Assembly: GCF_020567425.1 (NCBI RefSeq)
Contig: NZ_JAJCVJ010000001.1
Coordinates: 1,426,001-1,490,000 of the forward strand
Direction of reading: 5' to 3'
DNA: 64,000 bases
DNA from: Salinirubrum litoreum
GTDB lineage: Archaea; Halobacteriota; Halobacteria; Halobacteriales; Haloferacaceae
Below are positions 1 to 64,000 of the stretch, piece after piece. Every line of letters starts with the position of its first letter. Positions within the stretch are counted from its first letter, which is position 1. Made by a program: the position numbers and the translations under genes. Under the pieces are notes generated by a model. That model was not told where the DNA came from. It did no database searches and worked only from the letters and a program-made list of their open reading frames with translations.

Positions 1-288
1 CGCGAGTGCCACGTCGTCCCGGCCGGCGAGCGCCTCGCGGAGTGCCGGCACCTGCTCGCGGCGGCAGTTGACGACCACCGCGTCGGTCACCTCGGCGAGT
101 CTGTCCGTGGTCCGCCGGACCATCGGCACGCCCGCGAGGTCGGCGACAGCCTTGTCCCGGTCGCCGAACCGGGTGGCGTAGCCGCCGGCGAGAACGACAC
201 CGGCGCGGGACTGGCGGTCGGGTCGGTCGGGTCGGTCGGAGTGGTCGGAGTCGTCGGAGTCGTCGGAGCGGAGTGGCCTGTCGGCCAT
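1..288 (-). CDS. mobA: Molybdenum cofactor guanylyltransferase (MobA-like), C-terminus outside window
   Basis: Nucleotidyltransferase of the MobA family, which in characterised members joins GMP to molybdopterin to make the bis-MGD cofactor in the cytoplasm. The 96 visible residues hold the diagnostic nucleotide-binding stretch at residues 30-47 (GVVLAGGYATRFGDRDKA), with the LAGG core and the R-F-G-x-x-D-K-A loop. About 25 residues of Asp/Ser/Arg-rich low-complexity sequence come first, probably a haloarchaeal extension. The reading frame runs off the left edge, so the acceptor half is not seen. A related sugar-nucleotide transferase cannot be fully excluded, but the loop fits MobA best. It is read in the same direction as the SLC13 permease gene, which ends 45 bases upstream of this start. 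Confidence 0.82.
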   Translation of the reverse strand, partial: MADRPLRSDDSDDSDHSDRPDRPDRQSRAGVVLAGGYATRFGDRDKAVADLAGVPMVRRTTDRLAEVTDAVVVNCRREQVPALREALAGRDDVALA

Positions 289-333
289 CGTCGTCAGTTC
301 CACGGCGTGGGGGAAAAACGTTCAGCCGGGAGG

Positions 334-1875
334 CTACCCCCACACGACGGGGACCCACCCGGTCGCCAGCAGGGTGACGAACAGTGCGCCGAGGACGTTC
401 AACAGGACGCCGGCACGGGCCATCGTCGGGACGCTCACCAGGCCAGAGCCGAAGACGACCGCGTTCGGCGGGGTCGCCACCGGGAGCATGAACGCGAAGG
501 AGGCCGCCATCGCGCCGACCGTCAGCAGTGGTAGTGCGGGGACGCCGAGGGCGGGCGCGACCGCCGCGAGGATCGGCAGGAGCAGGGAGGCGGTCGCCGT
601 GTTCGAGGTGATCTCGGTGAGGAACGTCGTGCCGAGTGCGACCACGAGGATCACGAGCACCGCCGGCAGGCCGCCGACGCCGACGAGGAGGTCGGCGACC
701 CACTCGTCGAGGCCGCTGTCGCGGACGGCGGCCGCCAGCGAGAAGCCCGCGCCGAACAACAGGAGGACGCCCCACGGGACGCGCTCGGTGTCGCCCCACG
801 AGAGGATGGGGCCGTCCTCGCCGGGCAGGAGAAAGAGCGCGACGGCCCCGGCGACCGCGATGCCGGCGTCGGTGAGTCCCGGTGCGAGGTCGGCGAGCAG
901 GAAGGGACGCGCGAGCCACAGCCCCGCGACCGCGAGGAAGACGATGGCGACCCGGCGCTCGCCGACCGAGACCGGCGGGAGGTCGCCCGTCGCGTCGGCA
1001 TCCGGGTCGGACGCGACCGAGAGCGCGTCCGCAGAGAGGGGAAACAGGCGAACGAGGACGACCCACGTGACGACGAGAAACCCGACAGCGAGTGGAAGCC
1101 CGACCGCCAGCCACTCCGCGAAGGCGACGTCGACACCCAGCGTGGATCGGGCGACACCGACCAGAATCGCGTTCGGCGGGGAGCCGACCGGGGTGGCGAC
1201 CCCGCCGACCGAGGCGGCGTAGGCGACCCCGAGCAGGAGTGCCACGGCGGTCGGCGACTCGACCGTCTCGCCGGCCTCCAGTGCGGGGTTCGGCGCGTGG
1301 AGTGGGCCGGGTGGCTCGCTCGTCGCCCGTTCGGTGGATTCGGTCTGCTCCGGACCGCCCTCTGCCGGCGACCCGTCGACACCGGCGAGCGCCAGCGCGA
1401 CCGGGAGCAACAGCATCGCGGTCGCGGTGTTCGAGAGCCACATCGACAGCCCGGCCGTGACGAGCATCAGTCCGAGGAGCAGGCGACGCGGATCGGTCCC
1501 GAGTCGGCCGACGACCGCCAGTGCGACCCGGCGGTGGAGTCCGACGTTCTCCACTGCGAGCGCGAGCGAGAAGCCGCCGAGAAAGAGGAAGACGACCGGA
1601 TCGGCGTAGGGTGCTGTCGCCGACTGGACCGTCCCGACGCCGAGCAGGGGAAACAGCACGACCGGCAGGAGACTCGTCACGGGGATGGCGACTGCCTCGG
1701 TCAGCCACCAGACCGCGATCCACCAGGTAACCGCGAGCGTCGCCTGCCCGGTCGGGGGGAGTCCGGTCGGTGTCGGCGCGAGGAGGAGGGCGAGACAGCC
1801 GACTGGTCCGGCGAGGAGTCCGACGCGTCTACGGGTGAGCCAGTCGGGGCGGCGAGAGAGTCGGGACGCCGACAT
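334..1875 (-). CDS. SLC13/DASS family anion permease
   Basis: Integral membrane protein of 513 residues, the usual size for the divalent anion:sodium symporter family (dicarboxylates, sulfate, citrate). It is almost wholly hydrophobic segments. Two matching repeats carry the family signatures: S-N-T-A-T-A near residue 150 followed by P-V-G-S-P-P-N-A-I near 230, and T-S-N-T-A-T-A near 420 followed by P-V-A-T-P-P-N-A-V near 470. These are the paired Ser-Asn-Thr substrate/sodium motifs of the inverted-repeat fold. A Glu/Pro-rich cytoplasmic loop lies at about 165-205. The substrate cannot be told from sequence. The DUF1684 gene ends 12 bases upstream of the start, so the two are probably co-transcribed. 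Confidence 0.88.
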   Translation of the reverse strand: MSASRLSRRPDWLTRRRVGLLAGPVGCLALLLAPTPTGLPPTGQATLAVTWWIAVWWLTEAVAIPVTSLLPVVLFPLLGVGTVQSATAPYADPVVFLFLGGFSLALAVENVGLHRRVALAVVGRLGTDPRRLLLGLMLVTAGLSMWLSNTATAMLLLPVALALAGVDGSPAEGGPEQTESTERATSEPPGPLHAPNPALEAGETVESPTAVALLLGVAYAASVGGVATPVGSPPNAILVGVARSTLGVDVAFAEWLAVGLPLAVGFLVVTWVVLVRLFPLSADALSVASDPDADATGDLPPVSVGERRVAIVFLAVAGLWLARPFLLADLAPGLTDAGIAVAGAVALFLLPGEDGPILSWGDTERVPWGVLLLFGAGFSLAAAVRDSGLDEWVADLLVGVGGLPAVLVILVVALGTTFLTEITSNTATASLLLPILAAVAPALGVPALPLLTVGAMAASFAFMLPVATPPNAVVFGSGLVSVPTMARAGVLLNVLGALFVTLLATGWVPVVWG

Positions 1876-1887
1876 CGCTCGGTCGGG

Positions 1888-2430
1888 TCAGTCCTCGTAG
1901 CGCTCGCCGGCCTCGACTGGCACCTCCAGCCAGTTCGAGACCGGCGTCAGCGGGCACTCGTAGGCGTCGTTGTAGGCGCAGAAGGGGCTGTAGAGGTAGT
2001 TCAGATCGACGACCCAGCGGTCGTCGCTGGTCCGGTGGTCGGCGTCCAGATCGAGGTACCGGCCCGCGCCGTAGGTCGTGTCGCCCGACGTCGCGTCCCG
2101 GAGCGGGACCCAGAGGTGGTCGGCGTCGGGGTCGCTGGCCGGTTTGAACGCGTGGACGGTCGCCGACTCGCCGGCGATGTCGGCGGTGAAGGCACCCCAG
2201 CGCAGGTACTCCTGTGTCCCCTCGGTGGTCGTGTCGATGGTGACGGTCTCGGGGTCCGAAAAGCGGTCGAGTGCGAGGACGAACCGGTAGTCGGCGTCGT
2301 AGGGGTAGTAGTCGAGGCCGTCGAACCGGTCGCGCTGGTCCTGTGGGATGGGCGAGTGGGGGTTGCGCTTCAGGTACTCGTCTTTCGCTTCGCGCCACTC
2401 GGTCCACTCGGCTTTTGGTTCGGTGCTCAT
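1888..2430 (-). CDS. DUF1684 family protein
   Basis: Soluble acidic protein of 180 residues recognised as DUF1684. It has the conserved N-terminal helix (W-R-x-x-K-D-E-Y-L-K), the Y-Y-P-Y-D-A-D-Y-R-F strand region, a G-A-G-R-Y-L-D-L block and the closing Y-N-D-A-Y-E-C-P-L-T-P segment that typifies the family. The biochemical function is not established. The ATG at 2430 was chosen over an in-frame upstream start because the family N-terminus begins there, and a TATA-like GATTTACGTA on this strand lies about 25-30 bases upstream, which suggests a leaderless transcript. It precedes the SLC13 permease by 12 bases and is probably the first gene of that operon. Confidence 0.85.
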   Translation of the reverse strand: MSTEPKAEWTEWREAKDEYLKRNPHSPIPQDQRDRFDGLDYYPYDADYRFVLALDRFSDPETVTIDTTTEGTQEYLRWGAFTADIAGESATVHAFKPASDPDADHLWVPLRDATSGDTTYGAGRYLDLDADHRTSDDRWVVDLNYLYSPFCAYNDAYECPLTPVSNWLEVPVEAGERYED

Positions 2431-2569
2431 GCGCTGGTGTACGCGCTTGGAGTACGTAAATCGGCTGTCGAATGTGGGTGATTCGGTCGGTTCTGGAGGT
2501 GACATTGGGGCGGGTATCGGAGGCTGTGAGGGTGGCTGGAGGGACGACCGAGGTTGGTACTGCTACTAC

Positions 2570-3077
2570 ACTGCGAACTGTGACTGCGACTGCTACTGCA
2601 CCGCAGGCCGCGACAGCATCAGCAACCACACCCGCACCCGCGACAGCACAGCGACAGCAACCGCCACCGCGACCGCCACTCGTGCGAGCGCGAGGAACCG
2701 CTACCGCACCGCTGACAGCACCGCACCTCGGACCTCCCCAGCCTCGGCCAGCGCATGAACGCGCTGGCCTCCCTCGCGCGCGTTGCTCGCACGCGCCGGA
2801 AATCCCCAATTTCCGAGCCTTCGTTCGGTCCCCTCACGAAGACGCCGGATTCGAGGTGAAAGCGCACGCAACACTCGTCACTCGACTGTCACCCTATCAC
2901 GCCGACGACAGCCGGGAACCCGGCAGGACGCGAGCTGGTGACGACCGGAACCGAATCGTGTCCGAGCGACAGCGAGGACCGATTCGCAGGTCGGTCGTCA
3001 GCAGTCGGGGAGGAGTGGGGAGTACGAGCGAACCGGGTTCCGGATCGCCAGACGACACGCCGGGTGACGACCAGTAA
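2570..3077 (+). repeat. Dispersed non-coding repeat, copy A
   Basis: About 500 bases without convincing coding potential. The same order of segments occurs as a reverse complement at 13349-13850: a degenerate stretch rich in CGACAG/CGACCG-type units, a conserved block containing GCGCGAGGAACCGC and CCTCCCCAGCCTCGG, a stable hairpin, and a distal block with GACGACCGGAACCGA, GTCCGAGCGACAGCGAGGA and ACGCCGGGTGACGACC. The hairpin here has a 9-bp perfect stem (GGCCAGCGC 2746-2754 with GCGCTGGCC 2761-2769, loop ATGAAC). A second, copy-specific hairpin pairs CGGAAAT (2797) with ATTTCCG (2809). Open frames through it differ between copies and are Arg/Ala/Thr-rich, so I do not call a protein. Confidence 0.75.
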
Positions 3078-3162
3078 CTGCGTGATCTTTCGTAAGTTTG
3101 GGTCGAACTGAAAGGGGCCGGTCTCTCGGTCCCGCCCCGACGACGAAAGCACCGCAGGGAGT

Positions 3163-3263
3163 GGAGCGCGCGGAGCGAAGCGACGCGCGCTCCCGACTGA
3201 GGCGCGTGGTTCGAGAGACGCCAAGGGCGTCTCTCGTCATCACGAGAGAGCTTCGCTCTCTCG
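3163..3263. other. Cluster of three perfect hairpins (REP-like or structured RNA)
   Basis: Three stable stem-loops lie back to back within 101 bases of gene-free DNA. The first is GGAGCGCGCG (3163) with CGCGCGCTCC (3184), 10 bp. The second is CGAGAGACGCC (3212) with GGCGTCTCTCG (3226), 11 bp, loop AAG. The third is CGAGAGAGC (3243) with GCTCTCTCG (3255), 9 bp, loop TTC. They fall between repeat copy A and the 3' end of the thermosome gene. They could form a processed small RNA, bound repetitive elements or bidirectional terminators, and sequence alone does not decide. The remaining bases between 3264 and 3456 hold nothing I can name. Confidence 0.6.
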
Positions 3264-3456
3264 AACGACACCAAGTCGCGGCGGGTCGAGAGACCGGGGG
3301 CTTTCACCCCTCGTTGTCCACGACCATGTCGGCTTAGTTCACATCTCAGATCGATTCACCAGAGTTCTCTCTCACTCACTCACCCGAGTAGTTCTCTCGT
3401 ACTCACTCGCCAGAACACCCACCGAACCAAAACCCACCAAAAAAACAGTACAGCGA

Positions 3457-5022
3457 TTAGTTAGCCGCGATCACGTCGTCGATGCGGACGATCATGGTCG
3501 CCGCTTCGGTCGCGGACTCGATGGCCTCGCGCTTCACGGCCGCCGGGTCGAGCACGCCGTGCTCTACCGGGTCACCGATCTCGCCGGACTGACCGAGCGC
3601 GATGACGCCCGCACGTCCCTCGCGGTCGAAGCGAGCGCGCAGGTCCACGACCGCGTCGATGGGGTCCATGCCGGTGTTCTCCGCGAGGGTGCGCGGGAGC
3701 GTCTCGACCGCGTCGGCGAACGCCTCGACGGCGAGTTGCTTGCGGCCCTCGATGCCCGCTGCCTGCTCCCGGACGTAGTCCGCGATGGCGATCTCCGTGG
3801 AACCGGCACCGGGGACGACGCCGCCCTTGTCCAGTGCCGCGATAGTCACGTCGATGGCGTCCTCGATGGCGCGCGCCAGTTCGTCGACGACGTGCTGGGT
3901 CCCGCCGCGCAGGAACAGCGTGACGGCCTCGGCCGCCCGGCCGCCCTCGATGAAGGTGAGTTCGTCGTCGCCGTACTTCTTGACACGGACGCGGTCGGCG
4001 TGGCCGAAGTCCGCCTCGTCCAGATCGGCGACCGTGCCGAGGCGCTTCGCGCCGGTCGCGCGGGCGATGGCCCGCGCCTTCTTCGTCGAGACGTTCTTGA
4101 ACGCCAGGACGTCCGCATCTGCGAGGTAGTTCGCCACGCGGTCGTCGATGGCCTTCGTGCAGAAGACGACCGAGACGCCCGCGTCCGCGAGGGACTTCGC
4201 GTAGCCGCGCAGTTCGTCGTCCTCGGCGCGGACCGCGGCGTCGAGTTGCTCGACGCTGGTGATGTTGTACTCGGTGTCGGCCGACGCCTTGCGGACGTCG
4301 AGTTTCGTGTCGAGGACGATCACGGCCGCGTCCTCGACGGTCCGGGGCATGTTGTCGTTCGCCGGCGTCTTGTCGAGGAGGACGCCCTCGATGAGTTCCG
4401 TCGCGCTGGACGACGCGCCGGTCTTCGTGTGGACGTGGACGTTCTCGCGGTCCAGACGGTCGTGGTACACCTGCCGGACTGCCGCGACGACCTGCTCCGC
4501 GAGGACGTCGGCGGTCACGTCGCCGGTTCCTTTGCCGGTCATGGACGACTCGGCGACTTTCACGAGCGTCTCGTCGTCCAGATCGAGATCGAGTACCTGC
4601 GCGTCGATGGCCTCCTGTGCGAGGCGGGCGGCCTCGTGGTAGCCCTCGACGATGACGGTCGGGTGGAGGTCACCCTCTAAGAGTTCCTCGGCCTCGGCGA
4701 GCAGTCGCCCCGCGAGTACCGCCGCCGTGGTCGTCCCGTCGCCGACCTCGTCCTCCTGGGTCTGGGCGACTTCGACGATCATCTGGGCCGCGGGGTGGTC
4801 GATGTCCATCTCGTTCAGGATGGTCGCGCCGTCGTTGGTGATGACGACCTCGCCCGACGAGTCGACCAGCATCTTGTCCATCCCGCGCGGGCCGAGCGTC
4901 GTCCGGACCGCGTTGGCGACGGCCTTCCCGGCACGGATGTTGGACTCCTGTGCCGCCCCGCCGCGCGTTCGGGTCGTTCCCTCTGTCAGAATGAACATCG
5001 GTTGCTGCATGCGTGCTGCCAT
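3457..5022 (-). CDS. cct3: Thermosome subunit (group II chaperonin), Cct3-like
   Basis: Subunit of the archaeal thermosome, the two-ring ATP-driven folding chamber of the cytoplasm. The 521 residues carry the chaperonin ATP-site motifs TLGPRG (42-47), NDGAT (63-67) and GDGTT (94-98), and the distal [11 protein letters not shown] region near 390. The protein ends in [12 protein letters not shown] and lacks the Gly-Gly-Met tail of the longer haloarchaeal subunits. From memory this fits the shorter Cct3 type of Haloferax, so the symbol rests on length and tail only. The start is placed at the ATG before [14 protein letters not shown] because upstream codons give non-family sequence and a TATA box lies 37-42 bases upstream. 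It is transcribed alone. Confidence 0.93.
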
Positions 5023-5058
5023 GATTGGAAATCCTCGCCACCGATAGGCTTGCAGTTC

Positions 5059-5064
5059 TATAAA
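5059..5064 (-). promoter_or_regulatory. TATA box of the thermosome gene
   Basis: On the minus strand this reads TTTATA inside CGTATTTATAGAAC. It is centred about 39 bases before the start codon at 5022, so transcription should begin about 12-15 bases before the ATG and leave a very short leader. Confidence 0.6.
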
Positions 5065-5309
5065 TACGTTTCTGGGTGCCGTGTCGGCTAATCGCACGAC
5101 TGCGAGGGGGACTCGTCGCGTACACCGACCTCGGAATCGTCGTGACTCGCCGAACTGAAACACGGGGGCGTGACGACTGTCGAGGGGTGTAGCAACTACC
5201 GTCGAGTGATGTAGGAACTACCGGTGTTTGGCGTCGCTGTCGCTGGTGGAGTAGACGACGGTCGGGGACGGGCGAGTCCGTCCGGCGGGAGTAGAACTGC
5301 GCGGGTCGC

Positions 5310-5600
5310 TCACGGCTCCCAGACGCCGACGTGGCCGTCGCCGGTCACGCGAACGCGGTAGCCCGCGTAGTCGAAGGTGAGCCGGGAGTCCTCGCCAGCA
5401 CCGTCGAAGAGGGTGTTCAGTGCGTCCGGGTCGACCCCGGAGTTGTACAACGGATCGAGTTCGGTCGTCTCGACACCTGCGGCGTCGGCGACCGTCGCGG
5501 CGACGACCGACGAGAGCTCCGCCTCGTCGTCGTCCGGCCCGAATCGGCGCTCGGTCACAACTGATCCTACCTCGTCTGCTGCGGTGTGTTTCGTGTGCAT
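5310..5600 (-). CDS. HalOD1 output domain protein
   Basis: Acidic protein of 96 residues that is essentially one HalOD1 domain, a haloarchaeal module often found at the output end of sensory proteins. Visible family features are the helix L-S-S-V-V-A-A-T-V-A-D-A-A-G-V, the L-D-P-L-Y motif followed by D-P-D-A-L-N-T-L-F, and the C-terminal strands L-T-F-D-Y-A-G-Y-R-V-R-V-T-G-D-G-H-V. The ATG at 5600 gives the family-length protein. It precedes nothing in an obvious operon. A role in signalling or regulation is inferred from the domain only. Confidence 0.85.
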   Translation of the reverse strand: MHTKHTAADEVGSVVTERRFGPDDDEAELSSVVAATVADAAGVETTELDPLYNSGVDPDALNTLFDGAGEDSRLTFDYAGYRVRVTGDGHVGVWEP

Positions 5601-5786
5601 TGTCGTTCGACAATCCGCTCGCTTCGCATCGTGCCTCTGAGCAGAGTTACCCGTAATACTCACCCGCACAAGGCTATGCTTGACTATTTACAATGCAACC
5701 CGTTCAAGTAGTGAAGATAGTTTGTTGAACTGTACCGACGTTTCGGAACAAGTCTGTGAGGAGACGCGTCGCGGTCCCGTCGTCTC

Positions 5787-6425
5787 TCACGGGAGCACGA
5801 GCGAGTGTTCGATCAGGTTCCCGTAGGCTCGCCGGAGTCGCGTGCCGACCGCCTGTCGGGAGACGCCGAGTTCCGACGCGAGGTCCTCCAGAGACGCCTC
5901 GCGTGGCTCCTCGAAGTAGCCCGATTCGAGTGCGAGGAGCAGAATCTCCCGTTGTGCGTCGGTGAGTCCGTCGTGTTCGTCCGGCCCGGACTCCGGCGCG
6001 AGTCGTCGCAGTTCGATGTCCACCTCGGACGCACGGCACTGGTCGAGGAGTGAAGAGATGTCGTCTCTGTCGGTCGCGCGGACTCTGATCCGCCACCGGT
6101 CCCCGTCGGTCGTCGTGTCGAGGACGGTGACGCCGGAGGCGACGATGGCCGCGATCAGTCCGGTGCCGTCGTCCACCCACCGCGCCCGACAGAGTGCGCC
6201 GTCGTCGACGCGACTGAGGACCGTGACGGACTCGACTGCGGGGTGGTCACCCGCCGCCGAGACGTAGGCGTCCGGGTCGTCGGTCCAGACCCAGAAGAAC
6301 GGCAGGACCCCCCCGTCTGTCGGGACGACTCGCTCGAGTTCGACGCGCTGGGTGTCGGTGACACCCAACGCGGGTCCGAGCGGGAAGTCGTCGATACCGG
6401 CGGTGAACTCGGCGACGACGCTCAC
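5787..6425 (-). CDS. Bat-type HTH-10 transcriptional regulator
   Basis: Protein of 212 residues with the layout of bacterio-opsin-activator-like regulators: an N-terminal ligand or dimer region (M-S-V-V-A-E-F-T, then F-P-L-G-P-A-L), a middle beta-rich part, and a C-terminal HTH-10 DNA-binding domain. In that domain L-T-D-A-Q-R-E-I-L-L-L-A-L-E-S-G-Y-F-E-x-P-R precedes the helix-turn-helix [22 protein letters not shown] placed the start at the GTG of 6425 (SVVAEF) rather than a TTG five codons earlier, because relatives begin at this point and a TATATT-containing sequence lies about 25 bases upstream, as in a leaderless gene. The target genes are unknown. It is divergent from the amidohydrolase gene. 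Confidence 0.86.
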   Translation of the reverse strand: MSVVAEFTAGIDDFPLGPALGVTDTQRVELERVVPTDGGVLPFFWVWTDDPDAYVSAAGDHPAVESVTVLSRVDDGALCRARWVDDGTGLIAAIVASGVTVLDTTTDGDRWRIRVRATDRDDISSLLDQCRASEVDIELRRLAPESGPDEHDGLTDAQREILLLALESGYFEEPREASLEDLASELGVSRQAVGTRLRRAYGNLIEHSLVLP

Positions 6426-6574
6426 GTCTCGCTCCCTCAACTGCGGTGAATATATGTCTGTTTACCAGTTTACTGACAACACCCGACCACCGGCCTGTGT
6501 CGGACTGTGGAGTCGACACCGTCGGCCCGAGGGGTGAGCAACGTCTATTACCCCGGCGTGACGACCACCCGACG

Positions 6575-7402
6575 ATGCTGGAACTGGAGCACGGCTTCCG
6601 CGTCGTGGACGTGAACGCGCGACTCGACCCGAACGCCGAGGAGGTGGCGACCTTCGGGCGGGACATCACGCCGGAACGACTCGAACGGGAGATGCACCAG
6701 TCGGGGGTCGTCCGGGCGGTGGTGTCGCCGGGGAGCCGAGCGGCACGCGAGGGCTACCTGCAGGCGAACAACGCCGTCGCGCGACTCAGTGTCGACCGCC
6801 CGTTCCTCGCCTTCGCGCGACTCTCCGGGCCGCGCGACCCGGGTGCGGGCGCGTCGAGTCGGCTCCGGAACCTCGCCTCCAGTCGGCAGTCGCACCACAC
6901 CGACCCGGAGGACGTGGAGCAGTACGCCTACGACGACCGGTTCCACGGCTTCGTGCTCGCGCCGGGCCGGGACGGCCTGCCGGACGACGAGACGCTCGCC
7001 ATGCTGGACGAGGTGGGTCTGCCCGTGCTGGTCCACGCGGGAGAGTCGTTCACGCCCGCCCAGGCCCGCGAGACGCTGCTGGACTACTCGTTTCCGGTCG
7101 TCCTGACGAGTTTCGGTGGCTTCCCGCTGAACCGCGAACTGATGTCGTCGGCCATCGACCTGCTGGAGACGCGGGAGCAACTCTACCTGGACACCAGTTT
7201 CGTGCGGTATCGCGGCCTGCTCGAGCGCGGCCTGCTCGAGCATCCGGACCGCGTGCTGTTCGGCAGTGGCGCGCCGGATGCACACCCCAGCGTCGGCGTG
7301 ATGGAGATTCTGACGCTGGACGTGTCGGAGGACGCACTGAAGCGTGTCTTCTCGAAGAACCCGGCGCGTGTCGTCCCGGCGCTGGGTCGTGGCGAGGAGT
7401 GA
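6575..7402 (+). CDS. Amidohydrolase-family (TIM-barrel) protein
   Basis: Cytoplasmic protein of 275 residues resembling the amidohydrolase 2 family of metal-dependent hydrolases and decarboxylases. It begins with a strand ending V-V-D-V-N-A-R-L, where the usual D-x-H metal motif is D-V-N, so the first metal ligand looks lost. Later barrel strands include V-L-V-H-A-G-E-S (one conserved His), L-Y-L-D-T-S-F-V and the closing V-L-F-G-S-G-A-P-D-A-H-P, followed by the family ending A-L-K-R-V-F-S-K-N-P-A-R. The substrate is unknown, and the altered first motif means catalysis may be lost or changed. The ATG at 6575 starts the conserved part. The GNAT gene converges on it. Confidence 0.75.
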   Translation: MLELEHGFRVVDVNARLDPNAEEVATFGRDITPERLEREMHQSGVVRAVVSPGSRAAREGYLQANNAVARLSVDRPFLAFARLSGPRDPGAGASSRLRNLASSRQSHHTDPEDVEQYAYDDRFHGFVLAPGRDGLPDDETLAMLDEVGLPVLVHAGESFTPAQARETLLDYSFPVVLTSFGGFPLNRELMSSAIDLLETREQLYLDTSFVRYRGLLERGLLEHPDRVLFGSGAPDAHPSVGVMEILTLDVSEDALKRVFSKNPARVVPALGRGEE

Positions 7403-7429
7403 GAGACGGGTCGGTCGGCGGTGGACGAC

Positions 7430-7921
7430 TCACTCGGTCCGCAGGTACATCCCCTTCGAGACCGGCGCAGTCTCCTCGAAACCGAACTGCTCGTAGAAGC
7501 CGTCCACGTCCGCCACGAGGTTCACGTACGCCTGCGGTGGCGCGGTCTCCTCGACGTAGGCCAGCAACCGCTCCATCAGTCGCGTCCCCAATCCGCGACC
7601 CTGGTGGTCCGGGTGGACGACCATGTCGCAGACGTGGTAGACAGCGCCGTCGTCGCCGACGATGCGGGCCATCCCGACCGTCTCGTCGGTCGGGTCGTGC
7701 ACCGCGATGGCACCGACCACCGAGTTCGGTAGCCCGCGCTCGACCGCCTCGCGCGACCGGGGAGCCATGTCCGCCGACTCGCGCAAGTGGAGAAAGTCCT
7801 CGACCGTCGGGAGGGCGTCCCGGATCGTGTAGTCGGCCGACGACGACCCGATGTCGCCGTTCGGCGTCGACGCCGAGGCGTCGTCGTTCCGTGCCGATCC
7901 CTCGCTCCGCTCGTCGTCCAT
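7430..7921 (-). CDS. GNAT family N-acetyltransferase
   Basis: Acetyl-CoA-dependent acyltransferase of 163 residues. After a disordered acidic N-terminus of about 30 residues come the GNAT strands V-G-M-A-R-I-V-G-D-D-G and the core H-V-C-D-M-V-V-H-P-D-H-Q-G-R-G-L-G-T-R-L-M, which holds the Q-G-R-G-L-G pyrophosphate-binding loop. The closing F-Y-E-Q-F-G-F-E segment (residues about 142-149) is the usual final helix and strand. The acceptor cannot be predicted. It lies 4 bases downstream of the acyl-CoA dehydrogenase stop codon on the same strand, so the two are probably co-transcribed. Confidence 0.88.
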   Translation of the reverse strand: MDDERSEGSARNDDASASTPNGDIGSSSADYTIRDALPTVEDFLHLRESADMAPRSREAVERGLPNSVVGAIAVHDPTDETVGMARIVGDDGAVYHVCDMVVHPDHQGRGLGTRLMERLLAYVEETAPPQAYVNLVADVDGFYEQFGFEETAPVSKGMYLRTE

Positions 7922-7925
7922 CGCC

Positions 7926-9074
7926 TCAGCCCTGCTGGCGGTAGATGAGGTTGCGCTGGATCTCGTTTGCGCCCTCGTAGATGACCGGGATGCGCACGTC
8001 GCGGTAGACCCGCGAGATGCGGTTCTCGGTCAGGACCGAGCGCCCGCCGTGGAGTTGCATCCCGCGTTCGGCACACATCGTCGCCGTCTCCGTCGACTTC
8101 GTCTTGCAGGAGGCGGCCCAGAAGCCCGCGTTCTCGCCGTTCGCGACGTGTTTCGCGGCGCGCCAGTTGAGCGCACGGGCGGCCTCGAACTCCATGCGCA
8201 TGTCCGCGAGGATGTGCTGGACCGACTGGAACTCCGAGACGTTCCGGCCGAAGGCCTTCCGGCCGTGGACGAACTCCCACGCCTCCTCGATGGCCGCGGC
8301 CGCGAGGCCGAGTCCGTGCCCGCCGACGATCACGCGCCCGTGGTTGAAGAAGTCCGCGAGCATGTAGAAGCCGCCGCCCTCCGTACCGATCAGGTTCTCC
8401 TCGGGGACGAAGCAGTCGTCGAAGACGATGTGGCCCTGCTTCGAGGCGCGCATCCCCATCTTCTCCGGGATGTGCTCGGCGTCGTACCCCTCGGTGTCCG
8501 TCTCGACGATGAACAGCGAGTAGTTGGAGTAGCGGTCCTCCTTGTCGCCGGTCTTCGCGTAGACCGTCAGCCAGTCGGCCTCGACGGCGTTGCCGACCCA
8601 GTACTTCTCGCCGTTCAGTTCGTAGCCGCCCTCGACCTTCTCGGCGCTCGTCGTCATCCCCGCGAGGTCGGAGCCGGTGTCCGGTTCCGAGACCGCGAGC
8701 CCGGAGATCTGATCGTTCTCGGCGACCGGGCGCAGATACTCCTCCTTCTGCTCGTCGGTGCCGTAGTGGTCCGTGATCTCACAGCCGAAACTCGCCAACT
8801 GGAGCGTCAGGGCGATGCCGGCGTCGGCACGGTAGAACTCCTCGGCGATCGCGAGAATCTCCTCGAGGCTCAGGCCGCGACCGCCGTACTCCTCGGAGAT
8901 GTCCTGTGCGATCAGGTTCGCGTCCATCCCCGCTTCCAGCACGTCCCACGGGTAGTCGCCTGACTCGTAGTACTCTGCGGCCGCCGGGGCGATGTGCTCC
9001 TCGGCGAACTCGCGGGCCTCGTGCTTCACGTCGAGTGCGTGATCGGGGACCGGTCCCTCGTCCAACAGTTCCAT
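7926..9074 (-). CDS. Acyl-CoA dehydrogenase
   Basis: FAD-dependent acyl-CoA dehydrogenase of 382 residues, normal for the family, catalysing the first oxidation of fatty or branched acyl-CoA beta-oxidation. Visible signatures are G-L-A-V-S-E-P-D-T-G-S-D-L-A-G-M (about 124-139, FAD and substrate contact), G-E-K-Y-W-V-G-N-A, and the C-terminal M-Q-L-H-G-G-R-S-V-L-T-E-N-R-I with V-I-Y-E-G-A-N-E-I-Q-R-N near the end, where the E of Y-E-G is the usual catalytic-base region. The start at ELLDEGPVP was chosen because codons upstream are not family-like and the promoter-like CATATTTTA lies about 25-30 bases before it. Chain-length preference is unknown. Confidence 0.93.
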   Translation of the reverse strand: MELLDEGPVPDHALDVKHEAREFAEEHIAPAAAEYYESGDYPWDVLEAGMDANLIAQDISEEYGGRGLSLEEILAIAEEFYRADAGIALTLQLASFGCEITDHYGTDEQKEEYLRPVAENDQISGLAVSEPDTGSDLAGMTTSAEKVEGGYELNGEKYWVGNAVEADWLTVYAKTGDKEDRYSNYSLFIVETDTEGYDAEHIPEKMGMRASKQGHIVFDDCFVPEENLIGTEGGGFYMLADFFNHGRVIVGGHGLGLAAAAIEEAWEFVHGRKAFGRNVSEFQSVQHILADMRMEFEAARALNWRAAKHVANGENAGFWAASCKTKSTETATMCAERGMQLHGGRSVLTENRISRVYRDVRIPVIYEGANEIQRNLIYRQQG

Positions 9075-9457
9075 ACGCACGGTCAGGCGTGTAGCGTAAA
9101 ATATGATGTGGAAACGCGAACCACCGCACGGAGGGTTTATCCGGCGGATACGCGACGAACGACGCGCTCGGGAACGAGCCAGACAGCCGAACAGCCGTCG
9201 AGAGAAACCGCCAGACGACGAGGCGGTCACGACAGGCCACAACGCTTAATACCGGGAGAAGAATATGGCCCGGTGGCCTCGGTTCCGCCGACGGCCACGC
9301 AGTGGTCGGGAACGTGATCTCCAGCATACACATTTCACGTTCCTCAGCCGCTGTGCGAGGCGATACGCAGTTCGACGTGACACTATCTTTCGAGAGCCGT
9401 CAGTGGTCGGCGGCGTGAGCCGTGGCCGTCTGCGGTCGAGTCGACAGCCAGTCCTCG
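9075..9457. other. Gene-free interval, 383 bases
   Basis: This contains the promoter of the acyl-CoA dehydrogenase at its left edge. A + strand frame begins at 9265 with TATA-like CTTAATACC about 20 bases before it, but the product is Arg-rich and unlike its neighbours in codon use, so I do not call it. I see no RNA gene or repeat. Confidence 0.5.
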
Positions 9458-10177
9458 TCACCGGGGAGTGCCGGAGACCGTCGCCGTCATCCCGTGTTCC
9501 GTGGCCAGTCGCTCGATGTCCTCGACCGACAGTGGCTGGCGGGCCTCGCCGTCTTCGGTGACGCCGAGTGTCGCTCGCAGGTTTCGGGCAGTTCTCGTGT
9601 CGGTGGTCGGGAACGCGAACACGTAGAAGAACGGCTGGTTCGTCGGTTTCGCGGCGATCACGTCGACGGGTTTCCCGTCGAGGTGTTCGAACCCGGCGAA
9701 CAGCGACTCGGCACCGTCGCCGGCGACGAACTGCCACCACATGTCTTCGGGCGCGCGGAGCGACGACTGGAGGACGTGGACCTCGGCGTCGCCGTCGCCG
9801 GTCTCGACGGCCATACTCGCCCCGATCGGTTCGGCGACCTCCTCGTCGGCGGTCGCCCGCTCCCAGAGGTCGGCCGCCACCGACGGCGTCTTGTCGGTCT
9901 CGTGGACCAGCGTGAACGTCGGTTCCGCGACCACGGAGAGTTCGACGAACCGGCCGGGCGTGCCGGGGTAGATGCCCGCGTCGAGCAGCGCACCGACCGA
10001 CAGGTCGGCGACGACGTCGTCGAGTTCGTCGCCGTACTGGTCGGTGCCGACCCGGAGACAGCCTGCCAGGTCGAGTTCGTCGGGGACGACCATCGCCTCG
10101 CCGACCGGCCGAACCAGGAGTTCGCGGTCGCCGGTCGAGCGACCGATCACGCGCCACTCGCCGCGAATCGTCTTCAT
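9458..10177 (-). CDS. Conserved-looking haloarchaeal protein of unknown function
   Basis: Soluble acidic protein of 239 residues with no family I can name with confidence. It has regular strand-rich segments (G-E-W-R-V-I-G-R-S at the start, then F-V-E-L-S-V-V-A-E-P-T-F-T-L near 110 and P-F-F-Y-V-F-A-F-P near 185), and ends with a helix L-S-V-E-D-I-E-R-L-A-T-E-H-G-M. No signal peptide, membrane helix or metal motif is visible. Codon use is that of a true coding gene, with G/C at most third positions. The start ATG at 10177 has no longer alternative. The ferredoxin-like gene is divergent, 230 bases away. Confidence 0.7.
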   Translation of the reverse strand: MKTIRGEWRVIGRSTGDRELLVRPVGEAMVVPDELDLAGCLRVGTDQYGDELDDVVADLSVGALLDAGIYPGTPGRFVELSVVAEPTFTLVHETDKTPSVAADLWERATADEEVAEPIGASMAVETGDGDAEVHVLQSSLRAPEDMWWQFVAGDGAESLFAGFEHLDGKPVDVIAAKPTNQPFFYVFAFPTTDTRTARNLRATLGVTEDGEARQPLSVEDIERLATEHGMTATVSGTPR

Positions 10178-10384
10178 CGGTCGGCCTCCTCGTGAGAACT
10201 GTGAATCGTCATCGGAGATACGACGCCGACAGATACGATAAGTATGCTGTCACGACTGCTAGCACGGGCGTCAGGCACCGCGCAGGGCGACCCGACTCAC
10301 CCGGCCGCCGTCTGCGGTACGGTGGGCTTACTCGCGCCGCCGAGAGTCGGACTCGCGGGCGACGCCGACGAGAGACGGACTTAC

Positions 10385-10408
10385 ACACCTCGCTCCCGAA
10401 CGAGGTGT
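10385..10408. promoter_or_regulatory. Inverted repeat overlapping the start of the 2Fe-2S gene
   Basis: ACACCTCG (10385-10392) and CGAGGTGT (10401-10408) form a perfect 8-bp inverted repeat with an 8-base spacer, ending one base before the ATG at 10410. It could be an operator or an mRNA hairpin that affects initiation. Confidence 0.5.
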
Positions 10409-10409
10409 G

Positions 10410-10769
10410 ATGGCAGCAGACCAGACGACGGGAGACGACCCGCCGACCGCGACCGAGGTTCGCGTCACGGTGCGCCACGACGGCGCGGAGACGGTGCTGA
10501 CGACGACACCGGGCCGAAACCTGCGGAATCTCCTGCTGGACGCCGGTCTCTCGCCGTACACCCGACTGACGAGTCGGGCGAACTGCGGCGGGCGCGGCAT
10601 CTGTGCGACCTGTGGCGTCCGGATTCGAGAGGGGGCGGAGCCACCGAGTCACTGGCACGACCGACTGGCCGACCGGTTCGGCTACCCGCGACTCTCCTGT
10701 CAGGTGACCGTCGAGGACGATCTGACGGTCGAACTGCCGGAGAAACTGGTCTGGGGCGGGCGGGAGTGA
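10410..10769 (+). CDS. 2Fe-2S ferredoxin-like protein
   Basis: Electron-transfer protein of 119 residues with a plant-type [2Fe-2S] ferredoxin fold. The cluster ligands are visible as C59, C65 and C68 in ANCGGRGICATC and C97 in R-L-S-C, giving C-x5-C-x2-C plus a distant Cys as in the family. Between them sits a short insert with W-H-D-R-L-A-D-R-F-G-Y-P. It is shorter than the large acidic haloarchaeal ferredoxin and lacks that protein's N-terminal insertion, so it probably serves a specific reductase or monooxygenase rather than bulk metabolism. ATG 10410 is preferred to an adjacent GTG. The partner enzyme is not in the neighbourhood. Confidence 0.87.
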   Translation: MAADQTTGDDPPTATEVRVTVRHDGAETVLTTTPGRNLRNLLLDAGLSPYTRLTSRANCGGRGICATCGVRIREGAEPPSHWHDRLADRFGYPRLSCQVTVEDDLTVELPEKLVWGGRE

Positions 10770-10793
10770 TCGTCCGCGACCGTGTCCGGGGAG

Positions 10794-12005
10794 TCAGTCG
10801 TCGTCCTCGGTCCCGGCCTTCTCGGTGACCCGGAAGTCCTCCGGCGGGTCCACGACACCCAGCACCGTCCCCATCGAGTGGACCAGCGTGACCACCGGCG
10901 TCAGCGGGACCGCGAGCGCCCACGCGAGTTTGCTCCCGCCGTAGTAGGCGACCCCCCGGAGATACCAGAACAGCGTGGCGACCGCCAGACCGAGCGACGC
11001 GAGGGCGAACAGGCCACCGGAGACGACGGTGATCCCGAGTACCGACAGCGGGACGACGACGAGTGTGACGATCGGTGAGAGTGCCCACGCCGAGTTCCGG
11101 AAGCGTGTCAGCGCCCGGTAGTGGAGCGGGAGCATCGTCGCCGCCCGGAGGTTGCCGGCGGCCCACCGCCGACGCTGCTGGAGAATCTCGCCGAGCGACG
11201 GCGGGGCCTCGTTGCGACAGATCACGTCGGCGAGTTCGAAGTCGAGTTCCCGCTGTTGGGCGGCGGCCCAGACGAACGCGGTGTCCTCGACGAGCGTCTC
11301 GCGGTCCCACGTCACCTCGTCTTCCAACTCCTTCCGGACTGCGATGCCGCCGCCCCACGCGAACAGCGGGATCGAGAGGCGCGCGAAGGCGCGCTGTTCG
11401 AGTTGGACGCCCATCCGGAACACGTCCGCGAGGTACGACAGCACCGACCCGGTTCGGCGGGGCTTCTCGCGCAGTTGGACGACGCCGGCGTCCGGCAGGC
11501 CGGCGAACCGTTCCACGATGCTGTCCTCGTCGAGGTAGAGGACGTACTCCCGATCACAGGGGATGTGTCGACGGCCCCACTCCAGCGCTCGTCCCTTCCG
11601 TACGGCCGAACACTCGAACTCCTCGGGGACGACGTGGACCGTCGCCCCGTCGACGTCGATGGCGGCTTCGGCGATCACGTGGACGTCGGCGAGTTCCTCG
11701 GGGAGCGAGTCGACGGTCTGCTGGACGACGGACGCGGCGTCGACGGTCAGAATCCGGACCTGGACGGTCTCGCCGCCGTGGACCGCCTCGGGGATGTCGT
11801 ACCCCCGTCCGACGACGTAGGTCAACACGAGCCACACCACCGTCGCGGCGGCGAATAGAATCGTCGTCGCCCACAGCGAGGCGGCGAGCAGACCGGTGGC
11901 GTCTACCGCCGGGATGTCGAATCGCTGGCCCGGGACGAGCAGCGAGACACCGCCGACCACCAGCGCCGCTGTCACCGCGACGAGCGTGTAGCGTTCCACT
12001 TTCAT
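10794..12005 (-). CDS. Membrane glycosyltransferase, family 2
   Basis: Protein of 403 residues with two N-terminal membrane helices (about 5-25 and 40-65), a cytoplasmic GT-A domain and two or three C-terminal helices (about 305-385). Catalytic features are Y-L-D-E-D-S-I (the D-x-D-like metal site), the V-E-D-T-A-F acceptor motif and Q-Q-R-R-R-W, the Q-x-x-R-W signature of processive GT2 enzymes. It probably transfers sugar to a lipid or exported polymer at the inner face of the membrane. The substrate is unknown. The start at KVERYTLV gives a hydrophobic signal-anchor directly. It converges with the ferredoxin gene 24 bases away. Confidence 0.87.
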   Translation of the reverse strand: MKVERYTLVAVTAALVVGGVSLLVPGQRFDIPAVDATGLLAASLWATTILFAAATVVWLVLTYVVGRGYDIPEAVHGGETVQVRILTVDAASVVQQTVDSLPEELADVHVIAEAAIDVDGATVHVVPEEFECSAVRKGRALEWGRRHIPCDREYVLYLDEDSIVERFAGLPDAGVVQLREKPRRTGSVLSYLADVFRMGVQLEQRAFARLSIPLFAWGGGIAVRKELEDEVTWDRETLVEDTAFVWAAAQQRELDFELADVICRNEAPPSLGEILQQRRRWAAGNLRAATMLPLHYRALTRFRNSAWALSPIVTLVVVPLSVLGITVVSGGLFALASLGLAVATLFWYLRGVAYYGGSKLAWALAVPLTPVVTLVHSMGTVLGVVDPPEDFRVTEKAGTEDDD

Positions 12006-12191
12006 GCTGAAAACAGACAGCGTAACCACACACTTCAGTCTGTTCGCCGAACAGTTACTCCCCGAGTAGCTACGAACGTGACGGGGACCGGCGTCCGTGG
12101 AGAGCCGATCCGTCGGCGGGGTGGAAGGGCAGCGTCGGTGGAGAGCCGAGCACGTCGGCGGGGGCGGTGCGAGTGCGTCGGCGTGGCCGGG

Positions 12192-12413
12192 TCAGTCCCG
12201 GCGGACGAGCAGTGCGCCGACCGCGAGGACGGCCAGCGAGACGGCGACGCCGGGGAACGCCAGTGTCAGCGGGACGGCGGCGGTCGCGACGACAGTTCCG
12301 ACGAGGACCGGGAGCGAAGCCGGTGGTTGCGGTGCGTCGGTCGCCGACGCGGGGGCGGTGGTGCGGCGTGTGCGAGGCGGTTCGTGCGTGACGGGGTAGT
12401 GTTTCGACGACAT
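12192..12413 (-). CDS. Small membrane protein
   Basis: A 73-residue protein with a hydrophilic N-terminal half rich in Pro, Thr and Arg and a C-terminal hydrophobic region (about 33-70) long enough for two short membrane helices, ending A-L-L-V-R-R-D. No family is recognised. The basic tail would sit in the cytoplasm. A much longer frame exists upstream in phase, but it is Arg-rich and not protein-like, so I begin at the ATG of SSKHYPVTHEPP. Haloarchaea carry many such orphan membrane peptides. The function is unknown. Confidence 0.6.
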   Translation of the reverse strand: MSSKHYPVTHEPPRTRRTTAPASATDAPQPPASLPVLVGTVVATAAVPLTLAFPGVAVSLAVLAVGALLVRRD

Positions 12414-12532
12414 CTGTGAGGTTGTGGGCGGCGTGTGGTGGGTGAGCGGTTCGAGGTGAGTCGGCGGGCGGTTCGTCGGGTCGGCTGTCGGTGGTCGGGA
12501 CGGCGCGGCCCGCGGGCGACGAGTCGGTCGCG

Positions 12533-12835
12533 TCAGTCGTCCCGCGACACGTCGGCGTCGGCGACGCCGAAGCCCTCTCGCAGGAGTGCTTCGAGCGTCG
12601 CGTCGTCCGCGTCGGCGGTCTCCGCCGAGAGTCGGAGGTCGGCGGTCGCCTCGACGCGGAGGTCGTTCAGTCCGGGCGTGAGCCCACTGATCTCGACGTG
12701 TTCGACGTGCTCGACGACCGCGACCTTCCGGAGGCGGTCGTGGACACCGTCCGTGAGGTCGCCTCGGGCGTTCCGAGTGACCAGGACTTCGAGCGTCGCG
12801 CGAACCTGCACCGATCTGGATTGCTGGACTGCCAT
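12533..12835 (-). CDS. Small acidic protein of unknown function
   Basis: Protein of 100 residues with an N-terminal beta-rich part (S-V-Q-V-R-A-T-L-E-V-L-V-T), a middle V-E-H-V-E-I-S-G-L strand, a second strand pair L-R-V-E-A-T-A-D-L-R-L-S and an acidic helix at the end. This alternation is typical of a genuine small fold, and third-position GC is high. I do not recognise a family. Five bases before the ATG is the end of a GC-rich, foldable leader that resembles a tRNA only superficially. It lies downstream of a 43-residue frame on the same strand. Confidence 0.65.
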   Translation of the reverse strand: MAVQQSRSVQVRATLEVLVTRNARGDLTDGVHDRLRKVAVVEHVEHVEISGLTPGLNDLRVEATADLRLSAETADADDATLEALLREGFGVADADVSRDD

Positions 12836-13055
12836 CGCAGGCTCCCCGCGCGAGTCGAACGCGCGTGGGGTTCGCCGCCGTGCGCAGAGCCACACGGGCG
12901 GTCGGACCCCGCCACCGTAGGGGAGTGTGGGACGGCGTCGCCACTCGTCGTCCCGGGCGCTGTCGCTGGTCGGATCGCCGCCGTCGGCCGAACCGACGGT
13001 CGGGTGACACCGGTCGCGTCGTGAGTCGCCGGAGAAGAGGGACACTCGGACCCGC

Positions 13056-13090
13056 CGGTCCGCTTCCAGCGTGGCGAGAGAAGCGGACCG
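13056..13090 (-). terminator. Possible terminator hairpin after the 43-residue gene
   Basis: CGGTCCGCTTC (13056-13066) pairs perfectly with GAAGCGGACCG (13080-13090) around a 13-base loop. It begins 19 bases beyond the stop codon of the small gene read in this direction. No T-run follows, so a role in termination is only inferred from position. Confidence 0.4.
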
Positions 13091-13108
13091 CCCCGGCGTA
13101 CGCGTGGT

Positions 13109-13240
13109 CTACGCGACGACGGCGAAGCCGGACCGAGTGTCACGAAGGGTCCCGATCCAGCCTCCCATCGCATCGCGCAGATAGCCCACGCCCGGCTTCT
13201 CGGTGCCGAGCGGGGTCTGGATGCGTGGGAGTGGGATCAT
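13109..13240 (-). CDS. Putative 43-residue protein with a strong ribosome-binding site
   Basis: Short frame beginning MIPLPRIQTPLGTEKPGVGY and ending in T-R-S-G-F-A-V-V-A. The evidence for expression is a good Shine-Dalgarno sequence, GGAGGT, eight bases before the ATG, preceded by a TATA-like ACTATTAAG about 45 bases further up, and an 11-bp hairpin shortly after the stop. Composition is balanced rather than Arg-rich. No homologue is recognised. If real it would be cytoplasmic and could be a small regulator. The alternative is that this is a leader of the gene downstream. Confidence 0.4.
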   Translation of the reverse strand: MIPLPRIQTPLGTEKPGVGYLRDAMGGWIGTLRDTRSGFAVVA

Positions 13241-13348
13241 GTCGTGGAACCTCCGATCTGCGTACTTCTACGCTGAATGGGGAACATCTTAATAGTTTTG
13301 CAGGATTGACACGTTATGACATGACACGATTTCGGGTGTGTCGCGTGG

Positions 13349-13850
13349 GTCGTCACCCGGCGTGTCGGCTGTCGGTTCGGAACCCGGTCGTCGCAGTAGT
13401 CCCCCATCCTCCCCGACTGCCGACGCCCGGACTGCGAGCAGGTCCTCGCTGTCGCTCGGACACTGCTCGGTTCCGGTCGTCGCCAGTTCGCGTCCCGGCT
13501 GGCGTGAGTCGATCGGATGACGAGCGTTGCGTGCGATTCCGCACAGAAGCCGGCGCGCGAGAAACGCGCGAGGGAGGCGGGCGCTCTCGTGCGCCCGCCG
13601 AGGCTGGGGAGGACTGAGGTGCGGTCGCTGTCGCGGTGCGGTTCCTCGCGCTAGCACGAGTAGCGGTAGCGGTGGCGGATACTGTTGCGGTCGCGGTCGC
13701 AGTGGCGGATAGTGGTGCGGTCGCTGTATTGTCGTGGTCTGCAGTCGTTGTGCTGTCGCAGTTACGGTCGCTGTGCAGTCCCGGTCTGCGGTCGTAGTCG
13801 CCGTGCTGTCGCCAGTATCCTGCGGAACGTTCCCCGAAACCCACACCCCC
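13349..13850 (-). repeat. Dispersed non-coding repeat, copy B
   Basis: Reverse-complement relative of 2570-3077. Read on the minus strand it has the same order: degenerate CGACAG/GCGACCGC-type units, GCGCGAGGAACCGC, CCTCCCCAGCCTCGG, a hairpin, then GCACGCAACGCTCGTCA and the block with GACGACCGGAACCGA and GTCCGAGCGACAGCGAGGA, ending ACGCCGGGTGACGACC. The hairpin stem is GCGGGCGC/GCGCCCGC around ACGAGA. It differs in sequence from copy A at several paired positions yet remains fully paired. It lies immediately after the 3' end of the ornithine cyclodeaminase gene read on this strand. Confidence 0.75.
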
Positions 13851-13856
13851 TTCACC

Positions 13857-15095
13857 TCACTCTTCGCCAAGAATCTCGTCGGCCAGGGTCGGCACGAACG
13901 TCCCGATGTCCGTCACCATCCCGATGGCCTGCTCCGACCCGCGATCCAGCAGTTGCGTCACGGTCGCGGGGTTGATGTCCACACAGACGACCTTCGTCGT
14001 CGAGGAGAGACAGTTCCCGACCGCGACCGAGTGCAACAGCGTCGAGAGCATCAGCACCATGTCGGCCTCGTGGGCCTGCTCGCGGATCGCGTTCTGCGCC
14101 TCCACCGCGTCGGTGATGGTGTCCGGCAGTGGGCCGTCGTCCCGGATGGACCCGGCGAGGACGTACGGCACCTCCTGCTGGACGCACTCGTACATCACGC
14201 CGCCGTCGATCATCCCGTCGTCGACCGCTTCGGCGATACCCCCGGCGCGGATGATCTCGCTGATGGTGTAGATGTGGTGTTTGTGGCCCTTCCGGGGGTG
14301 TTCCATCGTCTCCACGTCCATGCCGAGCGAGGTGCCGTAGACGTTCCGCTCGATGTCGTGGGTGGCGAAGCCGTTGCCCGCCGACAGCATGTCGATGTAG
14401 CCCTCCCGGACCAGTCGCGCGAGGTCGTCGCCCGCGCCCGCGTGGATCAGCGCCGGGCCGGTCACGACCAGCACCTTCCCGTCGGCGCGCTTCGTCTCCT
14501 CGATGGCCTCGGCGACCTGCCGGATCAGCGACTCCGAGGGTCGCTCCGAGGAGACGCCGCCCTGCATGAACCCGAAGGGGCCGGAGGCGTCACGCGGGCG
14601 TTCCGGCGGGTGGACCCGGATGCCGGCCTCGCCGGTGACGATCAGGTCGTCCTCGCGGATCGCGTTCAGCACCTTCGTCCGCGCCGTGGGGTCGTCGCCG
14701 TCCTCGACGACCACCGCACAGTCCATCTCGATGTCGTCCACGTCGATCCACTCGCCGTCGTACCGGACCTGCGTCGGGTGGTTCGTCGTGGAGTAGAACC
14801 CCTTCGGCACCACCTGATCGGCGGGGGCCGGTTCGAGATGCGCATCGACCGGATCGGAGAGGTTCGCGCCGTTCTGGTGGAGTTCGTGGAGGATCGACTG
14901 GAGGGCGTCACCGTCGTCGGCGAAGACGCGCATCCGGCAGTAGGATTCGGCGTCCTTGTGGCGGCCGACGTCGAACTGCTCCACGTCGAAGTTGCCACCC
15001 ATGTCCATCACGATGCCGAAACAGCGTTGCATCATCCCGGAGTCGATGATGTGGCCCTCCAACTCGACCACGCGGGACGGTCGCTCGTCGGTCAT
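13857..15095 (-). CDS. Archaeal-type ornithine cyclodeaminase (LOR/SDH-domain family, TIGR00300)
   Basis: Protein of 412 residues of the family first noted through similarity to the linker region of lysine-oxoglutarate reductase/saccharopine dehydrogenase. Methanogen and cyanobacterial members convert ornithine to proline with release of ammonia. The N-terminal domain opens with V-E-L-E-G-H-I-I-D-S-G-M-M. The middle has the conserved G-P-A-L-I-H-A-G-A-G and M-L-S-A-G-N-G-F-A-T-H-D-I-E, and the C-terminal Rossmann-like half includes M-V-L-M-L-S-T-L-L-H-S-V-A-V-G-N and K-V-V-C-V-D-I-N-P. Length matches the family. The assignment of activity here is by family only. A second, unrelated ornithine cyclodeaminase-type gene lies about 1 kb away on the other strand. 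Confidence 0.85.
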   Translation of the reverse strand: MTDERPSRVVELEGHIIDSGMMQRCFGIVMDMGGNFDVEQFDVGRHKDAESYCRMRVFADDGDALQSILHELHQNGANLSDPVDAHLEPAPADQVVPKGFYSTTNHPTQVRYDGEWIDVDDIEMDCAVVVEDGDDPTARTKVLNAIREDDLIVTGEAGIRVHPPERPRDASGPFGFMQGGVSSERPSESLIRQVAEAIEETKRADGKVLVVTGPALIHAGAGDDLARLVREGYIDMLSAGNGFATHDIERNVYGTSLGMDVETMEHPRKGHKHHIYTISEIIRAGGIAEAVDDGMIDGGVMYECVQQEVPYVLAGSIRDDGPLPDTITDAVEAQNAIREQAHEADMVLMLSTLLHSVAVGNCLSSTTKVVCVDINPATVTQLLDRGSEQAIGMVTDIGTFVPTLADEILGEE

Positions 15096-15500
15096 GCCCT
15101 ACTCGATGCGGGTGGTCACAATGAGGGTTGTGCCCCGACCGAGTGTTGCGACTCCGTCTCCGGAGACGACTCCACCGCGAGCGACGAGTGGCGGGTCCGG
15201 CCCCCCGGACGGACCACGCCCCGTCGCACAAGAACTACGGTGTGCGTGAATGACACGCACGTCGAAGATACTCGGACGCCGCTATCAAACTGGGGGTTCG
15301 GGGGAAATCTGCCGACCAGCCGACGTGTGTCTCCGGAGACGGCCGAGACTGACTGCACCTCGTCTCGCTCGGCGTCGGTGCTCGACTCGAGATATCGCGC
15401 GCGCCGGCGTTCCCCGGAATTCGACTCTCGACTGGTCCGACCGTCTCCGACTCGCGACCGCCCTCGACGCTAGTTTCTGTCGAACGCCGTAGAATTTTGG

Positions 15501-15546
15501 CGTGTGAGGGCGTCACACGCCCGAAACGCACCTCATAACTTATGAG
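15501..15546. promoter_or_regulatory. Two palindromes upstream of a small membrane protein
   Basis: CGTGTGA-GGGCG-TCACACG (15501-15519) and CTCATAA-C-TTATGAG (15532-15546) are perfect inverted repeats 12 bases apart, 85-130 bases before the ATG at 15631. Two such sites in tandem suggest binding of dimeric regulators. The first resembles TGTGA-N-TCACA operators but with a 5-base spacer. The rest of the 15096-15500 interval holds no gene I can support. Confidence 0.5.
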
Positions 15547-15630
15547 AATCTATTGGGTGGTAGAATTGGAGGATATGCCTTACCCACGGGAAAGAACTAT
15601 ATGGGTGCTTGCCATAGTATGTATTAGGTT

Positions 15631-15864
15631 ATGACTGGATACTACGATTACGTTCTCGCTTTCATTCCGCTCGCACTGCTCGGCATCACTGGCGCGCTGG
15701 CCGTCGCTGGTGTGGGGTTGACCGCAGCCATCCCCGCCGCCGCGAGCGTCTCGGCACTCGCGATCGGCCACGCCCTGTTCGTCAACGCGCCGGTCGACGC
15801 CCCGTCGCCGACCGCCGACGTGCCGAACGCCGAGGCCGTCGCGCAACCGGTGCAGGCCGACTGA
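15631..15864 (+). CDS. Small two-helix membrane protein
   Basis: Protein of 77 residues with two hydrophobic helices (about 7-28 and 30-52) joined by a tight turn and a soluble Pro/Ala/Asp tail ending P-V-Q-A-D. The first helix follows M-T-G-Y-Y-D-Y, so both termini probably lie on the same side of the membrane. No family is recognised with certainty. A TATA-like AACTATATGG lies 27-36 bases before the ATG, fitting a leaderless mRNA. A 19-codon frame (MPYPRERTIWVLAIVCIRL), preceded by GGAGG, ends in an ATGA overlap with this start and might be a coupled leader peptide. Confidence 0.7.
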   Translation: MTGYYDYVLAFIPLALLGITGALAVAGVGLTAAIPAAASVSALAIGHALFVNAPVDAPSPTADVPNAEAVAQPVQAD

Positions 15865-15900
15865 TCCGACACCGCGCTTCGGCCCGCCACACTCGCGGTC

Positions 15901-15945
15901 TCTCTTTCCGTTCTCTCTCTTTCCGTTCTCTCTTTCCGTTCTCGC
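15901..15945 (+). repeat. Pyrimidine-rich short direct repeats
   Basis: The unit CTCTTTCCGTT recurs three times in 45 bases, 37 bases after the stop of the small membrane gene. The T-rich + strand could serve as an archaeal terminator for that gene. Confidence 0.5.
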
Positions 15946-16050
15946 TCCTCTCTTCGACTCGTCTCCCGCCGTCTCGACTCGTCACCCAGCGACGACGCCG
16001 AGTCGTCGCCGGCCCGCACGGTTTTGAGTGTCCTCCGCGAAAGGCCAGCT

Positions 16051-17049
16051 ATGACCGAGACGTTGTTTCTGACGAGTGGGGACGTGGCCGATCTGGCGAC
16101 GCCGAGCGAGTACGTGGACGCGGTTCGAGAGGGGTACCGTCAGCGTGGCGAGGGCGCGCCCGCAGAGCCACGGACGAAGCTGTTCCAGTCGGACCCGCCG
16201 GGGATGCTGACCGGCTACAGTGCGATCCTCCCGGACACCGGCGCGATGGGTGGATACATGTACGCGGCGGGGTTCGCCGACCGGGACGCTCACTTCGTCA
16301 CGCCGCTGTTCGACGCCGACTCGGGGGCACCGCTGGCCATCGTCGACGGTGCGAGCATGAACCCCTTCAAGACCGGCGCGGCGGGTGCGGTCGCGGTGGA
16401 CGAACTCGCCCGTCTCGACGCCGACTCGGTGGCCGTGATCGGCAGTGGCGCACAGGCACGCGGCCAACTCCGCGCCACGGCCACGGTCCGGAGCCTCGAC
16501 ACCGTGTGGGTCTACTCGCCGACGAAAGCGCACCGCGAGGCCTTCGCGGGCGAGATGAACGAGCGTCTCGACGCGAGTGTCGCGGCGGTCGCGTCCAGCG
16601 CGGCCGCCGTCGAGGACGCCGACATCGTGATCACGGCGACGAACGCCGACGATCCGGTGTTCGACGGCGACCTGCTCGAACCCGGCACGCACGTCACCGC
16701 GATGGGCCAGTACAACCCCCAGAAGCGCGAGGTCGACGACACCACGGTCCAGCGGGCGACCTACGTTCCGGACCTCCGGAAGCGTGCGACACAGGACGCC
16801 GGGGCGTTCCTCCACGCACTGGAGTCGGGTGCCGTCACCGAGGAGCACGTCCACGCGGAACTCGGCGAGGTCGTCGCCGGGGAGGCCGAGGGCCGAACCT
16901 CCGACGGGGAGATCACGCTGTTCGACAGTGGCGGGACCGGCATCGAGACGGTCGCCGGGGCGTACCTGCTCTACGAGAAAGCGAGAGCGGCCGGTATCGG
17001 CCAGACGCTCGACTTCGCGCCCGCGAGCGAGGCGCTGACCGGGGAGTAG
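16051..17049 (+). CDS. Ornithine cyclodeaminase/mu-crystallin family protein
   Basis: NAD(P)-dependent enzyme of 332 residues in the family that includes ornithine cyclodeaminase, alanine dehydrogenase of Archaeoglobus and ketimine reductases. The N-terminal substrate domain contains E-P-R-T-K-L-F and the G-G-Y-M-Y-A-A-G strand. The Rossmann domain starts V-A-V-I-G-S-G-A-Q-A-R-G-Q-L (about 130-143), with I-V-I-T-A-T-N-A-D-D-P-V-F further on and G-T-H-V-T-A-M-G-Q-Y after it. The closing F-D-S-G-G-T-G-I-E segment is conserved. Substrate choice among ornithine, alanine or cyclic imines is open. The ATG at 16051 gives the family N-terminus. Confidence 0.87.
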   Translation: MTETLFLTSGDVADLATPSEYVDAVREGYRQRGEGAPAEPRTKLFQSDPPGMLTGYSAILPDTGAMGGYMYAAGFADRDAHFVTPLFDADSGAPLAIVDGASMNPFKTGAAGAVAVDELARLDADSVAVIGSGAQARGQLRATATVRSLDTVWVYSPTKAHREAFAGEMNERLDASVAAVASSAAAVEDADIVITATNADDPVFDGDLLEPGTHVTAMGQYNPQKREVDDTTVQRATYVPDLRKRATQDAGAFLHALESGAVTEEHVHAELGEVVAGEAEGRTSDGEITLFDSGGTGIETVAGAYLLYEKARAAGIGQTLDFAPASEALTGE

Positions 17050-17069
17050 CGACGGGACGGGACCCGGTC

Positions 17070-17714
17070 TCACTCCCCGCCGAATCCCAGTCGCTCGGCG
17101 ATCTGCCGACCGACGCTCCGGGGGTCGGACTCGACGATCTCGATCCCGTCGCCGACCGATATCTCGCCAGCCTCCAGCACGTCCGCACAGATCCCACCGC
17201 GTCCGTCGCCGAGTGCGCGGGCCACGCCGTCCTCGTCTGCGACACGTTCGACGTGGACACAGGGCGGTCGGGGGCGCGTCCCGCGCAGAGTCGCGCCGCC
17301 GACGCGGAACGTCGCGTCCAGCAGGTCCCGGAGGTCGCCGCCCCGGACGACGAGATTCCGCCGGTGTCGGCCGTCGGTGAGGTCGATGCCCGCCTCGGCG
17401 CGGATCGTCTCGATCCCCTCGGCCGCGATCAGGGTGACCTGACACACGTCGTACGGCGAATAGTAACCGCTGCCCGTGAGGTAGCGGTCGCCGCGCAGGC
17501 CACCCTCCACCGCGTCGACCGACTCGCGGGACTCCATCGGCGCGGAGTCTTCGGGCGCGAGGAAGATGGCCTCGACCGTGCCGAAACCGCCGGCGCTGTC
17601 GGCTGTCCCGGTCCGTTCGTCGGAGTTCTCGTCGCTGGCAGCGTCGGCCCGTCCGCCGTGTTCGTCGGCGGTGTGTTCGGATCTGTCGGTGCCGGGGGGA
17701 GTCGCGTCGTCCAT
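17070..17714 (-). CDS. MOSC domain protein
   Basis: Protein of 214 residues. The first 45 are a disordered Asp/Glu/Thr-rich extension. The remainder is a MOSC domain, the beta-barrel that binds sulfurated molybdenum cofactor in related proteins. Visible features are G-T-V-E-A-I-F-L-A-P near 45, G-L-R-G-D-R-Y (the conserved E-G-D/G-D-R-Y turn), R-R-N-L-V-V-R-G-G-D-L and the R-P-R-P-P-C-V-H segment with the cysteine expected to bind the cofactor sulfur. It may act as a sulfur carrier or oxidoreductase accessory. The mobA-like gene far upstream is the only other molybdenum-cofactor gene in view. The ATG at 17714 excludes a repeat-encoded Arg/Pro-rich extension. Confidence 0.87.
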   Translation of the reverse strand: MDDATPPGTDRSEHTADEHGGRADAASDENSDERTGTADSAGGFGTVEAIFLAPEDSAPMESRESVDAVEGGLRGDRYLTGSGYYSPYDVCQVTLIAAEGIETIRAEAGIDLTDGRHRRNLVVRGGDLRDLLDATFRVGGATLRGTRPRPPCVHVERVADEDGVARALGDGRGGICADVLEAGEISVGDGIEIVESDPRSVGRQIAERLGFGGE

Positions 17715-17797
17715 CTCGTGTCGGGGTAGGTCGTGTGGGGACGTGAATCTGTCACACGACCCGAGTTCGGACACGGGCCCGTCACACGCAGGCCCCG

Positions 17798-17869
17798 GTC
17801 GACAGTGGCGGGGTGGCCTAGGTCGACGGTGGCGGGGTGGCCTAGGTCGACGGTGGCGGGGCGGTCTGT
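17798..17869. repeat. Three tandem copies of a 24-bp unit
   Basis: Unit GTCGACGGTGGCGGGGTGGC plus CTAG occurs at 17798, 17822 and 17846. The first differs at one base and the third diverges near its end. It lies 84 bases upstream of the MOSC gene start and outside any called gene. Slippage or protein binding are both possible. Confidence 0.8.
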
Positions 17870-18018
17870 CCTGAACACCCGCGCGGATTCGGCAGTTCAC
17901 CCGGTCGTGCAGTCCGAACTGGTATTTAACCCTACCGACCGACTACGGAAGGAATCGACCGACGAGAGCGCGTCGCTCGCCACAACGCATATGTATCCCT
18001 AATCGCCTATCCCCCCGT

Positions 18019-18990
18019 ATGTCACGGGTAGCGCTGGTCGAGAACGTCACGGCCATGCTCGAAGACGCGGGCTTCCTCGTCAGCGACCGCATCGCGGTCC
18101 GCCCCAAGAGCTTCGACCTCGCGGCCCGTCGCGGCGACGACCTCCTGCTGTTGAAGATTCTCGGCAACATCGACGCCTTCGACGCTGCGACGGGATCGGA
18201 GATGCGTCGACTCGGCACCTACCTCGACGCCACGCCGATGGTCATCGGTCTCCGGACGCGCGACGAGGACCTGAAGCCGGACGTGGTCTACTTCCGGCAC
18301 GGCGTGCCGGTCCTCTCGCCGGACACCGCACTGGACCTGTTCGTCGAGGGCGTCCCGCCGCTGATCTACGCGGCACCCGGCGGTCTGTACGTCAACATCG
18401 ACGGCGACCTGCTCTCGGAGGTCCGCGAGGAGAGCGAACTGAGTCTCGGGCAACTCGCGTCGGAACTCGGCGTCTCCCGGCGGACGGTCTCGAAGTACGA
18501 AGACGGGATGAACGCCTCCATCGAGGTGGCCGTCAAACTCGAAGAACTGTTCGGCAGGCCGTTCTCCAGTCCGGTCGACGTGATCGACGGGGCCGAGGCG
18601 GTTCGGGACGCCGACCCGATGCCGGAAGATCCCGAGGCCGACCCGGACGACGAACACGTGCTGGGTGTCCTCGCACGGGCCGGCTTCCGGGTCCACCCGA
18701 CCTCGCGCGCCCCGTTCAAGGCCGTCAGCGAGGACGCCGACAGTCGGGCGGACAACGTCCTGACGGGTCACTCGGCGTTCACCCGGAGCGCCGAGAAGCG
18801 CGCGCGACTGATGTCCTCGATCGGGAACGTCACGCGCACGCGGTCGGTCTACTTCGTCGAGGAGCGCGCGAAACAGGAGTCGGTCGAGGGGACCGCCATC
18901 GTCTCCTGTGAGGAACTCGCGGAGATCGACGACCCCGACGCGGTGCGTGACCTCCTCAGAGAACGCACCGAAGAACCCGCAGAGAGCTAG
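18019..18990 (+). CDS. Archaeal HTH-type transcriptional regulator (Xre-like)
   Basis: Protein of 323 residues of the widespread archaeal family of putative regulators with a central Cro/C1-type helix-turn-helix. An N-terminal alpha/beta domain (1-125) with [17 protein letters not shown] resembles a nuclease-like or sensor fold. The HTH (about 133-180) reads [23 protein letters not shown]. The C-terminal domain carries [12 protein letters not shown] and ends in an acidic helix. The target is unknown. TATA-like CATATGTA about 30 bases before the ATG indicates a leaderless transcript. It stands as a single gene between a divergent MOSC gene and a convergent PrsW gene. Confidence 0.85.
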
Positions 18991-19029
18991 GTTCCCGAAG
19001 CCAGCCGTTCTCGCCGTCGGTTCTCCCGC

Positions 19030-20040
19030 TCACTCGAACTCGGTCGATTCCGCCGTCAGCGACGCCTCGTCTCTCGCGTCCGACTCGTGGGCCCGGTCGT
19101 AGGCGATCCGGTAGCGGCGGAACTTCCGGAGCAGGATGAGGCCGAAGAAGCCCTGGTAGAGCACGACGAACAGGAAGAAGGAGACGATCCCACCGGGGAT
19201 ACCGGGGATCAGCGCGATGGCGGTGGAGCCGACGCCGGCCAGTGAGTTGTAGGTCGCGTGGATGAACGCGGCGATCAGCAGGCCCTTGATGACGATCGGG
19301 CCCGCGTTCTCCGAGTTGAACTTCGCCAGGCCGAGGTAGTAGCCGGCGAACGCCGAGTAGACGACGTGGCCCGGGCCCGCGAGCGCGCGGATGGCCGTGA
19401 TCCCGCCGCCGGCACCGATGATCCCGAGGCCGAGTTCGGGCGTCGCGCCGTCCAGGTTCCGGGTGATGTACAGCGCATTCTCGATGGTTGCGAAGCCGAG
19501 ACCGGCCATCGCGCCGTACACCGCTCCGTCGATCACCGCGTTGAAACTGTCCTTCCGGTAGGCGTAGAGCCTGACGGCGAGCAGTTTGACCGTCTCCTCG
19601 ACCGGGCCGACCACGATGTAGAAGAAGAGGATCATGCCGAGACCGCCGAGGCCGCCGAAGACGAACTGGCCGTAGCTGTTGATCACTGCGGCGAAGTTCG
19701 CCGTCAGGACCCCGAGCAGGAAGGTGCCGACGAGGAGCGTGAGCGGTTCGCCGGTGGTCGCGTCGCTGTACCAGACGTACGCGGCCAGTCCGAGCGCCGG
19801 GATGGCAGAGAGGAGCGTCAGGACGCCGATCTGGGGGTCGAAGATGGCGCTCGCCCCACCGATCCCGAGCAACAACAGGAACCCGAGCGCGATGGTGAGC
19901 CATCTGAGTGAGAACTTGCCCAGCCGGTAGATGGCGGTGGCGAGTCCGTCGAGCGAGGTCCGTTCCTCCCACGTGGCAACGTCGTAGAGGTCCTGCGACC
20001 CGTCCGAGGCGGTCTCTATCGGGTCGCGTCTGTCGGCCAT
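19030..20040 (-). CDS. PrsW family intramembrane metalloprotease
   Basis: Membrane protein of 336 residues with about eight hydrophobic helices after a 45-residue acidic N-terminus. PrsW proteins cut anti-sigma factors within the membrane in bacteria; in archaea the substrate is unknown. The three glutamyl-protease motifs are visible: V-G-P-V-E-E-T-V-K-L (E-E-x-x-K), G-F-A-T-I-E-N-A-L-Y (the E-N motif) and later G-P-G-H-V-V-Y-S plus A-F-I-H-A-T-Y-N with conserved histidines. The cytoplasmic tail is acidic. It is divergent from the 20188 gene with 147 bases between. Confidence 0.88.
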   Translation of the reverse strand: MADRRDPIETASDGSQDLYDVATWEERTSLDGLATAIYRLGKFSLRWLTIALGFLLLLGIGGASAIFDPQIGVLTLLSAIPALGLAAYVWYSDATTGEPLTLLVGTFLLGVLTANFAAVINSYGQFVFGGLGGLGMILFFYIVVGPVEETVKLLAVRLYAYRKDSFNAVIDGAVYGAMAGLGFATIENALYITRNLDGATPELGLGIIGAGGGITAIRALAGPGHVVYSAFAGYYLGLAKFNSENAGPIVIKGLLIAAFIHATYNSLAGVGSTAIALIPGIPGGIVSFFLFVVLYQGFFGLILLRKFRRYRIAYDRAHESDARDEASLTAESTEFE

Positions 20041-20187
20041 GCTCCCGCGTTCGGCCGGGTGGGATTAATGCCTTGTCACGCCGGAGGAGACGGTCGCGTC
20101 CGTCTCGCCGGGAGCGACGACGCCAGTGTCGATTTCGCGCTCGCCGGAACCGGACAGGCTGAAAACCCCGCCGACCGAAGGAGTGGT

Positions 20188-20562
20188 ATGCACTTCGACT
20201 CGCGGACACAGCAGGCGCTCCGGGCGGTCGGTCTCGACCGGAGCGACCTCAGGGAGGCCTCGAAACTCGTGACGGCGGCCGTCGAGGCGGACGCCGACGA
20301 CCTGCGAGCGTTCTTCGACGAGAGAGAGACGGTCTACTCGGACATGGAGAAGGCCCACAGCACGAGCGACGTGCACGAGCACACGGTGAAGTTCTTCGAC
20401 TGCTACACTCACGGCTCTGACCTGCGGGGCTACCTCCGGTTCGACACGTGGGGCGTCCCCGTCGAAGACGGGCGGGTGCTGTCCGACGAGAAGGTCGAAC
20501 TGACCCTCGGGCCGACGGTCCACGACCGGGTGCGGTTCGTCACCGACCCGGATCTGTTATGA
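20188..20562 (+). CDS. Small conserved haloarchaeal protein, unknown function
   Basis: Cytoplasmic protein of 124 residues. It begins M-H-F-D-S-R-T-Q-Q-A-L-R-A-V-G-L, has a helical centre (L-R-A-F-F-D-E-R-E-T-V-Y-S-D-M-E) and ends with two strands (V-E-L-T-L-G-P, V-R-F-V-T-D-P). I recall it as a DUF found beside the FAU-1 gene in haloarchaea but cannot name it with certainty. AAGGAG lies six bases before the ATG. Its stop overlaps the next start as ATGA, so the two are translationally coupled, which points to a shared role in RNA metabolism. Confidence 0.72.
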   Translation: MHFDSRTQQALRAVGLDRSDLREASKLVTAAVEADADDLRAFFDERETVYSDMEKAHSTSDVHEHTVKFFDCYTHGSDLRGYLRFDTWGVPVEDGRVLSDEKVELTLGPTVHDRVRFVTDPDLL

Positions 20563-22016
20563 GTACCAGCGTCCGAATCAGAGGGATCTACACGACAGCG
20601 CTGACGGAACTGCTGCTCGCCGAGGACTACGACGTGGTGCAGGCCTCTCCGGCGATCCGCCGGCGGTTCGACGCCGACGTCGCGGGCGGCGACCACGACG
20701 TGGCGGTCGAGACCACCGACGACCGACAGGGCGTCGGCGTCGAGGGTGAACCGCCGGCGGTCGCGGAGTTGACAGCCCGACTCCGCGAGGTCGGGATCGA
20801 CACCTTCGCGTGGGACGACCCGACGCCACGCGCCGGCGTCTTCGACGGCCGCGTGACCGACACACGGGGCGGCGGCGCGGTCGTGGACCTCGGCGTCGGC
20901 GAGGGCTACCTCCCCTTCCGGAACGTCGACGACCGGATCGAGTCCGGCGACTCGGTCCGGGCACAGGTGATCGACCCGGCCGCGCCGTGGAGCGACGACC
21001 GGCCGCTGCTCGACACCGAGATACGGGCCTTCGCGGGGTTGGCGACACTCGTGCCGGGCCAGTCGGGGACGACCGTCGACACGTACGACGACGCGGCCGG
21101 CCGCGAACTCGCCGGGATGACCGACCTGCTGGACGCCGACGTGCCGGAGGGCTGGGGCGTCCGGTGGAGTCACAGCGCGACCGAGGCTGACATGGCCACG
21201 CTCTCGGCGGCGCTGACGCGAGCCAGCGAGCGTGCCCGGCAGTTGACCGAGGCGGGTGTCGGTGGCACGGGAGACGCGAGCGGTTCGGACGCGGTCGGCG
21301 CGAGTGGTGCGGGTGGCGCGCAGGCCGACGACCCGAGACCGGTCGTCACGCCCGGTGCGGGGCGGTGGGTCTGGTTCGGTCGGGCGTCCCGATTCGCGCT
21401 CGACGACCTGCGCCGAGCGGTCACCACGACCATGCCGGGCCACCACCGGACGAAGGCGGCCTCGACCGCTGCCAGCGCGGGCGTGGACTTCGCTGAGGCG
21501 CTGTGTGACCCGACCGGCGAGTTCCCCTTCGGGGTCGTGACGGACCAGTTCGGCCCGACAGAGGGCGACTCGGTGACGATCGGTCACGGGAAGCCGGACG
21601 GGCGACTGATCGTCCTCGGAACCGGCGAGGTGACCGACCGTGACGCCGACGGCACCCTGTCGATCCGGCGGGAGATGTCCCCCGGCGGCGACTACGACGC
21701 GCTGGGCGTGCCCCGCGAATCCGGCGACGTGGCGTCGACGACCTTCCGGGAGGGTCGCTGGTGGTACCCGACGGTGTACCGCGATGCCGAGGGGACGCGG
21801 AAGGGGACCTACGTCAACATCTGCACGCCCGTCGAGTGTTTCCCGGACACCGTCCGCTACGTGGACCTGCACGTGGACGTGGTGAAACACCGCGACGGGA
21901 CCGTCGAACGCGTGGACGACGACGAACTGGACGCGTCGGTCGCGGCCGGCGAGGTGTCTACGGCGCTGGCCGAGAAGGCACGGTCGGTGGCCTCGGCCGT
22001 CGAGAACGCCCTCTGA
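20559..22016 (+). CDS. FAU-1 family RNA-binding protein/ribonuclease, DUF402 domain
   Basis: Protein of 485 residues similar to archaeal FAU-1, a protein that binds A+U-rich RNA and, in Pyrococcus, processes 5S rRNA. The N-terminal part opens with V-R-I-R-G-I-Y-T-T-A-L-T and contains an S1-like barrel near 95-150 (R-A-G-V-F-D-G-R-V-T-D, then G-E-G-Y-L-P-F). The C-terminal DUF402 region (about 310-450) has G-H-H-R-T-K-A, Y-D-A-L-G-V-P-R, W-W-Y-P-T-V-Y-R and G-T-Y-V-N-I-C-T-P-V-E. A Gly/Ala/Asp linker with low complexity joins them near 235-255, longer than in non-halophilic relatives. Start overlaps the previous gene by four bases. Confidence 0.88.
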   Translation: MSTSVRIRGIYTTALTELLLAEDYDVVQASPAIRRRFDADVAGGDHDVAVETTDDRQGVGVEGEPPAVAELTARLREVGIDTFAWDDPTPRAGVFDGRVTDTRGGGAVVDLGVGEGYLPFRNVDDRIESGDSVRAQVIDPAAPWSDDRPLLDTEIRAFAGLATLVPGQSGTTVDTYDDAAGRELAGMTDLLDADVPEGWGVRWSHSATEADMATLSAALTRASERARQLTEAGVGGTGDASGSDAVGASGAGGAQADDPRPVVTPGAGRWVWFGRASRFALDDLRRAVTTTMPGHHRTKAASTAASAGVDFAEALCDPTGEFPFGVVTDQFGPTEGDSVTIGHGKPDGRLIVLGTGEVTDRDADGTLSIRREMSPGGDYDALGVPRESGDVASTTFREGRWWYPTVYRDAEGTRKGTYVNICTPVECFPDTVRYVDLHVDVVKHRDGTVERVDDDELDASVAAGEVSTALAEKARSVASAVENAL

Positions 22017-22109
22017 GTCGGGAGCGACGGCGTGGGAGTGCCGTGCGACGGCGAGTCCAGAGACCTGCCGGCACTCGTCCTGCCGTCGTGCGACGGTGAG
22101 TCGAGCCGA

Positions 22110-22589
22110 CTACACCGAGAACTCGTACAGTTCGTCGCCGACGTGGTGGATGGATTCGACGACCTTCCCCGAGTCACCGACCATCTCGCTCCCGGCCACC
22201 AACGCCCGGCCGATTGCCAGCACCTTCCCGTGGGTCTCCTCGGCGATGGCGACGAGGTCGCCCGCCTCGATGTCCGGGTCGGCCTCGGTGATGCCCGGCC
22301 GCATCACGTCGGCACCGTCCGAGACGAACGAGATGGCACCGGCGTCGACCGTGACGACGCCGCGCTGTGGGGGGAACTCGTTCGCGCCGCGGACAGTGAG
22401 AAACGGCTCGTCGTCGACGTACAACACGAGGGGTTCGCCGTCGACGAGCACCAGATCGAACTCGGTGTCGGTCAGTTCCACGAGTTCGTAGGTGTCGCCG
22501 TCGGGGTCGACGCCGAGGCCGGCCGACAGGGCGTCGACGATGTCGTCGATCCCGTCGCTCCGGAGATGGTGTCGGGACTTGACTTCCAT
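22110..22589 (-). CDS. PUA-domain RNA-binding protein
   Basis: Protein of 159 residues in the MCT-1/Tma20-like archaeal family. The N-terminal half (M-E-V-K-S-R-H-H-L-R-S-D to about 75) is the pre-PUA domain. The C-terminal half is the PUA domain, with G-V-V-T-V-D-A-G-A-I, D-V-M-R-P-G-I (the conserved R-P-G-I turn), G-D-L-V-A-I and H-G-K-V-L-A-I-G. Related eukaryotic proteins act in ribosome recycling and start-site selection. The archaeal role is not proven. The neighbourhood is rich in RNA-related genes (FAU-1 convergent, RNB ribonuclease downstream on the other strand). Confidence 0.87.
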   Translation of the reverse strand: MEVKSRHHLRSDGIDDIVDALSAGLGVDPDGDTYELVELTDTEFDLVLVDGEPLVLYVDDEPFLTVRGANEFPPQRGVVTVDAGAISFVSDGADVMRPGITEADPDIEAGDLVAIAEETHGKVLAIGRALVAGSEMVGDSGKVVESIHHVGDELYEFSV

Positions 22590-22758
22590 ACCGACGACTG
22601 CGGGCGCTCGCCCGATAAATCGCCCGTTTGCCGACTCCGGTGTGACCGCTCGACGTCCCGGACGGAGTCACGCCGCGACCGCTCCCGCGTCGGCGTCCCG
22701 TGCGCCGGGCGTCAGACGCGGAACAAACGCTAAGTAACCCCGGACCGTGCCAGCTATC

Positions 22759-23061
22759 ATGTGGCGTTCCCGGACCAACCGGGACCGGAAAGCGGTCGTC
22801 TGTATCGCCTGCGGAACGGACGTGCTGCGGAGCGAGGCGCGCGAGTACGACAAGCACGGCGACCGCTGGGACCGGCACGGGAAGGAGTTCGAACACCTCT
22901 GTAAACCCTGCTACCGGGAGCTGTGTCACCAGCCGCGTGACGAACTCGAGTCGCTCCTCGTCGGCATCGAGACCGACGGGCAGAGTCGAGACGACTTCCT
23001 GGCCGAGTACCTCGGTGCCGTCGAGGAACGGTACGGCTCGCCCGAGGAACCGGAGTCGTAG
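22759..23061 (+). CDS. Small zinc-ribbon protein
   Basis: Protein of 100 residues with one C-x-x-C pair near the start (V-V-C-I-A-C-G-T-D, residues 15-18) and a second (H-L-C-K-P-C-Y-R-E-L-C, about 48-56), which together could bind one zinc. Between them is a charged stretch rich in Arg, Asp and His. The C-terminal half is an acidic helix. Such haloarchaeal proteins are of unknown function and may bind nucleic acid or another protein. The ATG at 22759 is the first codon that yields the family-like M-W-R-S-R-T. It precedes the RNB gene by 92 bases on the same strand. Confidence 0.77.
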   Translation: MWRSRTNRDRKAVVCIACGTDVLRSEAREYDKHGDRWDRHGKEFEHLCKPCYRELCHQPRDELESLLVGIETDGQSRDDFLAEYLGAVEERYGSPEEPES

Positions 23062-23153
23062 CCCGACGACCCGTCTCCTGTCTGAGTCCGACCGAACACA
23101 GTCGACACCGCCGGCCCGACACGACTAACTGTCCCACCCTCGAAGCCGGAGGT

Positions 23154-24461
23154 ATGTCGAACGATCAGGCCCACGCCGGAACCGCCGAAGGGCAAGGGCC
23201 GGTGCGGATCACGTCGGAGATCGACAGACACCTCGAGAACAAACGCGAGGAACTGTTTGAGGAGTTCGAGATCGCCGACGCGTTCCCCCCGGAGGTCCTC
23301 CGTGAAGCCGAAGCCCGCACCGAAGACGTGCAAAACGAGATCCAGTCGGAGGTCGACGAACGCACGGACCTGCGCGACCTGACGACGTGGACGACCGACC
23401 CCGCCGACGCGCAGGACTTCGACGACGCCATCTCCATCGAGAAGGGAGAGGAGACGTACACGCTGTGGGTCCACATCGCCGACGTGACCCACTACGTCCA
23501 CCCCGAGTCGGAGATGTGGGCCGAGGCCGTCCGCCGGGGCAACACGGTCTACCTGCCGGGCTACACGATCCACATGCTCCCGCCGACGCTCGCCGAGACG
23601 GTCTGTTCGCTCGTCCCGAACGAGGACCGACTGGCCCACACCGTCGAGATGACGCTGGACCGGGAGAACCTCTCCTTCGAGAACATCGAGATCTACAAGT
23701 CCGTCATCGAGTCGGACGAGCGCCTGACGTACACGCAGTGTGAGAACCGACTGGACGACGAAGACGCCCCCCTCCACGACGAGGCGACCCTCGCGTTCGA
23801 ACTCGCCGACCAGATGCACGAACAGCGCAAAGAGGACGGGAGTCTCGTCTTGAACCCCTCGCGGGACCGCGCCCACACCATCATCGAGGAGTGCATGCTG
23901 AAGGCGAACAAGGCCGTCACGCACGTCCTGATGTGGAACCGTGGCGTCGAGGCGATGTACCGCGTCCACCCGCAACCGACCCCGGACCAGTGGGACAAGG
24001 CGCTGAAGGAGATCATGGAACTCGACGGCGTCTCCATCCCGAGCGGTTCGTGGGACGACCCCCGGAAGTCGGTCAACGCGGCGTTAGAGTCCGCGCCGCC
24101 GCGCGCGCTCAACAAGATCCAGCGTGCCGTGCTGAAGGTGATGCCCCGCGCGAAGTACATGAACGACCCCTTCGGCGGCCACCACGCGCTGAACTTCGAC
24201 ATCTACGGCCACTTCACCAGTCCGATCCGCCGCCTCTCCGATCTGATCAACCACTGGATCGTCCACGAGAACGACGTGCCCGAAGACCTGATCCAGTTGT
24301 GTGACCGCGCCTCCGACCGCCAGAAGGACGCCGAGACCGCAGAACGCCTCTACAAGCAGTTCATGGAGGAGATCGGTCTCGACCCCTACGCCGTCAACTC
24401 CCGTGGCGTCGAGGTCGTCGACGACGACGAGATCGACGACGAAGACGGTATCGAGTACTGA
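23154..24461 (+). CDS. RNB-domain exoribonuclease (RNase II/R family)
   Basis: Processive 3'-5' exoribonuclease-type protein of 435 residues made almost entirely of the RNB catalytic domain. The active-site stretch T-D-P-A-D-A-Q-D-F-D-D-A-I-S (about 81-94) contains the clustered Asp residues that bind magnesium, followed by Y-T-L-W-V-H-I-A-D-V-T-H-Y-V. Other signatures are R-R-G-N-T-V-Y-L-P, M-L-P-P-T-L-A-E, and F-T-S-P-I-R-R-L-S-D-L-I-N-H near 365. Bacterial RNase R also has cold-shock and S1 domains, which are missing here, as is usual for haloarchaeal members. The tail is acidic. Confidence 0.92.
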   Translation: MSNDQAHAGTAEGQGPVRITSEIDRHLENKREELFEEFEIADAFPPEVLREAEARTEDVQNEIQSEVDERTDLRDLTTWTTDPADAQDFDDAISIEKGEETYTLWVHIADVTHYVHPESEMWAEAVRRGNTVYLPGYTIHMLPPTLAETVCSLVPNEDRLAHTVEMTLDRENLSFENIEIYKSVIESDERLTYTQCENRLDDEDAPLHDEATLAFELADQMHEQRKEDGSLVLNPSRDRAHTIIEECMLKANKAVTHVLMWNRGVEAMYRVHPQPTPDQWDKALKEIMELDGVSIPSGSWDDPRKSVNAALESAPPRALNKIQRAVLKVMPRAKYMNDPFGGHHALNFDIYGHFTSPIRRLSDLINHWIVHENDVPEDLIQLCDRASDRQKDAETAERLYKQFMEEIGLDPYAVNSRGVEVVDDDEIDDEDGIEY

Positions 24462-24488
24462 ACGCTCTAACCCGTTTCTGTCGTTCTC

Positions 24489-25292
24489 TCACGCCGTCAC
24501 GGTGCCGGACTCGCGGGCGGTGTTGCCGTCGGCGTCGAACGCCGTCGCCGTGATCGTGTAGGTGGTCCCGCGCTGGACGTTCTCAGTCGTGTCTATCGTG
24601 AGATTTCGGGCTTTGTACTGTTTGCCGTTGCCCGGTACAGACTCGGTCGCGGACGCGACTTCGGTCCCGCTGGGGTCGGTGACGAGGTACTCGACACGGT
24701 CGAGGTCGTCGTCGCCGTCGCGGTCCTGCGCCTGCGCCTGTCCGACCGTGAACTCACCCTTGCCGGCGTTGGCCCGCAACTTGGCGAGTTTCTTGAACCG
24801 GATCGCGGCCTTCACGTTCCCACGTGTCACGGAACTCGTCCGGTCCAGCCGGAGGGTCGTCGCCGGTCCCGACGCCGAGACGCTCCACGCCAGCGTGTCA
24901 CCACGCCCGAGCGTCGTCTCGGCTTCGACGGTCGCCGACTCGTCGGCGAGCAACGAGAGCGTCACGGACGACCCGCTGTCGGTCGCGGTGTAGAGTGTCC
25001 CCTCGCTCGCGGTCGCCAGCGAGACGGTGACGGTGATCGAGTCGGCCGACAGGTGGTTGGTGATCGTCGCCAGCGTACCCCGCTTGTTCGCCGAGACCGA
25101 CCCCGGCGCGTCGAGTCCGAGGACGCCGTCGATGTCGGTGGCGACGCCGAGGCTGTTGCTTCTGTTGAGGTCGGCAGACGTGTACGCGCCGGCTTCGAGT
25201 CCGCCGAGACCGAGTGCCGCCACGCCCGCGAGGAGAAGGCCGCGTCTGGTGCGGGAAGACGTGCCTCGTGTCGGCGAGCCTCGGCGGCGCAT
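24489..25292 (-). CDS. Predicted secreted protein with twin-arginine signal
   Basis: Protein of 267 residues beginning with an Arg-rich n-region and S-R-T-R-R-G-L-L-L-A-G-V-A-A-L-G-L-G, a Tat-like signal peptide ending near residue 36. The mature part is Ser/Thr-rich beta sequence without cysteine (for example D-S-I-T-V-T-V-S-L, then T-T-L-R-L-D-R-T-S-S-V-T-R). A final immunoglobulin-like repeat (about 190-265) contains D-R-D-G-D-D-D-L-D-R-V-E-Y-L-V. Its role is unknown; a surface or pilus-like protein is plausible. TATA-like CTTATATG lies about 30 bases before the start. Confidence 0.75.
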   Translation of the reverse strand: MRRRGSPTRGTSSRTRRGLLLAGVAALGLGGLEAGAYTSADLNRSNSLGVATDIDGVLGLDAPGSVSANKRGTLATITNHLSADSITVTVSLATASEGTLYTATDSGSSVTLSLLADESATVEAETTLGRGDTLAWSVSASGPATTLRLDRTSSVTRGNVKAAIRFKKLAKLRANAGKGEFTVGQAQAQDRDGDDDLDRVEYLVTDPSGTEVASATESVPGNGKQYKARNLTIDTTENVQRGTTYTITATAFDADGNTARESGTVTA

Positions 25293-25576
25293 CTGTCGAG
25301 TGGTCGCTACGTGAACATATAAGGCTTCGTTCAGGTTTCAGACGGTGAAGTCGGTGAAGTTACCGAGCCGACACAGTCCGACGAGGACGGCACCGCGTAC
25401 TGAACCGGCAGTCGACACACGCGGGTCTCCGTCGACGTAAACTCACCGTGAGTTCTTCACGTTCCGACCGGAGTGCCGTCACCTCACTCGACTCGTCACG
25501 GCGGGAGCGTCGGCCACCGCCCGAACCAGTGCCGATCGGCAAAGGTTCATGTGACTCTCGTTTGAACTGCCGGCCC

Positions 25577-27337
25577 GTGTTCGCCCTCCAGCTCGTTCGA
25601 GAGCGCATCGAGCGTCTCCGCGAGGAGAGAGATCTCTCGCGTGAGACACTCACCGCAGCGTGGCAGAGCTACTACTGGATCGTGGCCGGACTCCTCGCGG
25701 CGTGTGGCGTCGCGGCGACCGGCCGGGCGTTCGTCCGGCGTCACGGCTTCGGGCCGCCACTCCCCCACAACGACTCGGTGATCTTGGAGTACGTCGGGTG
25801 GTTCGTCGCCGACGGCAATACACTGTACACCGACATCTGGGAGATCAAGCCGCCGCTGGCGTTCCTCCCGACGTACCTCTTCGCGCAGGTCACCGGGACG
25901 AACATGTACGCGCATCACCTCCTCGGCATCGCCACGACGGCGACCGGACTGGTTCTCACGGTCGCGTTGACGGCTCGCATCGTCGGCACGCTCACCGAGT
26001 CGCCGGTCGCTGGGCTGGCCGCCGGCGTCACGTTCTTGGTGCTTCCCGACCTGTTCTACCTCCCGTGGCTGGGGTACAAAGCCAAGATGATGGTCTACGT
26101 GTTCGGGCTGGCGGCACTCGACCGTGCCGTCCACGACCGACACTTCACCAGCGGGCTACTGGCGGGGCTCGCCGTCGGCTTCTGGCAACTCTCGGTCGTC
26201 TTCCCCCTGCTCACGACCATCTACACCCTCCGAAATCGGTCGTTCACCGACCTCAAGCGCCACGTCGCGGGCGGTGCCGCCGCCGTCGGGGTGATCGGGA
26301 CCAGTCTCCTGCTCTACGCCGACGTCGGCGGGTTCCTCGCCGAAGTGGTACTCGGACCGCTCGTCTTGCAGTCCGAGACCGGGGCCTTCGACCTCCGGAC
26401 CTACTTCCTCTTTTTCAACAACGACCTCGGACGCTGGGTCACGCTCGTCGGTGCCGGGGGACTGGGACTCGCGCTCCTCGAAGCCGGTAAGATGGGGCTC
26501 ACCGCTCTCGATGTCGACGGACTGGGACTCACCGTGTTCGATACTGACCGGCACCAGACGTGGCCGCTCGCCGTGGGCGGCCTGCTCGTGACGCTCATCG
26601 TCGTGTTCATCGACTTCGACGGCCTGTGGGACATGGTCTACCCACTCGTGTTCACGGCACTGGGCGTGGGTATCCTGGTGAGTTACCTCCCGCGTCGTGT
26701 CGGCATCGCACTCCTCGTCGTCTTCGCGCTCCTGCTGGTCCCGACGTTCGGGCCGAGTGAGTTCGTCCGGCAGGACCCGGTGGAGATGGAGTCGTCCGAC
26801 GGACTCCCGCCGGCACTCGACAGCGAGCGTGAGCACGTCTACTGGACGGCTCAGTCGGTCCGGTCGTGTCGATTCTTCGGTGGGGGGACCCAACAGAGTA
26901 TCCTGCAGTACTATCCCGAGGCCGACTCGCTCGCGGAGGCTCCGTGCGGGGACGTCGGTCTCTACTGGGCCGTCACACGAGAGCGTCTGTCGAGTGCCCT
27001 GCCGAGTCCACTGGGGGCACAGGCTGACGCCGGGAGCGTGACGCCCACCGCGCAGCCGGGAGTGACGGTCACCGACGAGGGGTTCGACTACCGGGTCGAG
27101 AACGACTCCGTCGACGTGACGGTCCCGCTGGTGAACGAGGCCGACGAGCGACGGCCCGCCGAGGTCGTCGTCGAAGTAGTCACGGACGGCGAGACGGTCA
27201 CACGCTGCCGGGAACCGTCCCTGGCCGGCGGTGAACGGACGACCCTCCGGTTCCGCTTCGAGGAGGTGTCGACCGACTCGCTGTCGATCAGTCTCTGGGT
27301 CGACGACGACCGAGCCCCGTCGACGGCGTGTCGATGA
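25577..27337 (+). CDS. Membrane glycosyltransferase, DolP-mannose mannosyltransferase-like
   Basis: Polytopic membrane protein of 586 residues resembling the haloarchaeal dolichyl-phosphate-mannose mannosyltransferases and ArnT/PMT-type enzymes. After an amphipathic N-terminal helix come about ten membrane spans (35-395). The first outer loop carries P-H-N-D-S-V-I-L-E-Y-V-G and Y-T-D-I-W-E-I-K-P-P-L, whose acidic residues are those expected to bind the sugar donor. The last 190 residues form a soluble extracellular domain ending in beta strands and a final Cys. I chose the GTG at 25577, because the 43 codons upstream in the same frame have poor haloarchaeal third-position use. A role in S-layer glycosylation is possible. 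Confidence 0.78.
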   Translation: MFALQLVRERIERLREERDLSRETLTAAWQSYYWIVAGLLAACGVAATGRAFVRRHGFGPPLPHNDSVILEYVGWFVADGNTLYTDIWEIKPPLAFLPTYLFAQVTGTNMYAHHLLGIATTATGLVLTVALTARIVGTLTESPVAGLAAGVTFLVLPDLFYLPWLGYKAKMMVYVFGLAALDRAVHDRHFTSGLLAGLAVGFWQLSVVFPLLTTIYTLRNRSFTDLKRHVAGGAAAVGVIGTSLLLYADVGGFLAEVVLGPLVLQSETGAFDLRTYFLFFNNDLGRWVTLVGAGGLGLALLEAGKMGLTALDVDGLGLTVFDTDRHQTWPLAVGGLLVTLIVVFIDFDGLWDMVYPLVFTALGVGILVSYLPRRVGIALLVVFALLLVPTFGPSEFVRQDPVEMESSDGLPPALDSEREHVYWTAQSVRSCRFFGGGTQQSILQYYPEADSLAEAPCGDVGLYWAVTRERLSSALPSPLGAQADAGSVTPTAQPGVTVTDEGFDYRVENDSVDVTVPLVNEADERRPAEVVVEVVTDGETVTRCREPSLAGGERTTLRFRFEEVSTDSLSISLWVDDDRAPSTACR

Positions 27338-27416
27338 CTCCGTGGACGTCGACTGCCGTCGGATTCACAGGAGGGTAGGCGAGTTCACTGGTCGGGTGAA
27401 CGACGTGACCGAGAGA

Positions 27417-27447
27417 AGTGGACTCGCCGGGATTTGAACCCGGGGCC
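27417..27447. repeat. Left attachment repeat (partial tRNA-Ala 3' end)
   Basis: 31 bases identical to 35627-35657: the discriminator base, the 3' acceptor strand, the T-arm and two further bases of the tRNA, plus two bases of 3' trailer (AGTGGACTCGCCGGGATTTG begins the repeat). The sequence beyond it to the right does not continue as a tRNA, so it is the copy created by integration. Confidence 0.9.
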
Positions 27448-27521
27448 ACTTCGCCGTCGGGCGATTCCGCCCTCCGGCCACCGCCGCTGAAGGCACTGTT
27501 CCGCCACAGGTGACGGAGCCA

Positions 27522-28529
27522 ATGAAACTGAAGCCAACGCCCCCACGAGACGCACTGACCCGATACCTCCGAGACAAGCGAACCCACGTCTCGGCGAAAT
27601 CGGTCGCCAATTACAAATCCACCCTCCAACGGTTCTGCGACTGGTTAGACGACAACGGAATCCACGACCTGCGCGACCTCGACAGCGAGATCATTCAACA
27701 GTACACCGAGTACCGACTTGAGAGTATCAAGCCGATCAGCGCGCGCAACGACCTGCGGACCATCACCAACTACGTCCGCTTCTGCGAATCAGTCAACGCC
27801 GTCCCCCAAGGTCTCGGAGACCTCATTCGCATCCCTCGCGTTCCCGAAGAAGACGAGGTAAACGACTCACTGCTCACGAAAGAGGAAGCCGACGCGATAC
27901 TCCCGCACCTCGCAAAGTTCGAGTACGCGAGCGACCGCCACGTCATCGTCCTGATCCTGTGGAAGACAGGCATGAGGATAAGCGGCCTTCGCGCGTTAGA
28001 CGTGACCGACTTCGATGACGCGCGTCCGGCCCTCGCCGTTCGACACCGACCGGATACCGGAACGCCCCTCAAGCGGCGAAGCAAGGGGGAACGAGACGTA
28101 CTGATCGCCCAAGCTACCGCCGACGTGATCCGCGACTACATCCGGCAGAACCGCCCGGACGTCACCGACGAGTACGACAGAGAGCCGCTTATCGCCACAG
28201 ACCACGGGCGGATCGTTCGCACCGGGATACAGCGGCACGTCTACACCGCGACCCGACCGTGTACGTACAACGGCGGGGACTGCCCGTTCAAAGACGATCC
28301 TGCCGACTGCGGAGCGATGACGTGGAATACTGCCTCGAAGTGTCCCGGCTCAGTCAGCCCTCACGCACTCCGCCGGGGCTACGTGACTGCCGCCCGGAAC
28401 GCGGGACAGCCGAAGGACGTCACAGGCGAGCGAGTCAACATGAGCGGGCGGGTTCTCGACAAGCACTACGACAAGGGAAATCACGCAGACAAGGCAGAAC
28501 GGCGACGGGAGTTCATCAGAGACGTATGA
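27522..28529 (+). CDS. Tyrosine recombinase/integrase
   Basis: Site-specific recombinase of 335 residues, encoded 74 bases inside the left att repeat. The N-terminal SAM-like core-binding domain (about 10-95) has the usual S-x-x-S-V-A-N-Y-K-S-T-L helix. The catalytic domain carries R152 in K-T-G-M-R-I-S-G-L, a Lys/Arg-rich beta turn near 185, H281-x-x-R284 in S-P-H-A-L-R-R-G, and the nucleophile Y316 in V-L-D-K-H-Y. Four cysteines at about 247, 254, 263 and 274, just before the His box, look like a zinc-binding insert. A GTG four codons upstream is an alternative start. It is the likely agent of integration and excision of this element. Confidence 0.93.
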   Translation: MKLKPTPPRDALTRYLRDKRTHVSAKSVANYKSTLQRFCDWLDDNGIHDLRDLDSEIIQQYTEYRLESIKPISARNDLRTITNYVRFCESVNAVPQGLGDLIRIPRVPEEDEVNDSLLTKEEADAILPHLAKFEYASDRHVIVLILWKTGMRISGLRALDVTDFDDARPALAVRHRPDTGTPLKRRSKGERDVLIAQATADVIRDYIRQNRPDVTDEYDREPLIATDHGRIVRTGIQRHVYTATRPCTYNGGDCPFKDDPADCGAMTWNTASKCPGSVSPHALRRGYVTAARNAGQPKDVTGERVNMSGRVLDKHYDKGNHADKAERRREFIRDV

Positions 28530-28619
28530 CTCCTGCCGATGCGGTTCCCCGTAGCAGTGAACACACACCCGATCAGACCGCAGAGCAACGGTCAAATATT
28601 ACAACAGAGAAACACTAAC

Positions 28620-29237
28620 ATGGTTGAACACACCCCACACCCGGACGACTACCACGCCAACGACGAACTCGAAAAGAACAGCCCGCTCACCGACAAGGAA
28701 CGCGAGGTATTCCGGAACAAAATCCGGAACGTCGTCCTCGGTGTCGAAGAAGAAACGACCCTCGGGGAGATCGAGTACCACGGTATCAGCTCGATTACTC
28801 TGCGTTCGTTCCGTGATGAATCCACCCTCACCGTCTCAGTCTACGTTGACGCAGACGAAGCAGACGTAGAGGTCGATCCGGCCCACATCTTCGGCGAGGA
28901 AGTCAAGGTCACTGACTCAGCGGAGGCGTACTATCTTCGGGACCTCGGTGACGATTGGGAGGCTCTTGAGTTCGTGATCCTCAACGATCTCGTCATGTTG
29001 CTCGACCTTCCCGAGACACCCTCGGAACTGGCCGACTACCTGCTCGACGGGGAGAAGCATGGCACCTGTCTCGTCTGTGGGACACGGATGCCGGACTCAG
29101 CCGAGTTTGGCGTTGTTGCCACTATCCCGGAGACGACGCGGAGAATCTACGAAAATGCGGAATTTGAACTCGCTCGGAACCTCCGCATACCGATTGACGG
29201 GGCGCAGGCGTCCGACGACTCCGACTCGCAGGAATAA
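28620..29237 (+). CDS. Unrecognised element-borne protein, 205 residues
   Basis: Acidic protein with no family I know. The N-terminal half is a charged helix (E-L-E-K-N-S-P-L-T-D-K-E-R-E-V-F-R-N-K-I) followed by beta strands (S-S-I-T-L-R-S-F-R-D-E-S-T-L-T-V-S-V-Y-V). One C-x-x-C pair (T-C-L-V-C-G-T-R) lies near 145, with a helical acidic end. The ATG at 28620 follows a TATA-like CAAATATT about 25 bases upstream, so it seems leaderless and independently transcribed from the integrase 90 bases before it. It could be an accessory or regulatory gene of the island. Confidence 0.7.
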   Translation: MVEHTPHPDDYHANDELEKNSPLTDKEREVFRNKIRNVVLGVEEETTLGEIEYHGISSITLRSFRDESTLTVSVYVDADEADVEVDPAHIFGEEVKVTDSAEAYYLRDLGDDWEALEFVILNDLVMLLDLPETPSELADYLLDGEKHGTCLVCGTRMPDSAEFGVVATIPETTRRIYENAEFELARNLRIPIDGAQASDDSDSQE

Positions 29238-29314
29238 CACGGGCCGGCAGTCAGAATAGGTGCGATTGGGAGCGTGTGATCGAAACTTGACCGGGGAGAT
29301 CGGTTAGCTTCGGT

Positions 29315-29569
29315 CTACCACGGCTGGTCTCCCTCAGGAGTTCGGAAGACCTCATTTTCAATGTCATTGGTAGCCGGGAGCCACTCGCCTTCTTCGACTA
29401 ACGCCTCGAATTCCCCACGAGGGTACTCGTACAACATCCCCGGAGATGGACCAACAAGACGCACCTCGTCTTCGCCCAGCGTCATCTCGTAGAACACCGG
29501 CTCACCCTCTGACTGAGGACCGAGTGCGCCTTCCCACTCACCGAGGTCCACGTTCGCTGTATCTGACAT
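29315..29569 (-). CDS. Unrecognised small acidic protein, 84 residues
   Basis: Very acidic short protein beginning M-S-D-T-A-N-V-D-L-G-E-W-E-G and ending T-P-E-G-D-Q-P-W. Predicted strands (V-F-Y-E-M-T-L-G-E-D-E-V-R-L-V-G) alternate with turns. No motif is recognised. It is transcribed divergently from the restriction-modification gene with 161 bases between, and might be a controller, but there is no helix-turn-helix to support that. A longer frame runs upstream; I began at the ATG after which composition becomes haloarchaeal. Confidence 0.55.
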   Translation of the reverse strand: MSDTANVDLGEWEGALGPQSEGEPVFYEMTLGEDEVRLVGPSPGMLYEYPRGEFEALVEEGEWLPATNDIENEVFRTPEGDQPW

Positions 29570-29696
29570 ACCCGCAGGTACACTTGGTTCACTCAAATCA
29601 GTTTGGTTGGTTCCGGGATCGGTGGCCTGCTGGGTCTGAGTCGAACAGTATTCCTCGGAAATCAAGAACACCCGCCCCCGGACGAACGTGATAGTG

Positions 29697-29706
29697 GGAT
29701 TATTTA
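29697..29706 (+). promoter_or_regulatory. TATA box of the restriction-modification gene
   Basis: ATTATTTATG lies 25-34 bases before the ATG at 29731, the spacing expected of a leaderless haloarchaeal transcript. This favours 29731 over the ATG at 29719 as the start. Confidence 0.55.
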
Positions 29707-29730
29707 TGCACCGTCTCAATGGTTCGTACT

Positions 29731-32700
29731 ATGTCTGCCGCCTCCGGTTTCGCCGACTCACTCCGGGCAATCGGGGAGAGTGCCAACCCCGACATGAGCG
29801 AACGAGACGTAGAGAACCTGTTTACAGAGAATAACTTCTACAGCGCGCTTGACTACGAGGGGACCGGCGTGGACCTCCGGAGTGAAATGAGCCTGCCGGA
29901 CAACAAGCGACCGGACTACGTGACCCTCGACACGAACGAGTCCGTCACGGCAGTCTACGAGTTCAAGACGACTGATCGAGACCTCGGCCCGCACGAGGAT
30001 CAGTTGTTCCACTACGTTGACGAACTCAAAGCGAAGTACGGCATCCTCACCAACGGACAGGAGTTCCGGCTGTACGCCCGAGACGGTCACTCCCGGATCA
30101 CCAGCTTCCGACTCGCAGATGCAACCGACTCCGACGCGGCCAATCTCCGATCCGCGCTCCGGAAGCCCGAGTGGGACATTGGTGACTCCGAGAACGTCAA
30201 CCAGTACCTCTCCGAGCTTGAGGAAGTGAGTCTCGCCGGGGAACTCGGACAGGAACACTTCTTCGACACCTTCCGCTTAGACGACGGGAGTCCCTTCGCC
30301 GATCTCGTGACCGCGATGACCGACCTGCTCGGAGAACTCCGCGACGAGCAGGAAGCCAAGTTCGTGAAGGGTGCCTACGACTTCTGGGAAGCCAGCTACG
30401 CCAGCGTGCCCAACGAGACGCCGAGTTCGTGGGAGCCGTTCATCGACGGGAAGCAGTCACTCCGGGACTTCATGTTCTGCTTGGAGTCCGGTCACGCCCT
30501 TCTCGCTCGGTTATTACTCGCCAAAGCGACCGAGGACCACGACTTCTTCCGCAGTGACCGGGGACTTGAGCGATACTTCCGCGAACTCGGGGACTTCTCC
30601 GGGCAGATCGACCTCGACGCCTACCCCATCGCCGCAAACGGGATGATCGAGGATATGCGGAAGCAACTCGTCGAGAGTCTGTTCGAGGACGACATCTTCA
30701 TCTGGTGGACCGACGGCTACGGCGAGCAGACCGCGAGTCAGCACGAAGACCCGTTCAATCGGTTCAAGGACGTGGCAAAAGAAGGGAGTGACGTCACGAA
30801 GGTCAGTGCCGCGACCCGCCAGCGGTTCAGCCGGGCGATTGCTCGGGTGTCCTTCGCCGTTCTGAAATTCGACTTCTCCCGGATCGAGGGCGACCCGCTC
30901 GGCGATCTGTACCAGCGATACTTCGATCCGGAGACCCGGAAGGCACTCGGGGAGTTCTACACGCCACAGCCGGTGATCGACTACATCATGGACGGCGTGG
31001 GGTACGACCGGGGCGTCTCGTCGGAGCGGATCATCGACCCGTCGTGTGGGTCCGGGACGTTCCTCGTGGAAGCCCTGAATCGGTACATCGAGGACGTGAA
31101 ACGATACGACGACAATCCGGATTGGGCCGCAGAGTTGACCGAGTTGTGTTCCCGGCCCCGGATCGTCGGACTTGACATACATCCGTTCGCCGTCCTCATG
31201 GCACAGATTCGGTTCATGGTGACGATCCTGCCCGAATACAAGCAGGCGAAGCGACAGGACGACTCGTTCACGATCCACCGCCTGCCGATCTTCCGGACCG
31301 ACACCCTCAGGAACGAGCGGGAGTTGACCGGAGCAGATATCGGCGACGACGGGCAGACCCAGATGACCTTCGACGCAGTGACGGAGGACAATCAGGACGT
31401 GCGGATTCCCGTGCCCCTGCCCATCGAAGTAGAGGAAGGCGAGGTCCCAGAGTCGAACCGGGAAGGCGAGTTCCTCGTTCAGCGCGTTCGGATGCCGAAG
31501 TTCGAGACGCTGAAGCTCAACTCCGAGGTCCGGAACTTCGGGGAGTATTTCGCCGCACTACAGGGCGTCCTCGACGTGGTGAAGTACCACATGAGCGAAG
31601 GAATGTGGGAGTACCGTGGCGGGCTGAAACAGGGCGTGAACCGGTACACGACGCGAGAGTACGACGGCGTGGAGGACTTCTTCGCGCCCTACGTGGACGA
31701 CATTCTCGACACGGTACAGTATCTCCGGGAGGACCACGGCGACGGACGTCTGTTCAAGATGTTCGAGGACACGGTTCTCGCACTCGTGGTCAAGAACTAC
31801 ATGGAGTACGATTACGTCGTCGGGAACCCGCCCTACGTTCGCATTCAGAACCTCCCGGACGACCAGAAAGCCATGCTCGATAGCCTGTACGACTCCACCA
31901 CAGGAAACTATGACCTGTACTGTCCGTTCTACGAGCGCGGACTTGAGTGGTTGGCGGAAGGCTCCGGGAAGCTCGGATACATCACACCCAACCAGTTCAT
32001 GGTCACGGACTACGGGGAGGGGCTTCGTCGAGTGCTACTGCGCGACTCCCGGCTCAAGGAGGTGTACGACTTCCGGGACTCGGGTGTGTTCAAAGACGCA
32101 ACGAACTACCCCGCTATCGTGATCGCCGAGGACGAACCGGATGCGGACGCCCGGAACGAGAACGACATTCGGTGCGTCCGAGTGAAGGCGAACGTGGAAG
32201 ACGACACGGGCCGAGAGTTAGACGACGAGATCATTCAGGCCGTTCGGGATCATCGTGGTGAGCCGGGATATTCCGACGAGTTCATCGACGTCTTCGACTT
32301 CCCGCAGGGGGAACTTGACGATGGATACTGGTCGCTGATGCCGCCCGAAGAATTGGAGGTGTTCAAGAAGTTAGAGCGACAAGCAGATCATAGAATTGAC
32401 ACCATTACCGACGATGTTTCGCATGGGACCCAGACAAGTGCAAACACAGTCTACGTAGTCGATGTTCTTGATGCCGAAAGAATCGAGTCGGGGGACGTTG
32501 GTGAAACCGTCACGATAGTCCCGTCTGGTGGATCAGGAAGATACGAAATCGAAACCGACCTTCTAAGGCCGTGGCTTCAGGGCCGTGACGTACAACGCTG
32601 GCGGGCGGAGTGGTCTGGGCAACACGTCGTTCTCCCCTACGAAATTGAGCGCACTGATGATGAACTAGATGTGTCACTCATGAGCAAGGCGACTCTGCGG

Positions 32701-33609
32701 GAAGATTATCCTCTGGCATGGGACTTCTTCAAAGATCATGAAAAGAAACTCCGAGGTCGGGAAGGAGGTCGATGGGAAAATAGCGACCAGTGGTGGGAGT
32801 TTGGTCGTCCCCAGAACTTGGAGAAATTCGAGATACCAAAGATAATTTTCGCTCATATCAGTACGGACTCAACGTTTATGCTCGATGAAGTTGGGACGTG
32901 GTACTACAAGACAGCGTATTCCGTTCTGCTTGCAGACAGTTATCGTGACCTCACGGACGAGATGGCCTGCCAACTCAATGCGAAGGCGCTCGATTTCTAC
33001 TTCAAACACATCACGACAGTCAAGGCCGGTGGATACTACGAATATCGCTCGCAGTACGTCGAGAAACTCCCTTCAATCATTTCGGATGACAACGGAGAGT
33101 TTGCCCTGCTGAGGGAGAAGGCAGGAGAAATTACAGACACAATCGACCTACAGAGCCGAACCGAACGCTTCCCGGAAGCCTACCTCGGAGAGTACGACAG
33201 CGACCTCGAATACATCGACTACGAGTGGCAGACGCGCCGCTACCCGGTAAACGCAGACATTCAGCAACTCGCGGACGGACGCTTCGCAGTCACGGCAGGT
33301 CGGTCGGACGAGATCACCGATCCGCGACTCGATACCGGGGACCGCGAGGATCGCAAGCTCCGAGCGAAGTACGTCCACGCCGCTGTGGATGGGCGGAACG
33401 TCAAGAGTGGCGAGGAAATGACGATCCCGATCCCCGCGACCAGTGACGGCGTTCGAGAGCTACTGAGCCGACTCGAAGACGACCGCGATACTGTCAAAAA
33501 CACTGATATCGACGCTCTCGAAGCCGAGATCGATCAGGCGGTGTACGATATGTTCGAGTTGACGGAAGACGAGCGAGAGGTTATCGAGGACTACTTAGAG
33601 GTCTTCTAA
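29731..33609 (+). CDS. Single-chain restriction-modification protein, Eco57I-like (type IIG)
   Basis: Protein of 1292 residues that combines all parts of a type IIG system, marking and cutting DNA through one recognition domain. The N-terminal nuclease-like domain shows a P-D-(D/E)xK pattern: P61-D62 in R-P-D-Y-V and E77-F-K79 in V-Y-E-F-K-T. A helical connector follows. The N6-adenine methyltransferase has motif I at D436 (D-P-S-C-G-S-G-T-F) and catalytic motif IV at N699 (N-P-P-Y). The rest, from about 870 to 1120, is a TaqI/Eco57I-like target-recognition region (R-P-W-L-Q-G-R-D-V-Q-R-W). No partner methylase or specificity gene is nearby. A BREX PglX methylase is less likely, because the nuclease motif is present and no other BREX gene is. 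Confidence 0.88.
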   Translation: MSAASGFADSLRAIGESANPDMSERDVENLFTENNFYSALDYEGTGVDLRSEMSLPDNKRPDYVTLDTNESVTAVYEFKTTDRDLGPHEDQLFHYVDELKAKYGILTNGQEFRLYARDGHSRITSFRLADATDSDAANLRSALRKPEWDIGDSENVNQYLSELEEVSLAGELGQEHFFDTFRLDDGSPFADLVTAMTDLLGELRDEQEAKFVKGAYDFWEASYASVPNETPSSWEPFIDGKQSLRDFMFCLESGHALLARLLLAKATEDHDFFRSDRGLERYFRELGDFSGQIDLDAYPIAANGMIEDMRKQLVESLFEDDIFIWWTDGYGEQTASQHEDPFNRFKDVAKEGSDVTKVSAATRQRFSRAIARVSFAVLKFDFSRIEGDPLGDLYQRYFDPETRKALGEFYTPQPVIDYIMDGVGYDRGVSSERIIDPSCGSGTFLVEALNRYIEDVKRYDDNPDWAAELTELCSRPRIVGLDIHPFAVLMAQIRFMVTILPEYKQAKRQDDSFTIHRLPIFRTDTLRNERELTGADIGDDGQTQMTFDAVTEDNQDVRIPVPLPIEVEEGEVPESNREGEFLVQRVRMPKFETLKLNSEVRNFGEYFAALQGVLDVVKYHMSEGMWEYRGGLKQGVNRYTTREYDGVEDFFAPYVDDILDTVQYLREDHGDGRLFKMFEDTVLALVVKNYMEYDYVVGNPPYVRIQNLPDDQKAMLDSLYDSTTGNYDLYCPFYERGLEWLAEGSGKLGYITPNQFMVTDYGEGLRRVLLRDSRLKEVYDFRDSGVFKDATNYPAIVIAEDEPDADARNENDIRCVRVKANVEDDTGRELDDEIIQAVRDHRGEPGYSDEFIDVFDFPQGELDDGYWSLMPPEELEVFKKLERQADHRIDTITDDVSHGTQTSANTVYVVDVLDAERIESGDVGETVTIVPSGGSGRYEIETDLLRPWLQGRDVQRWRAEWSGQHVVLPYEIERTDDELDVSLMSKATLREDYPLAWDFFKDHEKKLRGREGGRWENSDQWWEFGRPQNLEKFEIPKIIFAHISTDSTFMLDEVGTWYYKTAYSVLLADSYRDLTDEMACQLNAKALDFYFKHITTVKAGGYYEYRSQYVEKLPSIISDDNGEFALLREKAGEITDTIDLQSRTERFPEAYLGEYDSDLEYIDYEWQTRRYPVNADIQQLADGRFAVTAGRSDEITDPRLDTGDREDRKLRAKYVHAAVDGRNVKSGEEMTIPIPATSDGVRELLSRLEDDRDTVKNTDIDALEAEIDQAVYDMFELTEDEREVIEDYLEVF

Positions 33610-33780
33610 CACCCATACTCTCCCTCAAGTTACCACCTATACAGGAACTGCCACCAATGGCGGAAGCCCGCCATGTGATCTCCCGCTACGCAATCGTCAG
33701 CGGTTCTGATCGGTCTTACCGGAAATGGTACTTTGCCGTGACTTAGATGGTTAGGCCCAGTAGGGTGTTCTGTAGAATGT

Positions 33781-34635
33781 CTACGCTTCGCCGCGAACAC
33801 CCTGATCCGAATCAATCAAGGGTTGTTCCGGTGGACTCAGTGCCCTCTTGTCTTGTTCGACCTGTTCGGTTGCTTCGCTTCCTTCACTATACACCATAGA
33901 AGGGGGTATATATACCTCACCAGACTCGATCTCTGCAGACCACTCCGGTTCCACCCACGGCAGGGGTTCTTCATCCCTGACATACGGGATGTAGTGGCGA
34001 TCTCGAACGGCCCTCGGGAGTGCATAATAGGTGAAATCCCCACGTCTTCCGCTGTTGAGGTAGCGATTGAATTGCTTTTCATACTGCCTGTACGGCACAT
34101 CACAATCTTTTAACATTTGTCTCAATACGGGATCTAATTTCTCCTTCTTTAAACGCGAACTGACTTTTCGTCGGTCATCTTTCTTTAGACGGGGGTCTTC
34201 GTACATCGCAATCGCAGACTCAAATAGAACCGTCAGCTCAATCGAAACACCAGACTTGTTGTGCTTCTTACTAAGAACTCGATCACATATTCGACTTCGC
34301 AGATAAGTGTCCAAGTGTAGGTGATCGGTGATGATCAGGGTCCGATATAGTTTGAAGTAGAAACCACCCTTGCTTCGGTCGCCCCACAGTTCATAGTGGA
34401 GATGTGGTTTTTCGACATTCCGTTTTTCGCTGAACTTGAAGCCCCGATTATGCTTGTCAAGTCGCTTCCATTTTCCGGGTTCGCCCGGTGGGTCGTACTT
34501 TGATTTGGTTGAGAAATCAGTGCGGTGAGCCGGAATCCGGGTTTTGTGCTTTTGTATCGCTTCTTCATCCCGGCGGGCTTCACAGAGGGCTTTCCAATCG
34601 ATCCAACGTACAGAGTTGTGACTGTTTGATGTCAT
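33781..34635 (-). CDS. Unrecognised orphan protein of low GC
   Basis: Protein of 284 residues unlike its neighbours: Lys- and Arg-rich, A/T-rich codons and many aromatic residues. The N-terminal half contains W-I-D-W-K-A-L-C-E-A-R-R-D-E-E, then H-L-H-Y-E-L-W-G-D-R-S-K-G-G-F-Y-F-K-L-Y-R. A basic helical stretch (D-P-R-L-K-K-D-D-R-R-K-V-S-S-R-L-K-K-E-K-L-D) follows near 150-175, and the last 50 residues are acidic and disordered. This could suit nucleic-acid binding, but no family is recognised. The minus-strand AATAAATTT lies 10-18 bases before the ATG, too close for a normal TATA box. It has clearly been acquired with the island. Confidence 0.7.
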   Translation of the reverse strand: MTSNSHNSVRWIDWKALCEARRDEEAIQKHKTRIPAHRTDFSTKSKYDPPGEPGKWKRLDKHNRGFKFSEKRNVEKPHLHYELWGDRSKGGFYFKLYRTLIITDHLHLDTYLRSRICDRVLSKKHNKSGVSIELTVLFESAIAMYEDPRLKKDDRRKVSSRLKKEKLDPVLRQMLKDCDVPYRQYEKQFNRYLNSGRRGDFTYYALPRAVRDRHYIPYVRDEEPLPWVEPEWSAEIESGEVYIPPSMVYSEGSEATEQVEQDKRALSPPEQPLIDSDQGVRGEA

Positions 34636-35626
34636 TTTACAAATTTATTTGCGAATAGCCAATTCAAAGGTAGAAGGATGGAGCAGTGGCTCGCTGACTA
34701 TTCTCACACATCTATACTCAGGAGACATAATAAAGCTATCTGTCGCGCTATGCTACTCACAATAGCACACTGTCAGAGGGAATCTAATCGGTATTTCAAA
34801 GTGACGAGGACTCCCGCCGGCGCTTCCGCGAGCTAACCGAGTATCAATAGCGTGTATGCTACCGGTTTCAACGCTGGCGTAGATCGCGGGAGACCCGGCC
34901 AATAGGACACCCGAAATTCTACAAAAAATTTGAGACCGGGTAACACCGTTCCCGGAGCAGAGATTTGAATGGTGTCACAACCCCCCTCCCCCGGTCTGTA
35001 GCGATAGTATCTGAACAGACGATCAATCATACTGGGGGGAGTACGGAACGCCAGCAGGAGGGACCGAAAGCGACTGGGAGAGATTGTAGGGCGACCTGCG
35101 ACCGGCTCTGAATCAGTGAGAGAATCTGGGATCGGCTTCCCCTGAGAGACGACAGATGGGCAGATGCCGGGGGCGCTTCCGGGAACCGGCAGAGAGGTTC
35201 GACCAGTCAACTGCGCACCCCGCCTATGGAGTTTTGAGGCGAGTCGGAGTTGTGGGCACCACACAGGCGGCTTCCGCGATCCGAACCGGGACTCGACCGA
35301 TCAACCTCGCGCGGGATAGGATGATGTATCGAGACAGGAGATGACGGTCAGTGCGCCCACCGTTCGACAGCAATCGTCGGTACTCGGTCGGGATCACGCA
35401 CCCCGGCGAAGACAAGGCGGATTCCGGCGCGCCTTCCGGACTCGACGCAGTATCATTTCGGATAACCGCACGACGTAGTGGCAACGCGCCCGCTGACGGG
35501 TTCAGATGTGTCGCAGACAGTACCGGCAAGAGAGGCACTCTGACGGGTTTGAATCGCGTCTGAAACCACAGAAACAGCTATATCGATGCGGTGCCGTACA
35601 GCGAATAGGAACGGTGCGCGAAGCGC
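34636..35626. other. Gene-free part of the island
   Basis: About 990 bases between the orphan gene and the right att repeat. Frames here have mixed composition and none looks like a protein. Two imperfect direct repeats of about 45 bases sit at 35173-35220 and 35268-35315; both contain CTTCCG and TCGACC-N2-TCAAC. They might bind the integrase or another element protein. The stretch 34640-34800 is markedly A/T-rich. Confidence 0.5.
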
Positions 35627-35657
35627 AGTGGACTCGCCGGGATTTGAACCCGGGGCC
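35627..35657. repeat. Right attachment repeat inside tRNA-Ala
   Basis: The second copy of the 31-bp core. It lies within and just beyond the 3' end of the intact tRNA gene, so integration left the tRNA functional. Confidence 0.9.
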
Positions 35658-35700
35658 TCTTCCTTGCGAAGGAAGCGATCTGCCACTGATCTACGAGCCC
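35629..35700 (-). tRNA. tRNA-Ala, anticodon CGC
   Basis: Seventy-two bases on the minus strand fold as a standard tRNA: acceptor GGGCTCG/CGAGTCC with one G-T pair, a D-arm with AGATCAGTGGCAGATC, an anticodon arm CTTCC-TTCGCAA-GGAAG giving anticodon CGC (reads GCG, alanine), and a T-arm containing GGTTCAAATCC. The discriminator is A and CCA is not encoded. Its 3' end is the integration target of the 8.2 kb element. Confidence 0.95.
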
Positions 35701-35780
35701 GCACCCGGACAAAAGCCGGTGTCGCACTTGTAGCTTCTGTTTCCCACCCGGCGCGCGACCGCCTCACATGAACTCGCCCG

Positions 35781-36356
35781 CTACTCGCGCACACGAAGGA
35801 GCCGCAGACGCCCGGCGACCAACCCGAGCAACAGGCCGGTGAAGTGCGCGAGGAGAGCGACCCCCGGCGCGGCAGTAGCGACCGTCACGACGCCGGCGAC
35901 GACGACGAACAGTGCCAACTGCGCGCGTCGGCCGAGGTCGAACCGCGAGAGCAGCGACCCGGACACGGAGTTGCCGGCGAGCAGGTAACCCAGCAGACCG
36001 AAGATGGCTCCACTCGCGCCCAGCACACCGGCGGTCCCGGCGACGAGCAAGTTCCCGACTGTCACCTGCACGAGTCCAGCCAACACGCCGGTCGTCACGA
36101 AGAACAGGTGAAATCGCAGTCGCGTCGTCCCGCGCTCGACCGCCAGGCCGAGCAAGAGGAGTGCGAGGCTGTTCGACAGGAGGTGTCCGAGGTTGGCGTG
36201 GGCGTACACCGAGACGAGGACGGTCGCCGGATCGAGCAGTGATCCCGGATCGAGGACGAACAGGCCGCCGGCACCGACGAGGCCGGCGAGCGTCTGGAGG
36301 GTTGCGACCACCGCGAAGACGACGAGCGTCTGGACGGTGGCGGTTCGGGTGACCAT
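35781..36356 (-). CDS. Rhomboid family intramembrane serine protease
   Basis: Membrane protein of 191 residues with six predicted helices, the minimal rhomboid core. The catalytic serine is in G-A-S-G-A-I-F-G (about residue 117, end of helix 4) and the catalytic histidine in L-L-A-H-F-T-G-L (about 170, helix 6). The first loop has the H-A-N-L-G-H-L-L-S-N signature of helix 2. It would cleave single-span membrane proteins within the bilayer. Its substrates are unknown; in Haloferax a rhomboid affects S-layer glycosylation, which I cite only as background. It ends about 80 bases from tRNA-Ala. Confidence 0.9.
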   Translation of the reverse strand: MVTRTATVQTLVVFAVVATLQTLAGLVGAGGLFVLDPGSLLDPATVLVSVYAHANLGHLLSNSLALLLLGLAVERGTTRLRFHLFFVTTGVLAGLVQVTVGNLLVAGTAGVLGASGAIFGLLGYLLAGNSVSGSLLSRFDLGRRAQLALFVVVAGVVTVATAAPGVALLAHFTGLLLGLVAGRLRLLRVRE

Positions 36357-36494
36357 ACCCGGAGTCGGGTCGGCGACGGGAAAACGCTACCGCGACTGCG
36401 ACGCGCCGAGCGAAGAGCGACCAGTAGGAGAGAGCAGTCGCTCGCCGCGAGAAAGAACGGAGAATCGAGGCGCGAACGCCTTAGCGCCGTCCCG

Positions 36495-36803
36495 TCAGTC
36501 TTCGAGGACGATCTCGATGCTCACGTCGTTGGGCACCTGAATCCGCATCAGCTGCCGCAGCGCGCGTTCGTCGGCGTCGATGTCGATCAGCCGCTTGTGG
36601 ACGCGCATCTCCCAGTGTTCCCACGTCGCGGTCCCCTCGCCGTCCGGGGACTTGCGGGTCGGAACCTCCAGCGTCTTCGTCGGGAGCGGGATCGGCCCAC
36701 TCAGGCTGACGCCGGTCTTGTTGGCGATCTCCCGCACGTCGTCGCAGATGTCGTCGAGGTCCTCCGGGCTGGTCCCGGCGAGCCGAACGCGTGCCTGCTG
36801 CAT
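36495..36803 (-). CDS. rpsJ: 30S ribosomal protein S10
   Basis: Protein of 102 residues that matches archaeal S10 (uS10) along its length: [10 protein letters not shown] at the start, [30 protein letters not shown] and the C-terminal [10 protein letters not shown]. It is a small-subunit protein near the ribosomal A site. One base separates it from the stop codon of the EF-1 alpha gene, so both are made from one transcript, as in most archaea. Confidence 0.97.
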
Positions 36804-36804
36804 C

Positions 36805-38070
36805 TTATCGCTCGTTGACGTCGAGCACCTTGCCGGCGGCGATGGTCTGACCCATGTCGCGGATGGCGAAGGAGCCGAGTTCCGGAATCTCGCCGGACGG
36901 CTCGATGCTGAGTGGCTTCTGCGGACGGACGGTCACGATGGCGGCGTCGCCGGACTTGATGAAGTCCGGGTTCTCCTCGGCGACCTCACCCGATGCCGGG
37001 TCCAGTTTCTGGTCGATGGACTCGATCGTACACGCGACCTGTGCGGTGTGCGCGTGGAAGACCGGCGTGTAGCCGGCCGTGATCACGGACGGGTGCTGCA
37101 TGACGACGACCTGCGCCTGGAACGTCTCGGCGACGGACGGCGGGTCGTCGGCCGGGCCACAGACGTCGCCACGGCGGATGTCGTCCTTGCCGACGCCACG
37201 GACGTTGAACCCGACGTTGTCGCCCGGACCGGCCTGGTCGACTTCCTCGTGGTGCATCTCGACCGTCTTCACCTCGCCGCCCACGTCGGACGGCTGGAAG
37301 GAGACGTTGTCGCCGGGGTTGAGCGTCCCGGTCTCGATCCGGCCGACCGGGACGGTCCCGATGCCGGAGATGGTGTAGACGTCCTGGATCGGCAGGCGGA
37401 GCGGCGCGTCCGTCGGCGGCTCCGTCTCCGGCAGGTCGTTCAGCGCTTCGAGGAGGATGGCACCGTCGTACCAGTCGGTGTTGTCCGAGCGCTCGGCGAT
37501 GTTGTCGCCCTCGAACGCGGAGATCGGGATGTAGGTCGCGTCGTCCGAACGGAAGCGGACCTGCTTCAGGAGCTGCTGGACCTCCTCTTTGACCTCCTTG
37601 TAGGTGTCCTCGCTGTAGTCGACGACGTCCATCTTGTTGACAGCGATGATCAGCTCGTTGATCCCGAGCGTGCGGGCGAGGAAGACGTGCTCGCGGGTCT
37701 GGGGCGCGACACCGTCGTCGGCCGCGACGACGAGGACCGCGTTGTCGGCCTGCGAGGCACCCGTGATCATGTTCTTCACGAAGTCACGGTGGCCCGGACA
37801 GTCGACGATGGTGAAGTAGTAGTCGTCGGTGTCGAACTCTTGGTGGGCGATGTCGATGGTGACACCACGCTCGCGCTCCTCGGCGAGGTTGTCCATCACG
37901 TAGGCGAACTCGAAGCCGCCCTTGCCCTTCTCCTCTGCTTCCTCGCGGTACTGCTCGATGACGTGCTCGGGGACGGACCCTGTCTCGAACAGGAGTCGCC
38001 CGACCAGCGTACTCTTCCCGTGGTCGACGTGGCCGATGATGGCCAAGTTCTGGTGCGGTTTGTCACTCAT
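36805..38070 (-). CDS. tuf: Translation elongation factor EF-1 alpha
   Basis: GTPase of 421 residues that brings aminoacyl-tRNA to the ribosome. G-domain motifs are G-H-V-D-H-G-K-S-T (G1), D-C-P-G-H (G3) and N-K-M-D (G4). Switch I ends R-G-V-T-I-D-I. The two C-terminal beta-barrel domains follow, with the T-G-V and [10 protein letters not shown] signatures. Length is normal for archaeal aEF1A. It leads an operon with rpsJ. Its promoter lies within the first 60 bases upstream (minus-strand GTTTTAGGGG is the nearest TATA-like sequence), just before the transposon region. Confidence 0.97.
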
Positions 38071-38071
38071 G

Positions 38072-38433
38072 GTGAAGTCACGCGCTAAGGCGCTTTGTGG
38101 GCCATCCTTCGGTTGATTCCCCTAAAACGATTTCGATACCCGGCACAGACGACCCCGCCGCTTGCTTGCGGTTTGTGGGATCACGTCCCATGGTGTGCCG
38201 GGGCACGGCGGCGGTCGTACTCACGACGGTCCCGAGTGAAATCTATCCCGTCGCTGGCAGGTCGACGCGGCGACGGCCGTGCGACGACCGGCCGTGGAGG
38301 TGTGCGTGCAGAACGGGCGGCACGGCTGAACGCGCGGTCACACAGAAAGGGTGTCGTCCGTAGGTGCTACCTTCGACAACTAGGCAATCTCGGCTTGTGG
38401 GGTGTGAAATCGTGACACGATGCTGACCGACCA
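38072..38433. other. Gene-free interval beside the EF-1 alpha operon
   Basis: About 360 bases between the EF-1 alpha start and the small RHH-like gene. The right-hand part probably belongs to the left end of the TnpB transposon; the boundary is not visible. A 13-base palindrome ATCGTG-A-CACGAT lies at 38409-38421. No coding frame is convincing. Confidence 0.45.
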
Positions 38434-38571
38434 CTACTCGGTAGCCTGGCCGGAATCCAACTCCCGTTGCGCGTGGAGTAGCATCCCTCGCCACGTCAGC
38501 CCGTGACGCTTCTTCGTCGCTTTTAGACTCTCGTACTGTTTTTCGTCGATCTCAATGTTGATGTTCTTCAT
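38434..38571 (-). CDS. 45-residue ribbon-helix-helix-like protein divergent to TnpB
   Basis: Short protein starting M-K-N-I-N-I-E-I-D-E-K-Q-Y-E-S-L, an N-terminal beta strand followed by a helix, then K-R-H-G-L-T-W-R-G-M-L-L-H-A-Q-R-E-L as second helix. This strand-helix-helix pattern is that of ribbon-helix-helix DNA-binding proteins such as antitoxins and copy-number repressors. The tail is D-S-G-Q-A-T-E. It is divergent to the TnpB gene with 63 bases between the start codons, and an inverted repeat in that spacer is a natural operator for it. I infer a regulator of the transposon; a co-mobilised antitoxin is the alternative. Confidence 0.7.
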   Translation of the reverse strand: MKNINIEIDEKQYESLKATKKRHGLTWRGMLLHAQRELDSGQATE

Positions 38572-38593
38572 GTCGCATAGTTTGTGACCGACG

Positions 38594-38613
38594 GTGTTAA
38601 CTGTGACTAACAC
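38594..38613. promoter_or_regulatory. Operator-like inverted repeat between RHH gene and tnpB
   Basis: GTGTTA (38594-38599) and TAACAC (38608-38613) form a perfect inverted repeat with an 8-base spacer, in the 63-base gap between the divergent starts. The position suits control of both genes by the ribbon-helix-helix-like product. Confidence 0.5.
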
Positions 38614-38634
38614 TAATGTAACATTGTGTCCGAG

Positions 38635-39834
38635 ATGGTGACGAAGACGTTACAGGCCACACTCACCACGCCCACCACGTGGAAAGAGGAGCGTCTACAG
38701 CGGCTCTTGGACACCTACCGCGACGCACTCCACGACGCCTTCGACAACAGGGCAGACACAATGTCGGCTGTCAATGATGTTGTGACCCCATATGAACTGC
38801 CGTACCAAGCCAAAGACGCGCTCAAGTCTTTCGTCCCAAAACTCCGCCGGACGTACAATGCCGAGGAGTTAGACGACGAGCATCCGCTTCGACTCGTCAA
38901 TCGGGCCGCAAAGTTCGACTACTCCGAGGAGCGTAAACACGGCTTCGTGTGGCAGGTCCCGCAACCCGGTCGCGGGACGAATTTCTGGATTCCACTTCGG
39001 ATTAACCCCGAACAGGAATCGCTGTGGTTCGACCTGCTCTCCGAAGACGCGACAGCAGGCGAGTTGCGCCTTCAGCGACACCGCACGTCGTGGGAATTGC
39101 ACGTCACCGTCAAATACCCGGTCGAAGAACCGGCCGAACCAGACGACCCGACCTACATCGGATTCGACGTAGGCGAGAGCGCGTTGATCACGGGCTGTGC
39201 CCTCAAACGCGACGTACCACGGAAGCCGATGCTCGTTAGCGGCAGTCGAGCGCGACACCTCCGCAAAGAGATGTTCATGACCCTCCGCCGGCTCCAGTCG
39301 AGAGACGCCGCCGAGTGGCGCGTGGACGAACGATTCGACCACTATCAAAATGCTCTGACGGATATTATCGAGAAAGCCTCTCGGCAGGCCGTCGAGTACG
39401 CTGGGTCCTTCGATAACCCGGTTATCGTTCTCGAAGATCTGTCGTATATCCGTGAACGGTTGGACTGCGGCAAGTTCATGAACCGTCGTCTTCACGCATG
39501 GGCGTTCGCACGGCTACAAGGTCGAATCGAAGACAAAGCGATGGAGGTGGGAATTCGTGTCGAGTACGTCAACGCGGCGTACACCTCCCAGACGTGCCAT
39601 GCCTGCAGCCGCCTCGGTCAACGAAGTCGGCAGGCGGAGTTTGTATGTCCACACGACGACTGCCACGTAACGGAGTTCCAAGCAGACATTAACGCGGCGG
39701 CGAACATCGCCGGTCGCGTCGACTCGTGGGGAGAGAGCGTCCGTTGGGAACCCGGACACGATGACTCGCCACGAGATGGGAGCGCCTGTGACAGCGCCAC
39801 AGTCCACCGAGAGACGAGTCCGAGACCCGGATAG
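38635..39834 (+). CDS. tnpB: TnpB RNA-guided nuclease of an IS200/IS605-type element
   Basis: Protein of 399 residues of the IS1341-type haloarchaeal TnpB group, related to the ancestors of Cas12. The RuvC acidic residues are all present: D178 in G-F-D-V-G-E-S, E267 in V-L-E-D-L-S and D351 in F-Q-A-D-I-N-A-A-A-N. A zinc ribbon lies between the last two (C-H-A-C and C-P-H-D-D-C). The N-terminal wedge/recognition part is full length. The gene therefore looks active. There is no TnpA transposase beside it. A GTG three codons earlier is an alternative start. TnpB proteins are guided by an RNA from the transposon end that overlaps their 3' region. Confidence 0.92.
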   Translation: MVTKTLQATLTTPTTWKEERLQRLLDTYRDALHDAFDNRADTMSAVNDVVTPYELPYQAKDALKSFVPKLRRTYNAEELDDEHPLRLVNRAAKFDYSEERKHGFVWQVPQPGRGTNFWIPLRINPEQESLWFDLLSEDATAGELRLQRHRTSWELHVTVKYPVEEPAEPDDPTYIGFDVGESALITGCALKRDVPRKPMLVSGSRARHLRKEMFMTLRRLQSRDAAEWRVDERFDHYQNALTDIIEKASRQAVEYAGSFDNPVIVLEDLSYIRERLDCGKFMNRRLHAWAFARLQGRIEDKAMEVGIRVEYVNAAYTSQTCHACSRLGQRSRQAEFVCPHDDCHVTEFQADINAAANIAGRVDSWGESVRWEPGHDDSPRDGSACDSATVHRETSPRPG

Positions 39835-39923
39835 ATGACGCTCTCGGCGCTTTCGGACTGAAACCTGCCAACCCGGATTCCCCTTGTAGGGGAACTCCCG
39901 CCGTTGACCGCGGGAAGGATGCC
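39750..39923 (+). ncRNA. Predicted guide RNA (omega RNA) region at the transposon right end
   Basis: By analogy with known TnpB systems the guide RNA scaffold overlaps the end of tnpB and stops at the right end. The sequence after the stop codon has the haloarchaeal right-end pattern: a hairpin TTCCCC-TTGTA-GGGGAA, then CCCGC-N8-GCGGG, then GAAGGATGCC, where the scaffold would end near 39923 and the guide begin. The 5' boundary is a guess. Confidence 0.5.
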
Positions 39924-40059
39924 ACCTGGCGGACGACGGGATAGCCTCCACAGGCATGGCAAAATGCGGGCGGAAGCGTTCACATCAACTCACAGCAAGT
40001 TCATCAGTGTTTCCCTTCCGTGACGGACGGTTTAAGCGACCAGCGCGCCGAGCCGTGGT

Positions 40060-40854
40060 ATGCTCAGCTTCATCGGACTCGGTCTCTACGACGAACGGTC
40101 GATCACCGTCGAGGGACAGGAGACACTCCGGGCCGCCGACCGGGCGTTCGCGGAGTTCTACACCAGCCGTCTCGTCGGCGCGAGCGTCGCGGACCTTGAA
40201 GCGGCCCACGGCGTCGACATCGAAGTCCGGGACCGCGCGGGCGTCGAACAACACCCCGAACCGATCTTAGACGCTGCCGCAGACGAGCACGTCGCCTTCC
40301 TCACCGCCGGCGACACGATGATCTCCACGACCCACGTCGACTTACGCCTCCGGGCCATCGAGCGCGGCATCGAGACCGAGGTGATCCACGGCGTCACCGC
40401 CCAGTCGGCCGCGAGCAGTCTCACCGGCCTCCAGAACTACCGCTTCGGGAAGGCGACCACCCTCCCGTTCCCCTACGCCCACGGTGGCGACGACGTGCCA
40501 CAGAGCGTGATCGACACCATCGAGGTGAACCGCGAGCGCGGCCTCCACACCGTCGTCTACCTCGACATCAAGGTCGACGGTCCCCGCGCACCGGACGGCG
40601 ACCACGAGGAGTACATGACCGCCGACACCGCCGCCGGGCTGCTCGCCGAGGGGTGGCAGGACACACTCGGGGTCGTGGTCGCCCGCGCTGGCAGTCCCGA
40701 CGCGGTCGTCGCCGGCGACCGACTCTCCGCGCTCGCCGCCCGCGACTTCGGTGGCCCGCTCCACCTGCTGGTGATCCCCGGCGACCTCCACCACGTCGAG
40801 GCCGACGCACTCGCCGGTCTCGCCGACACACCCGCAGACCTGTTGCCCGAATAG
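40060..40854 (+). CDS. dphB: Diphthine synthase
   Basis: SAM-dependent methyltransferase of 264 residues that methylates the modified histidine of elongation factor 2 during diphthamide synthesis. It matches the tetrapyrrole-methylase-like fold: M-L-S-F-I-G-L-G-L-Y-D at the start, the V-A-F-L-T-A-G-D-T-M-I-S-T-T-H loop (about 86-100, SAM-binding), H-G-V-T-A-Q-S-A-A-S-S-L-T-G-L-Q-N-Y-R-F-G-K, and the C-terminal L-L-V-I-P-G-D-L-H-H-V-E. Length is that of other archaeal DphB. It converges with artA, with 58 bases between the stops. Confidence 0.96.
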   Translation: MLSFIGLGLYDERSITVEGQETLRAADRAFAEFYTSRLVGASVADLEAAHGVDIEVRDRAGVEQHPEPILDAAADEHVAFLTAGDTMISTTHVDLRLRAIERGIETEVIHGVTAQSAASSLTGLQNYRFGKATTLPFPYAHGGDDVPQSVIDTIEVNRERGLHTVVYLDIKVDGPRAPDGDHEEYMTADTAAGLLAEGWQDTLGVVVARAGSPDAVVAGDRLSALAARDFGGPLHLLVIPGDLHHVEADALAGLADTPADLLPE

Positions 40855-40912
40855 CGCACTCACGATCCGATCGTAATCTGCTCCAGATCCGATCCCGATC
40901 TCGATCCGATTG

Positions 40913-41923
40913 CTACCGTTTCGACTCCTCGTCGCCACCGACAGCGTACTCGTCGCCCGCCCCGTCGGTTCTGACCCGCGAGACGTCCAGCGCCTCGTGG
41001 AGGTCGTGTTCCTCCTTCGTCACCAGATACAGCACGTCCTCGATGACGGTCAGGAGTTCGGGCAGTTCCCGCACCACGAGGTACGTGATCCCGACGAGCG
41101 CGACGACCGCGAGCAGTTGGCTGATGACCCGATCCGAGAGGAAGAAGGAGACCATGTACGGATCTGAGGAGCCGAACAACAGCAGCACCTCGTCGACGAA
41201 GAACTGCATGTACTGTTTGCCGAAGACGATGCCGATGAACGTCGTCCGGAGCAGGTTCAGTCCGTAGATGATGGGTACCGCGATGGCCAGCCCTCGGAGC
41301 TTCCGCCGCAGTGGAGCCTTCACCGCCGCGATCAACCCGGCGAAGATGGCGATACTGCCCAGCCCAGTGCAGGCCAGGACGACCTCGAAGACGAGTCGCC
41401 GGCCGTCGGTCGTGAACATGAAGGCGTTCTGGTAGCCGGTCTCCGGGCCGGTCACGGGCGTCGGACTGAATCCTAACGTCTGGATCAGGAAACCGGTCTG
41501 GTCGGCGACGGTCGTGATGAGCAGTTCACGCGGCGCGGGCACCGCGACACCCGCGAGCACGACGGCGGGAATCGTCTCGAAGGGGAGGTAGACGAGTCCC
41601 ATCACCGCGATGGCCCGCGAGAGGACGAACAGCGAGTCGCGGCCCTGCCAGAGCAACCAGCCGGTGTAGAGACACGCCGGGACCGCCAGCACGGTCAGGA
41701 TGCCCTCGACGTAGCTCTTGTGGACGAACGCGAAGTGCGGGATCAGGACGAACCAGAAGCCGGCGAACCCCGCCCACGCACCCGCCGTCAGTCCGCGACC
41801 GAGGTCGGGACGGCGGTCCGCGAGGAGGACCCCGGCGAGAAACGTCGCGATGACGACCCACGCGAGCGCGTCGGAGAGCGGTCCCGGTGCCCACGCGAAC
41901 GCGTCGAGCAGGGCGTCGAACAT
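40913..41923 (-). CDS. artA: Archaeosortase A
   Basis: Membrane enzyme of 336 residues that removes the C-terminal PGF-CTERM segment of surface proteins and links them to lipid. About eight membrane helices are seen. The catalytic residues keep the spacing I recall for the Haloferax enzyme: C185 in V-V-L-A-C-T-G-L-G-S, R226 in L-N-L-L-R-T-T-F, and R265 in F-L-S-D-R-V-I-S. The cytoplasmic C-terminus is acidic. It lies 189 bases downstream of an S-layer gene whose product has exactly such a tail, on the same strand but after a terminator-like hairpin. Confidence 0.95.
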   Translation of the reverse strand: MFDALLDAFAWAPGPLSDALAWVVIATFLAGVLLADRRPDLGRGLTAGAWAGFAGFWFVLIPHFAFVHKSYVEGILTVLAVPACLYTGWLLWQGRDSLFVLSRAIAVMGLVYLPFETIPAVVLAGVAVPAPRELLITTVADQTGFLIQTLGFSPTPVTGPETGYQNAFMFTTDGRRLVFEVVLACTGLGSIAIFAGLIAAVKAPLRRKLRGLAIAVPIIYGLNLLRTTFIGIVFGKQYMQFFVDEVLLLFGSSDPYMVSFFLSDRVISQLLAVVALVGITYLVVRELPELLTVIEDVLYLVTKEEHDLHEALDVSRVRTDGAGDEYAVGGDEESKR

Positions 41924-42037
41924 ACCCGAACCGACGCCCGCGTCGGATAAATCCCTTGTCGTTGCGTGTAGCGGACCCGACCGACCGGGCGACAGGTGCG
42001 AACACCGTCGCTACTCGGGAGATATCACGGCGACGCT

Positions 42038-42112
42038 ACCGCTGGCGGGTGTAGCGTCCGAAAGAAAGAACCGCGAAAGGACCGGCGGAAGCCGGTTAGT
42101 TAGTTGTCGACG
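42038..42112. repeat. 3' flank repeat of S-layer gene 1, with terminator hairpin
   Basis: About 75 bases nearly identical to 45209-45286, starting CGCTGGCGGGTGTAGCGTCC. On the minus strand they contain CCGGC-TTCC-GCCGG followed by a T-rich stretch, a likely terminator for the S-layer gene. With the other copy they form a direct repeat around S-layer gene 1. Confidence 0.75.
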
Positions 42113-44722
42113 TTAGTCGCGCCGGAGCGCGAGCAGGGCCGCACCGAGCAGGGCGAGGACTGCCACGACGGCACCGAAGCCGGGCGTGGTCGTCGTCGTC
42201 GTCTCGGTCGGCGTCGGCGTCGCGGTCGCCGTTGCCGTCGGCGTCGGCGTGGCCGTCGGCGTCGGCGTCGGCGTTGCCGTCGGCGTGTCCGTCGGCGTCG
42301 GCGTCGCGGTCGGCGTCTCCGTGTCGACCTGCTCGACGACGATGCCGTCGAACTCGGTCGTGCCGTCGAGGGACGGCGACGCGCTCACGGTTGCCGTGAA
42401 GTTCGTACCGACCGGCGTGTCCGCGAAGTCGAACGTCGCGTTGTACGTGCCGTCTGCCGACACGTTGACGGTCTCACTCATGACGAACGGGTTCTCGGCA
42501 CCACTGACGGACCGGACGCGCACGGTGATCTCGCTACCGGGCGCGATGGTCGTCGTGCCGGTGACCTCGCCGTCCTCGGCCTGGCCGATTTCGACGATGT
42601 CCTGAGCGTTCGTGTTGAGGGGAGCCTCACGGTCGACGACGCGGAAGTTGGTCGAGACGCGCTCGTCCTTCTTCGCGTCGTTCAGGGTACCAGCGTTGTC
42701 GTCCTCGGAGACCGCGTTGACCTCGAAGGTCGCGTTGAAGCGGTCGCCGGATTCGACGTCGACGGTGTCACCGCCACGGTCCGCGTCGGCGGTCGTCGGG
42801 ACCACGACGAAGAGCATGTTCCGCTCGTCGTCGAGGATGAAGCTAAGTTCGCTGGTCGGGATGGTCTTCGGATCGGTGTTCGGGTCCGGGTTCGACTGCT
42901 CGACCTGGAGACTGACCGGAGTCGTCTCGGAGTCGTCGTCGACCGCACCGAAGGCACCGTTCAGGTTACCGTTCGCTTCCTGGTAGTTCTCGAGGTAGCC
43001 GAAGACACCGGAGGCCTGGACCTGGACGACTGCGAGGTCGCGCTCTGCGACGTCGCGCTGCTGGGTGACGTCGCCTGCCTCGATGGCGGCAATCACGTCG
43101 TCACCGGTCTCCAGGTCGCCTGCGGCGTCACTGAAGGTGACCCACGGCTGGGCGGACGTCGTGGCGCGCTCCGTCACGGCGAGCGTGCCGACTGCGTCCG
43201 GACCACTGCCGAGGTCCTCCGCGTCGCGGGAGACCTCGATGTCGTAGTTACCAGCGTCGAGCGCGCCCGTGACCGTCGCGTTGAGGTCGTAGACGCTGAC
43301 GGAGGTGTCGTCCGGCTCTGCGGACATGACGCCACCGTTGTTGCTGGAGGTGTCGTAGGTGTTGATCGTGACGTTCGCAACGCCGTCCTCGTCGTCGTCG
43401 ACGACTTCGTAGGTGACGTTGTAACCGATGTCCTCGTCACCGACGCGGAGGTAGCCCGTGTCGGTCTCGGAGAACGTGACCGTCATGTTGACTGCGTCAC
43501 CGGTCTCGACCGTGTACGAACTCTCGTTCAGGTCGAGCTCGGCGGTGCCGGCCTTCTCGACCGTGATGTCGGCCGAGGCCTCTGCCGTCGTGTCGACGAC
43601 GGAGAAGTTGAACTGGTAGTCACCGGCACTGACGTCGGTGAAGTTAGCTGCGATGTCTTCGTCCTTGTTGAGCGTGATGTACACCTCGTCGGTGTTCGCA
43701 CGCACGCTGTCGCCGAAGATGTCTTCGAGCGTCGACTGGCTGAGGCCGTCTGCCTCGACGGACGCGTTGAAGTCACCGGTCCGGGTCGGCGAGTCGACCG
43801 ACAGGTCGGACGTCTCCTCGTTGTCGACCGTCGTCGGGTCGAACTCGGCGTCCAGCGTCTGGACGGTGATGTCGAAGGTGTCACCAGTACCGGAGCCGAT
43901 GGTACCGTCGTCGACCGACAGTGCAGTACCACGGTTGTCAGCGGCGACGAGCGCGTAGGACTCGCTGTCGAGCGAGGACGTGTCGATGAGCGCCTCGCCA
44001 GCGCCGTCAGTCGTGAACGAGAGGGCCGTCGTCGAGAGGTCCCCGTCGCTGTCGATCAGACGGATCTGGTAGTCGGTGTTCGGCGAACCGCTGACGAACA
44101 GTTCCTGACCGGCGAAGTACAGCGAGCCGGTGTTCAGGGTGTTGTCAGCGTCGCTCTGGGACGAGCCAGCGTCCTGAACCGTCAGGGTCTGGGTCGGGCC
44201 CGATGCGGGCGACACGTCGTCGGCGTCCTGGTAGTCGCCGTCAGCGTTGAAGTCGACACCGAAGCGGGCGTCGACGTCCGTGTCGGAAGCGACCTGCGGC
44301 AGTGCGACGTTGGTCAGCTCGTACTCGAGCGTGACCGTGTCGGTCGCACTGGTGCTACCGGACGAGTCGTCCTGGACGGTGACGTTGACGACGTTGTTCG
44401 TGCTGTCCACGTTCGTGGAGCCAGCAGTCGCAGCGCCGGACGTAACCTCAGGATTGCTGATGGACGAACTGCTCAGGTCGACCGCGTCGGGCATCTCCAG
44501 AACGAGGTTCTGGTTCTGCGAGTCGGCGGTGTCGACCGTCGCTGTCAGCGTTACGGTGTGGTCGTTAGTCGTTCCTTCGTCGGCCGCATTCGGCGTGATC
44601 GTCACCGAATCGGCGTTTGCCGCAGCGGCTGTCCCGGTGAACGCGACGGTGCCCGCGAAGACGGACATAACCATCAGCGCAGCCAGGATCAGGCTACGGA
44701 CTTTATCGTTCGTGCTTGTCAT
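42113..44722 (-). CDS. S-layer glycoprotein with PGF-CTERM tail, paralogue 1
   Basis: Surface glycoprotein of 869 residues expected to form the cell-covering S-layer. The N-terminus is the haloarchaeal surface-glycoprotein signal (N-D-K-V-R-S-L-I-L-A-A-L-M-V, cleaved after T-A-A-A-A-N). The mature part is a chain of Thr/Ser/Asp-rich immunoglobulin-like beta domains with many N-x-T/S sites, and has conserved blocks such as N-F-N-A-S-V-E and Y-Q-F-N-F-S-V-V-D-T-T. Before the end comes a Thr-Pro repeat (about 790-845), a cell-wall-spanning stalk, then P-G-F-G-A-V-V-A, a hydrophobic helix and L-R-R-D: the archaeosortase A recognition tail. The start follows a roughly 118-base leader. Highly similar to the next gene upstream. 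Confidence 0.94.
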   Translation of the reverse strand: MTSTNDKVRSLILAALMVMSVFAGTVAFTGTAAAANADSVTITPNAADEGTTNDHTVTLTATVDTADSQNQNLVLEMPDAVDLSSSSISNPEVTSGAATAGSTNVDSTNNVVNVTVQDDSSGSTSATDTVTLEYELTNVALPQVASDTDVDARFGVDFNADGDYQDADDVSPASGPTQTLTVQDAGSSQSDADNTLNTGSLYFAGQELFVSGSPNTDYQIRLIDSDGDLSTTALSFTTDGAGEALIDTSSLDSESYALVAADNRGTALSVDDGTIGSGTGDTFDITVQTLDAEFDPTTVDNEETSDLSVDSPTRTGDFNASVEADGLSQSTLEDIFGDSVRANTDEVYITLNKDEDIAANFTDVSAGDYQFNFSVVDTTAEASADITVEKAGTAELDLNESSYTVETGDAVNMTVTFSETDTGYLRVGDEDIGYNVTYEVVDDDEDGVANVTINTYDTSSNNGGVMSAEPDDTSVSVYDLNATVTGALDAGNYDIEVSRDAEDLGSGPDAVGTLAVTERATTSAQPWVTFSDAAGDLETGDDVIAAIEAGDVTQQRDVAERDLAVVQVQASGVFGYLENYQEANGNLNGAFGAVDDDSETTPVSLQVEQSNPDPNTDPKTIPTSELSFILDDERNMLFVVVPTTADADRGGDTVDVESGDRFNATFEVNAVSEDDNAGTLNDAKKDERVSTNFRVVDREAPLNTNAQDIVEIGQAEDGEVTGTTTIAPGSEITVRVRSVSGAENPFVMSETVNVSADGTYNATFDFADTPVGTNFTATVSASPSLDGTTEFDGIVVEQVDTETPTATPTPTDTPTATPTPTPTATPTPTATATATPTPTETTTTTTPGFGAVVAVLALLGAALLALRRD

Positions 44723-44869
44723 GTTTGGTGTGGTTTCCGTTCGCGGCGACAGCACCTTTCTCGCGTCCTGAGACCGACACGCCCAGCACCGCGCTGGACT
44801 CGAACAACGATACTCACTTCTGCCACCATGGGTAGGGGTACATCCAGTTGGTAAGTCGCTCGTTATAAA
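44723..44869 (-). promoter_or_regulatory. Promoter and 5' leader of S-layer gene 1
   Basis: The TATA box is GCATTTATAA on the minus strand (44862-44871). Transcription should start near 44840, leaving a leader of about 118 bases, unusual among leaderless haloarchaeal genes. Within it 63 bases (44756-44818) are identical to the leader of the second S-layer gene. The 45000-45200 interval beyond it has no gene. Confidence 0.72.
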
Positions 44870-45208
44870 TGCTTTGTGGTAGGTTATGCGGCGCGTTATG
44901 TCTTCACACACCCGAAATCGGGCGGTAGAGCCGTTTCGGAGCGTGTCCGAGTTCGACAGTCTCGGATAGTTGTCACCCGGTCGTCTGCCGACCGTCAGAC
45001 GCCCTCCGGGCCGGCGTCGGCCACGCTCCGGCCGAAACTGGGGGTCACTCCGTAGGCACGTGGGAATATCGACGACCCGTGAGCAATCGTGTAGACGCAG
45101 CGATACGTCTACAGTGGTCGACTGTCTTCGTTCGTGATAGATCCGGTCGGGTCGGGAGCGGATCGGCCACGGCCGATCACGAGACGGCGGTTCGGTCGCC
45201 TCCGACAG

Positions 45209-45286
45209 CGCCGCCGCTGGCGGGTGTAGCGTCCGAAAGAAAAGCCGCGAAGGGACCGGCGGAAGCCGGTTAGTTAGCTGTCGACG
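45209..45286. repeat. 3' flank repeat of S-layer gene 2, with terminator hairpin
   Basis: Second copy of the sequence at 42038-42112, with the same CCGGC-TTCC-GCCGG hairpin before a T-rich tract on the minus strand. It marks the boundary of the tandem duplication. Confidence 0.75.
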
Positions 45287-47884
45287 TTAGTCGCGCCGGA
45301 GCGCGAGCAGGGCCGCACCGAGCAGGGCGATGATCGCCACGATCGCGCCGAATCCGGGCGTGGTCGTGGTGGTCGTCTCCGTCGGCGTCGGCGTCGCGGT
45401 CGGCGTGTCCGTCTCCGTCGGCGTCGGCGTTGCCGTCGGCGTTGCCGTCGGCGTGTCCGTCGGCGTCGGCGTGTCCGTCGGCGTCGGCGTCTCGGTCGTC
45501 TCCTCGACGACGACACCGTCGAACTCGTCTTCACCGTCGAGTTGCGGCGACGCACTCACGGTTGCCGTGAAGTTCGTGCCGACCGGCGTGTCCGCGAAGT
45601 CGAACGTCGCGTTGTACGTGCCGTCTGCCGACACGTTGACGGTCTCACTCATCACGAACGGGTTCTCCGCGCCGCTCACGGAGCGGACCCGCACGGTGAT
45701 CTCGCTACCGGGTGCGATGGTCGTCGTGCCGGAGACCATCGCCTCCTCGGACTGCTCGATCTCCACGAGGTCCTCGGCGTTCGTGTTGAGCGGTGCCTCG
45801 CGCTCGGTCACGCGGAACGTGGTCGAGACACGCTCGTCACGCTTCGCGTCGTTCAGCGTGACGTCGTCCTCGTCGAGCGCGTTGACTTCGAGCGTCGCGT
45901 TGTACTGGTCACCGTCCTCGGCCGGGATGCCCGAGCCGGAGGTCGGTGCCACGACGAAGAGCATGTTGCGCTCGTCGTCGAGGATGTACGTCAGGTCGTC
46001 GAGGTCGTACTGCTTCGGATCGGTGTTCGGGTCGGGGTTCGACTGCTCGACCTGCAGACTGACGGGGAGCGTCTCGTCCTCGTCGTCGACTTCACCGAAG
46101 CCGTTTGCGATGTTACTCTGTGCTTCGAGGTAGCCGAAGATGCCGGAGACCTCGAACTGGACGACCGCGAAGTCGCCCTCTGCGACGTTGCGGCGCTGGG
46201 TGACCTCGCCGGCCTCGATGGCGGCGATCACGTCGTCACCACGGTCCAGGTCGCTCGCGGCGTCACTGAACGTGACCCACGGCCGGGCGGCCGTCGTGGC
46301 GCGCTCGGTGACGGCGAGCGTCCCGACTGCGTCGGGGCCGCTACCGAGGTCCTCTTCCTGCTGCGTGACCTCGATGTCGTAGTTACCCGCGTCGAGCGGA
46401 CCGTCGACAGTCACCTGGTCGAAGTTACTGGCGACGTTGACCTCGCCGTCCTCGTCTTCGGCCAGCATGAGGCCACCGTTGTTGTCGGCGGTGTCGTAGG
46501 TGTTCAGCGAGACGTTGAGCATCCCGTCCTCGTCGCCGTCGATGACTTCGTAGGTGACGTTGTAACCGATGTCCTCGTCACCGATCCGGATGAAGCCCTC
46601 GTCCGTCTCGTCGAACGTGATCGTCATGTTCGTCGTGTCGCCGGTCTCGACCGTGTAGGAACTCTCGTTCAGGCCGAGTTCTGCGGTGCCGGCGCGTTCG
46701 ACCGTGATGTCGGCAGTCGACTTCGCCGTCGTGTCGACGACGGAGAAGTTGAACTGGTAGTCACCACGGTTCACGTCGGTGAAGTCGGCCGTGTTGTCGA
46801 CGTCCTTGTTGAGCGTGATGTACACGGCGTCGTTGTCGTCACCGGCGTCGCGGAGCGAGTCGGCGAAGATGTCCTCGACGGTCGAGTTGCTCAGACCGTC
46901 GACTTCGACGGACGCGTTGAAGTTACCCGTCCGGGTCGGCGAGTCGACTTCCAGCGTCGTGGTCTCGTCGTCGTCGACCGTGTCCTCGTCGAACTCGGTC
47001 GTGAGCGTCTGGACGGTCAGGTCGAACTGCGCGTCGTCGACGCTACCGGGACCGGTGATGCTCCCGTCGTCGACGAGCAGCGCCTGTCCACGGTTGTCGC
47101 CCTGGACGAGCGCGTAGGACTCGCTCTCGAGCGGGGCCGTGTCGATGACGGCGTCACCCGCACCGTTCGTGGTGAACGAGAGTTCGGTCGTCGAGAGGTC
47201 GCCGTCGTCGTCGATCAGCCGGATCGAGTAGTCGGTGTTCGCGTCACCGTTGACGTAGAGCTGCTGTCCGGAGAAGAACAGCGACCCCGAGTCGAGGTTC
47301 GCGTCGGCGTCCTCGGCGGAGGCACCGGAGCCGTCCGCGTCGACGACGGTCAGCGTCTGGGTCGGTCCGTCGGCCGGGCTCACGTCGTCTGCGGACGTGT
47401 AGTCACCGTCGGCCGTGTTGTCGATGCCGAACCGGGCGTCGACGGACGTGTCACCGTCGACGTCGGCCGGCAGTGCGACGTTCGTCAGCGTGTACTGGAC
47501 GGTGATGGCCTCCGTGGCGCTCCCACCGTCGTCCTCGACGGTCAGGTTGACGTTGTTGTTCGTGTCGTCCACGTCCGTCGACCCGGCGGTCGCGGCACCA
47601 GAGGTGACCGTCGCACCGGTGATCGACGAACTACTCAGATCGACCGCGTCCGGCATCTCCAGAACCAGTACCTGGTTCGTCGAGTCAGACGCGTCGATCT
47701 CGGCTTCGAGCGTCACTGTGTGGTCGTTTGTCGTTCCTTCGTCGGCCGAGTTCGGCGTGATCGTCACCGAATCGGCGTTTGCCGCAGCGGCTGTCCCGGT
47801 GAACGCGACGGTGCCCGCGAAGACGGACAGCACCATCAGCGCAGCCAGGATCAGGCTACGGAGCTTGTCGTTCGTGCTTGTCAT
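45287..47884 (-). CDS. S-layer glycoprotein with PGF-CTERM tail, paralogue 2
   Basis: Protein of 865 residues, collinear with paralogue 1: the same signal peptide (N-D-K-L-R-S-L-I-L-A), the same order of Ig-like blocks, a Thr-Pro-Asp repeat near 790-840 and the P-G-F-G-A-I-V-A tail ending A-L-R-R-D. Similarity is greatest at the two ends, where even the DNA is nearly identical, and lower in the centre, where residues and length differ by short insertions. This suggests gene conversion at the ends and divergence of the exposed domains. Both would be exported by Sec, N-glycosylated and lipid-anchored by ArtA. Which one dominates the surface is unknown. Confidence 0.94.
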   Translation of the reverse strand: MTSTNDKLRSLILAALMVLSVFAGTVAFTGTAAAANADSVTITPNSADEGTTNDHTVTLEAEIDASDSTNQVLVLEMPDAVDLSSSSITGATVTSGAATAGSTDVDDTNNNVNLTVEDDGGSATEAITVQYTLTNVALPADVDGDTSVDARFGIDNTADGDYTSADDVSPADGPTQTLTVVDADGSGASAEDADANLDSGSLFFSGQQLYVNGDANTDYSIRLIDDDGDLSTTELSFTTNGAGDAVIDTAPLESESYALVQGDNRGQALLVDDGSITGPGSVDDAQFDLTVQTLTTEFDEDTVDDDETTTLEVDSPTRTGNFNASVEVDGLSNSTVEDIFADSLRDAGDDNDAVYITLNKDVDNTADFTDVNRGDYQFNFSVVDTTAKSTADITVERAGTAELGLNESSYTVETGDTTNMTITFDETDEGFIRIGDEDIGYNVTYEVIDGDEDGMLNVSLNTYDTADNNGGLMLAEDEDGEVNVASNFDQVTVDGPLDAGNYDIEVTQQEEDLGSGPDAVGTLAVTERATTAARPWVTFSDAASDLDRGDDVIAAIEAGEVTQRRNVAEGDFAVVQFEVSGIFGYLEAQSNIANGFGEVDDEDETLPVSLQVEQSNPDPNTDPKQYDLDDLTYILDDERNMLFVVAPTSGSGIPAEDGDQYNATLEVNALDEDDVTLNDAKRDERVSTTFRVTEREAPLNTNAEDLVEIEQSEEAMVSGTTTIAPGSEITVRVRSVSGAENPFVMSETVNVSADGTYNATFDFADTPVGTNFTATVSASPQLDGEDEFDGVVVEETTETPTPTDTPTPTDTPTATPTATPTPTETDTPTATPTPTETTTTTTPGFGAIVAIIALLGAALLALRRD

Positions 47885-48030
47885 GGTTTCCTTGGTCTGT
47901 GTTGGCGACAGCGTCTTTCTCGCGTCCTGAGACCGACACGCCCAGCACCGCGCTGGACTCGAACAACGATACTCACTCCTGCCACCGTGGGTAGGGGTAC
48001 GGTCAAACGGTCCGTCGGAATTTATAAATG
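47885..48030 (-). promoter_or_regulatory. Promoter and 5' leader of S-layer gene 2
   Basis: The TATA box is CATTTATAAA on the minus strand (48021-48030) with the same flanking CCACAAAG as gene 1. The leader is about 115 bases and contains the block identical to gene 1 (47915-47977). Both genes should therefore respond to the same factors. Confidence 0.72.
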
Positions 48031-48264
48031 CTTTGTGGATAGATCCGGCTTTAGAGACCCTCTGACGCCATAATTTGGGCATTTAACCGATTTTAGACCG
48101 CTCATAACTGAGTGGTTGTTGGTAACAACGTAGTATCCAATCTGAGCGACACGAGTCGGGGGAGGTGTCGGGCGACGAGACCGATCGCGCGTGCGTCAGA
48201 CGCGTGGCTGTCGGGGTCGAACTGTGACAGAAGATCGGCGGCGAGTGGTCGACGCGACCTGTGC

Positions 48265-49053
48265 TCAGTTCGGGAACAGCGGTTCGCCGTCGCCGCGTTC
48301 GAGGAGTTCGATCTCGTGGCCGTCCTGATCGGTCGTGAAGGCGTACAGGTCGTCACACGACGCGGGGTCGCGGTAGTCGGCCGCCTCGCGGACCATGAGG
48401 TCGTCCCAGGCCTCGTGGAGGTCGTCGACCTCGACGGCGAGGTGACCCCACGCGTCGCCCATCGTGTACGAGCGCCCGTCGTAGTTGTAGGTCAACTCGA
48501 CCGACATCGCCTCTGCGGGGGCGTCCGTGGGTCGCATGAAGTAGTTCGCGAAGGTGTCGGACTCCCAGCGACCGGCGTGTTCGTACTCGAACTTCCGGGT
48601 CCAGAAGCCGAGTGCGTCGTCGGCGTCCTCGACGCGGATCATCGTGTGGTCCAGCGACCAGAGCGCGCCCTGATCGCGCTGGACGATCTCGACCTCGTGG
48701 CCGTCGGGGTCCTTCACGAAGGCGTACCGGCCGCCACAGGACTCGGGGTCGCGGTAGTCCTCGACGCCCTCGTCCATCAGTTGCTGGTAGTAGGCTTCGA
48801 GTTCGCCCTCGGGGACACGCACGGCGATGTGACCCCACGCGTCGCCCATCTCGTAGTCGGACTCGCCGTGGTTGTAGGTCAGTTCCAGCATCGCGCCGGC
48901 GTCGTGCATCTCTGCGGGACCGAGGTAGACGTTGGTGAAGGTGTCTGCCTCCCACCGGGCCTTCTCCTCGTAGTCGAGGTGGGTGGTGTACCAGTCGAGA
49001 CTCTCCTCCAGATCGCCGACCCGCATCATGACGTGATCGAGTGTGCCGGACAT
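48265..49053 (-). CDS. Double VOC-domain protein (glyoxalase/dioxygenase-like)
   Basis: Protein of 262 residues formed by two similar vicinal-oxygen-chelate modules (about 1-128 and 130-255). Each opens with L-D-H-x-M-x-R-V and ends with D-P-D-G-H-E-V-E-I or D-Q-D-G-H-E-I-E-L, the metal His and Glu. Both carry A-W-G-H-(I/L)-A-V. The layout matches haloarchaeal lactoylglutathione-lyase-like proteins. Halophiles lack glutathione, so the natural thiol and substrate are uncertain, and a dioxygenase role is possible. The ATG at 49053 begins the first module. Confidence 0.88.
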   Translation of the reverse strand: MSGTLDHVMMRVGDLEESLDWYTTHLDYEEKARWEADTFTNVYLGPAEMHDAGAMLELTYNHGESDYEMGDAWGHIAVRVPEGELEAYYQQLMDEGVEDYRDPESCGGRYAFVKDPDGHEVEIVQRDQGALWSLDHTMIRVEDADDALGFWTRKFEYEHAGRWESDTFANYFMRPTDAPAEAMSVELTYNYDGRSYTMGDAWGHLAVEVDDLHEAWDDLMVREAADYRDPASCDDLYAFTTDQDGHEIELLERGDGEPLFPN

Positions 49054-49729
49054 ACGGTTCGAGAGTCGGTCGCGCGGTCGAAAAGGCTACCGGACGCGGT
49101 GTGTGTCGCTGGCAGGACGCTCTGCGAGTCACACACCCGAGTCGGGTGATTCGAGCCACCAGTCCCGTCGAGAACGGCTCACAGCCTCACTCGGCCCGTT
49201 CACACTCCGTCGAATCCCCGCCAGGTGAGGAAGAACGGGCGTGTGTGAAGACACCGGGGAGGGTCGGCGTGAACGAGACGGTAGAGACGACAGCGAGGCG
49301 AGGGACCGAACGGGCGAGAGAAGCCCTCTCGCATCACGTTAGGCCGTACCGAGACGACCGAGAGGCAGAGTCCGAATGGTTGTACGGCGAGCACGAATGT
49401 TCACACACTGTTGCAGTCTCTCGGTTTCGGTGACGAAGCACACTGATAGGTAGACGCGTCTGTGAGAACGCTCACGGTCGGGACGAAGAAAACCGGGAGA
49501 CGCAGTCGACGTGGCCTCCAGACTGAGCCACCACTACCGACCATCTCGTCCGACGCTCCACGGGGCCACGGCCAGGTCACGTTCGGTTCACACACACGTC
49601 TCTGCCGGGATTTCCTCCGAGTGTGAACGGGACGACCGGGCCCGACGACACCTCTCGGCGGCGCTCACCGCCTCAGGTGATCAGCGACCGAGTGTGAACC
49701 ACGGGGGCGAGACACCGACCGCCCACGTT
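49054..49729. promoter_or_regulatory. Gene-free region with a GTTCACAC octamer cluster
   Basis: About 680 bases between the VOC and Rieske genes. The octamer GTTCACAC or its complement occurs exactly at 49198, 49399, 49586, 49621 and 49692, and with one mismatch at 49243. I would expect about 0.02 by chance in 500 bases. The first three exact copies are on + and the last two on the complement. No frame here is convincing as a gene. It may hold binding sites or an unrecognised RNA. Confidence 0.55.
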
Positions 49730-50137
49730 TCAGAAGTCGATCCGACTCCCGGAGGAGAGGTCACGGTCGCCGTCCGCACCGAGGCTGTCGAACTCGTAGT
49801 CGTCGTCCGTGAGATAGACGTCGCCGTCGCTGGCTTCCACGCCGATGCGGTCCAGCATCGCCCCCTCGCAGGGACCGAAGTCACAGAACCCCGTCTCGCG
49901 CTCGAAGGTCGCGCCGTGCTTCTGACAGACTAGTTCCTCCCCGCGCACGAGCGCGCCCGACCCCCTGTCGAGTCGCACGTCGGTCCAGTGTGGACACGAG
50001 TTGCGGAACGCGACCACGCCGTCCGCGAGTCGCGTCAGAATCGCTTCCGTCGTGTCGGTCCCGTCGCGGAGCGTCACCAGCAGCGTCCCGTCGGTCGGCA
50101 CCTCGTCGGTCGCCACGATCCGGCGCGCGTCGTCCAT
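49730..50137 (-). CDS. Rieske [2Fe-2S] domain protein
   Basis: Soluble electron-transfer protein of 135 residues. The Rieske cluster ligands are C48 and H50 in N-S-C-P-H-W and C71 and H74 in C-Q-K-H-G-A, with about 20 residues between as in the family. There is no membrane anchor and no second catalytic domain, so it is a Rieske-type ferredoxin, probably a partner of an oxygenase or nitrite-type reductase. Cys89 and Cys94 (F-C-D-F-G-P-C) are extra. I chose the ATG at 50137; a GTG three codons upstream is possible. Confidence 0.87.
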   Translation of the reverse strand: MDDARRIVATDEVPTDGTLLVTLRDGTDTTEAILTRLADGVVAFRNSCPHWTDVRLDRGSGALVRGEELVCQKHGATFERETGFCDFGPCEGAMLDRIGVEASDGDVYLTDDDYEFDSLGADGDRDLSSGSRIDF

Positions 50138-50283
50138 ATCGACCACTGCGAGTCGAGCGACACAACGGTTCCGCTCTCGACTCGCCTGCCGGACCGCAAT
50201 CTGTCACTCGCGAAACTGGCGTGCGACAGGCTCACACCGCCGACAACAGGCTTTTACGTCGGTAGTCGAAGACCCGAACGAGC

Positions 50284-51066
50284 GTGCTGGGTGACGTACT
50301 CACCGAAGTCGAGTCGCGGCAGAAGACCCTGACCGTGTTCAACTACGACGGGTCACGCCGCCTGACCGAGAACATCCAGCGGTACTTCTCGCTCCGGAAC
50401 GTCGAGGTGACGACCGGCCGGACGCGTCCCGTCTCGCCGTCGAACTTCGTCCTGCTCCACGAGGACGGCAGGACTCTCGCGGCCTCCGATCTGGCGGACC
50501 TCCGGGACCACCTGCTGGCCGACTCGACCGCCGCCTACGTGCGCGGCGAGAAACCGCTCGACGAGATCGACTACCCCGACGTGTTGACTCGACTCGACGA
50601 CACCGTCTTCACCGTCTCCGGCGTGCAGACCCTGCTGATGGTGAAGGTCTCCCGGTACATCGAGGGACTGGCCGGCGGCCGGGCCACCGGAACGCTCCGG
50701 GCCGGCTTCCAGGACCTCGACCGACTCACCGACGAACCCGGCACCCGGCGGGTCTACCGCCGCCTCGTGGATCGCGGCGTCGACGTCCACGCCTACGGCC
50801 ACCCCGGCGATCCGGCGACCGACGGCGGCCCGCACACCACACAGATCGAAGACGGCGACTCGACGACACCGGCGGGCGTCACGGCCCACGCCGAACCCGT
50901 CCCGGAGTTGGCCGACTGCTGGTTCGTCGTCTACGACGGCGGCGACCGCCCGGAGCGCGCGGCGGCGCTGCTCGCCGAGCGACGCGAGGACGGCTTCTAC
51001 GGCTTCTGGACCTTCGAGACCGAGACCGTCGACCGCATCGACGCCTACCTCGCCCGCGCCTACTGA
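50284..51066 (+). CDS. DICT sensory domain protein
   Basis: Protein of 260 residues with the DICT domain, a sensor module common in haloarchaea and cyanobacteria. Features include L-T-V-F-N-Y-D-G-S-R-R-L near the start, N-F-V-L-L-H-E-D-G-R-T-L-A-A-S near 55, and C-W-F-V-V-Y-D-G-G-D-R-P-E-R-A-A-A-L-L near 215, with the closing G-F-W-T-F-E-T-E-T-V. It begins with GTG. It has no output domain, so it should act by protein-protein contact. Its last seven bases overlap the convergent aminotransferase gene. Confidence 0.85.
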   Translation: MLGDVLTEVESRQKTLTVFNYDGSRRLTENIQRYFSLRNVEVTTGRTRPVSPSNFVLLHEDGRTLAASDLADLRDHLLADSTAAYVRGEKPLDEIDYPDVLTRLDDTVFTVSGVQTLLMVKVSRYIEGLAGGRATGTLRAGFQDLDRLTDEPGTRRVYRRLVDRGVDVHAYGHPGDPATDGGPHTTQIEDGDSTTPAGVTAHAEPVPELADCWFVVYDGGDRPERAAALLAERREDGFYGFWTFETETVDRIDAYLARAY

Positions 51067-52001
51067 CTGGACGAGGGATCGTCGCCGGTCTCGGAGTCGC
51101 CCGTGCTCCCCGACTCGTCGGCCGACTCGACCGCGTAACACTCCCGTTCGACCAGCGCGTCGTAGAGCCGCGAGAGCAGTGGCGTCACCGGTCCGCCGTC
51201 GACGTCGATGCCGTCGACGGTCCCGACGGGCCGAATCTCCCGCGTGGAACTCGTGAGAAACACCTCGTCTGCCGACCGGAAGTCGTCCGGGGTGTACCGC
51301 CCCGTCCGAACCGGCAGGCCCTCCGACTGCGCGAGGTCGAGCACGACGTCGCGCGTGACGCCCGGCAGGACCGGACCCTCCAGACTCGGGGTGTGGAGCG
51401 CCCGGTCGTCCACGAAGAAACAGTTGCTCGTCGTCCCCTCGGCGACGGAGCCGTCCATGTCGAGGATCAGCGCCTCGTCGGCACCGGTCACCCGCAGTTC
51501 CAGGCCGGCCAGCACGCCGTTCAGGTAGTTGTGCGTCTTCGCCTTCGAGGGGAGCGCCCGGTCCGGCGGTCGGCGCGTCTTGACCGTCTGGAGGGTCGCC
51601 GGCCCGTCCCAGGTCGACTCGCTCTCCCGACCGCCACGCGGGAGGGGTCGACAGGTGACGACGACGGTCGGGTCGATCTCCTCGCTCGGGACGATGCCGC
51701 CCGTGTCCGGCCCGCGAGTGATCGACAGGCGGATCGACGCGTCGGCGAGGTCGTTCGCGTCGAGGACCGCCGCGACCCGACTCCGGAGATTCGCACGCGA
51801 GAGACCGTGGTCGAGCGAGAGAATCTCGCAGGTGTCGGCGAGTCGGTCGAGGTGTGCGTCCCACCGGAAGAGCGTGCCGCCGTAGACGCGGACCGTCTCG
51901 AAGGCCGCGTCACCGTATTTGAAGCCGCGATCCGAGACGTGGACGGTCGCCTCGCTCGCGGGCACGAGATCGCCGTCGACGTGGTACTGGCGTTCGGTCA
52001 T
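51060..52001 (-). CDS. Class IV aminotransferase (branched-chain or aminodeoxychorismate-lyase type)
   Basis: PLP-dependent enzyme of 313 residues. The fold IV signature is present: the N-terminal V-H-V-S-D-R-G-F-K-Y-G-D-A-A-F-E, the catalytic Lys in P-S-K-A-K-T-H-N-Y-L-N, the E-A-L-I-L-D-M-D-G-S-V-A-E-G-T-T-S-N cofactor loop (about 178-196) and V-F-L-T-S-S-T-R-E-I near 255. The family includes branched-chain aminotransferase, aminodeoxychorismate lyase and D-amino-acid aminotransferase, and sequence by eye does not separate them. No pab or ilv gene is adjacent. The last 25 residues are acidic and disordered. Confidence 0.85.
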   Translation of the reverse strand: MTERQYHVDGDLVPASEATVHVSDRGFKYGDAAFETVRVYGGTLFRWDAHLDRLADTCEILSLDHGLSRANLRSRVAAVLDANDLADASIRLSITRGPDTGGIVPSEEIDPTVVVTCRPLPRGGRESESTWDGPATLQTVKTRRPPDRALPSKAKTHNYLNGVLAGLELRVTGADEALILDMDGSVAEGTTSNCFFVDDRALHTPSLEGPVLPGVTRDVVLDLAQSEGLPVRTGRYTPDDFRSADEVFLTSSTREIRPVGTVDGIDVDGGPVTPLLSRLYDALVERECYAVESADESGSTGDSETGDDPSSSQ

Positions 52002-52044
52002 CGTCGTCGGTCCGCCCCCGGCGACCGACGCCGGGGGTCGTCGA

Positions 52045-52926
52045 TCACTGCTCGTTCGCGCGGTCGATCCAGCGGGCGACCCGCTTCGGCGACACGTCGA
52101 TCTCGTCGCCGAGGTCGTCGGCGTCCGCGTCGGCCAACTGCGCCACCGTCTCGATACCGGCCGACCGGAGTCGGTCGGCGTAGGCCGGCCCGATCCCCTT
52201 CAGCGTGTCCACCGAGGGACTGGTGTCGACGTCGTCGGCGTCCGAGGACGCCTCGTCTTCGGTCTCGTCTACCGCCTCGTCTTCACTGTCGGTCGCGTCG
52301 GTCGCGTCGGTCGCGTCGGTCGCGTCGGTCTCCGCCGCCTCGCTCTCGGCGTCTTCGATCTCCTCGCCCGTGTCGGTCACGACCGGTTCCTCGGTCGTCT
52401 CGCCGACTTCGTCTTCGGCCTCCTCGATGACGACCTCGTCGTCGTCGCCCACGTCGACGGTCGCCTCCGCCGGTTCTGCGGCCTCGTCTGCGTCGGTCTC
52501 GGCGTCGACCATCGACCCGGTCGAGGCGGCGGCGGCGGTCTCCTCGGCCGCCGTGTCGTCGGTCTCGGCGACCGTCTCGTCTGTCCCGTCTGTCTCGTCG
52601 GTCTCCGTCTCGACGTCGTCCGTCTCTGCGTCCGCCGCGACCGCCTCGGGGTCGTGATCCGCGTCGGACACGTCCTCGACCGCCTCGGCCGACTCTGCGG
52701 CCTCGTCTGCGTCGGTCTCGGCGTCGACCATCGATCCGGTCGAGGCGGCGGCGTCGGTGTCCGTCGCGACCGGGTCGTCGGTGCCCTTCACTGCGGCCTC
52801 GGACTCGGTCGCCGGCGTCTCGCGCGTGTCACGCTCGACGGTGACGCCGGCGTCGTTCCCGTTCGAGCGCTCGTTCGACCCGCCGTCCAACCCGAGGAGC
52901 GACTTCAGCTTGTCCAAGAGTGCCAT
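52045..52926 (-). CDS. Acidic repeat protein with C-terminal helix-hairpin-helix
   Basis: Protein of 293 residues in three parts. A short amphipathic start (M-A-L-L-D-K-L-K-S-L-L-G-L) is followed by about 200 residues of extremely acidic, Ala/Thr/Asp/Glu-rich low complexity, including two copies of A-A-S-T-G-S-M-V-D-A-E-T-D-A-D-E-A-A and four tandem D-A-T units. The last 60 residues hold a helix-hairpin-helix domain (V-D-T-L-K-G-I-G-P-A-Y-A-D-R-L-R-S-A-G-I), as in the DNA-binding domain of many archaeal proteins. It may bind DNA at one end and a membrane or partner at the other; this is inference. TATA-like TTTTAAATA lies about 25 bases upstream. Confidence 0.78.
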   Translation of the reverse strand: MALLDKLKSLLGLDGGSNERSNGNDAGVTVERDTRETPATESEAAVKGTDDPVATDTDAAASTGSMVDAETDADEAAESAEAVEDVSDADHDPEAVAADAETDDVETETDETDGTDETVAETDDTAAEETAAAASTGSMVDAETDADEAAEPAEATVDVGDDDEVVIEEAEDEVGETTEEPVVTDTGEEIEDAESEAAETDATDATDATDATDSEDEAVDETEDEASSDADDVDTSPSVDTLKGIGPAYADRLRSAGIETVAQLADADADDLGDEIDVSPKRVARWIDRANEQ

Positions 52927-53082
52927 TGCGTGGTAGTAAGGTGGTGGTATATTTAAAAGCGTCCGCCGGTCGGCCCTCCGGTCGGCCGGTTCGCGTGCCG
53001 TGCGTCGGCCCGTGACCGACGCCCGTCTGTCGTGAGTCAGACGCGTGGATCGAGCCACACCGCTCGTCAGTCCGACGACTCG

Positions 53083-53886
53083 TCAGTCCAGTTCCGCCCG
53101 GAGCGCCTCGTTCATCGCGTCGACCGGCGCGTCCCGGCCGGTCCACTGCTCGAAGGCGACGGCCGCCTGGAACAACAGCATCCACGCACCGTCTATCGTC
53201 TGTGCGCCGGCCGCCGCCGCGTCGCGGAGCAGTCGCGTCTCGCGGGGACTGTAGACGGCGTCCATCACCGCGAGGTCGGCGTGGAGCAGATCGGCCGGGA
53301 CCGGCGTCGCGTCCTCGTCCATCCCGACGCTGGTGGCGTTGACCAGCACGTCCGCCCGGGGGACCGTCTCGGAGAGCGTGTCGAGACCGCCACCGGTCGC
53401 GTCCGGGACCGCCTCGGCCAGCGACGTGGCGGTCTCGACGGTCCGGTTGGCGACGTGGACCGACGCGCCGGCGTCCGCCAGCGCGAACGCGATCGCTCGG
53501 CCCGCACCGCCCGCGCCGACGACGACCGCGTCCGCACCCGCGAGCGACACGTCGTGGCGTTCCAGCGCGCGGCGTGCGCCCGCCGCGTCCGTGTTGTAGC
53601 CCCGTGGCACCTCGCCCGAGAAGTCCACCGTGTTGACCGCACCGATGCGCCGGGCGAGGTCGTCCGGGTCGACGTGCGCGAGGACGGCCTGCTTGAACGG
53701 GATAGTGACGTTCAGTCCCCTGATGCCGAGCGTCTCGGCGGCCGCGATGGCCTCCCCGGCGGCGTCGGCCGGTGGCTCGAAGGTGACGTACCGGGCGTCG
53801 AGGCCGCACTCGGCGTAGGCGCGTTCGTGGATCGGTGGCGACAGCGAGTGACCGACCGGGTTGCCGACGAGACCGAAGACCTGCAT
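53083..53886 (-). CDS. aroE: Shikimate dehydrogenase
   Basis: NADPH-dependent enzyme of 267 residues that reduces 3-dehydroshikimate in the aromatic amino-acid pathway. It shows [13 protein letters not shown] (substrate Ser pair, about 8-20), [10 protein letters not shown] with the catalytic Lys (about 59-68), the N-T-V and Y-N-T-D-A-A-G segment with catalytic Asp, and the nucleotide loop [10 protein letters not shown]. Length is standard. It is a single gene. The peroxiredoxin gene lies upstream, 134 bases away on the same strand. Confidence 0.95.
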
Positions 53887-54020
53887 GGTGGCGGTGGCGA
53901 GTCGGAGGGACTTGACTGGTTCGGCTCCGTCGACACCGGGCGGCGAGCGTGAACGGGGCCGGCGACGTGCCACCACCGTCTTCGTCCGGTCGTGACCGCG
54001 ACGGCGTGCCACCGGCGGCG

Positions 54021-54506
54021 TCAGACCCTGCTCGCGTCGACGGCGGCGAGGATCTCGTCGTAGTCCGGTTCCGTCTTCGTGTCCTCGGCGACCCACGCGT
54101 ACGTGATCTCGCCGTCGCCGTCGACGACGAACACCGCACGCTTGGCGACCGCGTCCAGTCCGTACTTCTTCCACGCCATGGTGACGTCGTACGCCTCGAT
54201 GAGTTCGCGGTTCGCGTCGCTGACGAGGCCGTACGTCAGCCCCAACTGCTCCCGGAAGGCGTTCTGTGCGAACGGCGAGTCGACGCTGATCCCGTAGACG
54301 GTCCCGCCGGCGTCCGCGAACGCCGACAGGCGGGCCTGGAACGTGGTCAACTCGTGAGAACAGGTGCTCGTGAACGCGCCCGGGAAGAACGCGAGGACGA
54401 GTGGTGCCTCGTCGAGACGCTCCGAGAGCGTGAACGATCCGACGTCGTCGTCGCCGTGTGCGAGCGGTGCCGTGAAGTCCGGCGCGTGGTCACCTACGTC
54501 GACCAT
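54021..54506 (-). CDS. Peroxiredoxin (AhpC/TSA-type)
   Basis: Thiol peroxidase or redoxin of 161 residues. The peroxidatic cysteine is C49 in [11 protein letters not shown], preceded by the usual Thr at position 46. No second conserved Cys is seen, so it may be a one-Cys type that is reduced by a partner. [11 protein letters not shown] and the [14 protein letters not shown] strand complete the fold. It would remove hydrogen peroxide or organic peroxides in the cytoplasm. ATG at 54506 gives the family start [10 protein letters not shown]. Confidence 0.9.
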
Positions 54507-54646
54507 ACTCACGCTCTCTACAGTCCAGAACGAAAAGCTGTACGCGTCGGTGATCGCAGGATCGTCCGGGGGGCGAGTCACCGTCTCACGCCGGGAGCGC
54601 GCGAAAGCAGAAGCCATACGTCCCCCCCTCGATTACTGCCCAGACA

Positions 54647-56017
54647 ATGAGTAGTCGTCTTCGTCACCCCCTCGTCGCCGTTCTGGCGGCGCTCTCATTG
54701 ACGTTCCCGTGGATCGGGATCAGCGTCGTCGACACGGGACTGCTGGAGCCACTCGGCGTCACGAGCGCCCAGTTCGGCACGGGTGCACTGAGTACACTCG
54801 GCGTCGTCGCGATCAGCGGGGTCGCGGTGCTGGGGGCGTCGTTCCTCCTGGCGTGGGCCGCCGAGACCGCAGAGAAGGACGTGCCGCGCGCGTTCGCACT
54901 CGCCGTGCTCGCGGTGCTGGCGGTCGCCCCGGAGTACGCCGTCGACGCACTGTACGCCTGGGAGGCCGGCCAGAACCCCGGTTCGAACGCGGCCAGTCTC
55001 GCGGTCGCCAACATGACCGGCGCGAACCGCATCCTCATCGGGCTCGGCTGGTCCGGCATCGCACTCTACACGATCTACCGTGTCGCCTCGACGGGGGACA
55101 ACTCGGTCGACCGCTCCGGGGGCTTCCTCAAGAGCAAGGTGAACCTCTCCGAGGACATCCCGACCGAGATCTTCTTCCTGTTTCTCGCCACGCTGTACGC
55201 CTTCACCGTCCCACTGGGCGGCGGCATCGGGATGGTCGACGTGGTCGTCCTCGTCGGGCTCTACGTCGCGTACATCTACGCCGCGCTGAACGGGCCAGAA
55301 GGTCACGAGGAGCAGGTCGGTGTCCCCGCCTATCTGCAGGATCAGTCGAGACTCAGGCGAGTCGCCACCGTCCTCGGCCTGTTCGGCTTCGCCGGAGCCA
55401 TGATCCTGCTCGCGGTCGAACCGTTCGCCCACGGGCTGGAGTCACTCGGGACACAGGCCGGCGTCGACCCCTTCCTGATGATCCAGTGGGTCGCCCCGCT
55501 GGCCTCGGAGTCGCCGGAACTGATCGTCGTCGCGTACCTCGTCAACAAGGCGCGGGCGACCGCCGGCTTCAACGCCTTGATCTCCTCGAAGCTGAACCAG
55601 TGGACCCTGCTGATCGGGACCATCTCGGTCGTCTACTCCATCTCGCTCGGCTCCGTGTCGGCGCTCCCGCTGTCGGCAGAGCAGAACGGCGAGATCTGGC
55701 TGACGGCCGCACAGAGCTTCTTCGCGCTCGCCATCCTCGTCAACTTCGACATCAGCGTCCGCGAGGCACTGGCGCTGCTCGTCCTGTTCGTCTCGCAGGT
55801 CGCGCTGTCTGTGACACTCGTGCAGGAGGGCGTGCTCGATCAACTGCTCGTCCTGCACAGCTACACGGCCGCGTACATCGTGCTCGGCGTCCTCCTGCTG
55901 CTCCTCCGGCGTGAGGCGCTCGTCCGACTCGTCCGACTCACGCGCCTGCAGGTGTTCGAGGGCGTCGACACCGGGTCCGAACCGACCGCGAAGACCGCGG
56001 CCGCCGAGGACGACTGA
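54647..56017 (+). CDS. Sodium/calcium exchanger family membrane protein
   Basis: Membrane antiporter of 456 residues with about 11 helices. The two signature alpha repeats are visible: A-V-A-P-E-Y-A-V-D (about 86-94), with A-N-M-T-G-A-N-R-I-L-I-G following, and A-S-E-S-P-E-L-I-V-V-A-Y (about 285-296), with S-S-K-L-N-Q-W-T-L-L-I-G. The acidic residues in both are the expected cation-binding Glu. Such proteins exchange calcium or other cations for sodium or protons across the cell membrane. It is read with dtdA, whose start lies three bases after its stop. Confidence 0.88.
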   Translation: MSSRLRHPLVAVLAALSLTFPWIGISVVDTGLLEPLGVTSAQFGTGALSTLGVVAISGVAVLGASFLLAWAAETAEKDVPRAFALAVLAVLAVAPEYAVDALYAWEAGQNPGSNAASLAVANMTGANRILIGLGWSGIALYTIYRVASTGDNSVDRSGGFLKSKVNLSEDIPTEIFFLFLATLYAFTVPLGGGIGMVDVVVLVGLYVAYIYAALNGPEGHEEQVGVPAYLQDQSRLRRVATVLGLFGFAGAMILLAVEPFAHGLESLGTQAGVDPFLMIQWVAPLASESPELIVVAYLVNKARATAGFNALISSKLNQWTLLIGTISVVYSISLGSVSALPLSAEQNGEIWLTAAQSFFALAILVNFDISVREALALLVLFVSQVALSVTLVQEGVLDQLLVLHSYTAAYIVLGVLLLLLRREALVRLVRLTRLQVFEGVDTGSEPTAKTAAAEDD

Positions 56018-56020
56018 GCC

Positions 56021-57490
56021 GTGTTCGGCATCGTCGTCAGCGAGGCCGATCACGCCTCGACACACGTCCGCGAGCACCTGGTCGACCTGGCCGACTGGAC
56101 GGAGTGCGAAGACACGGAGACGCCCGCAGACGAGGGTGGCGGGACGGTCTACAGACTCCCGGCAGACGCTCCCGAGACGCCCGGCGAGGTGCCGGTCGAA
56201 CTCCGGACGTTCGCCGAGTTGCACATCGACATCGACGATCCGACGCCCGCGTTCGGCGACCTCGACCTCCTCGTCTTCGCCTCGCGCCACTCCGGCGACA
56301 CCGGGGCACTGCTGACCGCGCACTTCACCGGGAACTTCGGGCCGGCGACCTACGGCGGCGAGGCGGGGTCGTTCGCCCGCGCCTGTCCGAACGCGCAGAA
56401 GGCGATCGTCTCGGCGTTCGACGAACACGCGCCGGCCGACTACGAGGTCGGCATCGAGTGTACCCACCACGGTCCGACCGCGGTCGACGTGCCGACGATG
56501 TTCGCGGAACTCGGCTCTGGAGAGGAACAGTGGCGCGACCCCGAGGGTGCGCGGGCGGTCGCACGAGCCATCCTCGCGGTCGTCGGCGTCCCCGCCGACG
56601 GTGACAAGCAGGTCGTCGGCTTCGGCGGCGGCCACTACGCGCCCCGGTTCGAGCGCGTCATCAGAGAGACCGACTGGGCGGTCGGCCACATCGGGGCGGA
56701 CTGGCCGCTGGAGGAGATGGGCGCACCCGACGCGAACCGCGAGACGCTCCGGCGGGCGTTCGACGCCAGCGCGACCGACTACGCCCTGCTGGAAGCCGAG
56801 TACCCCGACCTCGAGGCGGTCTTGGACGACCTCGGCTGCCGGGTCGTCTCGGAGACGTTCGTCCGCGAGACCGACCGCGTGCCGCTCTCGCTGGTCGAGG
56901 ACGCCGAATCGCGGCTCTGTCGCGTGGACGACGGACTCCGGTTCGGGGACCCGGCACGGATCGGCGGCGACGGCGGCCACTCTGCGAGTCCGGCACCTGA
57001 GTCGGACACGACCGACGCGGCCCCGGCCGCGACTGCCGACCTCGTCGTCCGTGATCTGCCGAGCGACCTCCTGTCGGCGGCACAGGGTATCGACGAGGCG
57101 GCAGTCTGGGACTGCGTGCGCGACGCCTGTCTCGCCTTCGAGACGGTCGAACACGGGAGCACCGTGGCAGGGCGTGCGGGGTTCTGGCGCGGGTCGGTCG
57201 TCGAGGACACAGCGCGACTGCTCGCTGCCCTGATCGAGGTACTGCGCGAGAAGTACGACGAGGTGACGCGAGTCACCGACGAGGAGACCGCCGAGGTCGT
57301 CGCCCGGCGGTCGACGTTCGACCCGGAGAAGGCGAAGACGCTGGGCATCTCGGAGGGACCGGCGTTCGGGAGACTCGCGAGCGGACAGGCCGTGGAGGTC
57401 GGCGGGCGGACCATCCGACCGGAGACGGTCGAAAGCGAGGAGGTTCGGCAGTTTTCGGTCCGGTCGCTGGTCGACGCACCGGCCGAGTGA
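56021..57490 (+). CDS. dtdA: D-aminoacyl-tRNA deacylase
   Basis: Archaeal-type (DTD2) enzyme of 489 residues that removes D-amino acids from tRNA. The N-terminal catalytic half shows D-L-L-V-F-A-S-R-H-S-G-D-T-G-A-L-L-T-A-H-F-T-G-N, G-I-E-C-T-H-H-G-P-T (conserved His pair) and V-G-F-G-G-G-H-Y-A-P-R-F, with H-I-G-A-D-W. The C-terminal 200 residues are a haloarchaeal extension that is absent from the short archaeal enzyme and has no recognised motif. The gene begins with GTG three bases after the exchanger stop, so it is translated in the same mRNA. Confidence 0.93.
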   Translation: MFGIVVSEADHASTHVREHLVDLADWTECEDTETPADEGGGTVYRLPADAPETPGEVPVELRTFAELHIDIDDPTPAFGDLDLLVFASRHSGDTGALLTAHFTGNFGPATYGGEAGSFARACPNAQKAIVSAFDEHAPADYEVGIECTHHGPTAVDVPTMFAELGSGEEQWRDPEGARAVARAILAVVGVPADGDKQVVGFGGGHYAPRFERVIRETDWAVGHIGADWPLEEMGAPDANRETLRRAFDASATDYALLEAEYPDLEAVLDDLGCRVVSETFVRETDRVPLSLVEDAESRLCRVDDGLRFGDPARIGGDGGHSASPAPESDTTDAAPAATADLVVRDLPSDLLSAAQGIDEAAVWDCVRDACLAFETVEHGSTVAGRAGFWRGSVVEDTARLLAALIEVLREKYDEVTRVTDEETAEVVARRSTFDPEKAKTLGISEGPAFGRLASGQAVEVGGRTIRPETVESEEVRQFSVRSLVDAPAE

Positions 57491-57598
57491 CCCCCTGTCG
57501 GGCGGGAACCACTGAGTTCCCCGGAGAGCGCGTCTGACGCCCGTCTGACGGAGAGGGGAAAGGTAATGAGCCTGGGTGCGCAAGCGTGCGCTATATAT

Positions 57599-58741
57599 AT
57601 GGACTCCATCGTGGACGAAGCAATCGACGAGGCCGAGGCACAGGAGGATGGGACGGGAGAGACGGTCGGTGACGGGTCCCCCACCGACGGTTCGCCCGCG
57701 TCGGGCACCATGACCGACGAAGAGTTACGCGACGTACTGCAGGACCTCCAGACGGACATCACGGTCGTCGGCTGTGGCGGGGCGGGCGGGAACACCGTCA
57801 ACCGCATGGCCGAGGAGGGGATCAAGGGTGCGAAACTGGTCGCGGCGAACACCGACGTCCAGCACCTCGTGAACACCGACGCGGACACGAAGATCCTGAT
57901 GGGCCAGCAGAAGACGCAGGGCCGTGGCGCTGGCTCGCTCCCGCAGGTCGGCGAGGAGGCGGCACTGGAGTCGCAAGACGAGATCTACGACGCCATCGAC
58001 GGCTCGGACATGGTGTTCGTCACCGCCGGACTCGGCGGCGGAACCGGCACCGGATCGGCTCCGGTCGTCGCCAAGGCCGCCCGCGAGGCCGGCGCGCTGA
58101 CCATCGCCATCGTGACGACCCCGTTCACCGCAGAGGGTGAGGTCCGCCGGACGAACGCCGAGGCGGGCCTGGAGCGACTCCGCGACGTCTCCGACACCGT
58201 CATCGTCGTGCCGAACGACCGACTCCTCGACGCCGTGGGCAAACTGCCGGTCCGACAGGCGTTCAAAGTCTCGGACGAGGTGCTGATGCGCTCGGTCAAG
58301 GGGATCACGGAACTGATCACGAAGCCCGGCCTCGTCAATCTGGACTTCGCCGACGTGCGCACCGTCATGGAGAAGGGCGGCGTGGCGATGATCGGTCTCG
58401 GCGAGTCCGACTCCGAGCAGAAGGCACAGGACTCGGTGAAGTCCGCGCTGCGTTCGCCACTCTTGGACGTGGATATCTCCGGGGCGAACAGCGCGCTGGT
58501 GAACGTCACCGGTGGCTCGGACATGAGCATCGAGGAGGCGGAGGGCGTCGTCGAGGAGATCTACGACCGGATCGACCCCGACGCCCGCATCATCTGGGGG
58601 ACCTCCATCGACGAGGAACTGGAGGGCCAGATGCGGACGATGATCGTCGTCACGGGCGTCGAGTCGCCGCAGATCTACGGGCAGAACGCAGAACAGCAAC
58701 TGCCCGCCGACGGCGGCGAGGACATCGACTTCGTCGAGTGA
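57599..58741 (+). CDS. ftsZ1: Cell division protein FtsZ1
   Basis: Tubulin-like GTPase of 380 residues that assembles the division ring scaffold. After an acidic N-terminus of about 45 residues comes [13 protein letters not shown], then the tubulin signature [12 protein letters not shown] (about 146-157), and N-T-D-V-Q-H. The GTPase T7 loop region [10 protein letters not shown] follows near 255. The C-terminus is short, ending D-F-V-E. The FtsZ1 call is by its acidic N-terminus and overall form. The start ATG follows TATATAT closely, and an upstream in-frame ATG is less likely. Confidence 0.95.
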
Positions 58742-58916
58742 CGACGCCGGACGACACCGCGGGGTGTCGGGTCGGGACGGGTGTGTCGCACACCGATCTT
58801 CTCTCTTCTCTCGGAGGACGTGAGCGCTGCTCGAACGCGTCGACGCGAGTCTCGACCGAGTTCGCCGCGTTAGTGTGCACGAACACGCACATCCAGAGCA
58901 CATTTCAACAACGCTT

Positions 58917-60116
58917 ATGCAGGATCGTCCGAAACGGCCGCCTGTGACACCCACCGCACCCGGCCCGACGCTCGGCGTCGTCGGCGGGGGACAACTCGGC
59001 CGGATGCTCGGCGAGGCCGCCGCCCCTCTCGGCGTCGACCTCGTCGTCTCGGATCCGACGCCCGACTGTCCCGCCGCGCCGGTCGCCCGCGCCCAGATCG
59101 AAGGCGATTTCGACGACCCAGAGACGCTCCGTCGACTGGCCGACCGCGCCGACGTGCTGACGTTCGAGATCGAACTGGCCGACCCCGAAGTCCTCGACGC
59201 CGTGAGCGACGAGTTCGGCGTCCCGGTCCACCCCGCGCCGGACACCCTCCGGACGATCCAGGACAAACTCGTCCAGAAGCGGGCGCTCGCCGACGCTGGC
59301 GTCCCGGTCCCGGAGTTCGTCGCAGTGGACGACGAGGCCGACCTCCGCGAGGCCGTCGAACGCTTCGGCGGCGTGATGCTGAAGGCCCGCGAAGGCGGCT
59401 ACGACGGACGCGGAAATCTGCCGGTTCAGTCGCCCGACGAGGCCGGCGAGGCACTCGCGGAACTCTCCGGCCCGGCGATGGCCGAGCAGTTCCTCGACTT
59501 CGAACGCGAACTCTCGGTCATCGGTGTGCAGGGCGACGGCGAGACGGCGCTGTTTCCCGTCACCGAGACGATCCACCGCGAGGAGATCCTCCGGGAGACG
59601 GTCGCGCCCGCACGGGCCGACGACGAGGTACTCGCCCGCGCACGCGAGGTGGCCCAGTCGGTCCTGGACCTGCTCGACGGCCGGGGCGTCTTCGGCATCG
59701 AACTGTTCGAGACGAGCGAGGGAGAGGTCCTCGTGAACGAGATCGCCCCTCGGCCGCACAACTCCGGCCACTGGACGATCGAGGGCTGTCAGACCTCGCA
59801 GTTCGAGCAACACGTCCGGGCCGTGCTGGGGTGGCCCCTCGGCTCCACGAAACTTCGCGCGCCGACCGTCTCGGCCAACGTTCTCGGCGACGTGCCGGAC
59901 TCCCGGCGCGCGCAGGTCACGGGACTCGACTCCCTGCTGGCCGAACCGGGCGTCGGCTTCCACTGGTACGGGAAACGCGAGGCGCGACCCCTGCGGAAAC
60001 TCGGGCATCTGACCGCCGTGGCGGACGCCGGACCAGAGGATTCGACCGACGCCCCGACCCGCGAGGACCTGCTGGCCACCGCCCGCGACCTGCGCGACGG
60101 ACTAGTATTCGAGTGA
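58917..60116 (+). CDS. purK: 5-(carboxyamino)imidazole ribonucleotide synthase
   Basis: ATP-grasp enzyme of 399 residues that adds CO2 to AIR in purine synthesis. G-V-V-G-G-G-Q-L-G-R-M-L is at the N-terminus, D-K-L-V-Q-K-R near 120, K-A-R-E-G-G-Y-D-G-R-G-N (glycine-rich grasp loop, about 157-168), and the magnesium-binding E-L-F-E and N-E-I-A-P-R-P-H-N-S-G-H region near 265-285. Length is normal. It is followed by purE after 37 bases, the standard pair. An alternative GTG at 58944 cannot be ruled out. Confidence 0.95.
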   Translation: MQDRPKRPPVTPTAPGPTLGVVGGGQLGRMLGEAAAPLGVDLVVSDPTPDCPAAPVARAQIEGDFDDPETLRRLADRADVLTFEIELADPEVLDAVSDEFGVPVHPAPDTLRTIQDKLVQKRALADAGVPVPEFVAVDDEADLREAVERFGGVMLKAREGGYDGRGNLPVQSPDEAGEALAELSGPAMAEQFLDFERELSVIGVQGDGETALFPVTETIHREEILRETVAPARADDEVLARAREVAQSVLDLLDGRGVFGIELFETSEGEVLVNEIAPRPHNSGHWTIEGCQTSQFEQHVRAVLGWPLGSTKLRAPTVSANVLGDVPDSRRAQVTGLDSLLAEPGVGFHWYGKREARPLRKLGHLTAVADAGPEDSTDAPTREDLLATARDLRDGLVFE

Positions 60117-60153
60117 CCGCCGGAGCGACAGACTCACCGCGACAACACTATCC

Positions 60154-60768
60154 ATGACAGACGCAATCGACGCGATCATCGACGACCTGCGAGCAGAGGC
60201 CGACCAGGACCGCGACCCCGAGACGGCCCCGGACGTGGGCATCGTGATGGGATCGGACTCGGATCTCGACACGATGGCGGGTGCCTACGAGGCGCTCGAC
60301 GAACTCGAGTTCACCGAACAGACCGACTACGACGAGGAGATCGAGGGCTACAGCTACGAGAGCTACGTCGTCTCGGCCCACCGGACGCCCGATCTGATGT
60401 ACGCCTACGCCGAGACCGCCGAGGCGCGCGGACTGGACGTCCTGATCGCCGGGGCGGGTGGGAAGTCGGCCGACCTGCCGAACATGACCGCCTCCATCGC
60501 GTACCCCCTGCCGGTGATCGGCGTGCCGGTCCAGGAGAAGTCAGTGAGTTCCGTGATCGGGATGCCGACCGGCGCACCCATCGTCGCAGTCGACGCGGGC
60601 AAGTCGTTCAACGCCGCACTGTCGGCGGCCCAGATTCTCGCCCGGAGCGACCCAGCGTTGGCCGACCGACTGGTGGCGTACCACGAGAACTTAGAGACAG
60701 ACGTGGCCGACGTCTCGCGTGACCTCCACGAGTTGGGTATCGACGGGTTCCGCGAGAAACACGGCTGA
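60154..60768 (+). CDS. purE: N5-carboxyaminoimidazole ribonucleotide mutase
   Basis: Class I PurE of 204 residues that moves the carboxyl group made by PurK onto the imidazole ring. The active-site motifs are G-I-V-M-G-S-D-S-D-L-D (about 29-39), S-A-H-R-T-P-D (74-80) and I-A-G-A-G-G-K-S-A-D-L-P (about 98-109). An acidic N-terminal addition of 28 residues and a loop near residue 60 are typical of halophiles. It lies in the same direction as purK. The P-type ATPase gene converges on it with 11 bases between. Confidence 0.95.
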   Translation: MTDAIDAIIDDLRAEADQDRDPETAPDVGIVMGSDSDLDTMAGAYEALDELEFTEQTDYDEEIEGYSYESYVVSAHRTPDLMYAYAETAEARGLDVLIAGAGGKSADLPNMTASIAYPLPVIGVPVQEKSVSSVIGMPTGAPIVAVDAGKSFNAALSAAQILARSDPALADRLVAYHENLETDVADVSRDLHELGIDGFREKHG

Positions 60769-60779
60769 GTCGGGGCCGG

Positions 60780-63422
60780 TCAGTCCACCAGTTCTGCCGA
60801 GTCCGGCGTCTCCGGTTCCACGTTCGCCAGTCGCATCGCGTTGCCGGTCACGGCGAGGCTCATCCCCATGTCGCCGATGACGACCGCGTGGACGACCTGC
60901 ACGACGCCCGGAATCGCGCCGAGTGCCAGCAGCATCTTGACGCCCAGTGACGACCAGATGTTGCCCCGGATCACGCCGTTCGCCTTGCCCGAGAGGTCGT
61001 AGAGGTACGGCAGGCGCGTCAGATCGTCGCCCATCAGCGCCACGTCGGCCGTCTCCAGTGCGGTGTCGGTCCCGGCCGCACCCATCGCCACGCCGACCGT
61101 GGCGACCGCCAGCGCCGGGGCGTCGTTCACGCCGTCGCCGACCATCGCGGCCGTCTTCCCGTCTGCGGTCAGTTCCTCCATCGCCGCGACCTTCTCCTCC
61201 GGGAGCAGGCCGGCCCGCACCTCGTCCACGCCGACCTGGTCGCCGATGACCTGCGCCGTGCGCTCGTTGTCGCCGGTCAGCATGACGATGCGCCCGACGC
61301 CCAGTTCGCGCAACTTGGTGACCGCCCACTTCGACTCGGGCCGGACGGTGTCGGCGACGCCGATGACGCCCTCCAGTCGGTCCTCGGTGCCGACGACGAC
61401 GACCGTCTTCCCCTCTGACTGGAGGCGAGGGATGACCTCCTCGGCGAGGTCGACGTACTGACCGTGGTCGCAGTCGCTCGGTTCGACGGCGACGCCGCCA
61501 TCGGTGTGGAGGTTGCCAGAATCGCCGCCGACGTGGGCGTGGCCCAGGTCGAAACCGAGGTCCGCGAACAGGTCCGGCTTGCCGGCGTAGTGGGTCGTCC
61601 CGTCGAGGTCGGCCCGGACGCCCTTCCCCGCGAGCGCCTCGAAGTTCTCGATCTCCCGGTCGGGGACACCCTGCTCGTCGGCGTGCTCGGTGATCGCCGA
61701 CGCGATGGGGTGTTCGGAGCGCGATTCGAGCGCGCGGGCACAGCCCAGCAGATCGGTCTCGCTCGTCCCGTCGAGGGCGATGGCGTCGGTCACCGACAGT
61801 TCGCCGGTGGTCAGCGTCCCGGTCTTGTCGAACGCGACCGCGTCCACCGAGCCCATCGCTTCGAGGTACGTCCCGCCCTTGATCAGCACGCCGTTTCTCG
61901 CCGCGCTGGTGATGCCCGAGACGACCGACACGGGCGTCGAGATGACGAACGCGCAGGGGCAGGCGACGACCAGCAGGGTCAACCCGCGCGTGAACGCCTC
62001 GGTCCACGTGACACCGAAGACGGTCGGCGACGCGAGCGTCGTCAGGATCGCGGCGGCGACCACGGCCGGGGTGTAGATGTCCGCGAAGCGGTCGACGAAG
62101 CGTTCCCGCTCGGACTTCTTCGACTGGGCGGCCTCCACGAGGTCGACGACCTTCGAGAGCGTGGAGTTCTCTGCGGTTGCGGTCGTCTCCACCTCCAGAT
62201 ACCCCTCGGCGAGGATGCTCCCGCCGTACACCTCGTCGCCGGGCGACACGTCCCGCGGGACCGACTCGCCCGTGATCGGCGACTCGTCGACTGCCGACCG
62301 GCCCTCGCTGACCACGCCGTCGAGGGGGATCTTCTCGCCCGGCCGGACCAGCACCGTCTCGCCGACCGCGACCGACTCCACGGGGACGGTCGTCTCCGCG
62401 CCGTCTCTGCGGACCGTCGCGGTGTCCGGCGACAGTTCCATCAGTTCCCGCATCGAGGTGCGCGCCCGGTCCATCGAGAAGCGTTCGAGCAACTCGGCGA
62501 CGCTGAACAGCACCGCCAGCGTCGCGGCCTCGAACGGGAGGTTCACGAGCAGTGCGCCGATGACGCCCGCGCCCATCAGGAAGTCGATGTCGAGGTTCAG
62601 GTTCTTCGCGGAGTAGTAGCCGTTCCGGACGATGGTCTGGCCGGCGACGGCGGCGGCTCCGAGATACGCGAGCCACGCGACCGTGATCTCCCGGCCGACG
62701 ACCGTCCCGAGCACGGGGTCCGCGATCCCGGCGAGTGGGAGGAACCACTCGAACGAGAGGCCGACCGCGAGCAGGATCGCGCCGGCCCACGTATTCAGGC
62801 CGCGCGTGCTGGTCCACACGTCGTGGGGCGACCGGTCGTCGCTGCCGTCGCCGTCGGCGTCCGCGACGCTGTAGCCCGCCCCCTCGATGGCGGCGACGAT
62901 GCCGGCGCGACTGGTCGCGTCGGGGTCGTAGGTCACCTCGACCGTCCCGGTCGTGGGTCGGGTCTCGAACTCGATCACGCCCGCGACGCGCGCGAGGGCG
63001 TTCTCGACCTTCCCGGCACAGGAGGGGCAGTCCATCTCCGGGACCGACAGCGAGTCGGTGACGCCGGACTCGATCTCGTAGCCCGCCGAGCGCACCCGGT
63101 CGCGGATCGCGTCGGGCGTGGTCTCCTCGGGATCGTAGGTGACGACGAGGGTGCCGGTCGCCGGGCGGGGGTCGATGTCGAGGATACCCGACAGCGACGC
63201 GACGCTCGACTCGACGTTCCCCGCACAGGAGGGACAGTCCATCTCCGGGACCGAGAGTCGGAGGACGGTTCCCTCGTCCCCCGCGTCGCCGCTCGACTGA
63301 CCGCCGTGCTCGTCGTGGGCGTGGTCGTCGGACGCACACCCACACGACACGTCGCCGTCGGGGTCGTGACCGCCGGCGGACCCGCCGGAATCACCGTCCT
63401 CGTGGCCGTGTGGATCACTCAT
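60780..63422 (-). CDS. Heavy-metal P1B-type ATPase, zinc/cadmium type
   Basis: Metal efflux pump of 880 residues. The N-terminus has a His/Asp-rich cluster (D-P-H-G-H-E-D, H-A-H-D-E-H) followed by two metal-binding domains, each with P-E-M-D-C-P-S-C-A-G (near 60 and 133). The membrane part has C-P-C in V-A-C-P-C-A-F (about 487), the phosphorylation site D-K-T-G-T (about 530), T-G-D-N and G-D-G-V-N-D. The last helix has G-D-M-G-M-S-L, resembling the D-x-G of zinc and cadmium exporters rather than copper ones. No regulator gene is adjacent. The start at the His-rich segment is the only reasonable one. Confidence 0.93.
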   Translation of the reverse strand: MSDPHGHEDGDSGGSAGGHDPDGDVSCGCASDDHAHDEHGGQSSGDAGDEGTVLRLSVPEMDCPSCAGNVESSVASLSGILDIDPRPATGTLVVTYDPEETTPDAIRDRVRSAGYEIESGVTDSLSVPEMDCPSCAGKVENALARVAGVIEFETRPTTGTVEVTYDPDATSRAGIVAAIEGAGYSVADADGDGSDDRSPHDVWTSTRGLNTWAGAILLAVGLSFEWFLPLAGIADPVLGTVVGREITVAWLAYLGAAAVAGQTIVRNGYYSAKNLNLDIDFLMGAGVIGALLVNLPFEAATLAVLFSVAELLERFSMDRARTSMRELMELSPDTATVRRDGAETTVPVESVAVGETVLVRPGEKIPLDGVVSEGRSAVDESPITGESVPRDVSPGDEVYGGSILAEGYLEVETTATAENSTLSKVVDLVEAAQSKKSERERFVDRFADIYTPAVVAAAILTTLASPTVFGVTWTEAFTRGLTLLVVACPCAFVISTPVSVVSGITSAARNGVLIKGGTYLEAMGSVDAVAFDKTGTLTTGELSVTDAIALDGTSETDLLGCARALESRSEHPIASAITEHADEQGVPDREIENFEALAGKGVRADLDGTTHYAGKPDLFADLGFDLGHAHVGGDSGNLHTDGGVAVEPSDCDHGQYVDLAEEVIPRLQSEGKTVVVVGTEDRLEGVIGVADTVRPESKWAVTKLRELGVGRIVMLTGDNERTAQVIGDQVGVDEVRAGLLPEEKVAAMEELTADGKTAAMVGDGVNDAPALAVATVGVAMGAAGTDTALETADVALMGDDLTRLPYLYDLSGKANGVIRGNIWSSLGVKMLLALGAIPGVVQVVHAVVIGDMGMSLAVTGNAMRLANVEPETPDSAELVD

Positions 63423-63650
63423 TACCCCACGGTAGCCGTCGGACGGATATTAATCCCCCTATCACGAGAACCGGGATGGTTAGGAAGAATTGTTATCTCA
63501 AATCGATTCGATTAACAACACTGTCGGCCCGAGAGGTGAGCGACCCACGACACCACGGGGCACGATCACCAGACTGCGGACCCGTTCGGGGCTGGACGCG
63601 ACGAGATTCGTTCCGACGTACTTTTCACTCGCCACCGTTTCACGCATCGT
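63423..63650. other. Divergent spacer between ATPase and S6e genes
   Basis: A 228-base gap. Minus-strand GGGGATTAATATCC (63446-63459) is a plausible TATA region for the ATPase. The S6e start is preceded by ACTTTTCACT about 25-30 bases up. No open frame here is convincing. Confidence 0.45.
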
Positions 63651-64000
63651 ATGGCAGATTTCAAGGTCACGGTCGCCGACCCGGACTCGGGGACGACCTA
63701 CCAGCGCGACGTCGACGGACAGGACGCGAACCGATTCCTCGGCCGAGAGATCGGCGAGGAGGTCGACGGCGGTGCCGTCGGTCTGTCCGGCTTCACGCTG
63801 GAGATCACCGGCGGGTCCGACGCGGCCGGCCGACCGATGCGCGAGGACGTGGCGGGTGCGAACCTGAAGGAACTCCTGCTCGACGGCGGTGCGGGCTACA
63901 ACCCGTCCCGTGACGGCGAGCGCAGGCGCGTCACCGTTCGCGGCCGGCAGATCAGCGAGGAGACGGCCCAGATCAACGCCCGCGTCGTCGACGGCGAGGG
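63651..64000 (+). CDS. rps6e: 30S ribosomal protein S6e, C-terminus outside window
   Basis: The first 116 residues of archaeal/eukaryotic-type S6e (eS6), a small-subunit ribosomal protein. [11 protein letters not shown] begins the first strand. [13 protein letters not shown] near 57-69 is the conserved D-x-x-G-x-P-M motif of the family, followed by R-R-R-V-T-V-R-G near 93. Archaeal members are about 120-135 residues, so little is missing at the right edge. Confidence 0.93.

Follow-up and report, generated by a model that had tools for sequence, protein, structure and literature searches.

Anatomy of the tRNA-Ala(CGC) island

The genome of Salinirubrum litoreum possesses an 8.2-kb island bounded by a 31-bp exact repeat derived from the 3' end of tRNA-Ala(CGC), within which are found an integrase, a large restriction-modification (RM) gene, and three further genes, p2, p3, and p5 (Table 1; coordinates refer to the window, the 64-kb stretch of DNA analysed as a whole). 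A reading made from the sequence alone (hereafter, the sequence-only reading) had described 31-bp direct repeats from the tRNA 3' end, an integrase adjoining the left repeat, an intact tRNA at the right repeat, and a change in base composition, all of which were recovered, the last as a GC content of ~0.57 within the island vs 0.66 outside. The similarity of the two repeats extends beyond the exact core (27412-27452 vs 35622-35662; 93% identity over 41 nt) and no third copy with ≤4 mismatches in 20 nt is present in the 64-kb window. Exact identity over 31 nt, terminating in an intact tRNA gene, is far beyond chance, and with tRNA 3'-derived repeats at both ends and the tRNA gene restored, the feature is a tRNA-targeting integrative genomic island. 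The gene-poor stretch at the right end would adjoin attP in a presumed excised circle.

Table 1 Features of the island in the tRNA-Ala(CGC) gene of Salinirubrum litoreum
Feature	Position	Strand	Basis
Left attachment repeat, displaced tRNA-Ala 3' end, 31 nt exact	27417-27447	-	Repeat search
Tyrosine recombinase (integrase), 335 aa	27522-28529	+	Pfam, PHROG, alignment
Gene p2, 205 aa, one CxxC pair, ORFan	28620-29237	+	ORF
Gene p3, 84 aa, divergent from RM gene, ORFan	29315-29569	-	ORF
Predicted type IIG RM enzyme, 1292 aa	29731-33609	+	Pfam domains, motifs, homologues
PD-x14-E-x-K nuclease motif, residues 60-82 of RM enzyme	29908-29976	+	45-homologue alignment
Methyltransferase motif I DPSCGSGTFL, AdoMet binding	31036-31065	+	45-homologue alignment
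Methyltransferase motif IV GNPPYV, adenine-N6	31822-31839	+	45-homologue alignment
Target recognition domain, residues 810-1160, variable and swapped part	32158-33210	+	Homologue comparison
Gene p5, 284 aa, possible marginal member of TFIIB-like cyclin-fold family	33781-34635	-	Family profile
Gene-poor stretch, ~1 kb without a convincing gene	34636-35626	.	ORF inspection
Right attachment repeat, 3' end of functional tRNA gene	35627-35657	-	Repeat search
tRNA-Ala(CGC), intact, integration target	35628-35700	-	ARAGORN; Rfam 68.8 bits

The integrase, for which an alternative GTG start is possible at 27510, matches the Pfam Phage_integrase (1.1e-6) and SAM-like (1.4e-6) domains and a PHROG integrase profile (3.3e-25). 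Catalytic residues, the absence of which the sequence-only reading had singled out as a weakness to look for, are all present and invariant in a 12-sequence alignment (R152, K184, H281-x-x-R284, and H315-Y316), such that the element encodes, beside its att site, a tyrosine recombinase with the full catalytic set.

The same cargo does not lie between the same flanks in all relatives, a second point raised by that reading, as several relatives hold both flanks at the tRNA without the island (including L152, L144, L148, L150, and L154). By synteny, rather than base-exact, comparison across further genera in the family and order, these relatives have the genes at 22113-22667 and 22941-24458 to the left of the same tRNA-Ala(CGC) and those for the rhomboid, 102-aa protein, and EF-1alpha to its right; the tRNA and the left gene are separated by 0.7 kb in L152 and by 2.7 kb in L144. 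The mannosyltransferase gene to the left of the island lies away from the tRNA in the relatives examined. The idea of an ancient, fixed chromosomal region with a tRNA-like repeat arising by chance found no supporting evidence, is refuted by the 31-nt exact match, the island-free synteny, and the patchy distribution, and can be given a practically negligible probability.

A predicted single-protein restriction-modification system

The cargo protein described as type IIG-like by the sequence-only reading is predicted to carry a nuclease, a methyltransferase, and a target recognition domain on a single polypeptide, based on Pfam matches to Eco57I, N6_Mtase, and TaqI_C and a borderline match to the HSDR_N nuclease (E 2e-5; 25.0 bits vs a cut-off of 25.1). 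The most likely start of the gene is at 29731. Among 45 homologues, PD-x14-E-x-K (D62, E77, and K79), DP[SA]CGSGTF, and NPPY are invariant, leaving the nuclease and methylase motifs of the island enzyme intact. Exchange of the specificity domain has occurred separately from the remaining enzyme. The nearest solved relatives by sequence, BseCI methylase and RM.BsaXI, resemble the island enzyme, at low identity, in having an Eco57I/BseCI-group methyltransferase and specificity domain; matches to solved structures (7qw5, 3.6e-21; 8w0p, 5e-7) include no chain that covers the N-terminal nuclease part. A BREX assignment, considered due to scores against PglX, was rejected because the score (152 bits) falls below the 400-bit cut-off and partner genes are missing, with no match to other brx/pgl genes among the island ORFs.

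Additional cargo genes

The three genes that the sequence-only reading could not place were equally without a match in Pfam, NCBIfam, PADLOC, and PHROGs. Both p2, for which an upstream ATG at 28539 is possible, and p3, most likely starting at 29569, are absent from 195 genomes of the order apart from their own; a 36-aa segment of p3 has a match (53%) in an island of genome G007 (L098/L060). A p5-like family with a TFIIB-like cyclin fold recurs beside this type IIG enzyme family, and p5 may be a marginal member, matching the family profile at E 0.029 when searched among all locus ORFs and giving no match in a genome search at E 0.001. The family sequence had no match in the libraries searched, and neither p5 against phages and plasmids nor its counterpart in L112 against phages gave a match. 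A single-sequence structure model of p5 was useless (pLDDT 37). For the family, the best Foldseek E was 0.46 and VIA-align gave a Z of ~10 over 96 residues, a middling value for a helical fold; the fold alone suggests a TFIIB-like protein. Single-copy chromosomal homologues of the p5 family occur at L186 and L187.

It is possible that a replication or transfer gene has been overlooked among p2, p3, and p5, in which case the island would be an integrated small plasmid or satellite, a reading consistent with these three genes and the 1-kb gene-poor stretch lacking an assignment and with the primase-like gene of another island (L079). Against this, no Rep, helicase, primase, or relaxase was matched in Pfam, NCBIfam, or PHROGs, and the modelled fold of the presumed p5 family suggests a transcription factor rather than a replicase, with the caveat that p5 itself is at best a marginal member; a plasmid origin is judged unlikely. 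A role for p5 as a rolling-circle replicase, an idea prompted by HLH-like stretches and the description of Rep-Arvir (PMC13107129), was dropped given the TFIIB-like cyclin-box fold of its presumed family; searches of p5 against Pfam, NCBIfam, and PHROGs found nothing, and none of p2, p3, and p5 matched the Rep-Arvir (DUF7845) initiator PF25227 in Pfam.

Distribution of the enzyme family amongst haloarchaea

The type IIG family is present in approximately one in nine of the haloarchaeal genomes sampled. With ~16 kb of flank inspected per homologue and an expectation of one tRNA per 75 kb, a tRNA was found near 38 of 50 sampled homologues vs ~10 expected (binomial ~1e-17), and 32 of these 38 homologues are positioned on the tRNA 3' side. 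For a distant type IIG control the proportion was 6 of 17 (Fisher p 0.0035 vs the RM family). Copies of a tRNA 3' end bracket 20 loci, the island included, involving eight tRNA types.

At tRNA-Ala(CGC), five other genomes, including Halolamina, Haloparvum, and Halobellus, possess an integrase and the same RM family with 32-34-nt repeats (L074, L081, L090, L098, and L104). These islands share the tRNA, repeat type, and RM family with that of Salinirubrum litoreum and have a related integrase, though they are larger (10.4-14.7 kb), their integrases form a separate clade, and the RM gene has the same orientation as the tRNA, unlike in Salinirubrum litoreum. The closest relatives of the island integrase (61-64%) belong instead to the tRNA-Thr(CGT) elements L077 and L112, compared to 53-55% for those of the tRNA-Ala(CGC) elements. 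Other cargo at this tRNA includes GmrSD (L081) and AlbA_2 (L104). The smallest form, L102, is an integrase-less, one-gene RM cassette of ~4.2 kb bracketed by tRNA 3' repeats, presumably mobilised in trans.

Relationship to temperate haloviruses

Temperate haloviruses of the HF1/HF2 type encode the same enzyme (67% identity, full length). In the Hafunaviridae (HF2 HrrHF2_460 and HCTV-7 gp41), it has the same motifs and lies beside an integrase and tRNA-derived attP, in the HF2-type order integrase, tRNA-Thr attP, small ORF, RM enzyme, and HF1-like proviruses integrate at tRNA-Thr (PMC7230728). From this arrangement, abortive excision or deletion could have left an integrase and RM gene at a tRNA as a remnant or satellite of such a virus. 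However, the viral enzyme resides in a 76-kb genome that targets tRNA-Thr, compared to an 8-kb island at tRNA-Ala, the island integrase is only remotely similar to that of HF2 (profile E ~1e-5), the island enzyme groups with neither viral lineage, and the island holds no further viral gene. Direct descent from an HF2-type virus is largely refuted and the remnant reading quite improbable. Amongst PHROGs, only integrase and methyltransferase/endonuclease families matched with weight, with no capsid, portal, terminase, or replication genes, and the island does not appear to be a temperate tailed virus of the Hafunaviridae type.

In its recognition domain, HF2 clusters with further chromosomal genes, and that of HRTV-9 has been replaced (~26% identical). 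The HRTV-9 domain resembles that of L084 (88%) and the HF2 domain those of L098/L102 (61%), such that similar target motifs would be expected within each pairing, less certainly for the second. The comparison adds an RM family that throughout haloarchaea shows a strong association with tRNA 3' ends and is common to temperate viruses beside attP, with a recognition domain that reassorts across lineages. As a speculative extension, with the odds against it, the family may be a specialised traveller of tRNA 3' ends, moving between chromosomal tRNA islands with several recombinase lineages and the part of temperate tailed virus genomes close to att, and swapping its specificity domain. The comparison itself, if borne out by methylomes, would offer a concrete route of exchange between host defence and virus counter-defence genes, as has been proposed for the variable region near attP of the HF1 group (PMC7230728).

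Proposed mode of movement and function

The island is very probably a small, non-autonomous integrative element with type IIG RM cargo. The tyrosine recombinase would integrate the element, as a circle, at the tRNA-Ala(CGC) 3' end; as the element supplies its own copy of that end, the tRNA would stay functional, and the displaced 31-nt end would mark the far boundary. No replication, transfer, or virion genes are recognisable (Pfam, NCBIfam, PADLOC, and PHROGs), in line with the lack of replication and structural genes noted by the sequence-only reading, from which we infer that the element moves passively, by cell fusion or mating, transformation, or virus packaging, followed by integration. 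Within the RM protein, an N-terminal PD-(D/E)XK nuclease, central N6-adenine methyltransferase, and C-terminal target recognition domain would act such that the chromosome of the host is shielded by methylation at the enzyme's own site and incoming DNA lacking this mark is cut. Losing the island may carry a penalty too, as methylation would be diluted before the nuclease is gone. The description as a minimal defence island rather than a virus therefore holds for the missing virion and replication matches, while defence is a predicted activity of an enzyme family that also occurs in temperate HF2-type viruses.

RM genes are established as selfish elements, and it is conceivable, though less probable than not, that the protein benefits the element more than it does the host, through post-segregational killing or the exclusion of competitors at the same tRNA. 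Several elements compete for tRNA-Ala(CGC), with an integrase nearby in G016 and two integrases in G007, which favors such a role; by sequence it is inseparable from defence, and both may hold, leaving it compatible with a non-autonomous RM-bearing element.

Islands of this kind, tRNA-integrated and carrying RM genes, are already known, and that of Salinirubrum litoreum is one clean further example. In Halorubrum ezzemoulense, integrase-containing genomic islands carry RM genes and, like this one, have low GC and hypothetical genes; the sections of that report describing them concern mostly Type I and II systems, rather than this enzyme family or a tie to tRNA genes (PMC11078007). In Haloferax volcanii, HVO_A0006 and HVO_A0237 are split type IIG fragments on pHV4 (PMC4389544), an enzyme broken into pieces where that of the island is intact.

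Island structure and cargo

The island in tRNA-Ala(CGC) of the 4.06 Mb haloarchaeal host genome is a real, clearly bounded tRNA-integrated element with a one-protein restriction-modification (RM) system, and adds one case to the published class of RM-bearing haloarchaeal integrase islands (PMC4389544, PMC11078007). As the sequence-only reading proposed, the insertion is site-specific, with 8.2 kb enclosed by two exact 31-nt repeats, the right one the 3' end of the intact tRNA and the left one a displaced copy of it, an integrase gene starting ~75 nt from the left repeat, and GC of ~0.57 within the island vs. ~0.66 outside; no third repeat copy was found in the 64-kb window. Both tyrosine recombinase domains are present in the integrase, and alignment confirmed a complete set of catalytic residues. 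The type IIG-like cargo was also correctly recognized, with matches to an HSDR_N-type nuclease (borderline), N6_Mtase/Eco57I, and TaqI_C, and with D62, E77, K79, DP[SA]CGSGTF, and NPPY invariant across 45 homologues. Among proteins of solved structure, BseCI methylase and RM.BsaXI come closest, and the enzyme misses the BREX PglX cut-off (152 vs. 400 bits). Based on knowledge of the family, it is predicted to both cleave and methylate DNA.

Coordinates of the island, its surroundings, and features of related loci
Sequence	Feature	Positions	Strand	Remark
Window	tRNA call (ARAGORN)	12840-12926		odd four-base anticodon (ctct)
Window	left-side genes	22113-24458
Window	island	27417-35657		repeat to repeat
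Window	integrase	27522-28529	+
Window	p2	28620-29237	+
Window	p3	29315-29569	-
Window	type IIG enzyme	29731-33609	+	1292 aa
Window	p5	33781-34635	-	followed by ~1 kb with no convincing gene
Window	tRNA-Ala(CGC)	35628-35700	-	intact; 3' end is right repeat
L102	RM-only cassette	9186-13544		genome G128
L081	gene of Pfam-less family (p5 marginal)	8534-9154
L112	gene of Pfam-less family (p5 marginal)	5727-6362
L123	gene of Pfam-less family (p5 marginal)	9049-9528		virus HCTV-6
L123	different type IIG gene	4041-8241		virus HCTV-6
L081	GmrSD-type nuclease	10001-16105		modification-dependent
L074	SWIM zinc-finger gene	7305-7832		small
L112	SWIM zinc-finger gene	6991-7464		small

Recurrent use of tRNA targets

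Relatives bear out an unoccupied site at the level of flank synteny: the rhomboid, 102-aa protein, and EF-1alpha genes from the right side of the window adjoin the same tRNA, with the left-side genes opposite and the island absent (tightest spacings, 0.7 kb in locus L152 and 2.7 kb in L144). No second genome of the host's genus was found, and this synteny is known from other genera. Different DNA occupies the gap between the tRNA and the left-side genes in some other relatives, and in five loci (L074, L081, L090, L098, L104) it consists of an integrase and the same RM family with 32–34-nt repeats, so tRNA-Ala(CGC) is a recurrent target. The island integrase is 61–64% identical to those of the tRNA-Thr(CGT) elements L077 and L112, which have the island's gene order in common, and 53–55% identical to those of other tRNA-Ala(CGC) elements, suggesting that the target tRNA switched at least once among these lineages. 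The tRNA-Thr(CGT) island of Halorubrum salinum GX71 occurs on two scaffolds (L077, L078) with identical RM protein and feature positions, either a duplication or an assembly artefact.

The RM family matched 61 of 392 genomes of the order (E 1e-50), ~44 of them with a relative of >55% identity (1 in 9 of the order sampled). A tRNA lies near the RM gene in 38 of 50 non-duplicate sampled loci (mean total flank, 16 kb), against ~10 expected from a density of one tRNA per 75 kb (44 tRNAs are present in the 4.06 Mb host genome), counts that are approximate because the two source genome collections may overlap; among compared proteins, one pair only was duplicated (98.5% identity). The RM gene faces the tRNA 3' end in 32 of the 38, and distant type IIG loci, serving as a control, have a tRNA nearby in 6 of 17. 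Past the RM gene, a tRNA-3' copy occurs in 19 sampled loci and the window. The tRNAs involved are of eight kinds, namely Ala(CGC), Val(CAC), Thr(CGT), Thr(GGT), Glu(TTC), His(GTG), Leu(TAG), and Gly(TCC), and in L096, L099, and L106 two whole tRNA genes form the brackets. The ~4.25 kb L102 cassette runs from tRNA-Leu(TAG) through a tRNA-3' scar at +96 to the type IIG gene, with a 24/25-nt tRNA-3' copy 142 nt past its stop and no recombinase inside; L072 (Natronorubrum texcoconense) seems to have a comparable cassette at tRNA-Gly(TCC). In eight loci (L070, L072, L073, L083, L093, L095, L102, L115), the stretch separating the tRNA from the RM gene contains a single tRNA-3' copy or a pair of them, immediately downstream of the tRNA and ~60–110 nt apart, as if multiple elements had integrated and then decayed. 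This association of the whole family with tRNA 3' ends, the one-gene cassettes, and the sharing with viral att regions might merit specialist follow-up.

Viral homologues and recognition-domain exchange

Archaeal tailed viruses are known to carry RM enzymes (PMC8651126), and the island enzyme aligns over its whole length with those of HF1/HF2-type viruses (67%; 18 records) and HRTV-9 (58%). The viral gene adjoins an integrase and a tRNA-Thr sequence annotated as probable attP in the HF2 record; HF1-like proviruses integrate at tRNA-Thr, and the HF1-group region at attP is variable and may have been captured from host chromosomes (PMC7230728). Trees built separately for the core (residues 1–780) and recognition domain (810–1160) are in strongly supported conflict. 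By its core, HF2/HCTV-7 is excluded from a well-supported 21-sequence clade containing L098, L099, L102, and L103, the same loci with which its recognition domain clusters (98/90), while L104 has its core within that clade and a recognition domain paired with L107 (100/100). HRTV-9 partners the chromosomal contig L084, which may be part of a provirus, in both trees. Overall, the trees place the two viral lineages apart from each other amid cellular diversity and show that recognition domains have been exchanged. In Haloarcula virus HCTV-6 (Mincapvirus, a further Hafunaviridae genus), a different type IIG gene likewise adjoins an integrase.

Other cargo

Homologues of p2 and p3 were not found outside their own genome among 195 genomes searched, save for a brief segment resembling p3 in the island of G007. 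A marginal match (E 0.029) links p5 to a Pfam-less family of ~210 aa that recurs next to type IIG genes (L071, L081, L091, L099, L111, L112, L117, L130, L140) and in virus HCTV-6 (L123), and the AlphaFold model of this family (pLDDT 81) matches the TFIIB cyclin repeat (Z ~10); p5 may perhaps be the element's own transcription factor. A remote homologue of the family (L186, L187) is present, mostly in single copy, in many genomes of the order. In L081, a GmrSD-type nuclease shares the tRNA island with the type IIG enzyme, and the SWIM zinc-finger gene of the L074 and L112 RM islands has ORF relatives in L099 and L067.
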